Assembly: GCA_029884335.1 (NCBI GenBank)
Contig: JAOUIA010000028.1
Span: 1-43,552 of the forward strand
Reading direction: 5' to 3'
Length of the DNA stretch: 43,552 nucleotides
Source: Betaproteobacteria bacterium
GTDB lineage: Bacteria > Pseudomonadota > Gammaproteobacteria > Burkholderiales > Casimicrobiaceae
In this document: piece after piece, positions 1 through 43,552 of the stretch
Position numbering within the stretch: position 1 is the first letter of the stretch
How the letters are laid out: each line of letters starts with the position of its first letter
Translations under genes and position numbers: made by a program
Notes under the pieces: generated by a model
Databases searched by the model: none
The model's input: the letters and a program-made list of their open reading frames with translations, nothing else
Told to the model about the DNA's origin: nothing

Positions 1-1
1 C

Positions 2-748
<747 letters not shown>

Positions 749-2488
749 CTACGGGGTCGGATCCGGCCCCGGGGCGGCGAGTTGGCGCGCCCGCGCGAGC
801 GCGGCATCGAGGTCGTCGACGACGCTCGCCCCGCCCAGTTCGTCGCGGAATCCCGAGCGCGCGACGAGCGACGCCGGCTGCGGCGTCAGCCCGCACAGGA
901 CGAGCCCGCCCCCGCGCCGCGCAAGCGAGCGCGCAAGCTGCTGGAGCGTCTCCAGCCCCGTCGTGTCGAGGCTGATCACCTGGTGCATCTCGAGGATCAC
1001 GACGCGCGCCGGGTTTGACTTCGCGTCGAGCAGCGGCTCGACGCGGCCCACCGAGCCGAAGAAGAGCGACCCGAACAGCTTCCACGCGGCCACCCCGGGC
1101 GGCGCGCCGGGAAGCGCCAGCGGCTCGACGCGCGTGAGGTCGGAGACGCGCCAGATGAAGAACAGGCTCGCGAGCACGAGCCCCAGTTCGACCGCCAGCG
1201 TCAGGTCGAACACGACGGTGACGACGAACGTCGACAGCAGGATGACGCGATAGGCGAACGAGTACCGGCGAAGCTCGCGGAACGCCTTCCAGTCTCCCAT
1301 GTTGAGCGCGACGACGACCAGCACGGCCGACAGCGCCGGCAGCGGGATGTACTGCGCGAGCGGGGCAGCGGCCAGCACGATCGCCAGCAGCGTGGCCGCG
1401 TGCACGATGCCCGCGACGGGCGTGCGGCCGCCGGTGCGCACGTTGGTCGCCGTGCGCGCGATCGCGCCGGTCGCGGGGATGCCGCCGAAGAACGGCGCGA
1501 CGACGTTGGCGATGCCCTGCGCCATCAGCTCCTGGTTGGGGTCGTGACGGTCGCCGATCATCGCGTCGGCCACCCGCGCCGACAGCAGCGACTCGATCGC
1601 GCCGAGCAGCGCGATGGTCACCGTGGGAACGACGAGGTTGCGCAGCGTCTCCAGCGAAATCGTCGGGACGACGAACTCGGGCAACGCCTGCGGAATGCCG
1701 CCGAAGCGCGTGCCGATCGTCGCCACGGGCAACTGCAGCAGCGCGGCGGCGAGCGAGGCGAGCGCCAGCACCGCGATCGGTCCCGGCACCTTGGCGAGGA
1801 TCCGGAGCAGCCCGTGCGGGCCTGCCACTCGCCGCAGGACGCTTGCGTCGGTCGCGCCCGGGTGCGCGACCTGCGACTCGAGCGCCTGGCCGCCGGTGGT
1901 GATCGACTTCGGCCAGAACCAGAGCAGCGGCAGGCATGCCGCGGCAAGCGCGACCGCGGCGAGGTTCGTCTCGCCGACGTGCCCGGCGATCGCTCGGACT
2001 TTGGTGAAGAACTCGTCGGGAAGCGTCAGCGTCAGGCCGAGGACGTCCTTCACTTGCGACAGCAGGATGAGCACCGCGATGCCGTTCGTGAAGCCGATGA
2101 CGATCGACACCGGGATGAAGCGGATGAGGCCGCCGACGCGCAGCGCGCCCATCGCGAACAGCAGGCCGCCCGCCGCCGCGGTGCAGATGAGGAGGTTCGC
2201 AAGGCCGTGCTGGGCGACGATGCCGTAGACGATGACGATGTACGCGCCGGTCGGGCCGCCGATCTGCACGCGCGATCCGCCGAGCAGCGAGATCAGGAAG
2301 CCGGCGATGATCGCGGTGAAGATGCCGGCCTGCGGCGCGACGCCGGAGGCGATGGCGAAGGCCATCGCCAGCGGGAGCGCGACGACGCCGACGGTGACGC
2401 CGGCGCCGAGGTCCTGCAGGAGCTGCGCGCGGCCGTAGCCCTCGCGCAGGCAGTCGACGAGCTTCGGCCGGAACGGGAGGTCGATCAC
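749..2488 (-). CDS. SulP-family anion transporter with C-terminal STAS domain (first copy)
   Basis: Inner-membrane inorganic anion transporter of the SulP (SLC26) family; members carry sulfate, bicarbonate or other anions. It has 579 residues, usual for the family. The membrane core starts near residue 30 with GVVALPLAMAFAIASGVAP, followed by the GGSRVQIGGPTGAY segment that forms part of the substrate site, and continues to about residue 430. A cytoplasmic STAS domain follows (about 450-565), recognisable from VVILEMHQVISLDTTGLETL. It is read from ATG at 2488 and sits 19 bases beyond the metG stop codon on the same strand, so it may be co-transcribed with metG. The substrate cannot be read from sequence; sulfate and bicarbonate are both possible. 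A second SulP gene lies at 12.2-14.0 kb. Confidence 0.9.
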   Translation of the reverse strand: MIDLPFRPKLVDCLREGYGRAQLLQDLGAGVTVGVVALPLAMAFAIASGVAPQAGIFTAIIAGFLISLLGGSRVQIGGPTGAYIVIVYGIVAQHGLANLLICTAAAGGLLFAMGALRVGGLIRFIPVSIVIGFTNGIAVLILLSQVKDVLGLTLTLPDEFFTKVRAIAGHVGETNLAAVALAAACLPLLWFWPKSITTGGQALESQVAHPGATDASVLRRVAGPHGLLRILAKVPGPIAVLALASLAAALLQLPVATIGTRFGGIPQALPEFVVPTISLETLRNLVVPTVTIALLGAIESLLSARVADAMIGDRHDPNQELMAQGIANVVAPFFGGIPATGAIARTATNVRTGGRTPVAGIVHAATLLAIVLAAAPLAQYIPLPALSAVLVVVALNMGDWKAFRELRRYSFAYRVILLSTFVVTVVFDLTLAVELGLVLASLFFIWRVSDLTRVEPLALPGAPPGVAAWKLFGSLFFGSVGRVEPLLDAKSNPARVVILEMHQVISLDTTGLETLQQLARSLARRGGGLVLCGLTPQPASLVARSGFRDELGGASVVDDLDAALARARQLAAPGPDPTP

Positions 2489-2507
2489 GCAGGCCGCGGC
2501 ACGGTCG

Positions 2508-4628
2508 TCACTTCACCTTCATGCCGGGCTGCGCGCCGGTGTCGGGCGCGAGCAGGTAGACGCCGGGGCCGTCGCCGGACGCGGCCAGGACCATGCCTTC
2601 CGACACGCCGAACTTCATCTTGCGCGGAGCGAGGTTCGCGACCATCGGTGTGAGGCGGCCGACGAGGTCCTCGGGCCGGTAGGCCGCCTTGATTCCGGCG
2701 AACACCGTGCGGTGGCGGCCTTCGCCGACGTCGAGCGTGAGCTTCACGAGCTTGTCGGCGCCTTCGACCTGCTCGGCGTTCACGATGCGTGCGATGCGCA
2801 GGTCGACCTTCGCGAAGTCGTCGATGGCGATCGTCGGCGCGTCGCTCTCCCTCACCCCCGGCCCCTCTCCCGCGGTGCGGGAGAGGGGAGCAGCAACCCC
2901 CCCTCGCCCCGCGTCAGCGGGGAGAGGGGCCGGGGGCGAGGGGGAGAGGGCGGCCTTGGGCCCCTCGAGCAGCGCGTCGATCTGCTTCGGATCGATGCGC
3001 TGCATCAGGTGCCTGAACGGATTCACGGTCGCCGGCTCGAGCGCGGCGTCGTCCCATGTGAGCTCGCGGCCGAGCCCGAACAGCTCGCGCGCGACCCGCG
3101 AGGCGAGCCCGGGCAGCACCGGGGCGAGCGTCACGGTGAGCTGCAGGAAGCCGAGCAGCGACTGCGAGCAGATCGTCTGCAGCTCGTCGCGCCGCGCCGG
3201 GTCCTTCGCCAGCAGCCACGGCTGCGCCGCGTCGAACGCCTCGTTCAGCCGGTCCGCGACGCGCATCGCGTCGCGCATCACGCGGCCGTACTCGCGCGCC
3301 TCGTAGTTCGCGCGCGCGGCCTCGGCGCCCGCCCGCGCGGCGGCCCGCCGCTCCGCGCGCGCGGCGGCGTTCTCCGACGGCGTGGCGATGCGGCCGTCGA
3401 AGTGCCGCGTGAGGAACGGCGCCGCGCGGCTCGCGATGTTGACGTACTTGCCGACGAGGTCGCTGTTGACGCGCGCGAGGAAGTCGTCCGGATTGAAGTC
3501 GAGGTCCTCGACGCGGCCATTGAGCTTCGCCGCGAGGTAGTAGCGCAGCCACTCGGGGTCGAGGCCGAGGTCGAGGTAGACGTCGGGGCTGATGCCGGTG
3601 CCGCGCGACTTCGACATCTTCTCGCCCGAGAACGTGATGAAGCCGTGCACGTGCACGCGGTCGGGCACCTTGTACGGCGCGCCGGCGAACTTCAGCATCG
3701 CCGGCCAGAACAGCGTGTGGTGGTAGACGATGTCCTTGCCGATGAAGTGCACCTGCTCGACGGCGGGATCGGCGAGGAACGCCGCGAAGTCGGCGCCGCG
3801 GTCGCGGAGGTGCGCCTTGAGGCTCGCGAGGTAGCCGACGGGGGCGTCGAGCCAGACGTAGAAGTACTTGCCCGGCGCGTCGGGAATCGGGATGCCGAAG
3901 TACGGCGCGTCGCGCGAGATGTCCCAGTCGGCGAGTCCCTTGCCACCGGCGTCGAGCCACTCGCGCGCCTTGTTGGCGACCTCGGGCTGCAGCCGGTCGC
4001 CCAGCGCCCAGTCGCGCAGGAACGCGACGCACGCCGGATCCGAGAGGCGGAAGAAGTGGTGCTCCGACGTCCTGAGGACCGGCGTCGCGCCGGACAGGGC
4101 GGAGTACGGCTTCTTCAGGTCCGTGGGCGAGTACACCGAGCTGCAGTTCTCGCAGGCGTCGCCGTATTGGTCCGCGGCGCCGCACTTCGGGCACTCGCCC
4201 TTGATGTAGCGGTCCGGCAGGAACATCGCCTTCACGGGATCGTAGAACTGCTCGATCGTGCGCGCCTCGATCAGTCCCGCCGACTTGAGCTTGCGATAGA
4301 TGTCCTGCGACAGCTCGACGTTCTCCGGCGAGTCGGTGGAGTGCCAGTGGTCGAAGCCGATGCGGAAGCCCGCCAGGTGCTTCGGCCGCGTGGCCGCGAC
4401 GCAGGCGACGAGCGCCTGCGGCGTCACGCCCTCGCTCTCCGCCTTCAGCATGATCGGCGCGCCGTGCGCGTCGTCGGCGCACACGAAGTGCACCTCGTGG
4501 CCGCCCATCCGCTGCGCGCGCACCCAGACGTCGGCCTGGATGTACTCCATGATGTGGCCGATGTGGAACGGGCCGTTCGCGTACGGCAGCGCCGTCGTCA
4601 CGAACAGTCTCCGGCGGGACGCGCTCAT
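2508..4628 (-). CDS. metG: Methionyl-tRNA synthetase, long form with C-terminal tRNA-binding domain
   Basis: Charges tRNA-Met with methionine. From ATG at 4628 the protein has 706 residues: Rossmann catalytic core with HIGH at 22-25, a zinc knuckle with four cysteines (CPKC...CENC), KMSKS inside [13 protein letters not shown], an anticodon-binding helical domain, then a C-terminal Trbp111-like tRNA-binding domain (from [20 protein letters not shown]) that makes the enzyme a dimer in E. coli. I chose 4628 because the family core begins right after it; an upstream extension to 4745 is possible but has low-complexity sequence. Between the anticodon-binding and C-terminal domains lies a Pro/Gly/Ala/Arg-rich linker encoded by a palindromic DNA repeat (2846-2949), which probably explains the extra length over the 677-residue E. 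coli enzyme. The divergent neighbour is mrp, an arrangement common in Burkholderiales. Confidence 0.97.
2846..2949. repeat. Palindromic repeat element inserted in frame inside metG
   Basis: A composite palindrome. The outer arms are CTCTCCCTCACCCCCGGCCC at the left and its near complement GGGCCGGGGGCGAGGGGGAG at the right. Inside are two hairpins: a perfect 12-bp stem (2862-2873 with 2877-2888, loop GGT) and an imperfect second one around 2902-2928. The same CCCCTCTCCC/GGGAGAGGGG building block recurs in the intergenic array at 20.17-20.40 kb, so this is a dispersed repeat family. It stays in frame and codes for the low-complexity MetG linker. Confidence 0.85.
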
Positions 4629-4719
4629 CGAAGACCTTGCTGTCGCGGTGGGGAAGGCCATTCTAGCAAAGGGGGTGCGCGCGAGCGCGCGCTGCGGGCG
4701 GCGCGCCGCCGTTTCGGAG

Positions 4720-4725
4720 TAGAAT
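4720..4725 (+). promoter_or_regulatory. Candidate -10 element for mrp
   Basis: TAGAAT followed by CGCCGG, 40 bases before the mrp start codon. It matches the TATAAT plus GC-rich discriminator pattern seen at several other starts in this window. No clear -35 hexamer is visible. Confidence 0.4.
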
Positions 4726-4765
4726 CGCCGGTCCCTTTTCGCCACCGCGCCCCCCTCCAGCAGCC

Positions 4766-5854
4766 ATGGCCATCACCGAAGCCGACGTCCAGGCACGGCT
4801 CGCCTCCGTCGTCGATCCGAACACCGGCCGCGATTTCGTCGCCTCGAAGGCGGTGAAGCGCGTCGCCGTGCAGGGCAGCGACGTCACCGTCGACCTCACG
4901 CTGGGCTATCCCGCGAAGAGCCAGCACGCCGAGCTGCGCCGCATGGCGGTCGAGGCGATCGCCGCGCTGCCGGGCGCGGGCCGCGTGACGGTGAACGTCG
5001 CGCAGAAGATCACCGCGCACGCCGTGCAGCGCGGCGTCAAGCTGATCCCCGGCGTCAAGAACATCATCGCGATCGCCAGCGGCAAGGGCGGCGTCGGCAA
5101 GTCCACGACGGCGGTGAACCTGGCGCTCGCGCTCGCCGCCGAGGGCGCGGCGGTCGGCGTGCTCGACGCCGACATCTACGGCCCGTCGCAGCCGACGATG
5201 CTCGGCATCGCGGGACGCCCCGAGTCGACCGACGGCAAGACGATCGAGCCCATGGAGGCCTACGGGATGCAGGCGATGTCGATCGGCTTCCTGATCGACG
5301 TCGACACGCCGATGGTGTGGCGCGGGCCGATGGTGACGCAGGCGCTCGAGCAGCTGCTCAAGGACACGCGCTGGCGCGACCTCGACTACCTCGTCGTGGA
5401 CATGCCGCCCGGCACCGGCGACATCCAGCTCACGCTGTCGCAGAAGGTGCCGGTGACCGGCGCGGTCATCGTCACCACGCCGCAGGACATCGCGCTGATC
5501 GACGCGCGCAAGGGCCTCAAGATGTTCGAGAAGGTCGGCGTGCCCATCGTCGGCATCGTCGAGAACATGAGCATCCACGTGTGCAGCAACTGCGGCCACG
5601 CGGAGCACATCTTCGGCAGCGGCGGCGCCGAGCGCATGTGCAAGGACTACGACGTGCCGTTCCTCGGCAGCCTGCCGCTCGACGTGCGCATCCGCGAGCA
5701 GGCCGACGCCGGGCGGCCGACGGTGATCGCCGACCCCGACGGGCCGGTCGCCGCGATGTACCGCGCGATCGCGCGCAAGACCGCGGTGGCGGTGGCGCGC
5801 AAGGCCGAGGACTTCAGCGCGAAGTTCCCGTCGATCGTCGTCCAGAACACGTAA
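4766..5854 (+). CDS. apbC: Mrp/ApbC iron-sulfur cluster carrier ATPase
   Basis: P-loop ATPase of the Mrp/NBP35 family that binds a transferable [4Fe-4S] cluster and passes it to target apoproteins in the cytoplasm. The 362-residue protein has the two expected parts: an N-terminal MIP18/DUF59 domain (about 5-85, with [10 protein letters not shown]) and the ATPase domain. The deviant Walker A motif GKGGVGKST is at 106-114, with [14 protein letters not shown] following, [10 protein letters not shown] near 210-219 and the cluster-ligating CxxC at C273 and C276 (HVCSNCGH). The ATG at 4766 gives the canonical N-terminus. It is divergent from metG and followed 173 bases later by dcd, a conserved gene order in Burkholderiales. 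Also called mrp. Confidence 0.96.
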
Positions 5855-6027
5855 CGGCATCGATGCCTCGGCGCCGCCCCCGCCGCGTTGGACCGGGCGC
5901 GCGTCGCGCGACGGTCGACGCGCTCGAGGTCGTCGCCCGGGCTGACGAAACGGCGAGCGCCGCTTGAGCCGCCGTGCCCATGCGCTGAGCCCGCGCTTGC
6001 CGGAGCAACGAGAGAGGATCTGCCGAC

Positions 6028-6591
6028 GTGATCAAGTCCGACAAGTGGATCCGCCGCATGGCGGCCGAGCACCGCATGATCGAGCCGTTCGAGCCGGGGC
6101 AGGTGCGCGAGGTCGACGGCCGGCGCATCGTCTCCTACGGCACGTCGAGCTACGGCTACGACATCCGCTGTAGCAGCGAGTTCAAGATCTTCACCAACAT
6201 CAACTCGACGATCGTGGACCCGAAGCAGTTCGACGCCGGGTCGTTCGTCGACTTCACCGGCGACGTCTGCATCATCCCGCCGAACTCGTTCGCGCTCGCG
6301 CGCACGGTCGAGTACTTCCGCATACCGCGCAACGTGCTCACGATCTGCCTCGGGAAGAGCACGTACGCGCGTTGCGGGATCATCGTGAACGTAACGCCCT
6401 TCGAGCCGGAATGGGAGGGCTACGTGACGCTGGAGTTCAGCAACACCACGCCGCTGCCGGCGAAGATCTACGCGAACGAGGGCGTGGCGCAGGTGATCTT
6501 CTTCGAGTCCGACGAGGTCTGCGAGACCTCGTACAAGGACCGCGGCGGCAAGTACCAGGGCCAGCAGGGCGTCACGCTGCCGCGCATCTAG
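6028..6591 (+). CDS. dcd: dCTP deaminase
   Basis: Deaminates dCTP to dUTP, the first step of the main bacterial route to dTMP. The 187-residue length and the N-terminus ([22 protein letters not shown]) match betaproteobacterial Dcd. Active-site residues are visible in register with the E. coli enzyme: GKSTYAR with R115, and the general base E136 in YVTLEFSN. The C-terminus ends [14 protein letters not shown], the lid segment typical of Dcd. The start is GTG at 6028, preceded by a GAGAGAGGA ribosome-binding stretch about nine bases upstream; the next gene starts 27 bases after its stop codon, so dcd and the MFS gene are likely one transcript. Confidence 0.96.
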
Positions 6592-6617
6592 CGCAGGGCC
6601 CCGGCGGACGCGCGCGC

Positions 6618-7826
6618 GTGTCGACGTCGAAGGCGGCCGCGATCGCTGTCATCGCCGTCGCGCAGATCGGCGCGATGGCGCTGTGGTTCTCGGCGACCGC
6701 GGTGCTGCCTTCGCTCGTCGCCGAGTTCGGCCTCTCCGGCTTCATGCAGGCGGCGCTCACCAGCAGCGTCCAGGCGGGCTTCGTCGTCGGCTGCCTCGCC
6801 AGTGCCGCGCTTGGGCTCGCCGACCGCGTCGACCCGCGGCGGTTCTTCGCCGCGGCGGCGCTCGCGGGCGCCGCCGCGAATGCGCTGCTGCTGGCCGTCG
6901 ATCCCGCAACCTTCGCCGCGCCGCTGCTGCGCTTCGTCACCGGCATGGCGATGGCCGGCGTCTACCCCGTGGGCATGAAGCTCGCTTCCACCTGGGCGCG
7001 CGGCGACATGGGCCTGCTGGTCGGCATCCTCGTCGGGGCGGTGACGCTGGGCTCGGCGTCCCCGCACCTCGTCAACGCGCTCGGCGGCGTCGACTGGCGT
7101 TTCCCGGTCGTCGCGGCGTCGCTGTCGGCGGGGGGCGCAGCGCTCCTCATCCTGCTCGCCGGCATCGGGCCGAACCGAACGCCATCGCCGCCGTTCGACC
7201 CATCGGCGATGCTCGCCGCGTTCCGGGACCCGCCGCTGCGGCTCGCCTACTTCGGCTACCTGGGCCACATGTGGGAGCTGTACGCGATGTGGGCGTGGAT
7301 CGGCGTCTTCCTGCAGGCGAGCTTCGCGCTGTCGCTGCCTGCCGCGGAGGCCTCGACGGCGGCGCGACTGGGTGCGTTCGGCGCGATCGGCGCGGGCGCC
7401 GTCGGGTGCGTGGCCGCCGGATACCTCGCCGACCGCGTCGGGCGGACCGCGATCACCATCGCGGCGATGGCGGTTTCCGGCGCCTGCGCGGCGACCGTCG
7501 GCTTCGCGTTCGGCAGCTCGCCGGCCCTGCTCGTGGCGATCACGCTCATCTGGGGCGTGGCGATCGTGGCTGACTCCGCGCAGTTCTCGGCGGCCGTCGC
7601 GGAACTGGCGGACCGCACGCGCGTGGGCACCATGCTGACGTTCCAGACGGCCCTCGGCTTCACGCTGACGCTGGCGACGATCCACCTGATGCCGGTCTGG
7701 GTCGAGGCGCTCGGGTGGCGCTACGCGTTCGTGCCGCTCGCGATCGGCCCCGCCTTCGGCGCATGGGCGATGGCCCGGCTCCGGGCGCACCCGCGCGCCG
7801 TCGCGCTGGCCGGCGGTCGACGCTAG
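6618..7826 (+). CDS. Major facilitator superfamily transporter
   Basis: Predicted 12-helix inner-membrane secondary transporter of 402 residues. Two copies of the MFS loop signature are visible, one after helix 2 (ALGLADRVDPRRFF) and one after helix 8 (GYLADRVGRTAI), marking the duplicated six-helix halves. A central cytoplasmic loop (GPNRTPSPPFDPSAML) separates the halves. The start is taken as GTG at 6618, because the first helix (AAAIAVIAVAQIGAMALWFS) begins right after it and the frame upstream is antisense-like filler overlapping dcd. The segment GYLGHMWELYAMWAWIGVFL is distinctive of a subfamily of uncharacterised MFS proteins, but I cannot name a substrate. It lies 27 bases after dcd on the same strand. 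Confidence 0.88.
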   Translation: MSTSKAAAIAVIAVAQIGAMALWFSATAVLPSLVAEFGLSGFMQAALTSSVQAGFVVGCLASAALGLADRVDPRRFFAAAALAGAAANALLLAVDPATFAAPLLRFVTGMAMAGVYPVGMKLASTWARGDMGLLVGILVGAVTLGSASPHLVNALGGVDWRFPVVAASLSAGGAALLILLAGIGPNRTPSPPFDPSAMLAAFRDPPLRLAYFGYLGHMWELYAMWAWIGVFLQASFALSLPAAEASTAARLGAFGAIGAGAVGCVAAGYLADRVGRTAITIAAMAVSGACAATVGFAFGSSPALLVAITLIWGVAIVADSAQFSAAVAELADRTRVGTMLTFQTALGFTLTLATIHLMPVWVEALGWRYAFVPLAIGPAFGAWAMARLRAHPRAVALAGGRR

Positions 7827-7997
7827 CCGCTCCGGAGGGCGGTGTTGCGAACGCCGCAGCCGGCGTGGCGACACCCGCCGGGCGCTGCCTCAAAGGGCTC
7901 GCATCGTCCACGTGCGCGGCGCACAATGGCGCCCATTCCGGGCGTGGGGTCCCCGCCACCCGCCACCCGCCGGCCGCGGCCGGAGCCTCCGCGGACG

Positions 7998-8003
7998 AAG
8001 GAG
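7998..8003 (+). promoter_or_regulatory. Strong ribosome-binding site fixing the decarboxylase start
   Basis: AAGGAG nine bases before ATG 8013. It decides the start, since the open frame continues upstream to 7842 without protein-like sequence. Confidence 0.8.
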
Positions 8004-8012
8004 TCCACAGCA

Positions 8013-10319
8013 ATGAAGTTCCGCTTTCCCATCGTCATCATCGACGAGGACTTCCGCTCCGAGAACGCGAGCGGGCTCGGCATCCGCGCGCTCGCCCGGG
8101 CGCTGGAGGCGGAGGGTCTCGAGGTGCTGGGGGTGACGAGCTACGGCGACCTCGCGAGCTTCGCCCAGCAGCAGAGCCGCGCGTCCGCGTTCATCCTGTC
8201 GATCGACGACGAGGAGCTCTCGGCCGCCGTGGCGGGCGAGACGCCGGCCGCGCTCGAGAGCCTGCGCGCGTTCGTCGAGGAGATCCGCTTCCGCAACGCC
8301 GACATCCCGGTGTTCCTGCACGGCGAGACGCGCACGTCGCGGCACATCCCCAACGACATCCTGCGCCAGCTGCACGGCTTCATCCACATGAACGAGGACA
8401 CGCCCGAGTTCGTCGCGCGCTACATCGCGCGCGAGGCGCGGGCGTACCTCAACGGCCTCGCGCCGCCGTTCTTCCGCGCCCTGGTGCACTACGCCAGCGA
8501 CGGCTCGTACTCGTGGCACTGCCCCGGCCACTCTGGCGGCGTCGCGTTCCTGAAGAGCCCCGTGGGCCAGATGTTCCACCAGTTCTTCGGCGAGAACCTG
8601 CTGCGCGCCGACGTCTGCAACTCGGTCGACGAGCTCGGCCAGCTGCTCGACCACTCGGGGCCGGTGGCGGCCTCCGAGCGCAACGCCGCGCGCATCTTCA
8701 ACGCCGACGAGCTGTTCTTCGTCACCAACGGCACGTCGTCGTCGAACAAGATGGTCTGGCACGCCACCGTGGCGCCGGGCGACGTCGTCGTCGTCGACCG
8801 CAACTGCCACAAGTCCATCCTCCACGCGATCACGATGACCGGCGCGATCCCGGTGTTCCTCACGCCGACCCGCAACCACTTCGGCATCATCGGGCCGATC
8901 CCGCAGAGCGAGTTCCGCTGGGAGACGATCGAGCGCAAGATCCGCGCGCACCCTTTCGCGAAGGACGTGAAGAGCAAGCCGCGCATCCTCACGATCACGC
9001 AGAGCACCTACGACGGCATCCTCTACAACGTCGACGCGATCAAGGACCTGCTGGGCAGCCGCATCGACACGCTGCACTTCGACGAGGCGTGGCTGCCGCA
9101 CGCGACGTTCCACGACTTCTACCGCGGCATGCACGCCATCGGCCGCGACCGGCCGCGCAGCAAGGACGCGCTGGTCTTCTCCACGCAGTCGACGCACAAG
9201 CTGCTCGCCGGCCTGTCGCAGGCCTCGCAGATCCTCGTGCAGTACAGCGACACGCGGCAGCTCGACCGCCACCGCTTCAACGAGGCGTACCTGATGCACA
9301 GCTCGACCTCGCCGCAGTACGCGATCATCGCGTCCTGCGACGTCGCGGCGGCGATGATGGAGTCTCCCGGCGGGCCGGCGCTGGTCGAGGAGTCGATCAT
9401 GGAGGCGCTCGACTTCCGGCGAGCGATGCGCAAGGTCGACGAGGAGTTCGGCGACTCGTGGTGGTTCAAGGTCTGGGGCCCCGACCACCTGACGGAGGAG
9501 GGCGTCGGCAGCCGCGACGACTGGATGCTGAAGACGAACGACCCGTGGCACGGCTTCGGCGAGATCGCGCCCGGCTTCAACATGCTCGACCCGATCAAGG
9601 CGACGGTGCTCACGCCGGGCCTCGACGTGACCGGCGAGTTCGCCGAGCGCGGCATCCCCGCGTCGATCGTCACCAAGTACCTGGCCGAGCACGGCGTGAT
9701 CGTCGAGAAGACCGGGCTGTACTCGTTCTTCATCATGTTCACCATCGGCATCACCAAGGGCCGCTGGAACACGCTGGTGACCGCGCTGCAGCAGTTCAAG
9801 TCCGACTACGACGCGAACAACCCGCTGTGGAAGGTGCTGCCCGAGTTCGTGCAGGCGCACCCGCGCTACGAGAAGATCGGCCTCAAGGACCTCTGCGACG
9901 CCATCCACGGCATCTACAAGGCGAACGACATCGGCCGGCTGACCACCGAGATGTACGTCAGCAACCTGGAGCCGGCGATGCGCCCGGCCGACGCCTTCGC
10001 GCGCATGGCGCACCGCGAGATCGAGCGCGTGGAGATCGACGAGCTCGAGGGGCGGGTCACCAGCGCGCTGCTGACGCCCTACCCGCCGGGCATTCCGCTG
10101 CTGATTCCCGGCGAGCGCTTCAACAGGCAGATCGTCAAGTACCTGCAGTTCGCGCGCGACTTCAACGAGCGCTTCCCCGGCTTCGACACCGACATCCACG
10201 GCCTCGTCGAGGAGGACATAGGGGGCCGGAGGCGCTACTTCGTCGACTGCGTGGCGGGGGCCAAGGTCATCGCGGCGGTGCCGCCGATGGCGCGGGAGCG
10301 GGCCGTGCGCAGCAAGTGA
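8013..10319 (+). CDS. Biodegradative-type Orn/Lys/Arg decarboxylase (PLP, fold type I)
   Basis: Pyridoxal-phosphate enzyme that decarboxylates arginine, lysine or ornithine to the matching polyamine or diamine. The 768 residues include all three parts of the family: an N-terminal response-regulator-like wing domain (1-140, starting FPIVIIDEDFRSENASGLGI), the large PLP domain and a C-terminal domain ending near GRRRYFVDCVAG. Key motifs are SWHCPGHSGG, the cofactor-holding NGTSSSNK, DRNCHKSI, LHFDEAW, and the Schiff-base lysine K396 in STQSTHKLLAG. Arg and Lys enzymes cannot be told apart by eye; the length is closest to the arginine decarboxylase AdiA (756). The gene follows dcd in many Burkholderiales. 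Its stop overlaps the start of the next gene (TGATG), implying translational coupling. Confidence 0.93.
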   Translation: MKFRFPIVIIDEDFRSENASGLGIRALARALEAEGLEVLGVTSYGDLASFAQQQSRASAFILSIDDEELSAAVAGETPAALESLRAFVEEIRFRNADIPVFLHGETRTSRHIPNDILRQLHGFIHMNEDTPEFVARYIAREARAYLNGLAPPFFRALVHYASDGSYSWHCPGHSGGVAFLKSPVGQMFHQFFGENLLRADVCNSVDELGQLLDHSGPVAASERNAARIFNADELFFVTNGTSSSNKMVWHATVAPGDVVVVDRNCHKSILHAITMTGAIPVFLTPTRNHFGIIGPIPQSEFRWETIERKIRAHPFAKDVKSKPRILTITQSTYDGILYNVDAIKDLLGSRIDTLHFDEAWLPHATFHDFYRGMHAIGRDRPRSKDALVFSTQSTHKLLAGLSQASQILVQYSDTRQLDRHRFNEAYLMHSSTSPQYAIIASCDVAAAMMESPGGPALVEESIMEALDFRRAMRKVDEEFGDSWWFKVWGPDHLTEEGVGSRDDWMLKTNDPWHGFGEIAPGFNMLDPIKATVLTPGLDVTGEFAERGIPASIVTKYLAEHGVIVEKTGLYSFFIMFTIGITKGRWNTLVTALQQFKSDYDANNPLWKVLPEFVQAHPRYEKIGLKDLCDAIHGIYKANDIGRLTTEMYVSNLEPAMRPADAFARMAHREIERVEIDELEGRVTSALLTPYPPGIPLLIPGERFNRQIVKYLQFARDFNERFPGFDTDIHGLVEEDIGGRRRYFVDCVAGAKVIAAVPPMARERAVRSK

Positions 10320-11335
10320 TGCGCGTCAACGGCGAGCGCGCCACGAGGACGGCTCGCGCCGCCGTGGCGCTGGTCGCCATCCCGGCCGTCGCGTTCGTCG
10401 TCGCGGCGGCAACCGGATGCACGCGGCAGACCGACAAGGCCGTTCCGCGGATCGGCTTCCTGAGCAGCGTACCCAGCACCATCTCGACCGGGCTGCAGGA
10501 GGGCTTGAGGGAACTGGGCTACGTCGAGGGTCGCAACATCGCCGTCGAGTGGCGCTACACCGATGGCAACGCCGAGCGCATCCCCCGACTTGCCGCGGAG
10601 CTCGTCGGGCTGAAGCCGGACCTGATCGTGACCACCTCCGGCGAACCCTCGGCAGCCGCCAAGGCGGCGACCACCACCATCCCCATCGTGGCCGTCGCGG
10701 TAGGCGACCCCGTCCGTGCCGGGCTCGTCGCCAGCCTGGCCCGGCCGGGCGGCAACGTCACAGGGCTTGCCAATCTGGTGTCGACCGAGTTCAGCGGCAA
10801 GATGCTCGGGCTGCTGCACGATGCGGTGCCCGCAGCGTCGCGCGTCGCCATATTGATGAACCCGTCGAACCCGGACCACCCTGGCGTCATGTCGTCCGAC
10901 CTGCCGCCTGTCGCCCGGCGGCTGGGCCTGACCCTGATCCCTGTCGAGGTGAGCGCAGCGAGCGAGCTCGATGCCGCCTTCGGGCAGGCGACCCGTCTGC
11001 GTGCCGACGCCATCCTGGTGCTGGGCGATCCGGTCGTCTACGTCAATCGCGCGCGGATCGCGGAGCTCGCTGTGCGGCAACGGCTGCCGGCGCTCTACTT
11101 CTTCCGCGAGAACGTCGAGGCCGGCGGCCTGATGTCCTACGGGCCGAGCCTGCACGACCTCGGTCGTCGCGCGGCGACCTACGTCGACAAGATCCTGAAG
11201 GGCGCCCGTCCAGCCGACCTCCCCATGGAACAGCCGGTCAAGTTCGACCTGGTGATCAACCGCAGGGCCGCCGCGGCGCTCGGCCTGACGATTCCACCAG
11301 CGCTGCTGCGGCAGGCGGAGCAGGTGATCGAGTGA
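10319..11335 (+). CDS. ABC_sub_bind (DUF534) family substrate-binding lipoprotein, orphan
   Basis: Periplasmic solute-binding protein of the ABC_sub_bind family (PF04392), recognised from RIGFLSS near the start, GLREGLxELGYVEGRNI-type sequence, DPVRAGLVASLARPGGNVTG and RAAAALGLTIPPALLRQA at the end. It has 338 residues. The N-terminus has a positively charged start, a hydrophobic stretch (AAVALVAIPAVAFVVAAATG) and then a cysteine in a weak lipobox (ATGC), so it is probably lipid-anchored. The ATG overlaps the stop of the decarboxylase gene. No ABC permease or ATPase of the same system is adjacent, so its ligand and partner are unknown. These proteins are often numerous and orphaned in Burkholderiales. 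A link to amino-acid or polyamine traffic is only suggested by the overlap. Confidence 0.85.
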   Translation: MRVNGERATRTARAAVALVAIPAVAFVVAAATGCTRQTDKAVPRIGFLSSVPSTISTGLQEGLRELGYVEGRNIAVEWRYTDGNAERIPRLAAELVGLKPDLIVTTSGEPSAAAKAATTTIPIVAVAVGDPVRAGLVASLARPGGNVTGLANLVSTEFSGKMLGLLHDAVPAASRVAILMNPSNPDHPGVMSSDLPPVARRLGLTLIPVEVSAASELDAAFGQATRLRADAILVLGDPVVYVNRARIAELAVRQRLPALYFFRENVEAGGLMSYGPSLHDLGRRAATYVDKILKGARPADLPMEQPVKFDLVINRRAAAALGLTIPPALLRQAEQVIE

Positions 11336-11451
11336 TCGCTTTGTCGTGAAGTAGCGCAGGAGCTTGGCGACTTGGCGAAGCTGCGCCCGCAGCGCGACGG
11401 CGGATGCGGCCGCCGGCGCAGCCCTCGAAGCGAACGCCGGGGCCCGACTTG

Positions 11452-12147
11452 CTACGATGGGCCCCGCGGGGCCCTCGTTGCGCCGGCGTAGGTCTCCGGC
11501 GAACGTCGGTAGGCTTCCGCGCAGCGCTCCGAGCAGAACCACGGCTGGGTCGGCGCGGCCCGGCGGTAGGACGCAAACGGTGCATGCATCTTGCACACCG
11601 GATCGATCCACGCGGGATCCGGGACGGGCGCCATTTCTATCGAGTAGAGCGGCAAGTGGTCGGCGATCGATCGCAATGCCACCTTGCCGAGGTCCTGAGC
11701 GACGATTCCGGACGCCGCGGCGACGGTGGCGACCGGCCCGGTCGCCAGCATCTGCCCCGGAGTTGCCAACGCGGCGATGCGTGCCGCGATGTTGACCGTC
11801 GAGCCGAAGAGGTCGTTCGACCGGCGAAGCACGGGGCCGTGGTGGAGCCCGGTCCTCGTCAGGGGTATCCGCGGTTCGGATCGGCAGGCCGGAAGCAGGC
11901 GTCCGAGGACGCCGAGCGCGGTTTCCGGGTCGGGAAACCCGAACATCGCTTCGTCGCCGATCTACTTGATCGGCGGCGCGAGTCCCGCGAGGGCCTCGCG
12001 CACCAACGCCTCGAAGTGCCCGAGCACCGCTATGGCCGACGCATCGCCGTAGACGTCCGCAATGGCGCTGAAGCCCGCGAGGTCGACGAAAGCGACGGTC
12101 GCGACCGCGGACTCGAATGCGTCGCCAGCGCCCGGGCTCTCCTGCAT
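11452..12147 (-). pseudogene. Class III nucleotide cyclase fused to a YHS domain, interrupted by one in-frame TAG
   Basis: Read from ATG at 12147, one frame codes for a class III adenylate/guanylate cyclase catalytic domain and a C-terminal YHS metal-binding domain, about 231 codons in all. A single TAG (11962-11964) sits inside the catalytic core, in PPIK*IGDEAMFGFPDPE. Related cyclases have a residue such as tyrosine or threonine there. All catalytic positions survive on both sides: the first metal aspartate in VAFVDLAGFS, the second in IGDEAM, and the Asn/Arg pair in TVNIAARI. The tail DPVCKMHAPF...FCSERCAEAYRRSPETY is a YHS domain with its cysteines. No frameshift or other decay is visible, so this is either a very recent nonsense mutation, a sequencing or assembly error, or a readthrough site. 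A TTG start at 12165 is also possible. Confidence 0.8.
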
Positions 12148-12217
12148 GGCCGATTGTGGTTGCAACTGTCGCGCGGGTCAAACTCGGGGCCGGGCGGCAA
12201 CCGGGCGCCGCGCGGGA

Positions 12218-14011
12218 TCACTCTGGCGCGGTCAGCGCGAAGTCGGGCCGCGTGCTCACGCGCGGCGTGCCGTCCGGCAACGCCGCCGCGCACTCGGCGA
12301 ACGCGCGCACGCTGCACTCCCGGCAGGCCGGCGGCGCGAGCCGCGGATAGATCGCCCGCAGCGCGTCGGACTTCGACGCGAACACGCGCTCGGCGCCGAT
12401 CACGTCGATTGCGCCGCTGCGCTGCAGCGCCTCGCGGACAGGATCCTTGAGGTTGCACAGGTAGAGCGCGCCTCCCGCGTCGCGCGCCTCGCGCGCCAGC
12501 TGCGCGAGCAGTTCGGCGCCGGCCACGTCGATGAAGTTCACGCCGCTGCCGACGAGCAGCACGTGGCGCACCTCGGGACGCTCGCGGCGGGCTTCCTCGA
12601 CTTCGTCGCGGACGTGCTCGACGGCCCCGAAGAACAGCGAGCCGTCGACGCGCAGCACGTCGAGCTGGGGGCAGGGCGGCACGGTCGCGCTCACGGCGAC
12701 GAAGCGGCGCGTCGCGGGATCGGGAGCGACGCGCGTCAGCCGGGGATGCGTGGTGCGGTTGAGGTAGACGAGCAGCGAGGCGAGCACGCCGACGAAGATC
12801 GCGAACTCGAGCTGCAGCGTGAGCGTGGCGACGAAGGTGACGACGAGGACGACGGCGTCGCTGCGGCTCGCGCGGAACACGCGGCGAGCCTCGCCGAAGT
12901 CGATCAGCCCCCAGGCGACCACGAACAGCAGCGCGGCCATCACCGAGAGCGGCAGCCACGCGGCGAGCGGCGCCACGACGAGCACCACCAGCGCCAGCGC
13001 GACGGCGGAGAACACCGCCGCCAGCGGCGTCCTCGCCCCGGCCTCGAAGTTGAGGCCGCTGCGGTTGAACGAGCCCGACGACGGGTAGGCCGAGAAGAAA
13101 GCGCCGGCGAGGTTCGACAGCCCCTGCCCGATGAACTCCTGGCTGCCGTCGATGCGCTGGCCAGCCTTGACGCCGATCGCGCGGGCGATGGACACCGCCT
13201 CGGTCAGCCCCAGCACCGTGAGCGCCAGCGCCGCCGGCGCGAGCGCGCGCCACACTTCCGGGTCGAACGATGGCAGCGAGAACGGCGGCAGGCTCGACGG
13301 CAGCGGCCCGACGACGGGGATCGCTTGGCCGGTCAGGCGCACGACGGCCACGCCGAACACGCTGCCGACGACCATCGCGACGATCATGTACGGCACGCGC
13401 GGCAGGAAACGGCGCGCCGCGATCGCCGCGGCGAGCGTCACCGCGCCGGTGGCGGCGACGAGCGGGTCGATGCGCGCCAGCCCGGCGGCGAACTGCTTCA
13501 GCGTGCCGAAGAAGCTGCCGCCCGAGTCGAGCGGCACGCCGAAGAAGTGCCTGAGCTGCGCCGCGATGATGAGCAGCGCCGCGCCGGCGGTGAAGCCGAC
13601 GATCACCGTGTGCGAGATGAAGTTGACCAGCGCGCCCAGCCGCGCCAGCCCCATCGCCAGCTGCAGCGCGCCCACCAGCAGGCACAGCGTCAGCACCAGC
13701 GTGACGTAGGGGCCGCTGCCCGGCACGGCCAGCGGCGCGACCGTCGCGAAGACGACCAGCGAGAGCGCGTTCGTCGGCCCGCTGATCTGGTGCCACGACG
13801 AGCCCCACAGCGCGGCCACGATCGCCGGGACCATCGCGCAGTACAGGCCGTACTGCGGCGGCAGGCCCGCGAGCGTGGCGTAGGCAACACCCTGCGGCAG
13901 CACGACGAGCCCGCCGATGATGCCGGCGAGCGCGTCGGCCTTCAGCGACTCGCGGCCGACGCGGGAGCGCCAGGAGAGAAACGGCAGGAGCTTGTGGGCG
14001 AGCGGGGACAA
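12218..14011 (-). CDS. SulP-family anion transporter with STAS domain (second copy), next to the sulfonate genes
   Basis: Inner-membrane anion transporter of 597 residues. The core begins with ALAGIIGGLVVLPQGVAYATLAGLPPQYGLY, followed by the substrate-site segment SSWHQISGPTNALS. A cytoplasmic STAS domain spans about 460-575 (LDVLRVDGSLFFGAVEHV, then LLVGSGVNFIDVAGAELL). The last 35 residues carry three cysteines (ACRECSVRAFAECAA), unlike the first SulP copy. It lies 98 bases downstream of the phosphotransacetylase gene on the same strand, at the end of the aminotransferase-tauABC-pta run, so it is probably expressed with sulfonate degradation. Because Xsc releases sulfite, export of sulfite or sulfate is a reasonable inference; uptake or bicarbonate transport cannot be excluded. 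Confidence 0.88.
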   Translation of the reverse strand: MSPLAHKLLPFLSWRSRVGRESLKADALAGIIGGLVVLPQGVAYATLAGLPPQYGLYCAMVPAIVAALWGSSWHQISGPTNALSLVVFATVAPLAVPGSGPYVTLVLTLCLLVGALQLAMGLARLGALVNFISHTVIVGFTAGAALLIIAAQLRHFFGVPLDSGGSFFGTLKQFAAGLARIDPLVAATGAVTLAAAIAARRFLPRVPYMIVAMVVGSVFGVAVVRLTGQAIPVVGPLPSSLPPFSLPSFDPEVWRALAPAALALTVLGLTEAVSIARAIGVKAGQRIDGSQEFIGQGLSNLAGAFFSAYPSSGSFNRSGLNFEAGARTPLAAVFSAVALALVVLVVAPLAAWLPLSVMAALLFVVAWGLIDFGEARRVFRASRSDAVVLVVTFVATLTLQLEFAIFVGVLASLLVYLNRTTHPRLTRVAPDPATRRFVAVSATVPPCPQLDVLRVDGSLFFGAVEHVRDEVEEARRERPEVRHVLLVGSGVNFIDVAGAELLAQLAREARDAGGALYLCNLKDPVREALQRSGAIDVIGAERVFASKSDALRAIYPRLAPPACRECSVRAFAECAAALPDGTPRVSTRPDFALTAPE

Positions 14012-14109
14012 GGCGCGGCGCGGTTGAGGCTCAATGATGCGGCGTCCGCGGGCATTCGCGCAAATCGCTCCCCCCGCCGGGCGGCGGCAGGCGCGGCGTC
14101 AGCGGACGG

Positions 14110-15075
14110 TCAGGCGGCGACGGACGCGACGACGGGGCGCGCTTCCGGCGCGGGCGCTTCGCGCAATGCCGCGCTGGCGAGCGAGGCGAGCACGCAGGAC
14201 GCGACGCGCGTCTCGATCGGGTCCTGCAGGCCGGGTACCACGATCGGCACGGCGGCGCCGAGCACCAGGCCGGCGGCCAGCCCGCCGGTGATGCCGGTCA
14301 GCGCGCGCACCAGCATCACGGCCGACTCCATCGTCGGCGCGACGAGCACGTCGGCGCGTCCGGCGACCGCGGAGCGGGTGCCCGCGTGGCGCGCGAACTC
14401 GGGCGACAGCGCGACGTCGGCGGTCATCGGTCCTTCGACCGTGGCGCCGGGAAACGCTCCCTGCGCGGCCATCGACATCAGCGCCGCGGCCTCGCTCGTC
14501 GACGGGAAGGCCGGCGTGATCGTGCCCTTCGCCGCGAGCAGCGCGACGTGCGGCGCGGCGATGCCCAGTGCGTGCGCGAACGCGATCGTGTTGCGCACGA
14601 TGTCCTTCTTCGCGGCGAGGTTCGGCGCCACGTTGAGCATCGCGTCGGTGACGATCAGCGCGCGGTCGTGGCCGGGCAGGTCGAGGAACTGCGCGTAGGA
14701 GAGCCGCCGCGCCGTGCGCAATCCCGAGTCCTGCGCGGCCACGGGCGCCAGCATGGCGTCCAGCGACAGCGCGCCGCGGACCAGCGCGTGCACTTCGCCC
14801 TTGCGGGCGAGCTCAACCGCGCGCTCGGCCGAGCTTTGCGGGTTGTCGTCGGCGTCGACCAGAGGCAGGCGCGTGATGTCGAGCCCGGCGCGGTTCGCCT
14901 CGCTGCGGATGCGCTGCTCGGGTCCGACCAGCGTGGGCGCGAGGTAGCCGGCAAAGGCGCCGGACAGCGCCAGTTGCAGCGAGTCGCGGTCGACGGCGTG
15001 CACGATGGCCGCCGGCAGCGGCGGACGCAGCCGGGTCCGTTCGACCAGCTTCTGCAGGTGCGGCCGGGAGTTCAC
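14110..15075 (-). CDS. pta: Phosphate acetyl/butyryl transferase family, short form (probable acetyl phosphate to acetyl-CoA step)
   Basis: Member of the PTA_PTB family, which moves acyl groups between CoA and phosphate. The 321-residue length fits the single-domain type and lacks the regulatory N-terminal half of long Pta. Visible family landmarks are VGPEQRIR early, LVRGALSLDAMLAPV, RRLSYAQFLDLPG, LIVTDAMLNVAPNL, VEGPMTADVALSPE and the C-terminal DVLVAPTMESAVMLVRALTGITGG. Phosphate butyryltransferase has the same fold, so by sequence alone either acyl group is possible. The position between tauC and a SulP transporter, in a region that also holds xsc, favours conversion of Xsc-derived acetyl phosphate to acetyl-CoA, as known for taurine degraders. 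A 262-base repeat-rich gap separates it from tauC. Confidence 0.78.
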   Translation of the reverse strand: MNSRPHLQKLVERTRLRPPLPAAIVHAVDRDSLQLALSGAFAGYLAPTLVGPEQRIRSEANRAGLDITRLPLVDADDNPQSSAERAVELARKGEVHALVRGALSLDAMLAPVAAQDSGLRTARRLSYAQFLDLPGHDRALIVTDAMLNVAPNLAAKKDIVRNTIAFAHALGIAAPHVALLAAKGTITPAFPSTSEAAALMSMAAQGAFPGATVEGPMTADVALSPEFARHAGTRSAVAGRADVLVAPTMESAVMLVRALTGITGGLAAGLVLGAAVPIVVPGLQDPIETRVASCVLASLASAALREAPAPEARPVVASVAA

Positions 15076-15152
15076 CAGGGGAAGCCTCGCAAGGCGGCCG
15101 GGACGTTGTCAACGATACCCGATGGAAGGGCTTCCTGGGGGGAGGGGCGGAT

Positions 15153-15293
15153 GGGAAATGAGGGTCAGACTCGCATTTCCCGCCAGCAAGCGTCGGAAAT
15201 GAGGGTCAGACTCCCGTTTCCCGTCCCGCGGAGGACTGCACCCGGGGTCGGGAAATGAGGGTCAGGGAAGTGAGGGCCAGACTCCGATTTCCC
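15153..15293. repeat. Four copies of a 27-29 nt palindromic repeat between tauC and pta
   Basis: The 262-base gap between the two genes holds a repeated near-palindrome with core GAGGGTCAGACTC. Copy 1 (15153-15181) has arms GGGAAATG and CATTTCCC around that core and folds over its whole 29 bases with one mismatch and one wobble pair. Copy 2 (15195-15221) is almost the same, with one further wobble pair. Copy 3 (15251-15265) is a left half only, running straight into copy 4 (15266-15293), which has two substitutions (GTGAGGGCCAGACTC). Spacers share GCGGAGGACTG/GCAGAGGACTG. This looks like a REP-type element of the kind mobilised by REP-associated tyrosine transposases; that attribution is inference, and no such transposase is in the window. 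Confidence 0.8.
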
Positions 15294-15337
15294 CGCCCGC
15301 AGAGGACTGGAATCGGCGTCGGCCCCTGATTGCCCGG

Positions 15338-16180
15338 CTACGCCTTGCCCTTCCAAGGGACGACCAGCCGCTCGATGCGGCGCATCAGCAGGTCGAAAAG
15401 GTAGGCGACGGCGCCGATGACCACGATGCCCATGATCACGACGTCGGTGCGCAGGAAGTTCGACGCGTTGAGCACCATCTGCCCCAGCCCGGCGGTGGCC
15501 GCCACCATCTCGGCGGCGACCAGCGTGGTCCAGCCGAATCCGATCGCGATGCGCATGCCGGTGAAGATCTCGGGCATCGCCGCGGGGATGATCACGTGGC
15601 GGATCACCTGCCACTTCGACGCGCCCATCGAGTAGGCGGCGTTGATCTGCTCGATCATCACGCTCTTGACGCCGGCACGCGCGGCCATCGCCAGCGGCGC
15701 GAAGCAGGCGAGGTAGATCAGCACGATCTTCGCCGTCTCCTCGATGCCGAACCAGATCACGATGAGCGGGAGGTAGGCGAGCGGCGGCAGCGGCCGGTAG
15801 AACTCGACGGGCGGGTCGAAGATGCCGCGCCAGACGCGCGAGACGCCCATCGCGATGCCGACCGGGATCGCGGTCACGCACGCGAGCGCGAACGCCGCGA
15901 ACACGCGGATCAGGCTCCACATGAAGTGCTCCCAGAGCGGCTTGCCGCCCTGGATCTCGCCGTTCCACGCCTCGATGAAGCTGGTGAAGATGCGCTCCGG
16001 CTGCGGCAGGAAGATGTCGCGGATCCAGCCGAAGTGCGTGGCGACCCACCACAGCGCGAAGAGCGCGATCACCGTGGCGATGCTGATCGCCACACTCGAG
16101 CCCTCGCCGGGGACGCTGTAGCCGGCCACGCGGCGCGTTCCGGAGTCGGGCGCGGCGTCCCGGGCGTCGGGACCGCTCAC
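15338..16180 (-). CDS. tauC: Taurine/sulfonate ABC transporter permease
   Basis: Inner-membrane permease of the nitrate/sulfonate/taurine ABC importer family, 280 residues with about six transmembrane helices. Helix 1 is [22 protein letters not shown], the periplasmic part [14 protein letters not shown] follows, and the EAA loop that docks onto the ATPase is visible as [32 protein letters not shown]. The terminal helices include [22 protein letters not shown]. The start is GTG at 16180, overlapping the TGA of tauB by four bases (GTGA), which implies translational coupling; sequence upstream of it is only the antisense of tauB. Substrate is assigned from the TauA-like binding protein and nearby xsc; other alkanesulfonates are possible. 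Confidence 0.9.
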
Positions 16181-16977
16181 GCTGCGGCCTCCTCGGCCGC
16201 GGGGGCCGCGTGGATCCGCTGCAGCACCTCCTCGCGCAGCCGGATGAATTCCGGGTCCGACTTCACGGCGCGCGCGTCGCTGCACTCGACGAAGCGGCGG
16301 CCGAAGTCGAGCCGGTAGCGGTGCGCGATGCGTCCCGGCGAAGGCGTCATCACGATCAGCTCGGTGGCGAGGAAGAGCGCCTCCTCGACGCTGTGCGTGA
16401 TGAAGAAGAACATCTTGCGGGTGTCCCACCACAGCCGGAGGATCAGCTCCTGGATCTGCTCGCGGGTGAGCGCGTCCAGCGCGCCCAGCGGCTCGTCCAT
16501 CAGCATCACCTCGGGGTCGCTCGCGAGCGCGCGCGCGAGGCCCACGCGCTGCTGCATGCCGCCGGAGATCTCGTAGATCGGGTGGTCGGCGAACTTCGCG
16601 AGCCCCACCTGCGCCAGCTTGTCGAGCGCCGTGCGCCGCCGCGCCGCGCGGTCGACGCCGCGCATGCGCAGGCCGAACTCGACGTTCTCGACCACCGACA
16701 GCCACGGCATGAGCGCGTGCTTCTGGAAGACGACGCCACGTTCGGCCCCCGGGCCGTCGACGCGCCTGCCGTCGAGCACGATCTCCCCCGACGAGTACGG
16801 CATGAAGCCGGCGATGCAGGAGAGCAGCGTCGTCTTGCCGCAGCCGGACGCGCCCAGCGCGACGACGAAGTCGCCGGGGTCGAGGGCGAGGTCGACGTGC
16901 GCGAGCGCGTGCGTGCCGGGCCTGCCGCGGGCGTCCGCGTAGTGGACAGAGAGGTCGCGGACTTCGAGCTTGCTCAT
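16177..16977 (-). CDS. tauB: Taurine/sulfonate ABC transporter ATP-binding protein
   Basis: Cytoplasmic ATPase driving the importer, 266 residues. Walker A is GASGCGKTT, the Q loop is [12 protein letters not shown], the signature is [15 protein letters not shown], Walker B is [13 protein letters not shown] and the switch histidine is in [15 protein letters not shown]; this form is typical of TauB/SsuB/NrtD proteins. The frame stays open upstream through repeat DNA, but the family start [15 protein letters not shown] corresponds to ATG 16977. No good Shine-Dalgarno sequence precedes it: the palindromic repeats begin within about eight bases of the start codon. It is separated from tauA by 190 bases of repeats and overlaps tauC by four bases. 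Confidence 0.93.
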
Positions 16978-16984
16978 GCGCGCG

Positions 16985-17114
16985 GGAATGACGCTGGATC
17001 CCCGCTTGCGCGGGGATGACGAAGACCCGTGGCGTCGCCCCCGCGAAGGCGGGGGCCCAGTGTCGTTTTCACGAAGCCCAAAGCCGCTGGATCCCCGCTT
17101 GCGCGGGGATGACG
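16985..17114. repeat. REP/BIME-like inverted repeat cluster between tauA and tauB
   Basis: Two direct copies of a 29-base unit beginning GCTGGATCCCCGCTTGCGCG (16993-17021 and 17086-17114), each with the hairpin ATCCCCGC-TTGC-GCGGGGAT. Between them, in the opposite sense, is the hairpin GCCCCCGC-GAAG-GCGGGGGC followed by CCAGTGTCG. The alternating orientation is the BIME pattern. A related element with GTCATTCCCGCGCAGGCGGG lies at 38.27-38.51 kb. The rest of the 190-base gap is the palindrome listed next. Confidence 0.8.
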
Positions 17115-17170
17115 CATCCACACTCCATTTCCCGGCCCGCTCGCGGGCCGGGAAACGGGTGGATGCGTCA
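17110..17170. promoter_or_regulatory. 61-bp two-tier palindrome including the tauA stop codon
   Basis: The inner stem is a perfect 13-bp inverted repeat with a 2-base loop: TTTCCCGGCCCGC (17128-17140), TC, GCGGGCCGGGAAA (17143-17155). The outer arms are a perfect 12-bp inverted repeat, TGACGCATCCAC (17110-17121) and GTGGATGCGTCA (17159-17170). The last three bases of the right arm are the complement of the tauA TGA. In the tauABC transcript this would form one long, very stable hairpin right after the first cistron. No U-tract follows on the minus strand, so a classical intrinsic terminator is unlikely; RNA stabilisation or dosage control between tauA and tauBC is the likelier role. Confidence 0.75.
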
Positions 17171-18178
17171 CTTGGCCACGGCCTGCGCGTAGGCCGGGTT
17201 GACGGCCACCGAGTAGTCGGGCAGCGCCTTCTCGATCTGCTTCTGCGACAGCTGGAACGCGGCGGTGGCGCCGAGCGCCTTCGCGGCCAGCGAGTCCTTG
17301 CCGCCGCCGAGCCACTTCGTCGACTGCTCCTTCGCCGTGGGGAACGCGTACAGCGCCATGCTGGCCGGCACGTCCTCGGGCTTGGCGCCCGACCACTTCG
17401 CGATCGCCTTCGCCTCGGCCGAGTCCTTCGTGAACTTCGCCTTGTTCTTGCGGTAGTTGTCGTCGGCGGCGGCGAGGATCTGCACGAACTTGACCATGAA
17501 GTCCTTGTTCGCCTTCGCCCAGTCGCGGTTGGCCACGTAGCCGTCGAACGTCGCCTTGCCGGTGTCCGCCGAGATCTTGCCCGACGTCGTGATGACCACG
17601 CCGTCCTTCTTCGTCTCGGCGAGCACCGGGTCCCAGATGAACGTCGCGTCGATGTCGCCGCGCTGCCACGCCGCGCGCACCTCGGGCGGGCGCATGTTGA
17701 GGATCTGCACGTCGGCCGGGTTCACCTTCGCCTGCTCGAGCGCGACCATCGTGTGGAAGTGCGTCGTCGAGTTGAACGGCATCGCGATCTTCTTGCCCTT
17801 GAGGTCGGCGACGGTCTTGATGCCGGAGGTCTTCTTCGCCACCAGCGCCTCGGCGGCGCCGATGTCGTCGAGGATCCAGAAGAGCTCGAGGGGCTCGCCG
17901 CGCGACACTGCGGCGGCGATGCCCGCGGAGCCGACCTCGCCGAGCTGCACCGCGCCCGAGGCCATCGCCTTGATCACCTCGCCGCCGCCGCCGAACTGCT
18001 TCCAGTTGATCTTGTAGCCGGTCGCCTTCTCGAGCTCCTTGGCTTCCTGCGCGACGCGGTAGGGCACCACCATGTCCTGGTAGGCGATCGTCACTTCCTT
18101 GGTCTGCGCGAGCGCCGCCGAGAGCGGCAGGGCGGTCGCGAGAACTGCGAGCGAGGCAAGTGCGGTGCGGCGTTTCAT
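17168..18178 (-). CDS. tauA: Taurine ABC transporter periplasmic binding protein
   Basis: Periplasmic taurine/sulfonate receptor of 336 residues. A Sec signal peptide is clear ([20 protein letters not shown], then AALAQ before TKEVTIAYQ). The mature part follows E. coli TauA closely in layout: [86 protein letters not shown]. The SBP-family STTH and [10 protein letters not shown] motifs point to taurine or a close C2 sulfonate rather than nitrate. It lies 36 bases after the aminotransferase gene on the same strand and is followed by the long palindrome before tauB, which could let the receptor be made in excess of the membrane components. Confidence 0.92.
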
Positions 18179-18214
18179 CGGTCTCCCCCTGTGCGGTGTT
18201 TGGTGCGGCCGGCG

Positions 18215-19558
18215 CTACAGCGCCTTCAGCGTGCGGCGCAGGATGTCGGCGATCATGTCGACGTGCTCGCGCGTCGCGACGAGCGGCGGGGCGACGATCG
18301 CCGCGTCGCCGGTCGCCTTGAGGTGCAGGCCGTTGTCGAACAGCTTCTTCTGGAACGCGTGGCCGCGCTTGCCCGGCACGCCGTCCGGATGGACCTCGAT
18401 CGCCGCGAGCATCCCGTACCCGCGGATGTCTGCGACCACGCCGATGTCGCGCAGCGCGAAGATCGCGTCGAGGAAGTACGGTGACAGCGCCGCCCCGCGC
18501 TCGAACAGGCCCTCGTCGCGGTAGATGTCGAGCGTGGCGAGCCCCGCCGCGCAGGCGGCCGGGTGCCCCGAGTACGTGTAGCCGTGGAACAGCTCGATCG
18601 CCCCCTCGGCGGCGGCGGCGAAGATCGTGTCGTGGATGCGCTCGGAGACGGCGACCGCTCCCATCGGCTGCGCGCCGTTGGTGAGGCCCTTCGCCATCGT
18701 CATGATGTCCGGCGTCACGCCGAAGCTCTGCGCGGCGAAGGCCGGCCCGGTGCGGCCGAAGCCGCAGATCACCTCGTCGAACACCAGCAGGATGCCGTGC
18801 GCGTCGCAGATCTCGCGCAGGCGCTTGAGGTACCCCTTCGGCGGCACCAGGCAGCCTGTGGAGCCGGCGATCGGCTCGACGAAGCACGCGGCGATGTTCT
18901 CGGCGCCGTGGAGGTTGACGAAGCGCACGAGGTCCTCGGCCAGCTCGGCGCCGTGCTCGCCCTCGCCAGGCTGGAAGAGGTTCTCCTTCAGGTGCGTGTG
19001 GCGCATGTGCACGATGCCGGGCAGCGTCGGCCCGAACCGGCGCCGGTTGTTGACCAGGCCCGCGAGCGACACGCCGCCGAAGTTGACGCCGTGGTAGGCG
19101 CGCTCGCGCGACACGAACATCGTGCGGCCGCCCTGGCCCTTCGCCTGCCAGTAGGCGAGCGCAATCTTCATCGCCGAGTCGACCGCCTCGGAGCCGGAGT
19201 TGACGAAGAAGATGCGGTTGAGGTCGCCCGGCGTCAGCGCGGCGACGCGCGTGGCGAGCTCGAACTGCCCGGGATGCCCGCGCGTGAACGGCGCGATGAA
19301 GTCGAGCTCCGCGAGCTGGCGGCCCACGGCCTCGGCGATCTCGCGGCGGCCGTGCCCGGCGTTGACGCAGAACAGCCCCGAGGAGGCGTCGATCAGTCGC
19401 TCGCCGCGGTCGTTCCACAGCCAGACGCCCTCGGCGCGCACGACCATCTTCGGCTCGCGGCGGAAGTCGCGGTTGGGCGTGAACGGCATCCAGTACTCGT
19501 CGAGCGACAGCGGTGCCGCTGACGGCCGGTCGGCGAGCTCGAATTCGGCGTGACCCAT
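18215..19558 (-). CDS. Class III omega-amino acid (probably taurine)--pyruvate aminotransferase
   Basis: PLP-dependent class III aminotransferase of 447 residues. The opening LSLDEYWMPFTPNRDFRREP is typical of beta-alanine/omega-amino acid:pyruvate aminotransferases. Motifs seen: NSGSEAVDSAMKIA for cofactor phosphate binding, AYHGVNFGG, the PLP-ring aspartate D261 in LLVFDEVICGFGRTG, and the Schiff-base lysine K290 in MTMAKGLTNGA. I chose ATG 19558, since the frame further upstream is not protein-like. In this setting, first gene of the tauABC run and divergent from ald and xsc, it most likely moves the amino group of taurine to pyruvate, giving sulfoacetaldehyde and alanine (the Tpa role). 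Its sequence is closer in feel to the beta-alanine enzymes than to Bilophila Tpa, so hypotaurine or beta-alanine remain possible substrates. Confidence 0.87.
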   Translation of the reverse strand: MGHAEFELADRPSAAPLSLDEYWMPFTPNRDFRREPKMVVRAEGVWLWNDRGERLIDASSGLFCVNAGHGRREIAEAVGRQLAELDFIAPFTRGHPGQFELATRVAALTPGDLNRIFFVNSGSEAVDSAMKIALAYWQAKGQGGRTMFVSRERAYHGVNFGGVSLAGLVNNRRRFGPTLPGIVHMRHTHLKENLFQPGEGEHGAELAEDLVRFVNLHGAENIAACFVEPIAGSTGCLVPPKGYLKRLREICDAHGILLVFDEVICGFGRTGPAFAAQSFGVTPDIMTMAKGLTNGAQPMGAVAVSERIHDTIFAAAAEGAIELFHGYTYSGHPAACAAGLATLDIYRDEGLFERGAALSPYFLDAIFALRDIGVVADIRGYGMLAAIEVHPDGVPGKRGHAFQKKLFDNGLHLKATGDAAIVAPPLVATREHVDMIADILRRTLKAL

Positions 19559-19614
19559 GAGGGGCTCCAGTCGGGCGCAGGCGACCGTCGCGCGGCCGCC
19601 GATGCGGGGTGCCC

Positions 19615-19620
19615 ATGCTA
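19615..19620 (-). promoter_or_regulatory. Candidate -10 element for the aminotransferase-tauABC transcript
   Basis: On the minus strand TAGCAT followed by GGGCAC, 57 bases before the aminotransferase start. It fits the -10 plus GC-rich discriminator pattern of the window, but no convincing -35 is present. The 184-base divergent region up to the CBS gene otherwise holds only GC-rich sequence, with a possible TTGACG (19677-19682) facing the CBS gene. Confidence 0.3.
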
Positions 19621-19742
19621 CACCCGCGACGCCGCGGCGCGCAGCCGGCGGCCCGGCCGGGTTCGGGGCGCGCGGCTTGACGGCCGGCCCCGGCCGGGTG
19701 CGAAATGGCGGGCCGTCCGCGGGTTCGCCAGGGAGGCCAGCC

Positions 19743-20168
19743 ATGCCCATCCGGTCGCTGCGCAGCATCGCCGAGAGCCAGGAGCCGACGCTGTTTTCCG
19801 CAACCACGCCGGTCAGCGAGGTGGCGCGCAGAATGCGCGAGCGCCAGGTGAGCGCGGCGATGGTCGTGGCCGGCTCGCGGCTGGCCGGCATCTTCACCGA
19901 GCGCGACGCACTGTTCCGCGTGCTCGCGGCCGACCGCGACCCCCGCACGACGCCGGTCGGCGAGGTGATGACGCGCGACCCGCAGACGATCAGTCCCGAG
20001 CGCCCGTTCGTCGACGCGCTGCGCATGATGCACGACGGGCGCTTCCGGCACGTGCCTATCGTCGAGGACGGGCGGCCGATCGGGCTGGTGTCGGTGCGCG
20101 AGGCGCTGCACGCCGACTTCACCGACCTCGTCGACATCCTCGCGACGCGGGAGATGGTGCGCGACTAG
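19743..20168 (+). CDS. Two-CBS-domain (CBS pair) protein
   Basis: Small cytoplasmic protein of 141 residues made of one CBS pair and nothing else. The first CBS motif is about residues 18-60 (TTPVSEVARRMRERQVSAAMVV, then GIFTERDALFRV) and the second about 78-130 (EVMTRDPQTISPERPFVDALRM, then RHVPIVEDGRPIGLVSVREAL). Such modules bind adenine nucleotides, S-adenosylmethionine or similar ligands and regulate partners. The start ATG 19743 follows GGGAGG eight bases upstream. It is the first plus-strand gene opposite the aminotransferase-tau genes, with ald 330 bases further on, so it may sense nucleotide status for this pathway; nothing in the sequence proves that. Stand-alone CBS pairs are common and mostly uncharacterised. 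Confidence 0.87.
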   Translation: MPIRSLRSIAESQEPTLFSATTPVSEVARRMRERQVSAAMVVAGSRLAGIFTERDALFRVLAADRDPRTTPVGEVMTRDPQTISPERPFVDALRMMHDGRFRHVPIVEDGRPIGLVSVREALHADFTDLVDILATREMVRD

Positions 20169-20169
20169 C

Positions 20170-20443
20170 CGCCCCCTAACCCGGCCCCTCTCCCCGCTGC
20201 GCGGGGAGAGGGGAGTGTTCGGTACCTCTCCCCGTTGCGCGGGGAGAGGGGAGTGTTCGGTACCTCTCCCCGTTGCGCGGGAGAGGGGGTGCCCGGCGCC
20301 TCCGCCCGCTGCGCAGAGGGGGAGTGCCCGGCGCCTCCGCCCGCTGCGCAGAGGGGGAGTGCTCGGCCCCCCTCTCCCGCCGGCAGGCGGGAGAGGGGCG
20401 GGGGTGAGGGGAGGGGGTGAGGGGAGGGGGTGAGGGGAGGGAG
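20170..20443. repeat. Tandem hairpin array ending in a G-rich 13-bp tandem repeat, before ald
   Basis: This fills nearly all of the 327-base gap between the CBS gene and ald. It starts CCCCCTAACCCGGCCCCTCT. Three 38-base units begin at 20188, 20226 and 20264, each with CTCTCCCCG-(C/T)TGCG-CGGGGAGAG or a slightly shortened version, then GTGTTCGG. Two 35-base diverged units with CTCCGCCCGCTGCGCAGAGG begin near 20297 and 20332, and then comes a hairpin CCCCTCTCCCGC-CGGCAG-GCGGGAGAGGGG. The end is three copies of TGAGGGGAGGGGG (20405-20443, the last imperfect), giving at least eight runs of three or more G on the plus strand. The building block is the same as in the metG insertion. Confidence 0.85.
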
Positions 20444-20495
20444 CGAGGGCGGCGTGCTACCGTAGGCGTCGTTTTCGCAACGACGGAGGCGTCGC

Positions 20496-21611
20496 GTGCG
20501 CATCGGCGTTCCCAGGGAGATCAAGGTGCTCGAGAACCGGGTCGGGCTCGTCCCCGGCTCGGTGCGCGAGCTCGTCGCGAACGGCCACGAGGTGCTCGTC
20601 GAGCACAACGCCGGCCAGGGCATCGGCATGGACGACGCGGCCTACGAGCGGGCGGGCGCGCGCGTCCTCGCGTCGGCCGCCGAGGTGTTCGCCGCGGCCG
20701 AGATGATCGTCAAGGTGAAGGAGCCCCAGGCCGCGGAGCGGCGCATGCTGCGCCCCGGCCAGGTGCTGTTCACCTACCTGCACTTGGCGCCCGACCCCGA
20801 GCAGGCCGCGGACCTCGTCGCCGGCGGCGCGGTGTGCATCGCCTACGAGACCGTGACCTCGCCGCAGGGCGGGCTGCCGCTGCTCGCGCCGATGTCGGAA
20901 GTGGCCGGACGCATGGCCGTGCAGGCCGGCGCCTACTACCTCGAGAAGCCCCACGGGGGCCTCGGCGTGCTTCTCGGCGGCGTGCCCGGCGTGGACCCCG
21001 CGAAGGTCGTCGTGCTCGGCGGCGGCGTGGTCGGGACGCACGCGATCGACATCGCGCTCGGCATGGGCGCGGACGTCTGGGTCCTGGACCGCAGCGTCGA
21101 CGTGCTGCGCCGGCTGTGGACGCAGTTCGGACGGCCGCTCAACACTGTGTTCTCCACGCGCGACGCGATCGAGCGCCACGTGGCCGCGGCCGACCTCGTG
21201 ATCGGGGGCGTGCTGATCCCCGGCGCCGCCGCGCCCCGGCTCGTCTCCCGCGAACTGGTGTCGCGCATGAAGCCGGGCTCGGTGGTCGTCGACGTCGCGA
21301 TCGACCAGGGCGGCTGCTTCGAGACCTCGCGGCCGACGACGCACGCCGACCCGGTGTACGTCGTCGACGGCGTCACGCACTACTGCGTGGCGAACATGCC
21401 GGGGGGCGTGCCCCGCACGTCGACGTTCGCGCTCAACAACGCGACGCTGCCGTTCGTGCTGGCGCTCGCCGGCAAGGGCTGGAAGCGCGCGCTCGCCGAC
21501 GATTCCCACCTGCGCGAAGGGCTCAACGTGGCGTTCGGCAAGGTCACGTGCGCGCCGGTGGCGCAGGCGCTCGGCTACGCGCACGTTCCCGCCGCGTCGC
21601 TGCTCGCGTAG
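20496..21611 (+). CDS. ald: Alanine dehydrogenase
   Basis: NAD-dependent enzyme that interconverts alanine and pyruvate plus ammonium. The 371-residue length is standard. Catalytic residues fall at the canonical numbers: R15, K75 (in VKVKEP) and H96 (in TYLHL), with D270 (in VVVDVAID). The NAD-binding loop is [13 protein letters not shown] at 171-183 and D198 follows at the ribose position. The start is GTG at 20496, preceded by GGAGG about eight bases upstream. In taurine degraders Ald regenerates pyruvate, the amino acceptor for the taurine aminotransferase, and releases ammonium; placement 55 bases upstream-side of a GMC oxidoreductase and then xsc supports that role. The G-rich repeat array ends about 50 bases before its start codon. 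Confidence 0.96.
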
Positions 21612-21622
21612 GCACGTCGTCG

Positions 21623-23233
21623 ATGGCGCCGGCCCCGTCGTTCGACTACGTGGTCGTCGGCGCCGGCACGGCCGGCTGCGTGCTCGCGGCGCGGCTGTCC
21701 GAGGGCGGGACGCACAGCGTGCTGCTGCTCGAGGCGGGGCCGGAGGACAACTACGTCTGGATCCACGTGCCCATCGGGTACGGGAAGACGATGTTCCACC
21801 CGGTCTACAACTGGGGCTTCTACACGGAGCCCGAGCCCACGATGAACGGCCGCAAGGTGTACTGGCCGCGCGGCAAGGGGCTGGGCGGCTGCTCGTCGAT
21901 CAACGGCCTCATCTACATCCGCGGGCAGCCGCAGGACTACGACGGCTGGGCGGCGCAGGGCAACGCCGGGTGGGCGTGGCGCGACGTGCTGCCGTACTTC
22001 CGCAAGCTGGAGAGCAACGAGCGCGGGGCGAGCGAACTGCACGGCGCCGACGGGCCGCTCGCCGCGTCCGACATCCCGCGCAAGCACGAGCTGATCGAGG
22101 CGATCGGCGCCGGCGCGGGGGAGCTCGGCATTGAGCGCAACCCCGACTTCAACGGCGAGCGCCAGGAAGGCTTCGGCTACTACCAGCTCAACACGCGCGG
22201 CGGCTGGCGCTCGTCGACCGCGACCGGCTACCTCAAGCCCGCGCGAGCGCGCGCCAACCTCGCGGTCGCCGTGAACGCGCAGGCGACGCGCGTGCTGCTC
22301 GACGGCCGGCGCGCGACCGGCGTCGAGTACCGCCAGGGCGGCGAAACGAAGACCGCGACTGCGCGGCGCGAGGTGCTGCTCGCGGCGGGCGCGCTGCAGA
22401 GCCCGCAGCTGCTGCAGCTCTCCGGGATAGGGCCGGGGCCGGCGCTGCAGCGGCTCGGCATTCCCGTCGTCGCCGACCTGCCGGGTGTCGGCGAGAACCT
22501 GCAGGACCACCTGCAGCTGCGGCTGATCTACAAGTGCCGCAAGGCCATCACGACCAACGACGACCTCAATTCGTGGTGGCGCTCGGCGAAGATCGGGTTG
22601 CAGTGGCTGCTGTTCCGCAGCGGCCCGCTGGCGATAGGCATCAACCAGGGCGGCATGTTCGCGACGGTGCTGCCCGACTCGCGCACGCCCGACGTCCAGT
22701 TCCACTTCGCCACGCTCTCCGCCGACATGGCGGGCGCCAAGGTGCACCCGTTCTCGGGCTTCACGTTCTCGGTCTGCCAGCTGCGTCCCTCGTCGCGCGG
22801 CCGCGTGACGCTCGCCTCGCCCGACCCGCTCGCGGCACCCCTGATGCACGCGAACTACCTCGCCACCGACCTCGACCGGCGCTGCGCGCTGGCCGGCGTC
22901 AGGCTCGCGCGGCGCCTCGCGGGCACGCGGGCGATGCAGCCGTACGTCGAGTCGGAGTACCGCCCGGGGCCCGCAGCGGCGAGCGACGACGACCTCATCG
23001 AGTTCTGCCGCAACTGGGGCGCGACGATCTTCCACCCGGTCGGCACCTGCGCGATGGGCGGCGACGCGCAGGCAGTGGTCGACGCTCGCCTGCGGGTCCG
23101 CGGCGTCGCAGGGCTGCGTGTCGTCGACTGCTCGGTGATGCCCACGATACCGTCGGGGAACACCGCCGCCCCCGTGGTGATGGTTGCCGAGAAGGCGGGC
23201 GACCTGATCCGCGAGGATGCCCGGGCGGGGTGA
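21623..23233 (+). CDS. GMC-family FAD oxidoreductase, candidate isethionate (sulfo-alcohol) dehydrogenase
   Basis: Flavoprotein of the glucose-methanol-choline family, 536 residues, oxidising an alcohol to an aldehyde. The FAD-binding GxGxxG is at 13-18 (YVVVGAGTAGC). GMC signature 1 is present as WPRGKGLGGCSSINGLIYIRG, signature 2 as GALQSPQLLQLSGIGP, and the C-terminal catalytic His-containing region as NWGATIFHPVGTCAMGG, followed by DCSVMPTIPSGNTAAPVVMVAEKAGDLI. Overall it resembles choline dehydrogenase-like proteins. ATG 21623 lies 11 bases after the ald stop codon, and xsc starts 64 bases after its own stop, so the three are probably one operon. That setting suggests the aldehyde product is sulfoacetaldehyde and the substrate isethionate. 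This is an inference: choline, another sulfo-alcohol or an unrelated alcohol cannot be excluded by sequence. Confidence 0.88.
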   Translation: MAPAPSFDYVVVGAGTAGCVLAARLSEGGTHSVLLLEAGPEDNYVWIHVPIGYGKTMFHPVYNWGFYTEPEPTMNGRKVYWPRGKGLGGCSSINGLIYIRGQPQDYDGWAAQGNAGWAWRDVLPYFRKLESNERGASELHGADGPLAASDIPRKHELIEAIGAGAGELGIERNPDFNGERQEGFGYYQLNTRGGWRSSTATGYLKPARARANLAVAVNAQATRVLLDGRRATGVEYRQGGETKTATARREVLLAAGALQSPQLLQLSGIGPGPALQRLGIPVVADLPGVGENLQDHLQLRLIYKCRKAITTNDDLNSWWRSAKIGLQWLLFRSGPLAIGINQGGMFATVLPDSRTPDVQFHFATLSADMAGAKVHPFSGFTFSVCQLRPSSRGRVTLASPDPLAAPLMHANYLATDLDRRCALAGVRLARRLAGTRAMQPYVESEYRPGPAAASDDDLIEFCRNWGATIFHPVGTCAMGGDAQAVVDARLRVRGVAGLRVVDCSVMPTIPSGNTAAPVVMVAEKAGDLIREDARAG

Positions 23234-23297
23234 GGGGCGGCCTTGCGCCGGCGCGCGTGCCGGCGGAACATCACGGATTCGCGAGGAGGTGCAGGCC

Positions 23298-25091
23298 ATG
23301 AACAGGACCGTCGAAGTAGCGCGAGCCGTGACCGGCCGCCAGCAGATGACGCCCTCGGAGGCGTTCGTGGAGACGCTGGTCGCCAACGGCGTGCGCGACG
23401 TGTTCGGCATTGTCGGCTCGGCGTACATGGACGCGCTCGACCTCTTCCCGCTCGCCGGGATCCGGTTCATCTCGGTCGCCCACGAGCAGGGCGGCGGGCA
23501 CATGGCCGACGGCTACGCGCGCGTGTCGGGCCGCCACGGCGTGTGCATTGCGCAGAACGGCCCCGGCATCACGAACTTCGTCACCTCGACCGCCGCGGCG
23601 TTCTGGGCGCACTCGCCCGTGGTCGTGGTCACGCCGGAGACCGGCAGCGCGACGATCGGGCTGGGCGGCTTCCAGGAGACCGACCAGCTGCCGCTCTTCT
23701 CGAGGATCACCAAGTACCAGGCGCACGTGAACAACCGCGCGCGCATGGCCGAGCTCACCGGCCGCGCGTTCGACCGCGCGATGCTCGAGATGGGCCCCGC
23801 GCAGCTCAACATCCCGCGCGACTTCTTCTACGGCGACATCGAGTGCGAGATCCCGTCGCCGATCGTCGTCGAGCGCGGCGCCGGCGGCGAGCGCAGCCTC
23901 GACGAGGCGGCGGCGCTGCTCGCGCAGGCGCAGTTCCCGGTCATCCTCGCCGGCGGCGGCGTGGTCATGGCGGACGGGCAGCGCGAGGCGATCGCGCTGG
24001 CGGAGCTGTTGCAGGCGCCCGTGGCGCAGAGCTACCTGCACAACGACGCGTTCCCGGCCTCGCACCCGCTGTGGGTGGGGCCGCTCGGCTACCAGGGCAG
24101 CAAGGCGGCGATGAAGCTCGTGAGCCAGGCGGACGTCGTGCTGGCGCTGGGCACGCGTCTCGGGCCGTTCGGCACGCTGCCGCAGCACGGCCTCGACTAC
24201 TGGCCGAAGCAGGCGAAGGTGATCCAGGTCGACGCCGACGCTCGGATGCTGGGGCTCGTCAAGCCGATCGCGGTGGGCGTCTGCGGCGACGCGCGAGCCG
24301 CCGCGGCCGCGCTGCGCGCGCGACTCGACGGACGCGCACTTGCCTGCGCGGCGAATCGCGACGAGCGGCTGGCCCGCGTGCGCGCCGAGAAGGCGGCGTG
24401 GGAGGCCGAGCTTGACGGCTGGATGCACGAGAAGGACGCGTGGTCGGTCGAGGTGTCGAAGTCGAGCAGCCACATGCACCCGCGCCAGATGCTGCGCGAG
24501 CTCGAGCGCGCGATGCCGAAGGACGCCATGGTCTCGACCGACATCGGCAACATCTGCTCGGTGTCGAACAGCTACCTGCGCTTCGAGCAGCCGCGCTCGA
24601 TGTTCGCGGCGATGAGCTTCGGCAACTGCGGCTACGCGTTCCCGACCATCGTCGGCGCGAAGGTCGCCGCACCCGACCGCCCGGCGATCGCCTACGTCGG
24701 CGACGGCGCGTGGGGCATGAGCTTCGGCGAGCTGCAGACCTGCGTGCGCGAGGAGATCCCCGTGACCGCGGTCGTGTTCAACAACGGCCAGTGGGGCGCC
24801 GAGAAGAAGAACCACGTCGACTTCTACGCCAACCGCTTCGTGGGCGTGAACCTCGACCGCCAGCCGTCGTGGGCCGCGGTGGCGAAGGCGATGGGCGCCG
24901 AGGGGCTGCGGGTGGAGAAGCTGGCGGACGTCGGGCCGGCGCTGCGCGCGGCGGCGGCCGCGCAGCGCGAGGGCAAGACGACGGTGCTGGAGATGATGGT
25001 CACGCGCGAGCTGGGCGACCCGTTCCGGCGCGACGCGCTGGCGCCTCCGACGCGGCACCTCGCGAAGTACCGGTCGACGGCCGCGCGCTAG
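23298..25091 (+). CDS. xsc: Sulfoacetaldehyde acetyltransferase
   Basis: Thiamine-diphosphate enzyme that converts sulfoacetaldehyde plus phosphate to acetyl phosphate and sulfite, the key desulfonation step for taurine and isethionate. The 597 residues have the three ThDP-enzyme domains: the catalytic glutamate E63 (SVAHEQGGGHMADGYAR), the central domain, and the cofactor motif GDG at 468-470 ending in NN at 495-496. Xsc-specific stretches are AQNGPGITNFVTS, TIGLGGFQETDQ and VVFNNGQWGAEKKN, which set it apart from acetolactate synthase and glyoxylate carboligase. The start ATG 23298 follows a strong GAGGAGGT seven bases upstream; the open frame before it overlaps the GMC gene and is not real. 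Its TAG overlaps the stop of the convergent cytochrome gene. Confidence 0.95.
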   Translation: MNRTVEVARAVTGRQQMTPSEAFVETLVANGVRDVFGIVGSAYMDALDLFPLAGIRFISVAHEQGGGHMADGYARVSGRHGVCIAQNGPGITNFVTSTAAAFWAHSPVVVVTPETGSATIGLGGFQETDQLPLFSRITKYQAHVNNRARMAELTGRAFDRAMLEMGPAQLNIPRDFFYGDIECEIPSPIVVERGAGGERSLDEAAALLAQAQFPVILAGGGVVMADGQREAIALAELLQAPVAQSYLHNDAFPASHPLWVGPLGYQGSKAAMKLVSQADVVLALGTRLGPFGTLPQHGLDYWPKQAKVIQVDADARMLGLVKPIAVGVCGDARAAAAALRARLDGRALACAANRDERLARVRAEKAAWEAELDGWMHEKDAWSVEVSKSSSHMHPRQMLRELERAMPKDAMVSTDIGNICSVSNSYLRFEQPRSMFAAMSFGNCGYAFPTIVGAKVAAPDRPAIAYVGDGAWGMSFGELQTCVREEIPVTAVVFNNGQWGAEKKNHVDFYANRFVGVNLDRQPSWAAVAKAMGAEGLRVEKLADVGPALRAAAAAQREGKTTVLEMMVTRELGDPFRRDALAPPTRHLAKYRSTAAR

Positions 25092-25645
25092 CTTGACCTG
25101 CGCCGCCGCATGCGCGCGAGCGTGCCGTCGCGCAGCGCGCAGTGGTGCCAGCCCGCCGCAGCGACGTGCAGCGCGGCCAGCGCCACCAGCAGCCACGCGA
25201 GTGTCTCGTGCACTTCGGCGAGGCGCTTCGCCAAGTTCTTGTCGGCGGCCATGAGGTCGGGACCCTTCACACCGAAGAACACCACGCCGAAGCCGTTCGC
25301 ATCCACCATTGCGTATCCGACGACCGGCACGGCGACCATGAGCGCGTAAAGCGCGAAGTGCGCGAGGGCGGCCGCGAGCCGCTGCCAGCCGTGCCCCGTC
25401 GCCACGGGGGCGACGTTCACCAGCCGCCATGCGATGCGCACGGCGACCAGACCCAGGACCGCAAGGCCGACCGACTCGTGCGCGTCGAAGGCGAAAGCGC
25501 GCAGCGCGGTCCTGCGCGGCAGCTCCTCGAGCACCGAGCCGCCGGCGATCTGCGAGAAGACGAGCGCGGCGACGGACCAGTGCAGCGCGCGGGCGGCGCT
25601 GCCATAACGCTCCGCAGTGTTCCGGAGTCCCATGGTCGCCTTCAC
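25088..25645 (-). CDS. cybB: Cytochrome b561-type diheme membrane protein
   Basis: Inner-membrane cytochrome of the bacterial b561 family, 185 residues and four transmembrane helices, carrying electrons from quinol or to a partner. Heme-binding histidines can be placed in RALHWSVAALVFS (helix 1), FDAHESVGLAVLGL (helix 2), and VHETLAWLLVALAALHVAAAGWHH (loop to helix 4). The start is GTG at 25645, with an in-frame ATG at 25633 as alternative. Its TAG stop shares the sequence CTAG (25088-25091) with the stop of convergent xsc. It is alone on the minus strand, with a possible FNR-type site 48 bases upstream. It might accept electrons from a membrane dehydrogenase, but nothing specific ties it to the GMC enzyme. 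Confidence 0.9.
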   Translation of the reverse strand: MKATMGLRNTAERYGSAARALHWSVAALVFSQIAGGSVLEELPRRTALRAFAFDAHESVGLAVLGLVAVRIAWRLVNVAPVATGHGWQRLAAALAHFALYALMVAVPVVGYAMVDANGFGVVFFGVKGPDLMAADKNLAKRLAEVHETLAWLLVALAALHVAAAGWHHCALRDGTLARMRRRRSS

Positions 25646-25692
25646 CCCTGCCGCGCGACGGGCGCATGGTCCTTTGTCGAATTGCCGGGACG

Positions 25693-25708
25693 ATTGACAC
25701 GCGTCAAT
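25693..25708. promoter_or_regulatory. FNR/CRP-family-like palindrome upstream of cybB
   Basis: ATTGACACGCGTCAAT, an inverted repeat with one mismatch. The core TTGAC-N4-GTCAA fits the FNR/DNR-type pattern TTGAY-N4-RTCAA. It is 48 bases upstream of the cybB GTG and 111 bases upstream of pstS, so cybB is the more natural target. The match is by eye only. Confidence 0.4.
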
Positions 25709-25747
25709 GCCGGCCCGGGAGCCCGGCGGCCCCCCGGGCGCCCCCCC

Positions 25748-25765
25748 GTGTCACCGCGCTGTCAT
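25748..25765 (+). promoter_or_regulatory. Pho box upstream of pstS
   Basis: GTGTCAC-CGCG-CTGTCAT: two 7-base direct repeats with 11-base periodicity, as in the E. coli PhoB site CTGTCAT-N4-CTGTCAY. Twelve of fourteen repeat bases match the consensus. It ends 53 bases before the pstS start codon, a normal distance, and phoB itself is in the same gene cluster. Confidence 0.75.
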
Positions 25766-25818
25766 GATCGGGCCGCATCATCCACGTCGTCCGATACGAC
25801 ACACCGAAAGGCACCCCC

Positions 25819-26814
25819 ATGCGCGCTGTCCAGGCCGTCCTCGCCGTACTCGCGTCGGCGCTCTGCGCGGCCGCGTCCGCCCAGGGCGCGCTCGTCAAGA
25901 TCGACGGCTCTTCGACCGTCTACCCCGTGACCGAGGCCGTGGCCGAAGACTTCCAGAAGGCCGAACGCAACGCCATCCGGGTCACTGTCGGCATTTCCGG
26001 CACCGGCGGCGGCTTCAAGAAGCTCTGCCGGGGAGAGATCGACATCAGCGGCGCGTCGCGGCCCATCCTCAAGCCTGAAATGGCCGACTGCGCCAAGGCG
26101 GGGATCGACTACTACGAGCTCCCCGTCGCCTTCGACGCGCTCACCGTCGTGGTCAATCCGAAGAACTCGTTCCTCGACAAGGGCGTCAGCGTCGAGCAGC
26201 TGAAGAAGCTCTGGGAGCCGGGCGCGCAGGGCAAGGTGACGAGGTGGAACCAGGTTGACCCGTCGTGGCCCGACGCGCCGATCAAGCTGTTCGGCGCGGG
26301 CGCGGACTCCGGGACGTTCGACTACTTCACCGAGGCGATCGTCGGCAAGGCGAAGTCCTCGCGCGGCGACTACACGGCCTCCGAGGACGACAACGTGCTG
26401 GTGCAGGGCGTGCAGCGCGACGTGAACGCGATCGGCTACTTCGGCTTCGCCTATTACGCCGAGAACCAGGGCAAGCTGAAGGCCGTGCCGATCGTCGAGA
26501 AGGCCGGCAAGCCCGCCGTCAAGCCGTCGATGGAGACCGTGCTCAACGGCAGCTACCAGCCGCTCGCCCGGCCGATCTTCATCTACGTGAACGCGAAGTC
26601 GCTCGAGCGCGCCGAGGTGAGGAAGTTCGTCGAGTACTACATGACGCACGGCGCGAAGCTCGCGAAGGAGGTGAAGTACGTGCCGCTGCCCGACAAGGCC
26701 TACGCCCTCAACCGCGAGCACCTCGCCAAGGGCAAGAAGGGCACGGTGTTCGGCGGCGTTCCCGAGGTCGGAGTGCGCATCGAGGACCTGCTCGCCCGCG
26801 AAGCGAAGCTCTGA
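25819..26814 (+). CDS. pstS: Phosphate ABC transporter periplasmic binding protein
   Basis: High-affinity phosphate receptor, 331 residues. The signal peptide is MRAVQAVLAVLASALCAAAS with cleavage expected near ASAQG. The mature protein starts with the phosphate-loop motif KIDGSSTVYPVTEAVAEDF, and other ligand loops are SGTGGGFKKLCRGEIDISGASRP and GADSGTFDYFTEAI. It belongs to the longer PstS/SphX-like type with a C-terminal AYALNREHLAKG region. ATG 25819 lies downstream of a Pho box, and it is the first gene of pstSCAB-phoU-phoBR. A 31-base gap with a small GCCGT/ACGGC stem separates it from pstC, which may help keep pstS expression higher than the membrane genes. Confidence 0.95.
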   Translation: MRAVQAVLAVLASALCAAASAQGALVKIDGSSTVYPVTEAVAEDFQKAERNAIRVTVGISGTGGGFKKLCRGEIDISGASRPILKPEMADCAKAGIDYYELPVAFDALTVVVNPKNSFLDKGVSVEQLKKLWEPGAQGKVTRWNQVDPSWPDAPIKLFGAGADSGTFDYFTEAIVGKAKSSRGDYTASEDDNVLVQGVQRDVNAIGYFGFAYYAENQGKLKAVPIVEKAGKPAVKPSMETVLNGSYQPLARPIFIYVNAKSLERAEVRKFVEYYMTHGAKLAKEVKYVPLPDKAYALNREHLAKGKKGTVFGGVPEVGVRIEDLLAREAKL

Positions 26815-26845
26815 TGCGGCCGTCGCGCGCACGGCGGGGCCTATA

Positions 26846-27790
26846 ATGGCCGCGAACGCCATCCCCGGCGTGCCGGGCCGCCCCGTGGTCAGCGAGCGCC
26901 TCGCCAGGAAGTTCTCCCGCAACACGAAGGAGCGCGCCATCGAGGCGCTGCTCTTCCTCGCGGCGTCCGTCTCGGTGCTCACGACCGCCGGGATCGTCTA
27001 CATCCTGGTCAAGGAGAGCGCCGTCTTCTTCGGCCAGGTGTCGCCGTGGAGCTTCCTCACCGACACGCAGTGGACGCCGCTGTTCGACGACGCCCACTTC
27101 GGCATCGGCGTGCTGCTTTCCGGCACGATCACCAGCTCGGCGGTCGCGCTGCTGGTGGCGATCCCGCTCGGCACGACGATCGCGATCTACCTCTCGGAGT
27201 TCGCCAGGCCGCGCTCGCGCGAGATCGCCAAGCCGATCCTGGAGCTCCTCTCGGGCGTGCCGACGATCGTCTACGGATACTTCGCGCTGCTGTTCGTCAC
27301 GCCGATCCTGCAGAAGCTGATCCCCGGCCTTCCCGGCTTCAACCTGCTCTCGGCCGGCATCGTCATGGGCATCATGATCGTTCCCCTCGTGGCCTCGATC
27401 TCCGAGGACGCGATGCGCGCCGTTCCGATGGCGCTGCGCGAGGGCAGCTTCGCCATGGGGGCGACGCGGCTGCAGACGGCGCTCAACGTGGTCTTCCCGG
27501 CGGCGCTCTCGGGCATCGCGGCGGCGTACATCCTCGGCATCTCGCGCGCGGTCGGCGAGACGATGATCCTCGCGGTCGCCGCAGGCATGCAGCCGAACCT
27601 CACGTTCAACCCGCTCGAGCCGGCGGCGACGATCACCGCCTACATCGTGCAGGTGGCGCTCGGCGACCTGCCGCACGGCTCGATCGGCTACCAGACGATC
27701 TTCGCCGCCGGGCTCACCTTGCTGCTGTTGACGCTGGCGTTCAACCTGATCGGGCTGTGGTTGCGCAAGCGCTTCCGGCAGGCCTACTGA
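26846..27790 (+). CDS. pstC: Phosphate ABC transporter permease PstC
   Basis: One of two membrane subunits of the Pst importer, 314 residues with six predicted helices. After a basic cytoplasmic N-terminus (RLARKFSRNTKERAIEALLF) come the first helix (LAASVSVLTTAGIVYILV) and the large periplasmic loop WSFLTDTQWTPLFDDAHFG. The permease domain follows, with LLSGVPTIVYGYFAL, and the EAA motif is seen as EGSFAMGATRLQTALNVVFPAALSGIAAA. The start ATG (26846-26848) overlaps a perfect TATAAT hexamer (26842-26847), and no Shine-Dalgarno is obvious. A GTG at 26885 is a possible alternative start if that hexamer is a working internal promoter. pstA follows one base after its stop codon. Confidence 0.94.
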   Translation: MAANAIPGVPGRPVVSERLARKFSRNTKERAIEALLFLAASVSVLTTAGIVYILVKESAVFFGQVSPWSFLTDTQWTPLFDDAHFGIGVLLSGTITSSAVALLVAIPLGTTIAIYLSEFARPRSREIAKPILELLSGVPTIVYGYFALLFVTPILQKLIPGLPGFNLLSAGIVMGIMIVPLVASISEDAMRAVPMALREGSFAMGATRLQTALNVVFPAALSGIAAAYILGISRAVGETMILAVAAGMQPNLTFNPLEPAATITAYIVQVALGDLPHGSIGYQTIFAAGLTLLLLTLAFNLIGLWLRKRFRQAY

Positions 27791-27791
27791 C

Positions 27792-28721
27792 ATGACTTAC
27801 GTCGCGCAGACCCCGGAGCAGATCCGCGGACTGATCGCCAAGGCCAAGCGCCGGGACGTCGCCTTCGTCGCGCTCGGCGTCGTCGCGCTCGGCATCGGCT
27901 TCGCGACGTTCGTCGCGCTCTTCGTCGACATGCTGATCGACGGCTGGGCGCGCCTGTCGCCGGAGTTCTTCGCCCAGTTCCCGTCGCGTCGGGCGGGGCA
28001 GGCGGGCATCCTCTCGGCGTGGGTCGGCACGACGCTGGTGATGATCGTCACCGCGGCGGTCGCCGTGCCGCTCGGCGTCGCGGCCGGCATCTACCTCGAG
28101 GAGTACGCGCCGAAGCACTGGGTGACCGACCTCATCGAGATCAACATCACGAACCTGGCCGGCGTCCCGTCGATCGTCTACGGGCTGCTCGCGCTGGGCC
28201 TGTTCGTCTATGCGTTCGGCCTCGGCCAGAGCATCCGGACGGCCGGGCTCACGCTGGCGCTGCTGATCCTGCCGGTCGTGATCGTCGCCACGCGCGAGGC
28301 GATCCGCGCGATCCCCGGCGTGATCCGCGAGGGCGCCTACGCGGTGGGCGCGACGAAGTGGCAGACGGTCCGCGACCACATCGTTCCGTACTCGATGCCG
28401 GGCATCCTGACCGGCGTGATCATCGGCATGTCGCGCGCGATCGGCGAGACCGCGCCGATCATCACCATCGGCGCGCTGACGTTCATCGCCTTCCTGCCCC
28501 CGGCGCCGGTGACGGGCGACTTCCCGTTCCTCTCGTTCGAGTGGCTGAAGGCGCCCTTCACCGTCATGCCGATCCAGATGTTCAACTGGACGAGCCGGCC
28601 CGACGAGGCGTTCCACGCCAACGCCGCGGCCGCCGGCACGATCCTCGTGTTCATGACGCTCACGATGAACGCGCTGGCGATCTGGCTGCGCTACCGCCTG
28701 CGCAAGCACATCAAGTGGTGA
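27792..28721 (+). CDS. pstA: Phosphate ABC transporter permease PstA
   Basis: Second membrane subunit of the Pst importer, 309 residues. Features seen are a first helix [23 protein letters not shown], the permease core with [17 protein letters not shown] and [21 protein letters not shown], the EAA loop [29 protein letters not shown], and the terminal helices ending in the basic tail [13 protein letters not shown] 27792 is one base past the pstC TGA, so the two are tightly coupled. pstB starts five bases after its stop codon. The pairing with PstC, and differences from PstC in the loop between helices 5 and 6 ([16 protein letters not shown]), make the assignment secure. Confidence 0.95.
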
Positions 28722-28726
28722 CCCCG

Positions 28727-29575
28727 ATGGAAGCCCGCACGCAGCCCACCACGCACGCGACGATGCTCGGCCGGACGCCGCCGGGCGCGGCGGCGCCCGC
28801 CGGCTCGGCGCCGCCGCCGCTCAAGGCGGAGAGCCGGGGCCTGTCGTTCCACTACGGCAAGTTCCAGGCGTTGAAGTCGATCACGATGCCGGTGCACGAG
28901 CACCGCGTGACCGCGTTGATCGGCCCCTCGGGCTGCGGCAAGTCGACGTTCCTGCGCTGCTTCAACCGCATGCACGACCTCTACCCGGGCAACCGCTACG
29001 AAGGCGAGATCGTGCTCTACCCGGACAACACGAACCTCCTCGACCGGGACGTCGACCCGATCGAGGTGCGGATGCGCGTGTCGATGGTGTTCCAGAAGCC
29101 GAACCCGTTCCCCAAGTCGATCTACGAGAACGTCGCCTACGGGCTGCGGGTGCGCGGCGTGAAGAACAGGAACCTGCTCGACGACAAGGTCGAGGCGTCG
29201 CTGCGCGGGGCGGCGCTGTGGGACGAGGTGAAGGGCCGGCTGCACGAGGTCGGGTCGAACCTCTCCGGCGGCCAGCAGCAGAGGCTGTGCATCGCCCGCG
29301 CGCTCGCCACCGACCCCGAGATCCTGCTCTTCGACGAGCCGACCTCGGCGCTGGACCCGATCGCCACCGCGAGCATCGAGGAGCTCATCGCCGAGCTGCG
29401 CAGGCAGGTGACGATCCTGATCGTGACGCACAACATGCAGCAGGCGGCCCGCGTCTCCGACTACACTGCCTACATGTACCTGGGCGAGCTGATCGAGTTC
29501 GACAGGACGGACACGATCTTCTTCAAGCCGCGCCGCAAGGAAACCGAGGACTACATCACCGGGCGCTTCGGCTGA
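28727..29575 (+). CDS. pstB: Phosphate ABC transporter ATP-binding protein
   Basis: ATPase of the Pst importer, 282 residues. Walker A is GPSGCGKST, followed by the PstB-specific [20 protein letters not shown]. The Q loop is [24 protein letters not shown], the signature [21 protein letters not shown], Walker [14 protein letters not shown] and the switch histidine in [18 protein letters not shown]. The first 30 residues are a disordered Ala/Pro/Thr-rich extension not found in E. coli PstB (257 residues), accounting for the added length. The start ATG 28727 is five bases after pstA. phoU starts 16 bases after its stop codon. Confidence 0.96.
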
Positions 29576-29591
29576 CCGGGGAGAGCGAGCC

Positions 29592-30299
29592 ATGAGCGAC
29601 CACACGTCCAAGCAGTTCGACGCCGAGATGGAGGCGATCCGCAGCGGCGTCCTGTCGATGGGAGGGATGGTCGAGCGGCAGATGACGCGCGCGATCACGG
29701 CGCTGCGCGAGGACGAGGACGCGCGGCTGATCGACGCCGTGGCGGCCGACGAGCGCGAGATCAACCACTCGCAGGTCCTCATCGACCAGCAGTGCGCGCA
29801 GATCATCGCGCGCCGGCAGCCGACCGCCGTCGACCTGCGCGTGGTCATGACCGTCACCAAGGTGGTGAACGAGCTCGAGCGCATCGGCGACGAGATCAAG
29901 AAGGTCGCCTACAAGTCCGCGCGCGTGCGCGGCAACGACCAGCTCACCCGCCTGCGCTACCACGACGTCGTGCGCATGGCCATGGGCGCGCAGGAGATGC
30001 TGCGCAAGGCGCTCGACGCGTTCGCGCGGCTCGACGTCAACGAGGCGGCCGACGTCGTCGAGGAGGACGACGAGATCGACGTCGCGTTCAACGGCGTGAT
30101 GCGCCAGCTGATCAGCTACATGATGGAGGACCCGCGCACGATCACGCCGGCGCTCGAGGTCGTGTTCATCGCGAAGTCGCTCGAGCGCATCGGCGACCAC
30201 GCCAAGAACATCTCCGAGTCCGTCGTGCAGGCGGTCAAGGGCAAGGACGTGCGCCACGCGACCGCCGACCAGATCCGCGCCGAGGTCGCCGGAGAGTAG
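29592..30299 (+). CDS. phoU: Phosphate signalling regulator PhoU
   Basis: Peripheral regulator that links the Pst importer to the PhoR sensor kinase and keeps the Pho regulon off when phosphate is plentiful. It has 235 residues, as expected, arranged as two three-helix bundles. The metal-binding PhoU motifs are visible as VTKVVNELERIGDEIKKVA (first repeat) and EVVFIAKSLERIGDHAKNIS (second repeat). The N-terminus (HTSKQFDAEMEAIRSGVLSMGGMVERQM) is typical. It sits between pstB and phoB with a one-base gap to phoB, consistent with one long transcript. Confidence 0.96.
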   Translation: MSDHTSKQFDAEMEAIRSGVLSMGGMVERQMTRAITALREDEDARLIDAVAADEREINHSQVLIDQQCAQIIARRQPTAVDLRVVMTVTKVVNELERIGDEIKKVAYKSARVRGNDQLTRLRYHDVVRMAMGAQEMLRKALDAFARLDVNEAADVVEEDDEIDVAFNGVMRQLISYMMEDPRTITPALEVVFIAKSLERIGDHAKNISESVVQAVKGKDVRHATADQIRAEVAGE

Positions 30300-30300
30300 C

Positions 30301-30987
30301 GTGCCGACGATCCTGGCGGTCGAGGACGAGCCGGCCATCCTCGAGCTGCTCCGCGTCAACCTCGCCGACGCGGGCTACACGGTGCGCGAGGCGGCCGATG
30401 CGGAGACCGCGCAGGCGCTGCTGCGGGAGTCGCTGCCCGACCTCGTGCTGCTCGACTGGATGCTGCCGGGACTCTCCGGGCTGGCGCTGGCCAGGCAGCT
30501 GCGCGCCGACGCGCGCACGCGCGACCTGCCGATCATCATGGTCACCGCCCGTGGCGACGAGGCGGACAAGGTCGCCGGCCTCGAGGCATGGGTCGACGAC
30601 TACGTCACCAAGCCGTTCTCGCCGCGCGAGCTTCGGGCGCGCATCAAGGCGGTGCTGCGGCGCCGCGCGCCTGACGCGGCGCAGGAGCCGCTGGAGGCGG
30701 GCGCTCTGCGCCTCGACCCGGCCACGCACCGCGTCACGGCGGCCGGCGCCGCCGTGGCGCTCGGCCCCACCGAATTCCGCCTGCTGCGCTTCCTCATGGC
30801 GCGTCCCGAGCGCGTGTACTCGCGCGCGCAGCTGCTCGACCAGGTGTGGGGCGACCAGGTGTACATCGAGGAGCGCACGGTCGACGTCCACATCCGGCGC
30901 CTGCGGCTCGCGCTCGAGCCGCACGGGCAGGCCGGCATCATCGAGACCGTGCGCGGCGCGGGCTATCGGCTCGCGGTGCCGCGATGA
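30301..30987 (+). CDS. phoB: Phosphate response regulator PhoB
   Basis: OmpR-family response regulator that activates phosphate-starvation genes. The 228 residues comprise a receiver domain (acid pocket in VEDEPAILELL, phospho-acceptor D52 in LVLLDWMLPG, MVTARGDE, and lysine in YVTKPFSPREL) and a C-terminal winged helix (about 125-228) with the recognition part RVYSRAQLLDQVWGDQVYIEERTVDVHIRRLR. The start is GTG at 30301. Its TGA overlaps the phoR ATG (ATGA), so the two are translationally coupled. The Pho box at 25748 is its expected binding site. Confidence 0.96.
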   Translation: MPTILAVEDEPAILELLRVNLADAGYTVREAADAETAQALLRESLPDLVLLDWMLPGLSGLALARQLRADARTRDLPIIMVTARGDEADKVAGLEAWVDDYVTKPFSPRELRARIKAVLRRRAPDAAQEPLEAGALRLDPATHRVTAAGAAVALGPTEFRLLRFLMARPERVYSRAQLLDQVWGDQVYIEERTVDVHIRRLRLALEPHGQAGIIETVRGAGYRLAVPR

Positions 30988-32345
30988 AGTCGGCGTTCCG
31001 CAGGGGGCTCGCCTCCCCGGCGCTCGCGGCGCTGGCCACGCTGGTCGCCTGGGCTGTCGCGGGGCCGGCGTGGGCGGCCGGCGTGCTGGCGGTCGGCGCC
31101 GGAGCGATCATCCTGTTCCACCTCAGGCACCTGCAGCGAGTGAGCGACTGGGCGTCGGGGCCGCTCGATGCCGAGGTCCCGTCGGGCAGCGGCGTGTGGG
31201 CGGACGCGTTCGCCGCCATCCACCGCCGCGTCCGGCTGCGCAAGGCGCAGCAGCGCGAGATGGGCAGCATCATCGAACGCTTTCGCAAGGCCGCCGAGGC
31301 CATTCCCGACGGCGTGTTGCTGCTCGACAGGCACGGCCACATCGAGTGGGCCAACGCGCGCGCCGAGCAGTACGTCGGCCTGGCGATGCCCGCCGACCGC
31401 GGGCGTCCGATCGTCAACCTGATGCGCCAGCCGGAGTTCATCCGCTTCATGGAAGGCGGCGAGTACGCCGAGCCGGTCCTCGTCGAGCAGAGCCGGGAGC
31501 CGCACCTGCTGTCGATCCAGGTCGTGCCCTACGGCGCCAGCGAGAAGATGCTGCTGGCCCGCGACGTGACCCAGCTCGAGGCGGTGGCGCGCATGCGCCG
31601 CGACTTCATCGCCAACGTCTCGCACGAGCTCAAGACGCCGCTCACCGTCATCGCCGGCTTCATCGAGACGCTGCAGGATCTCGATCTCGAGCCGCGTCAG
31701 CGCGAGCGCTACCTCGCGCTGATGCAGGACCAGGCGAGCAACATGCAGCGGCTGGTCGACGACCTGCTGGCGCTTTCGGCGCTGGAGAGCGAGCACAACC
31801 CGCCGAACGAGGCCGAGTTCGCGCTCGTCCCGCTGCTGCTGGAGCTCTCCGCGCAGGGCAAGGCGCTCGCGCACGGCCAGCACGAGATCGAGCTCATCAT
31901 CGGCGACGCGGCCACGGTCGTCGGCAGCCGCGACGAGCTGGCCAGCGCGTTCGGCAACCTCGTGTCCAACGCGATCCGCTACACGCCGCCCGGTGGCAGG
32001 ATCGTGCTCGCGTGGGAAGTCGCCGCGGACGGCGGCGGCCGCTTCTCGGTGAAGGACTCCGGCATCGGCATCGCGCGCGAGCACATCCCGCGCCTCACCG
32101 AGCGCTTCTACCGCGTGGACCGCAGCCGCTCGCGCGCGACCGGCGGCACGGGCCTCGGGCTTGCGATCGTCAAGCACGTGCTGCTGCGCCACCAGGCCGA
32201 GCTGGAGATCGACAGCGAGCCCGGCGAGGGCAGCACGTTCACGGTGGTGCTGCCGCCGCGGCGGGTGAAGCGCGCGCCGGCCGTGGCGGTGGAGCGCCCG
32301 CCGGTCGCGCAGGCGAGCACTGCGGGCGGCGAAACCGCCGACTGA
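30984..32345 (+). CDS. phoR: Phosphate sensor histidine kinase PhoR
   Basis: Membrane histidine kinase, 453 residues, that phosphorylates PhoB under phosphate limitation. Two short N-terminal helices (ALAALATLVAWAVAGPAWA and AGVLAVGAGAIILFHL) anchor it with almost no periplasmic loop, as in E. coli PhoR, so sensing depends on Pst/PhoU. A charged linker and a PAS domain follow (about 95-195, with AEAIPDGVLLLDRHGHIEWANARAE). The HisKA domain carries H214 in ANVSHELKTPLTVIAGF. The ATPase domain shows the N box GNLVSNAIRYTP, G1 KDSGIGIA and G2 GTGLGLAIVKHVL. The start ATG 30984 overlaps phoB. The C-terminal 30 residues are a disordered Ala/Pro tail. Only 15 bases separate it from the convergent next gene. 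Confidence 0.95.
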   Translation: MKSAFRRGLASPALAALATLVAWAVAGPAWAAGVLAVGAGAIILFHLRHLQRVSDWASGPLDAEVPSGSGVWADAFAAIHRRVRLRKAQQREMGSIIERFRKAAEAIPDGVLLLDRHGHIEWANARAEQYVGLAMPADRGRPIVNLMRQPEFIRFMEGGEYAEPVLVEQSREPHLLSIQVVPYGASEKMLLARDVTQLEAVARMRRDFIANVSHELKTPLTVIAGFIETLQDLDLEPRQRERYLALMQDQASNMQRLVDDLLALSALESEHNPPNEAEFALVPLLLELSAQGKALAHGQHEIELIIGDAATVVGSRDELASAFGNLVSNAIRYTPPGGRIVLAWEVAADGGGRFSVKDSGIGIAREHIPRLTERFYRVDRSRSRATGGTGLGLAIVKHVLLRHQAELEIDSEPGEGSTFTVVLPPRRVKRAPAVAVERPPVAQASTAGGETAD

Positions 32346-32360
32346 CGCCGGCGCCGCGCG

Positions 32361-33671
32361 CTACCAGTAGCGCAGCGCCGAGCGGAACAGACCGACGAGG
32401 TCGTCGCGCCCGACGTCGACGGGCGCGTTGCGGATCACGCGGTACTGCGGCTCGGCGCCGGTGGCGAGCGCGTCGAGGTCGGCCTCGCCGAAGCCCAGCT
32501 CCGCGAGCCCGTTGGGCATGCCTGTGGCGCGCATGAAGCCGATGATGCGCTTCGCCAGCACCTCTCCGGCGTCGCCGGGCGTGGCGCCCTTCGCGTCGGC
32601 GCCCAGCGCCAGCGCGCAATCGAGGTGGCGCTGCGGCGAGACGGCCGCGGTGTGGCGCCACACCGACGGGTTGTTGAGCACGACGGCCATGCCGTGCGGC
32701 ACGAGCGTCTTTCCCTCCGGGTAGCCCTTCACGTTCCAGTCGCGGGCCAGCCCCGACACCGCGTACGACAGGCCGTGCGGCAGGTGGCAGCCGGAGGCGT
32801 TGAACGCGATGCCGGCCAAGGTCGCTGCGTACATCATCTCGGTGCGCGCTTCCGTGTCGCTCGCGTCGCGCACCGCGCGCACGTGGAACTCGCCGACGAG
32901 CTTCAGCGCCTGCGCGCCGAGCGCGTCCGAGAACGGGTTCGCGCCCTGCGACACCGGCCGCGAGACGCCCTTGGCGGGATTGAGCCGACGCGGCCAGGCG
33001 CGCGCGGTGATGGCCTCCAGCGCGTGGCTCATGCAGTCGAAGCCGGTCGCCGCGACGATGTTCGTGGGGAGCGAGCGCGTCACGTCCGGGTCGATCAGCG
33101 CGACCGTCGGCGTGAGGCGCCGCGAGACGATGCCGGTCTTCGCGTTGAGCGAGGTCAGCGTGAAGATCGAGATGCCGGTCGTCTCGGACCCGGTGCCCGA
33201 GGTGGTCGGGCACGCGATGTGCGGCTTGAGCATCCCGGGCACGCGCTGCCCGGCGCCGATCGGCGCGTTCACGTAGGTCATGAACTCGGCCGGGTGCGTC
33301 GCGTACAGGTTCGCGGCCTTGCAGGTGTCGATCACCGAGCCGCCGCCGACCGAGACGTAGCCGTCGAAGCGGCCCTCGGCGGCGAAACGCGTCGCGTGCC
33401 GGAACGACGCGTCCGACGGCTCGATGCGCACCTCGTCGTACACCGCGACGTCGACCCCCGCGGCGGCGAGCGAGGCCTTCACCTTCGCGACGTGCTCGCC
33501 CGCCGCGAGCCTCGCGTCGGTGAACAGCGCGACGCGGCGAAGTCCCAGCTCGCGCGCGTTCTCGCCCGCCTCGGCGAGCACGCCGGCGCCGAACGTGAAC
33601 GTCGGCATGCCGATGGTGAAACCGGGGTCGCTGCTCTCGTCGAGCGCGAAGTCCGCGTGGCAGCAGCGCAT
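32361..33671 (-). CDS. Iron-type alcohol dehydrogenase, hydroxyacid-oxoacid transhydrogenase (HOT) group
   Basis: Type III metal-dependent dehydrogenase of 436 residues, resembling mammalian ADHFE1/HOT, which oxidises 4-hydroxybutyrate while reducing 2-oxoglutarate to 2-hydroxyglutarate. Similarity is visible at the N-terminus (CCHADFA) and in GGGSVIDTCKAANLY and ACPTTSGTGSETTGISIF. It continues through ATGFDCMSHALEAITAR, the unusual NPAKGVSRPVSQGANPFSDALG insert found in HOT, and CHLPHGLSYAVSGLARDW. The metal ligand histidines are in SHALE and LPHGL, with a further one in VPHGMAVV. An excellent Shine-Dalgarno (AAGGAGGG) precedes ATG 33671 by about seven bases. It is the last gene of an acr3-mobB-HOT run. 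The physiological substrate pair in this organism is not known. Confidence 0.85.
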   Translation of the reverse strand: MRCCHADFALDESSDPGFTIGMPTFTFGAGVLAEAGENARELGLRRVALFTDARLAAGEHVAKVKASLAAAGVDVAVYDEVRIEPSDASFRHATRFAAEGRFDGYVSVGGGSVIDTCKAANLYATHPAEFMTYVNAPIGAGQRVPGMLKPHIACPTTSGTGSETTGISIFTLTSLNAKTGIVSRRLTPTVALIDPDVTRSLPTNIVAATGFDCMSHALEAITARAWPRRLNPAKGVSRPVSQGANPFSDALGAQALKLVGEFHVRAVRDASDTEARTEMMYAATLAGIAFNASGCHLPHGLSYAVSGLARDWNVKGYPEGKTLVPHGMAVVLNNPSVWRHTAAVSPQRHLDCALALGADAKGATPGDAGEVLAKRIIGFMRATGMPNGLAELGFGEADLDALATGAEPQYRVIRNAPVDVGRDDLVGLFRSALRYW

Positions 33672-33693
33672 GGCATCCCTCCTTGCGTGTCGA

Positions 33694-34272
33694 TTATCGC
33701 AAACGGCGGCGAACTTGGATGGCGCGCGGTCCGCGCACCGCCGGAGGCCGCAGCCCGAGCCGCTCGCGGACGAAACGCGCGACGGCCGCGGCGTCGGCGA
33801 GCGCGAGCCGCGGCAACGGGCAATCGGCGTCGCCGTCGGTCGCGAGCGCGATCACCGACGGGTGCTGCGGCCAGAGCATGGGCAGGCCGAGCGAGGGACG
33901 GTAGACCTCGATCGTCGGGATCGGCGCGGAGCGGAACCCCTCGAGCAGCACGACGTCCGCGCTGTCGAGCCGCCGCGCGAGGTCCAGCGGATCGGGCTCG
34001 GGGGCGTCGCGGTACTCGTGCAGCAGCGCGAAGCGGCGGTCGCCGGCGATGATCACCTCGCGGCAGCCGGCCTCGCGCATCCGCCAGGAGTCCTTGCCCG
34101 GGCGGTCGAGGTCCAGGCCGTCGTGGGCGCGCTTGATCGCCGAGACGACGCAACCCTCGCCGCGCAGTTGCGCGATCACGTCGAGGATCAGCGTGGTCTT
34201 GCCGGCGCCGGAGCGCCCGATGAAGCCGAAGAGCGCCGGCGCGGGCCGTTCAGGCGCGGGCATGGCCGGCAT
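33694..34272 (-). CDS. mobB: Molybdopterin-guanine dinucleotide biosynthesis adaptor protein MobB
   Basis: GTP-binding accessory protein that assists MobA in making the bis-MGD form of molybdenum cofactor. The 192 residues start with the P-loop FGFIGRSGAGKTTLI, followed by VSAIKRAHDGLDLDRPGKDSWRMREAG, the stretch that includes the MobB-typical KHxxHxxDxDxxGKDxxRxxxAGA layout, and LDSADVVLLEGFRSAPIPTIEVYRP, matching the DxVLVEGxK-type motif. The start is ATG 34272 or 34263; both overlap the end of acr3, so the genes are coupled. No mobA or molybdoenzyme gene is in the window. Confidence 0.92.
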   Translation of the reverse strand: MPAMPAPERPAPALFGFIGRSGAGKTTLILDVIAQLRGEGCVVSAIKRAHDGLDLDRPGKDSWRMREAGCREVIIAGDRRFALLHEYRDAPEPDPLDLARRLDSADVVLLEGFRSAPIPTIEVYRPSLGLPMLWPQHPSVIALATDGDADCPLPRLALADAAAVARFVRERLGLRPPAVRGPRAIQVRRRLR

Positions 34273-35326
34273 CGTACCAGTCGCGCGTCGCGTTCACGAC
34301 GCGGACGACCAGCAGCATCACCGGCACTTCGATGAGGACGCCGACCACGGTCGCCAGCGCGGCGCCGGACCCGATGCCGAACAGGCTGATCGCGGCGGCG
34401 ACCGCGAGCTCGAAGAAGTTGCTCGCGCCGATGAGGGCCGACGGGCACGCCACGTCGTGGCGCTCCCCGAGCCTGCGATTGAGCCAGTAGGCGAGCGTCG
34501 CGTTGAAGAGGACCTGGACGAGGATCGGGACGGCGAGCAGCGCGATGACGAGCGGCTGGTCGAGGATCGCCGAGCCCTGGAACGCGAACAGCAGCACCAG
34601 CGTTGCCAGCAGCGCGCCGGTGGACCACGGCCCCACGCGCTGCATCGCGCGGTCGAACGCGTCGCGCCCGCGCGCGAGCAGAGCGTAGCGCAGCGCCTGC
34701 GCGATCAGCACCGGGATCACGATGTACAGGACGACCGAGATGAGGAGCGTCTCCCACGGCACGACGATGCTGGAGATGCCGAGCAGCAGGCCGACGATCG
34801 GCGCGAACGCGAACACCATGATCGTGTCGTTGAGCGCGACCTGCGAGAGCGTGAACAGCGGGTCGCCGCCCGTGAGGCGGCTCCAGACGAAGACCATCGC
34901 CGTGCACGGCGCCGCGGCGAGCAGGATCAGCCCCGCGACGTAGCCGTCGAGTTCCGCTGCAGGCAGCAGCGGCGCGAACAGCACGCGCAGGAACAGCCAG
35001 GCGAGGAAGGCCATCGAGAACGGCTTCACCAGCCAGTTGACGAACAGCGTCACGCCGATGCCGCGCAGGTGGCGGCGCACCTCGCCCAATGCTGCGAAGT
35101 CCACCTTCATCAGCATCGGGACGATCATCACCCAGATCAGCGCGCCGACCGGCAGGTTGACGTTCGCGACTTCGAGCCTCGCAACGGCGCGCGCCATTGC
35201 GGGGAACGCCTGGCCGAGCGCGATCCCTGCCGCGATGCACAGCGCGACCCACAAGGAGAGGTAGCGCTCGAAGCGGCCCAGCGGGGCGGCGGAGGCCGCG
35301 GCGACGGTTGCGGATGCGCTCGCCAT
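34250..35326 (-). CDS. acr3: ACR3-type arsenite efflux transporter
   Basis: Ten-helix arsenite:H+ antiporter of the BASS/ACR3 fold, 358 residues. Recognisable parts are RFERYLSLWVALCIAAGIALGQ, the IWVMIVPMLMKVDFAAL stretch, the essential cysteine in LILLAAAPCTAMVFVWSRLTGGD, QVALNDTIMVFAFAP, and the C-terminal GASNFFELAVAAAISLFGI. The start is ATG 35326; a frame extending further upstream runs through the promoter and is unlikely. It overlaps mobB by 14 or 23 bases. No arsR, arsC or arsH accompanies it, so control is probably by another regulator or constitutive. It gives arsenite (possibly antimonite) resistance in related organisms. Confidence 0.93.
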   Translation of the reverse strand: MASASATVAAASAAPLGRFERYLSLWVALCIAAGIALGQAFPAMARAVARLEVANVNLPVGALIWVMIVPMLMKVDFAALGEVRRHLRGIGVTLFVNWLVKPFSMAFLAWLFLRVLFAPLLPAAELDGYVAGLILLAAAPCTAMVFVWSRLTGGDPLFTLSQVALNDTIMVFAFAPIVGLLLGISSIVVPWETLLISVVLYIVIPVLIAQALRYALLARGRDAFDRAMQRVGPWSTGALLATLVLLFAFQGSAILDQPLVIALLAVPILVQVLFNATLAYWLNRRLGERHDVACPSALIGASNFFELAVAAAISLFGIGSGAALATVVGVLIEVPVMLLVVRVVNATRDWYDAGHARA

Positions 35327-35404
35327 GGGGAGCTTGAATCCTGGGGTGGACAGCGGCAGGGCTTCGCGAGCCCGTGCCAACAATTCCACATTACCAGAAA
35401 CATC

Positions 35405-35433
35405 ATTATAACCCCGGGTCCGCGGGACGTCGA
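35405..35433 (-). promoter_or_regulatory. Candidate sigma-70 promoter for acr3-mobB-HOT
   Basis: On the minus strand a perfect TATAAT (35410-35405) is preceded by TCGACG (35433-35428), four of six matches to TTGACA, with a 17-base spacer. Surrounding bases 35380-35410 are the most AT-rich in this region. It lies 78 bases before the acr3 ATG. Confidence 0.6.
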
Positions 35434-35608
35434 GACTGCAACGACGACCCATCGGGCCGACCGGCGGGCCCCGCTTCCCCGGCGCGCTCTCCGATCCGGC
35501 GGGAAAGCGATCGCGGTCGCAGGCCCGCGCCGCATGCCGATTCGGCAAGCACGATGCAGCGACGACGACCCGCACGGCCGGTCAGGGGGGGCGTGCACGC
35601 GGCGTGCC

Positions 35609-35614
35609 TATAAT
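35609..35614 (+). promoter_or_regulatory. Candidate -10 element for glgP
   Basis: A perfect TATAAT preceded by C and followed by the GC discriminator CGCGGC, 32 bases before ATG 35647. No clear -35. The 320-base region between acr3 and glgP otherwise holds only the divergent acr3 promoter and GC-rich sequence with no further feature I can name. Confidence 0.5.
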
Positions 35615-35646
35615 CGCGGCATCGCGTGGCCGGACCGCAACGCCCG

Positions 35647-38202
35647 ATGACGACGCCAGGAACCCGTTTCACGCTCGAAGTCACGCCGTCGCTGCCGCCG
35701 CGCCTCGCGCGTCTCGCGGACCTCGCCGACGACCTCTGGTACGCGTGGGACCGCCCCACCCGCAACCTCTTCGCGCGCCTCGACCTCGACCTCTGGCGCG
35801 CGGTGGGCCACTCCCCCAAGGCGCTGCTGCGCCAGGTGGACGAGCAGCGGCTCGTCGCCGCGGCCGACGACCCGGTGTTCCTCACGAACTACAGCCGCGT
35901 GCTGTCCGCCTACGACACCTACCTCGGGCAGGCGACGCGGCGCGGCAACGGCGGCGGGCTCGCCCGCGACGATCTCGTCGCGTACTTCTGCGCGGAGTTC
36001 GGCTTCCACGAGAGCCTGCCGATCTACTCGGGCGGCCTCGGCATCCTCGCCGGCGACCACTGCAAGGCGGCGAGCGACGCGCGGCTGCCGTTCGTCGGCG
36101 TCGGGCTGCTCTACCGGCAGGGCTACTTCTACCAGTCGATCGACCACGAGGGCAACCAGCACGCGACCTACCACGACTCCGAGTTCGAGTCGCTGCCGGT
36201 GCGCCCCGCGCTCGACGCGCAGGGCCGCGAAGTGCACCTCAAGGTCGAGCTGCCCGGCCGCGAGCTCGTGGTGAAGGTGTGGCGCGCGCGCGTCGGCCAC
36301 GTCGCGCTGCTGCTCCTCGACACCGACGTGCCGCCGAACAGCGAGGCCGACCGTGCGATCGCGCACCGGCTCTACGGCGGCGACCGCCGTACGCGCATCG
36401 AGCAGGAGATCGTCCTGGGCGTCGGGGGCGTGCGCGCTCTCGCGGCGCTCGGCTACGCGCCGACGGCGTGGCACATCAACGAGGGCCACGCGGCGTTCCT
36501 CGTGCTCGAGCGCGTGCGCGAGCTGGTGGGGCAGGGGCGCGACTTCGCCACGGCGCTGGAGGCCGTCGCGGTGAACACGGTGTTCACCACGCACACGGCG
36601 GTCCCGGCCGGGCACGATCACTTCGCGCAGGACATGGTGGCCGAGTACTTCGCGCACTGGTGCGCCGCCACCGGCGTCGAGGCGCCCGCGCTGCTCGCGC
36701 TCGGGCACACGCCGCAAAGCCCCGACTTCAACATGACGGCCCTCGCGATCCGCGGCTCGCGGCACCACAACGCAGTGTCGGCCATCCACGAGGGCGTCTC
36801 CGACCGCATGCTGGCCGACCTCTGGCCGCAGGTGCAGCCGCACGAGAACCCGATCGGCCACGTCACCAACGGCGTGCACGTGCTCACGTTCCTCGCCCCG
36901 GAGTGGCACGACATCTTCGACCGCTTCCTCGGCGTGGACTGGTCGCAGCGCCTGTGCGACCGCGACTACTGGACCGGCGTCGAGCGCATCCCGGACGCGA
37001 TGTTCTGGAGCATGCGCGAGTACCTCAAGGCGCAGATGCTGAAGCTCGTGCGCGAGCGCGTGACCGCGCAGCTCCTGCGCAACCGGGGCAGCGAGTCGCA
37101 CCTCGACCGCCTGTTCCGCCTCGCCGACCCGAAGAACCCGAAGGTGCTGACCATCGGGTTCGGCCGGCGGTTCGCGACCTACAAGCGCTCCACGCTGCTG
37201 TTCTCCAACCTCGACGAGCTGCGCGAGATCGCCTGCAATCCCGAGCGTCCGGTGCTGTTCATCTTCGCCGGCAAGGCGCATCCCGCCGACGAGCCCGGGC
37301 AGGACATGATCCGGCAGATCATGCGAGTTGCGAAGGACCGGAACTTCACCGGCCACCTGCTGTTCGTCGAGGGCTACGACCTGCGGCTCGCGCGGCGGCT
37401 GCTCGCCGGCGTCGACGTCTGGCTCAACAACCCGATCTACCCGCTCGAGGCCTCGGGGACGTCGGGCATGAAGGCCGCGATGAACGGCGGGCTCAACCTT
37501 TCCGTGCTCGACGGCTGGTGGGACGAGGGCTACGACGGCACCAACGGGTGGGCGATCAAGCCCGCTTCGCAGCGCGCGGATGCCGCCGCCCGCGACGCCG
37601 ACGAGGCGCGCACGCTCTACGAGATCCTGCAGGACCAGGTGGTGCCGATGTACTACGACCGCGACGGCCTCGCCTATTCGCCCCGCTGGGTGGCCATGGC
37701 GAAGCGCGCGGTGGCCACCATCCTGCCGCAGTTCAACTCGGCGCGCATGCTGAACGAGTACGTCGCCGGCTACTACGCGCCGGCGGCACGGCGCGGCCGC
37801 GAGTTCCACGCGAATGATTGCCGCGCCGCGCACGACGTCGCGCAGTGGAAGGCGCGCGTGCGCGCGGCGTGGCCGGGCGTGGCGATCGGGTACGCCGGCG
37901 AGCCGGCCACGCGCATCAGCTTCGGCCAGCGCGCGCGCTTCGAGGCCCTCGTGGCGCTGAACGGCCTCGCGCCGGAGGACCTGGCCGTGGAGCTGGTGCT
38001 GCAGCAGCGAGGCGGAGAAGAGGACGGGAACGCGCAGCGCATCCGCTTCGCCGCACAGGGCGTGGCGGAGGACGGGCGGCAGCGCTACGCGCTCGACCTC
38101 GCCCCCGAGCACTGCGGCAAGCTCGAGTGCCGCATCCGCGCGTACCCCTCGCACCCGTCGCTCACGCACCCGTTCGAGCTGGGGCTGATGCTCTGGGCAT
38201 GA
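35647..38202 (+). CDS. glgP: Alpha-glucan (glycogen) phosphorylase, GT35
   Basis: Phosphorolytic enzyme that releases glucose-1-phosphate from glycogen or maltodextrin. From ATG 35647 it has 851 residues; a GTG at 35626 would add seven. The N-terminal DUF3417 domain (about 5-115, with RLARLADLADDLWYAWDRPTRNLF) marks the subgroup found in many actinobacteria and proteobacteria rather than the E. coli GlgP type. The glucan and phosphate sites show IYSGGLGILAGDHCKAASDA, TAWHINEGHAAFL, and GHVTNGVHVLTFLAPEW. The PLP lysine is in YPLEASGTSGMKAAMNGGLN. A C-terminal tail of about 120 residues (from ARRGREFHAND) forms a small beta domain. It starts a glycogen gene region with glgA, glk, glgB and glgC. 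Confidence 0.95.
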   Translation: MTTPGTRFTLEVTPSLPPRLARLADLADDLWYAWDRPTRNLFARLDLDLWRAVGHSPKALLRQVDEQRLVAAADDPVFLTNYSRVLSAYDTYLGQATRRGNGGGLARDDLVAYFCAEFGFHESLPIYSGGLGILAGDHCKAASDARLPFVGVGLLYRQGYFYQSIDHEGNQHATYHDSEFESLPVRPALDAQGREVHLKVELPGRELVVKVWRARVGHVALLLLDTDVPPNSEADRAIAHRLYGGDRRTRIEQEIVLGVGGVRALAALGYAPTAWHINEGHAAFLVLERVRELVGQGRDFATALEAVAVNTVFTTHTAVPAGHDHFAQDMVAEYFAHWCAATGVEAPALLALGHTPQSPDFNMTALAIRGSRHHNAVSAIHEGVSDRMLADLWPQVQPHENPIGHVTNGVHVLTFLAPEWHDIFDRFLGVDWSQRLCDRDYWTGVERIPDAMFWSMREYLKAQMLKLVRERVTAQLLRNRGSESHLDRLFRLADPKNPKVLTIGFGRRFATYKRSTLLFSNLDELREIACNPERPVLFIFAGKAHPADEPGQDMIRQIMRVAKDRNFTGHLLFVEGYDLRLARRLLAGVDVWLNNPIYPLEASGTSGMKAAMNGGLNLSVLDGWWDEGYDGTNGWAIKPASQRADAAARDADEARTLYEILQDQVVPMYYDRDGLAYSPRWVAMAKRAVATILPQFNSARMLNEYVAGYYAPAARRGREFHANDCRAAHDVAQWKARVRAAWPGVAIGYAGEPATRISFGQRARFEALVALNGLAPEDLAVELVLQQRGGEEDGNAQRIRFAAQGVAEDGRQRYALDLAPEHCGKLECRIRAYPSHPSLTHPFELGLMLWA

Positions 38203-38270
38203 CCGGGACGTTGCGCCTGTCAGCCAACGGCGCTGATTGACGGACTTACGTAGCTCGACGCATTCATTCA

Positions 38271-38509
38271 ATCTCGGCGTCATTCCCGCGCAGGCGGGAA
38301 TCCAGTGTCGTCGAGAGACACTGGGTCCCCGCCCCCCGACTGCGGTCCTCGGGGGCAGGCTTCGCGGGGACGACGATGTGTCTCCAGACATGCACTCCAT
38401 CTCGGCGTCATTCCCGCGCAGGCGGGAATCCAGTGTCGTCGAGAGACACGGGGTCCCCGCCCCCCGACTGCGGTCCTCGGGGGCAGGCTTCGCGGGGACG
38501 ACGGTGTGT
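38271..38509. repeat. Two 111-bp tandem copies of a REP-like palindromic repeat between glgP and glgA
   Basis: This fills most of the 351-base gap between the convergent glgP and glgA. Copies at 38271-38381 and 38399-38509 differ at two positions and are separated by 17 bases. Each contains the hairpin ATTCCCGC-GCAG-GCGGGAAT, then CCAGTGTCG, and a nested second hairpin whose outer arms are GTCCCCGC and GCGGGGAC and whose inner arms are CCCCCGA and TCGGGGG. The first hairpin resembles the tauA-tauB repeats. Bases 38203-38270 and 38510-38553 have no recognisable feature. Confidence 0.88.
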
Positions 38510-38553
38510 TGTGCCCGTGACGGTACGTTTCGCGAGTTGCAGGTCGCGCAGCA

Positions 38554-40005
38554 CTAGGTCCGCTCCGCCAATCGCGCATAGAGCCTGGCGTACTGCCGCG
38601 CCGACGCCCGCCAGCTGAAGTCGCGCGCCATGCCGTTGCGCTGGACGCGCCGCCACGCGCGGCGGTTGTGCCACAGCTGCGCGGCCTTGCGGACGGCGTC
38701 CAGCAGCGCGGCTGCGCTCGCGGGCCGGAAGATCCACCCGGTGCCGTTGGCCAGCGTCGCGTCGTCGACGTCGGTGACCGAGTCGACGAGGCCGCCGGTG
38801 CCGTGCACGATCGGCGGCGTGCCGTAGCGCTGGCTGTACATCTGGTTCATGCCGCAGGGCTCGAAGCGCGAAGGCATCAGGAAGCAATCGGCGCTCGCCT
38901 CGAGCAGGTGCGCGAGTCCTTCGTCGAAGCCGACGAACGCGCCGACCTGCCCGGGATGCCTCGCGGCGCACTCGAGCGCGCGCGCTTCGAGCTCGCGATC
39001 GCCCGTGCCGATCAGCACCAGCTGCGCGGGCAGCGCGACCAGGGCATCCGCGATCGCCAGCACGAGGTCGATGCCCTTCTGCGGCGAGAAGCGGCTCACC
39101 AGCCCGAACAGCGGCACGTCGTCGCGCGGCACCAGGCCCACGCGCTTCGACAGCGCCATGCGGTTGCGCACCTTGCGCAGCAGCGTGGCGGGCTCGTAGT
39201 GCGCGACGATCAGGGGATCCGTGCGCGGGTCCCAGGCCTCGTCGTCGATGCCGTTGAGGATGCCGTGGAGATCCGGCGCGCGCGCGGCGAGCAGGCCCTC
39301 GAAGCCCATGCCCAGCGGCGCGGACGTGATCTCGCGCGCGTAAGTCGGGCTCACCGTGCTGATCGCGTCCGCGTAGTAGAGCCCGGCCTTCATGAACGAG
39401 AGCCGGCCGTGATACTCGACGCCGTGCATCGACCACGCCTGCGCCGGCAGCCCGACCGCGGGCATCCAGCTCGCCTCGCACAGGCCCTGGAATGCGAGGT
39501 TGTGGATCGTGAAAAGTGTGGCCGCGCGCGGCGCCGGGCCGAGCGCGAGGTAGGCTGGCGCGAGCCCCACCTGCCAGTCGTTCGCATGCACCAGGTCGCA
39601 GGTCCAGCCGTGCGGGGCGCCGTCGCGTCCGAACAGGGCCGCCACGTGCGCGAGCAGGGCGAAGCGCAGCGGATTGTCCGGCCACTCCGTGCCGCGCGCG
39701 TCCTGGTAGGGCGTGCCCGGGCGCGCGTAGAGCGAGGGGCAATCGACCGCGTACAGCGGAACGCCCGCGGGGCCCTCGCCCGCGAGCACGCGCGCCTCGG
39801 GCAGTCCTGCGCAGGGCGGCACCCTCACCGCGGCGGGGTCCGCGCCCAGCGAGTCGATCACCGCCGGATACCCGGGCAGCAGCACCCTCGCATCCACACC
39901 CTCGCGCCGCAGCGCGGAGGGCAGGGAGCCGATCACGTCCCCGAGCCCCCCGACCTTCACCAGGGGGGCGCACTCGGAGGCGGCGACGAGAACGCGAAGC
40001 GGCAT
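38554..40005 (-). CDS. glgA: Glycogen synthase (ADP-glucose type), GT5
   Basis: Elongates glycogen with ADP-glucose; 483 residues from ATG 40005 (a GTG at 40020 is an alternative). The N-terminal GT5 domain has the ADP-glucose-binding KVGGLGDVIGSLP right after MPLRVLVAASECAPL, then DLVHANDWQVGL, and TLFTIHNLAFQG. The C-terminal domain has GLVSRFSPQKGIDLVLAI, and the catalytic region SRFEPCGMNQMYSQRYGTPPIVHGTGGLVDSV, where Glu and Cys are conserved. It is divergent from glk across a 57-base gap, and convergent with glgP across a repeat-filled gap. Confidence 0.96.
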   Translation of the reverse strand: MPLRVLVAASECAPLVKVGGLGDVIGSLPSALRREGVDARVLLPGYPAVIDSLGADPAAVRVPPCAGLPEARVLAGEGPAGVPLYAVDCPSLYARPGTPYQDARGTEWPDNPLRFALLAHVAALFGRDGAPHGWTCDLVHANDWQVGLAPAYLALGPAPRAATLFTIHNLAFQGLCEASWMPAVGLPAQAWSMHGVEYHGRLSFMKAGLYYADAISTVSPTYAREITSAPLGMGFEGLLAARAPDLHGILNGIDDEAWDPRTDPLIVAHYEPATLLRKVRNRMALSKRVGLVPRDDVPLFGLVSRFSPQKGIDLVLAIADALVALPAQLVLIGTGDRELEARALECAARHPGQVGAFVGFDEGLAHLLEASADCFLMPSRFEPCGMNQMYSQRYGTPPIVHGTGGLVDSVTDVDDATLANGTGWIFRPASAAALLDAVRKAAQLWHNRRAWRRVQRNGMARDFSWRASARQYARLYARLAERT

Positions 40006-40042
40006 GGGACGCGTGCGCACGGAAGTGCCGGAGCCGGCAGGC

Positions 40043-40048
40043 TATCAT
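40043..40048 (+). promoter_or_regulatory. Candidate -10 element for glk
   Basis: TATCAT, preceded by C and followed by CCGCCG, 14 bases before ATG 40063 in the 57-base glgA-glk gap. It has five of six matches to TATAAT and the same discriminator type as other promoters here. The leader would be only about seven bases long. Confidence 0.45.
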
Positions 40049-40062
40049 CCGCCGTTCCGGCC

Positions 40063-41061
40063 ATGACCGTCGAATCGAACGTAGCGCATCGCGTGCTGGC
40101 CGGCGACATCGGCGGCACGAACGCGCGCCTGGCGATCGCGCGCGAGGTCGACGGACGCATTGTCTTCGACCTGCAGCGCGTGCTGAGGGTCCGCGACTTC
40201 GCGAGCGTGGCCGATGCGCTTGCCGAGTTCCTGAGCCACGCTCCCGCGCCACTGCCCGCGCATGCCTGCCTGGCCTGGGCGGGACCGATCGACGGTCGCA
40301 GCGCGCGGCTCACCAACGGCGCCTGGGCGGTGGACGCGGATGCGCTGGCATCGCGCTTCGACCTGCCGCACCTCGCGCTGGTCAACGACTTCCAGGCCGC
40401 CGCCGCCGGGATCGATCGCGTCGCGGCGCAGGACCTGGTCGTGCTGCAACCGGGCGTGGCCGATCCGGACGCCACGCGGCTGGTGATCGGCGCGGGCACG
40501 GGACTCGGCGTGGCGTATGCGATCCGCGGCGCGCAAGGCACGCGCATCGTGGCCGGGGAGGGCGGGCACGTCGCGTTCGCGCCGCTCGACGACGAGCAGT
40601 CCGCATTACTTGCGTATTGCCGCCGGGACCTCGAGCGTGTCACCGCCGAGCACCTGGTCTCCGGCAGCGGCATCGTGCGACTGCACGCCTTCTGCTGCGC
40701 GCGCGACGGCGTGGCGGTCCCGCCGGAGGTGGCTGCGGAGGGCGCCGTGGCGGTGGTGCGGCGCGCCGACGCCGGCGATCCTGCCGCGCAGCGCGCGCTG
40801 CGCCTCTTCTGCGCGATCCTCGGCGCCGTCGCGGGAGACCACGCGCTGTCGTGCCTCGCAACCGGCGGCGTGTTCGTGGCCGGGGGCATTGCGGCGAAGC
40901 TCGCCGGCCGCATGGCCGACGGCACGTTCCGCGCGGCTTTCAACGCGAAGGGCGCGCACGCGGCGCTCATGCGGGGAATGCCCGTGTGGCTGGTGCGCGA
41001 CGAGGCGCTGGGACTGCGCGGCGCCGCTGCCATCGCGCTGGCGGACGCCCGCCGTGCTTGA
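40063..41061 (+). CDS. glk: Glucokinase (bacterial Glk type)
   Basis: Phosphorylates glucose with ATP; 332 residues. Motifs are the ATP-phosphate loop LAGDIGGTNARLAI at the N-terminus, LAWAGPIDGR, the sugar-binding LALVNDFQAAAAGI with its catalytic aspartate, VIGAGTGLGVAY, AGEGGHVAFAPLD (the ExGH glucose contact), and GGVFVAGGIAAKL near the C-terminus. This is the E. coli Glk family, not the ROK family. The start ATG 40063 directly precedes the family N-terminus, and any upstream frame is the antisense of glgA. Position between glgA and glgB ties glucose entry to glycogen synthesis. Confidence 0.95.
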   Translation: MTVESNVAHRVLAGDIGGTNARLAIAREVDGRIVFDLQRVLRVRDFASVADALAEFLSHAPAPLPAHACLAWAGPIDGRSARLTNGAWAVDADALASRFDLPHLALVNDFQAAAAGIDRVAAQDLVVLQPGVADPDATRLVIGAGTGLGVAYAIRGAQGTRIVAGEGGHVAFAPLDDEQSALLAYCRRDLERVTAEHLVSGSGIVRLHAFCCARDGVAVPPEVAAEGAVAVVRRADAGDPAAQRALRLFCAILGAVAGDHALSCLATGGVFVAGGIAAKLAGRMADGTFRAAFNAKGAHAALMRGMPVWLVRDEALGLRGAAAIALADARRA

Positions 41062-41159
41062 GTTGCGTCAATTCGTCAGCCGCCTGGAGGGGCGAGGATG
41101 ACACGAGTGGCGTCGCGCGCCGCGGCGCGTCGCCGCGGGCCATGCGCGGCGTCAGGTCG

Positions 41160-43337
41160 TCAAGCGTGCACGAGCACCAGTCCCGCCAACGGCGGCAGGA
41201 CGAGCACGAGCGACGCCGGCTGGCGCTGCGCCGGGATCGGCTCGGCGATCACGTCGCCGCGATTGCCGGCATCGCTGCCGCCGTAGTGGCGCGAGTCCGT
41301 GTTGATGCGCTCGGCGTAGGGACCCGGCGCGGGAACCCCGAGCCGGTAGCCGGCATGCATCACCGGCATGAAGTTGAGCACCACCACGACCTCGGAGCCG
41401 TCGCGCGCGCGGCGCACGAACGAGAGCACGGAATTGGCCGCGTCGTCGGGCTCGATCCACGCGAAGCCGGCGGCGTCGAAGTCGAGCTGGTGCAGCGCCG
41501 GCGTGTCGCGGTAGAGGCGCGCGAGGTCGCGGAACAGGCGCGCGACGCCGGCGTGCGGCGCGCGGCCCGCAAGATGCCAGTCGAGCTCGTGCGCCTCGCT
41601 CCACTCCGGGCCGTGCGCGAACTCGTTGCCCATGAAGTTGAGCTTGCGGCCCGGCGCCGTCATCTGCCAGCAGAACATGAGGCGCAGGTTGGCGAACTTC
41701 TGCCAGTCGTCCCCGGGCATCTTGCCGATCAGCGAGCCCTTGCCGTGGACCACCTCGTCGTGCGAGAGCGGCAGCACGAAGTTCTCGGTGTACGCATACA
41801 GCTGGCCGAAGGTGAGCTCGCGGTGATGATGCCGGCGGTGCACCGGATCGCGCTGGAAGTAGGCGAGCGTGTCGTGCATCCAGCCCATGTTCCACTTCAT
41901 CGAGAAACCGAGCCCGCCGCCCTCGACCGGGCGCGAGACCTGCGGCCACGCCGTGGACTCCTCGGCGATGGTGACGGCGCCCGGGAACCGCTGGTGGACC
42001 ATGACGTTGAGCTCGCGCAGGAAGTCGATCGCTTCGAGGTTCTCGCGGCCTCCGAAGCGGTTCGGCAGCCACTCCCCCGCGGCGCGCGAGTAGTCGAGGT
42101 AGAGCATCGAGGCCACCGCGTCGACGCGCAGCCCGTCGAAGTGGAGCGTGTCCAGCCAGAAGTGCGCGCTCGCGAGCAGGAAGCCGCGGACCTCGGGACG
42201 GCCGTAGTTGAAGACGTGCGTGCCCCAGTCCGGATGCCGCCCGCTGCGCGGGTCGGCGTGCTCGTAGAGCGCCGTGCCGTCGAAGTGCGCGAGCGCGAAG
42301 GCGTCGCCCGGGAAGTGCCCCGGCACCCAGTCGAGGATCACGCCCAGCCCCTGCGCGTGGCAGGCATCGACGAACGCGGCGAGGTCGTCGGCGTCGCCGA
42401 AGCGCGAGGTCGGGGCGAAGTAGCCGGTGGTCTGGTAGCCCCACGACTCGTCGAGCGGGTGCTCGGTGACGGGCATCAGCTCGACGTGCGTGCAACCCAG
42501 CTCCGCGACGTAGCCCGGCAGCCGCGCCGCAAGCTCGCGCCAGTGGTAGAAGCGGCCGTCGTGATGGCGCATCCACGAGCCCGGATGCACCTCGTAGATA
42601 TTCATCGGCCGCTCGAGCCACGCCGTGCCCGAACGCCGAGCGAGCCATTCCGCGTCGGTCCAGCGGTGCGAGGGCAGCGGCGCGACGCGGGCGGCGGTGC
42701 CGGGGCGCAGCTCGAACGCGCGCCCGTAGGGGTCGGTCTTGGCGAAGACCACGCCGCTGTCGCGGTGCCGCAGCTCGAACTTGTAGAGCGCGCCCACGCC
42801 CACGCCGGGCACGAACAGCTCCCAGACGCCGCTGGCGCCGTGCACGCTCAGCGGATGCCAGCGCCCGTCCCAGCCGTTGAAGTCGCCGACGACGGAGACG
42901 CGCTCCGCGTTCGGGGCCCACACGGCGAAGCGCACGCCCGCCACGCCGTCGCGCTGCATCGGCATCGCGCCCAGCGTGCGCCACGCCTCGAGCAGGCGGC
43001 CGGCGTTGAACAGGTGCAGGTCGAACGGCGTGATCGACGGCGCGAACGCATACGGATCGTCGAACTCGCGGACGCGGCTGCCTTCCTCGACGCGCAGCCG
43101 CCCCGGCCGGCGGGGTTCGCTGCGCCCCTGCCAGCGAAACAGCGCCGTCCCCTCGATGCGCGCCATCGGCGCCCAGTCGCCGCCCACCGCGAGCCAGGCA
43201 TGCGCAACGCCGGGCAGCAAGGCGCGATAGGCCCAACCGGCGCCCTCGGCGCGCGGGCCGAGCCAGGCGTGCGGCTCGTGCGACCGGCCGGCGTTGAGGC
43301 GCGCCAACGCGTCGCTCGTCGACCCCGCTGTCGTCAC
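41160..43337 (-). CDS. glgB: 1,4-alpha-glucan branching enzyme, GH13
   Basis: Introduces alpha-1,6 branches into glycogen; 725 residues from GTG 43337. The early part has a GlgB N-terminal extension ([19 protein letters not shown]), and the CBM48 domain with [22 protein letters not shown]. In the GH13 barrel, [15 protein letters not shown], the nucleophile aspartate in [19 protein letters not shown], the acid/base glutamate in [11 protein letters not shown] and the third acid in [14 protein letters not shown] are all seen. The open frame extends upstream to 43391, but a -10 hexamer lies inside that extension, so the GTG at 43337 is preferred and the transcript may be leaderless. It is convergent with glk (98-base gap, only GC-rich sequence) and divergent from glgC. 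Confidence 0.95.
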
Positions 43338-43343
43338 ACGGCC

Positions 43344-43349
43344 ATTATA
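43344..43349 (-). promoter_or_regulatory. Candidate -10 element for glgB, abutting the start codon
   Basis: On the minus strand a perfect TATAAT, preceded by C and followed by GGCCGT; six bases separate it from GTG 43337. Transcription starting at the usual distance would begin at or next to the GTG, giving a leaderless mRNA. It is in the 68-base gap shared with glgC. Confidence 0.5.
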
Positions 43350-43405
43350 GTCACGCCATGGTGCGATTCCGGCGGCAGTGACCCATCGCAACCGAGGACT
43401 TTCCC

Positions 43406-43552
43406 ATGAGCGTCAACGTCTGCCCGCACTTCCCGGAATGCCCGTACCCGAGCGAGGTGGCCGGCCCGGCGGGATCGCGCCTCGCGCGCGCCACCGTCGC
43501 GATGATCCTCGCCGGCGGTCGCGGCTCGCGCCTCGGGCCGCTTACCGACTGG
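43406..43552 (+). CDS. glgC: Glucose-1-phosphate adenylyltransferase, N-terminal part (3' end outside window)
   Basis: Makes ADP-glucose, the donor for GlgA. Only 49 residues are present before the right edge. The nucleotide-binding signature [19 protein letters not shown] at the end of the visible part identifies it. Before this, the first 29 residues are [20 protein letters not shown] and following sequence, a leader with two cysteines and a histidine (CPHFPEC) that is longer than usual GlgC N-termini and looks metal-binding-like, though with only two cysteines and no other support. ATG 43406 is the only sensible start in view, preceded by a weak purine-rich GAGGAC. Confidence 0.92.

Follow-up and report, generated by a model that had tools for sequence, protein, structure and literature searches.

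An Xsc-centred locus, probably for the catabolism of taurine and isethionate, in a betaproteobacterium with sulfur-oxidation genes

What does a C2-sulfonate degradation locus do with a GMC oxidoreductase, a SulP transporter and a stand-alone CBS-pair protein, and without a TauR-type regulator, a TauE exporter or a sulfite dehydrogenase? The window (the whole stretch of 43,552 nucleotides analysed) raises this question in a betaproteobacterium with sulfur-oxidation genes. Our analysis indicates that the region is very probably an Xsc-centred C2-sulfonate catabolic locus that serves taurine and, through an IseJ-type GMC flavoprotein, isethionate, with the sulfite oxidised by enzymes encoded elsewhere in the genome, and that it is reduced in comparison with the form found in the same genus.

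Gene content, relatives and the fate of sulfite

All of the genes named in the original prediction are present, with a coding-like composition and matches to family models (Table 1). The genes xsc, ald, tauABC, pta and that of an aminotransferase are located in one region, and the two runs diverge at an intergenic stretch of 184 bp that separates the start of the aminotransferase gene from that of the CBS gene.

Table 1. Features of the locus and two further genes of the window
Feature	Position	Strand	Evidence or remark
SulP-family anion transporter with STAS domain; possible sulfate porter	12218..14011	-	PF00916, STAS; TIGR00815
Pta-type phosphate acetyltransferase (PTA_PTB, PRK08190-like)	14110..15075	-	family-model matches
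TauC-type ABC permease	15338..16180	-	PF00528; GTG start
TauB-type ABC ATPase	16177..16977	-	top NCBIfam match PRK11248 taurine ATPase
TauA-type substrate-binding protein	17168..18178	-	TIGR01729; solved structure 6ssy
Class-III omega-aminotransferase, AptA type, at Tpa position	18215..19558	-	NF052567
Divergence point of both runs, 184 bp	19559..19742		no CTGGAC half-site found there
Stand-alone CBS-pair protein, in the TauR-type gene slot of relatives	19743..20168	+	PF00571
Alanine dehydrogenase	20496..21611	+	TIGR00518, 502 bits, cut-off 392
GMC flavoprotein, probable isethionate dehydrogenase (IseJ type)	21623..23233	+	PF00732, PF05199; relatives' context; tree
Xsc, sulfoacetaldehyde acetyltransferase	23298..25091	+	TIGR03457
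Second SulP	749-2488		below sulP and DauA cut-offs; not in the original prediction
Cytochrome b561, abuts xsc	25088-25645	-	not in the original prediction

Xsc passes its equivalog model over the full length (951 bits, cut-off 676) and is predicted to release sulfite and acetyl phosphate from sulfoacetaldehyde. TauA passes the taurine equivalog TIGR01729 (335 bits, cut-off 304) and has the taurine-binding protein 6ssy as its top solved-structure match (E 1.3e-51); it lies below the cut-off of the stricter PRK11480 model (217 against 490), and TauB falls slightly under that of PRK11248 (344 bits, cut-off 357). We propose that TauABC would import taurine, that the AptA-type aminotransferase would transfer its amino group to pyruvate leaving sulfoacetaldehyde, and that alanine dehydrogenase would regenerate pyruvate from alanine with release of ammonium; Xsc would then cleave the sulfoacetaldehyde and Pta would convert the acetyl phosphate into acetyl-CoA. 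The route from taurine through sulfoacetaldehyde to acetyl phosphate plus sulfite and on to acetyl-CoA had been correctly predicted, TauABC, the aminotransferase, Ald, Xsc and Pta all being encoded.

The family comprises 64 genomes, 45 of which, besides the window's own, have an Xsc homologue of at least 71% (46 in all, some of them fragments). We mapped the xsc loci of 35 of these relatives, five of them extended, 16 in the window's genus and 19 elsewhere, omitting ten genomes on short contigs or fragments (G001, G002, G008, G020, G026, G027, G028, G031, G052 and G063). Neighbours were counted on tblastn maps because the gene caller missed genes, for instance xsc in L119, and matches covering less than 40% of the query in the first mapping, or less than 30% in the later maps, were dropped before counting; the named loci L039-L118, taken as the top 80 of 585, partly duplicate others and were kept out of the counts. 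The parts that had been regarded as less usual are mostly explained by this comparison, since the same partners occur in related genomes: GMC and SulP recur in part of the relatives, in an arrangement whose repetition led us to reject chance co-location, but the CBS gene does not hold as a partner. The arrangement of the window around xsc, with TauC-Pta-SulP and Tpa-CBS-Ald-GMC, is repeated in the genome G045. In G062 the locus is fuller and combines tpa-TauR-ald with TRAP-GMC-IclR and xsc. The window, by comparison, lacks TRAP genes, a soeABC set nearby and an IclR gene ahead of xsc, and a CBS gene occupies the position of the MocR gene, which is itself missing. Its locus is probably a reduced form of such a same-genus locus; which of these differences are losses we infer from the comparison.

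The reported lack of a sulfite dehydrogenase is true for the region but not for the genome. A genome-wide search located a SoeABC-like set on contig C60, where Sat and AprA are its neighbours; the set consists of a Mo catalytic subunit, a 4Fe-4S subunit and a DmsC-like anchor. DsrAB was located on contig C58, and a true absence of sulfite oxidation was rejected on these grounds; the SorA-type family PF00174 has no match in the genome. The SoeABC-like set is a predicted sulfite dehydrogenase. No curated SoeA model is among the matches of the SoeA-like protein, which scores best in NCBIfam against PhsA but stays far under that model's cut-off. Of 13 plasmid records, at least 10 encode a SoeA-like protein no more than 10 kb away from xsc. 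Sulfite would be oxidised by the SoeABC-like enzyme, by Apr-Sat or by both, and the sulfate may leave through SulP. The available text of PMC10356861 describes sulfite oxidation by AprAB-Sat as infrequent among taurine degraders, being found mainly in symbionts. It is possible, though we consider it unlikely, that organosulfonates act here as organic and inorganic fuel at once, the carbon entering via Xsc and Pta and the sulfite being used by SoeABC and by Apr-Sat, with ATP at Sat; both dedicated sulfonate regulators, of TauR and IclR types, being gone, the locus would then be under another control, possibly that of the CBS protein or of a sulfur-oxidation circuit.

The GMC flavoprotein and the SulP transporter

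The GMC protein carries the flavoprotein-family domains that are a feature of IseJ (PF00732, PF05199), and its linkage to xsc is seen in the window, that to IclR and transporter genes in relatives only. A homologue of 68-75% occurs near xsc in 7/35 relatives, all of the window's genus (seven of its 16 fetched loci); the other 28 have none there, and neither does any of the 19 fetched family loci outside the genus. In same-genus relatives the gene adjoins IclR and TRAP genes and xsc, S. meliloti presents the order IclR-GMC-MFS-xsc, and each of the five plasmid records closest to the GMC protein contains xsc, 12-21 kb off. This is the make-up listed for IseJ, the isethionate genes of Ruegeria pomeroyi being given as iseR-iseMLK-iseJ in the accessible part of PMC4334477, which suggests that two substrates probably feed Xsc. 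The GMC protein is probably an isethionate dehydrogenase of the IseJ type, judging from family and gene context and with IseJ taken from its description, and would oxidise isethionate to sulfoacetaldehyde. The original prediction had called it a less usual addition, whose conservation next to xsc in relatives stands in part, but did not recognise the probable IseJ.

The locus could instead serve taurine only, the GMC enzyme oxidising another alcohol and lying beside xsc by history. The GMC family is broad, the protein just passes the general choline-dehydrogenase subfamily model PRK02106 (618 bits, cut-off 605), its closest solved structure is named as an oxygen-dependent choline dehydrogenase, and no IclR or TRAP genes adjoin it in the window. 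However, it fails the BetA equivalog TIGR01810 (515 bits against 732), by which its identity as a BetA choline dehydrogenase was rejected, and the recurrence of its relatives beside xsc, IclR and TRAP or MFS genes, together with the presence of xsc on each of the five plasmid records nearest to it, makes a taurine-only locus rather improbable. Among the papers available to our literature search, none joined isethionate and xsc with choline dehydrogenase. The protein is 75% identical to its G045 counterpart, whereas Xsc reaches 92%, and the tree does not group it with that of G045.

For the uptake of isethionate, which we infer, no dedicated importer was identified, the best DctM match genome-wide being fragmented, in pieces of 46-49%, and lying on contig C56. 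Proteins of the SulP family transport anions, and the absence of a TRAP importer beside the GMC gene would leave room for the SulP protein to import a sulfonate such as isethionate rather than to export sulfate. The protein passes TIGR00815 (404 bits, cut-off 380) and is plausibly a sulfate porter. Considered beforehand as another less usual partner, it is found at 55% or more in eight of the 35 relatives, so that its conservation stands in part, and in seven of these it closes the tau run. Import of a sulfonate is nevertheless distinctly unlikely, as genomes lacking GMC, such as G024, G030, G056 and G057, also keep SulP next to the tau run, and the text available from PMC10356861 puts forward a SulP protein as a candidate for sulfate export in a bacterium that degrades taurine.

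Missing regulators, the CBS-pair protein and the aminotransferase

The predicted absence of a TauR-type regulator is real. No TauR orthologue was found in the genome (a 95.6% complete assembly), the best match being of 30% and in the aminotransferase part only. An IclR gene lies upstream of xsc in 25/35 relatives, and no orthologue of it was found in the window's own genome. As to the joint control of the two runs, which the original prediction put forward as possible, no known transcription factor is among the genes recognised from 12.2 to 25.6 kb. We also rejected the possibility that the gaps of the window retain traces of TauR, IclR or SoeA, all matches having E 0.1 or worse. With at most one mismatch, the TauR consensus CTGGACYTAA has 0 matches in the window, where chance alone would give 0.63; this is weak evidence. 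The aligned aminotransferase upstream regions of nine loci share no operator, their similarity being confined to the pair of the window and G045 and to subsets. The lack of TauE holds locally but not genome-wide, with four family matches elsewhere in a family also present in 14/14 control genomes. The absence of the customary control genes is the unusual feature that remains.

In three same-genus relatives the slot of the CBS gene holds a TauR-type MocR gene. This position, the retention of a 72% homologue in G045 and the lack of any other regulator candidate in the locus might suggest that the CBS protein now controls it, sensing adenine nucleotides, with transcription or SulP as its target. 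We judge this very unlikely: no DNA-binding domain was matched in the protein (nor any NCBIfam model above cut-off), its conservation is below that of its neighbours, palindromic repeats lie between CBS and ald, and three relatives of another genus have neither regulator and no CBS gene. As a conserved partner of xsc it did not survive the neighbourhood comparison, with a CBS gene in 2/35 relatives and in the same place only in G045, and no paper joining a CBS domain with taurine and xsc was found among those available to the literature search.

The aminotransferase gene had been described as taurine-type; the gene is there, but the protein belongs to the AptA omega-aminotransferases (NF052567, 604 bits, cut-off 500). 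It is 31-32% identical to the xsc-linked aminotransferases of Pseudomonas sp. SJZ079 (L112) and Marinobacterium profundum (L115), which gives no orthology to classical Tpa. Beta-alanine is also a substrate of AptA-type enzymes. That the protein serves beta-alanine or another omega-amino acid, in a locus mainly for isethionate or sulfur scavenging, is suggested by the AptA score and by its top solved matches (beta-alanine and omega-amino acid:pyruvate transaminases), but is most improbable given the taurine-equivalog TauA in the same run, the similar aminotransferases near xsc in several loci and the omega-amino acid aminotransferase that stands for Tpa in the portion of PMC12625764 available.

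Relation to known systems

The comparisons that follow refer to the available text of each source. With the Tpa/Ald/Xsc/Pta pathway accompanied by TauABC and TauR (PMC5320631, PMC6453916) the window shares the import genes, transamination with pyruvate recycling, Xsc and Pta, but it has an AptA-type aminotransferase, no TauR, CBS in the slot, and sulfite oxidation elsewhere. The IseJ/Xsc isethionate degradation of Ruegeria pomeroyi (PMC4334477, PMC6453916) likewise links a GMC-family flavoprotein to xsc; the window is without the IclR and TRAP genes, whereas its relatives have both. 'Ca. Taurinisymbion ianthellae' (PMC10356861) also combines tauABC, an aminotransferase, xsc, Ald, Pta, AprA, Sat and SulP in one genome, and the present host differs in being betaproteobacterial and in having the SoeABC-like set beside Sat and AprA, DsrAB and the putative isethionate branch. 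Xsc is also the hub for the sauST-type sulfoacetate genes, which come with a TTT transporter (PMC12625764) and are absent from the window. In 17/35 relatives an aldehyde dehydrogenase and an AMP-ligase follow xsc, and in these sister loci they probably form a sulfoacetate branch into Xsc.

The idea of Xsc as a hub has been published (PMC6453916, in the text available), and within this one family its regulators appear to be exchanged, as do the branches that feed it: that for taurine, a probable one for isethionate and, in sister loci, a probable one for sulfoacetate. The taurine route shares its genome with AprA-Sat and Soe-like sulfite oxidation, which remains notable alongside the missing regulators, and G062, G045 and the window offer a series in regulator content in which control may be studied after a locus has lost its own regulator.

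Gene content and order of the sulfonate locus

All genes named in the original prediction were found in the window, which is one entire contig (C32) of a 3.66 Mb assembly of 120 contigs, 95.6% complete.

Features in and around the sulfonate locus of the window
Feature	Position	Strand	Place and remarks
Second SulP-family protein	749-2488	-	nearest to DauA, yet under the DauA cut-off
Substrate-binding gene	about 10319-11335		beyond the SulP end of the tau run
SulP	12218-14011	-	minus run, outermost; NCBIfam cut-off passed
Pta	14110-15075	-	minus run, fifth
TauC	15338-16180	-	minus run, fourth
TauB	16177-16977	-	minus run, third; slightly under equivalog cut-off
TauA	17168-18178	-	minus run, second; NCBIfam cut-off passed
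Aminotransferase	18215-19558	-	minus run, first from divergence point; AptA omega-aminotransferase model passed
CBS pair	19743-20168	+	plus run, first
Repeat array	20180-20398		between CBS gene and ald; a 38-bp unit containing a palindrome, repeated in tandem about 5.9 times
Alanine dehydrogenase	20496-21611	+	plus run, second; NCBIfam cut-off passed
GMC	21623-23233	+	plus run, third
Xsc	23298-25091	+	plus run, fourth; NCBIfam cut-off passed
Cytochrome b561 protein	25088-25645	-	stop overlaps xsc stop
Phosphate-uptake type block	25819-32345		directly after; PstS-type binding protein, two permeases, ABC ATPase, PhoU, response regulator, PhoR-type kinase

A search of 64 genomes of the family gave an Xsc homologue of at least 71% identity in 46 (the window's own included, some being fragments), and the xsc loci of 35 relatives were mapped, five of them extended and 16 coming from the window's genus. 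The window and its nearest relative, G045, are collinear over 15.3-26.0 kb except for two large differences and smaller gap differences, which include the palindromic repeats before ald. The first is an IclR segment before xsc in G045, giving a GMC-Xsc spacing of 933 bp versus 64 in the window; the second is the presence of soeABC after xsc in G045, with 4.8 kb between the aligned blocks as against 11 bp in the window. In G045 soeABC lies between xsc and the cytochrome b561 gene, and Pst genes occur near xsc in G044, G045 and G062 as well.

The tau run of G045 ends in TauC-Pta-SulP-LDC and that of the window is alike save for the substrate-binding gene, while in two genomes of another genus (G024 and G030) SulP-Pta-TauCBA-Tpa is divergent from Ald-Xsc, without GMC. 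SulP (at least 55%) is found near xsc in 8 of the 35 genomes, following the tau run in seven (G024, G030, G045, G047, G056, G057 and G060) and separate in G046. The mapped loci of G062, in which no SulP adjoins tauABC, and of G054, with only a 29% homologue at greater distance, count against a SulP-tau link. G062, a same-genus relative, unites all the pieces in one locus, in the order LDC, Pta, TauCBA, Tpa, TauR, Ald, IclR, TRAP, GMC, IclR, Xsc. The order of the G046 locus (L126, contig C92, 18488 bases) resembles a circular permutation of the others: LDC and SulP stand at the contig end opposite to TauB, which may stem from the assembly. In 17 of the 35 relatives (L135-L145 and others) the genes after xsc encode an aldehyde dehydrogenase and an AMP-ligase, joined in 16 of these by a TctC-type binding protein; they are probably sulfoacetate loci, sauST with a TTT-type importer.

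Regulators and the CBS gene

Of the 35 relatives, 25 carry an IclR gene ahead of xsc, its midpoint 0.4-2.2 kb upstream, and four others have a TauR-type MocR gene close to xsc. Six have neither: L125, L128 and L134 offer at most 0.9 kb upstream, and L129, L130 and L153, where the flank is present, are from one genus. Neither type is present in the window, and the whole genome holds no orthologue of IclR (best match 30%, versus 45-51% for same-genus orthologues with the same query) or of TauR (best match 30%, to the aminotransferase part only). Since the IclR gene is common in the family, we infer that its difference before xsc between the window and G045 is a loss. The slot that the CBS gene occupies in the window and G045, with the aminotransferase gene on one side and that for alanine dehydrogenase on the other, holds the MocR gene in G056, G057 and G062. 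The CBS-ald gap of G045 measures 87 bp and is free of the 38-bp repeat; the array in the window could terminate or weaken transcription arriving from the direction of the CBS gene.

The GMC gene and the probable isethionate branch

A GMC homologue (68-75%) is located near xsc in seven of the 35 loci, all from the window's genus, with an IclR gene between GMC and xsc in five of the seven and TRAP transporter genes on its other side in four. On S. meliloti pSymA the order is IclR-GMC-MFS-xsc, and the isethionate genes of Ruegeria pomeroyi are given, in an excerpt of the published report, as iseR, iseM, iseL, iseK and iseJ (PMC4334477). Among the best rows listed, 30 of 550 for GMC and 40 of 167 for xsc, each of the five plasmid records that came nearest to the GMC protein has xsc 12-21 kb away. 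The protein did not pass the BetA equivalog and narrowly passed the broader choline-dehydrogenase subfamily model; assigned by gene context alone, it is probably of the IseJ type. A tree built from 24 GMC rows linked to xsc places it in a weakly supported group of nine (83/95), together with rows from the same genus and from other Burkholderiales and apart from a 52-53% group; the G045 protein joins the G050-G051-G053-G062 rows. Because the two counterparts do not group together, replacement of GMC in the window's line is possible.

Sulfite oxidation and the proposed route

No PF00174 sulfite oxidase was found in the genome. Its contig C60 encodes a SoeA-like protein, a 4Fe-4S subunit, a DmsC-like anchor, Sat and AprA, the aprA gene being adjoined by an AprB-like frame named from reading of the frame only. 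Directly before the latter, a frame read as membrane-protein-like (13379-14413 of locus L170 on C60, minus strand) may serve the Apr complex as electron carrier. On contig C58, DsrA, DsrB, DsrE, DsrF, DsrC, DsrK and DsrO are over the cut-off and a DsrP-like protein under it. An excerpt of PMC12625764 reads dsrEFH without dsrD as oxidative; of this set DsrE and DsrF, the two that the search took in, were identified in the genome.

The SoeA-like protein (E up to 1e-100) is found in 36 of the 64 genomes, and in 5 of the 35 loci it is no more than 12 kb from xsc; among the xsc matches listed, at least 10 of 13 plasmid records have xsc within 10 kb of it. AprA is over the cut-off in 20 of the 64 genomes, 17 with an Xsc homologue and three (G049, G058 and G059) without. 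Of the 46 genomes that have an Xsc homologue, 29, G045 included, lack an AprA over the cut-off; xsc and AprA are thus not constant partners. In G022, which has xsc and AprA, the visible flanks contain no taurine genes. The combination of Tpa-Xsc with AprAB-Sat is already in print, since an excerpt of PMC10356861 describes it in a sponge symbiont, as infrequent in taurine degraders, and presents a SulP protein as a possible sulfate exporter.

Assigning reactions from families and published pathways, we propose that taurine would be converted to sulfoacetaldehyde, as isethionate probably would, prior to conversion to acetyl-CoA and sulfite via Xsc and Pta; sulfite would then be oxidised by Soe and/or Apr-Sat, and sulfate would leave the cell, perhaps through SulP. 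The original prediction had regarded as unusual the added GMC, SulP and CBS genes and the lack of TauR, TauE and a sulfite dehydrogenase. Two of these surprises stand, the lack of a dedicated regulator and the CBS gene in the regulator slot of the relatives, and the others fall away; the pathway itself is ordinary, laid out in a reduced, two-branch form.
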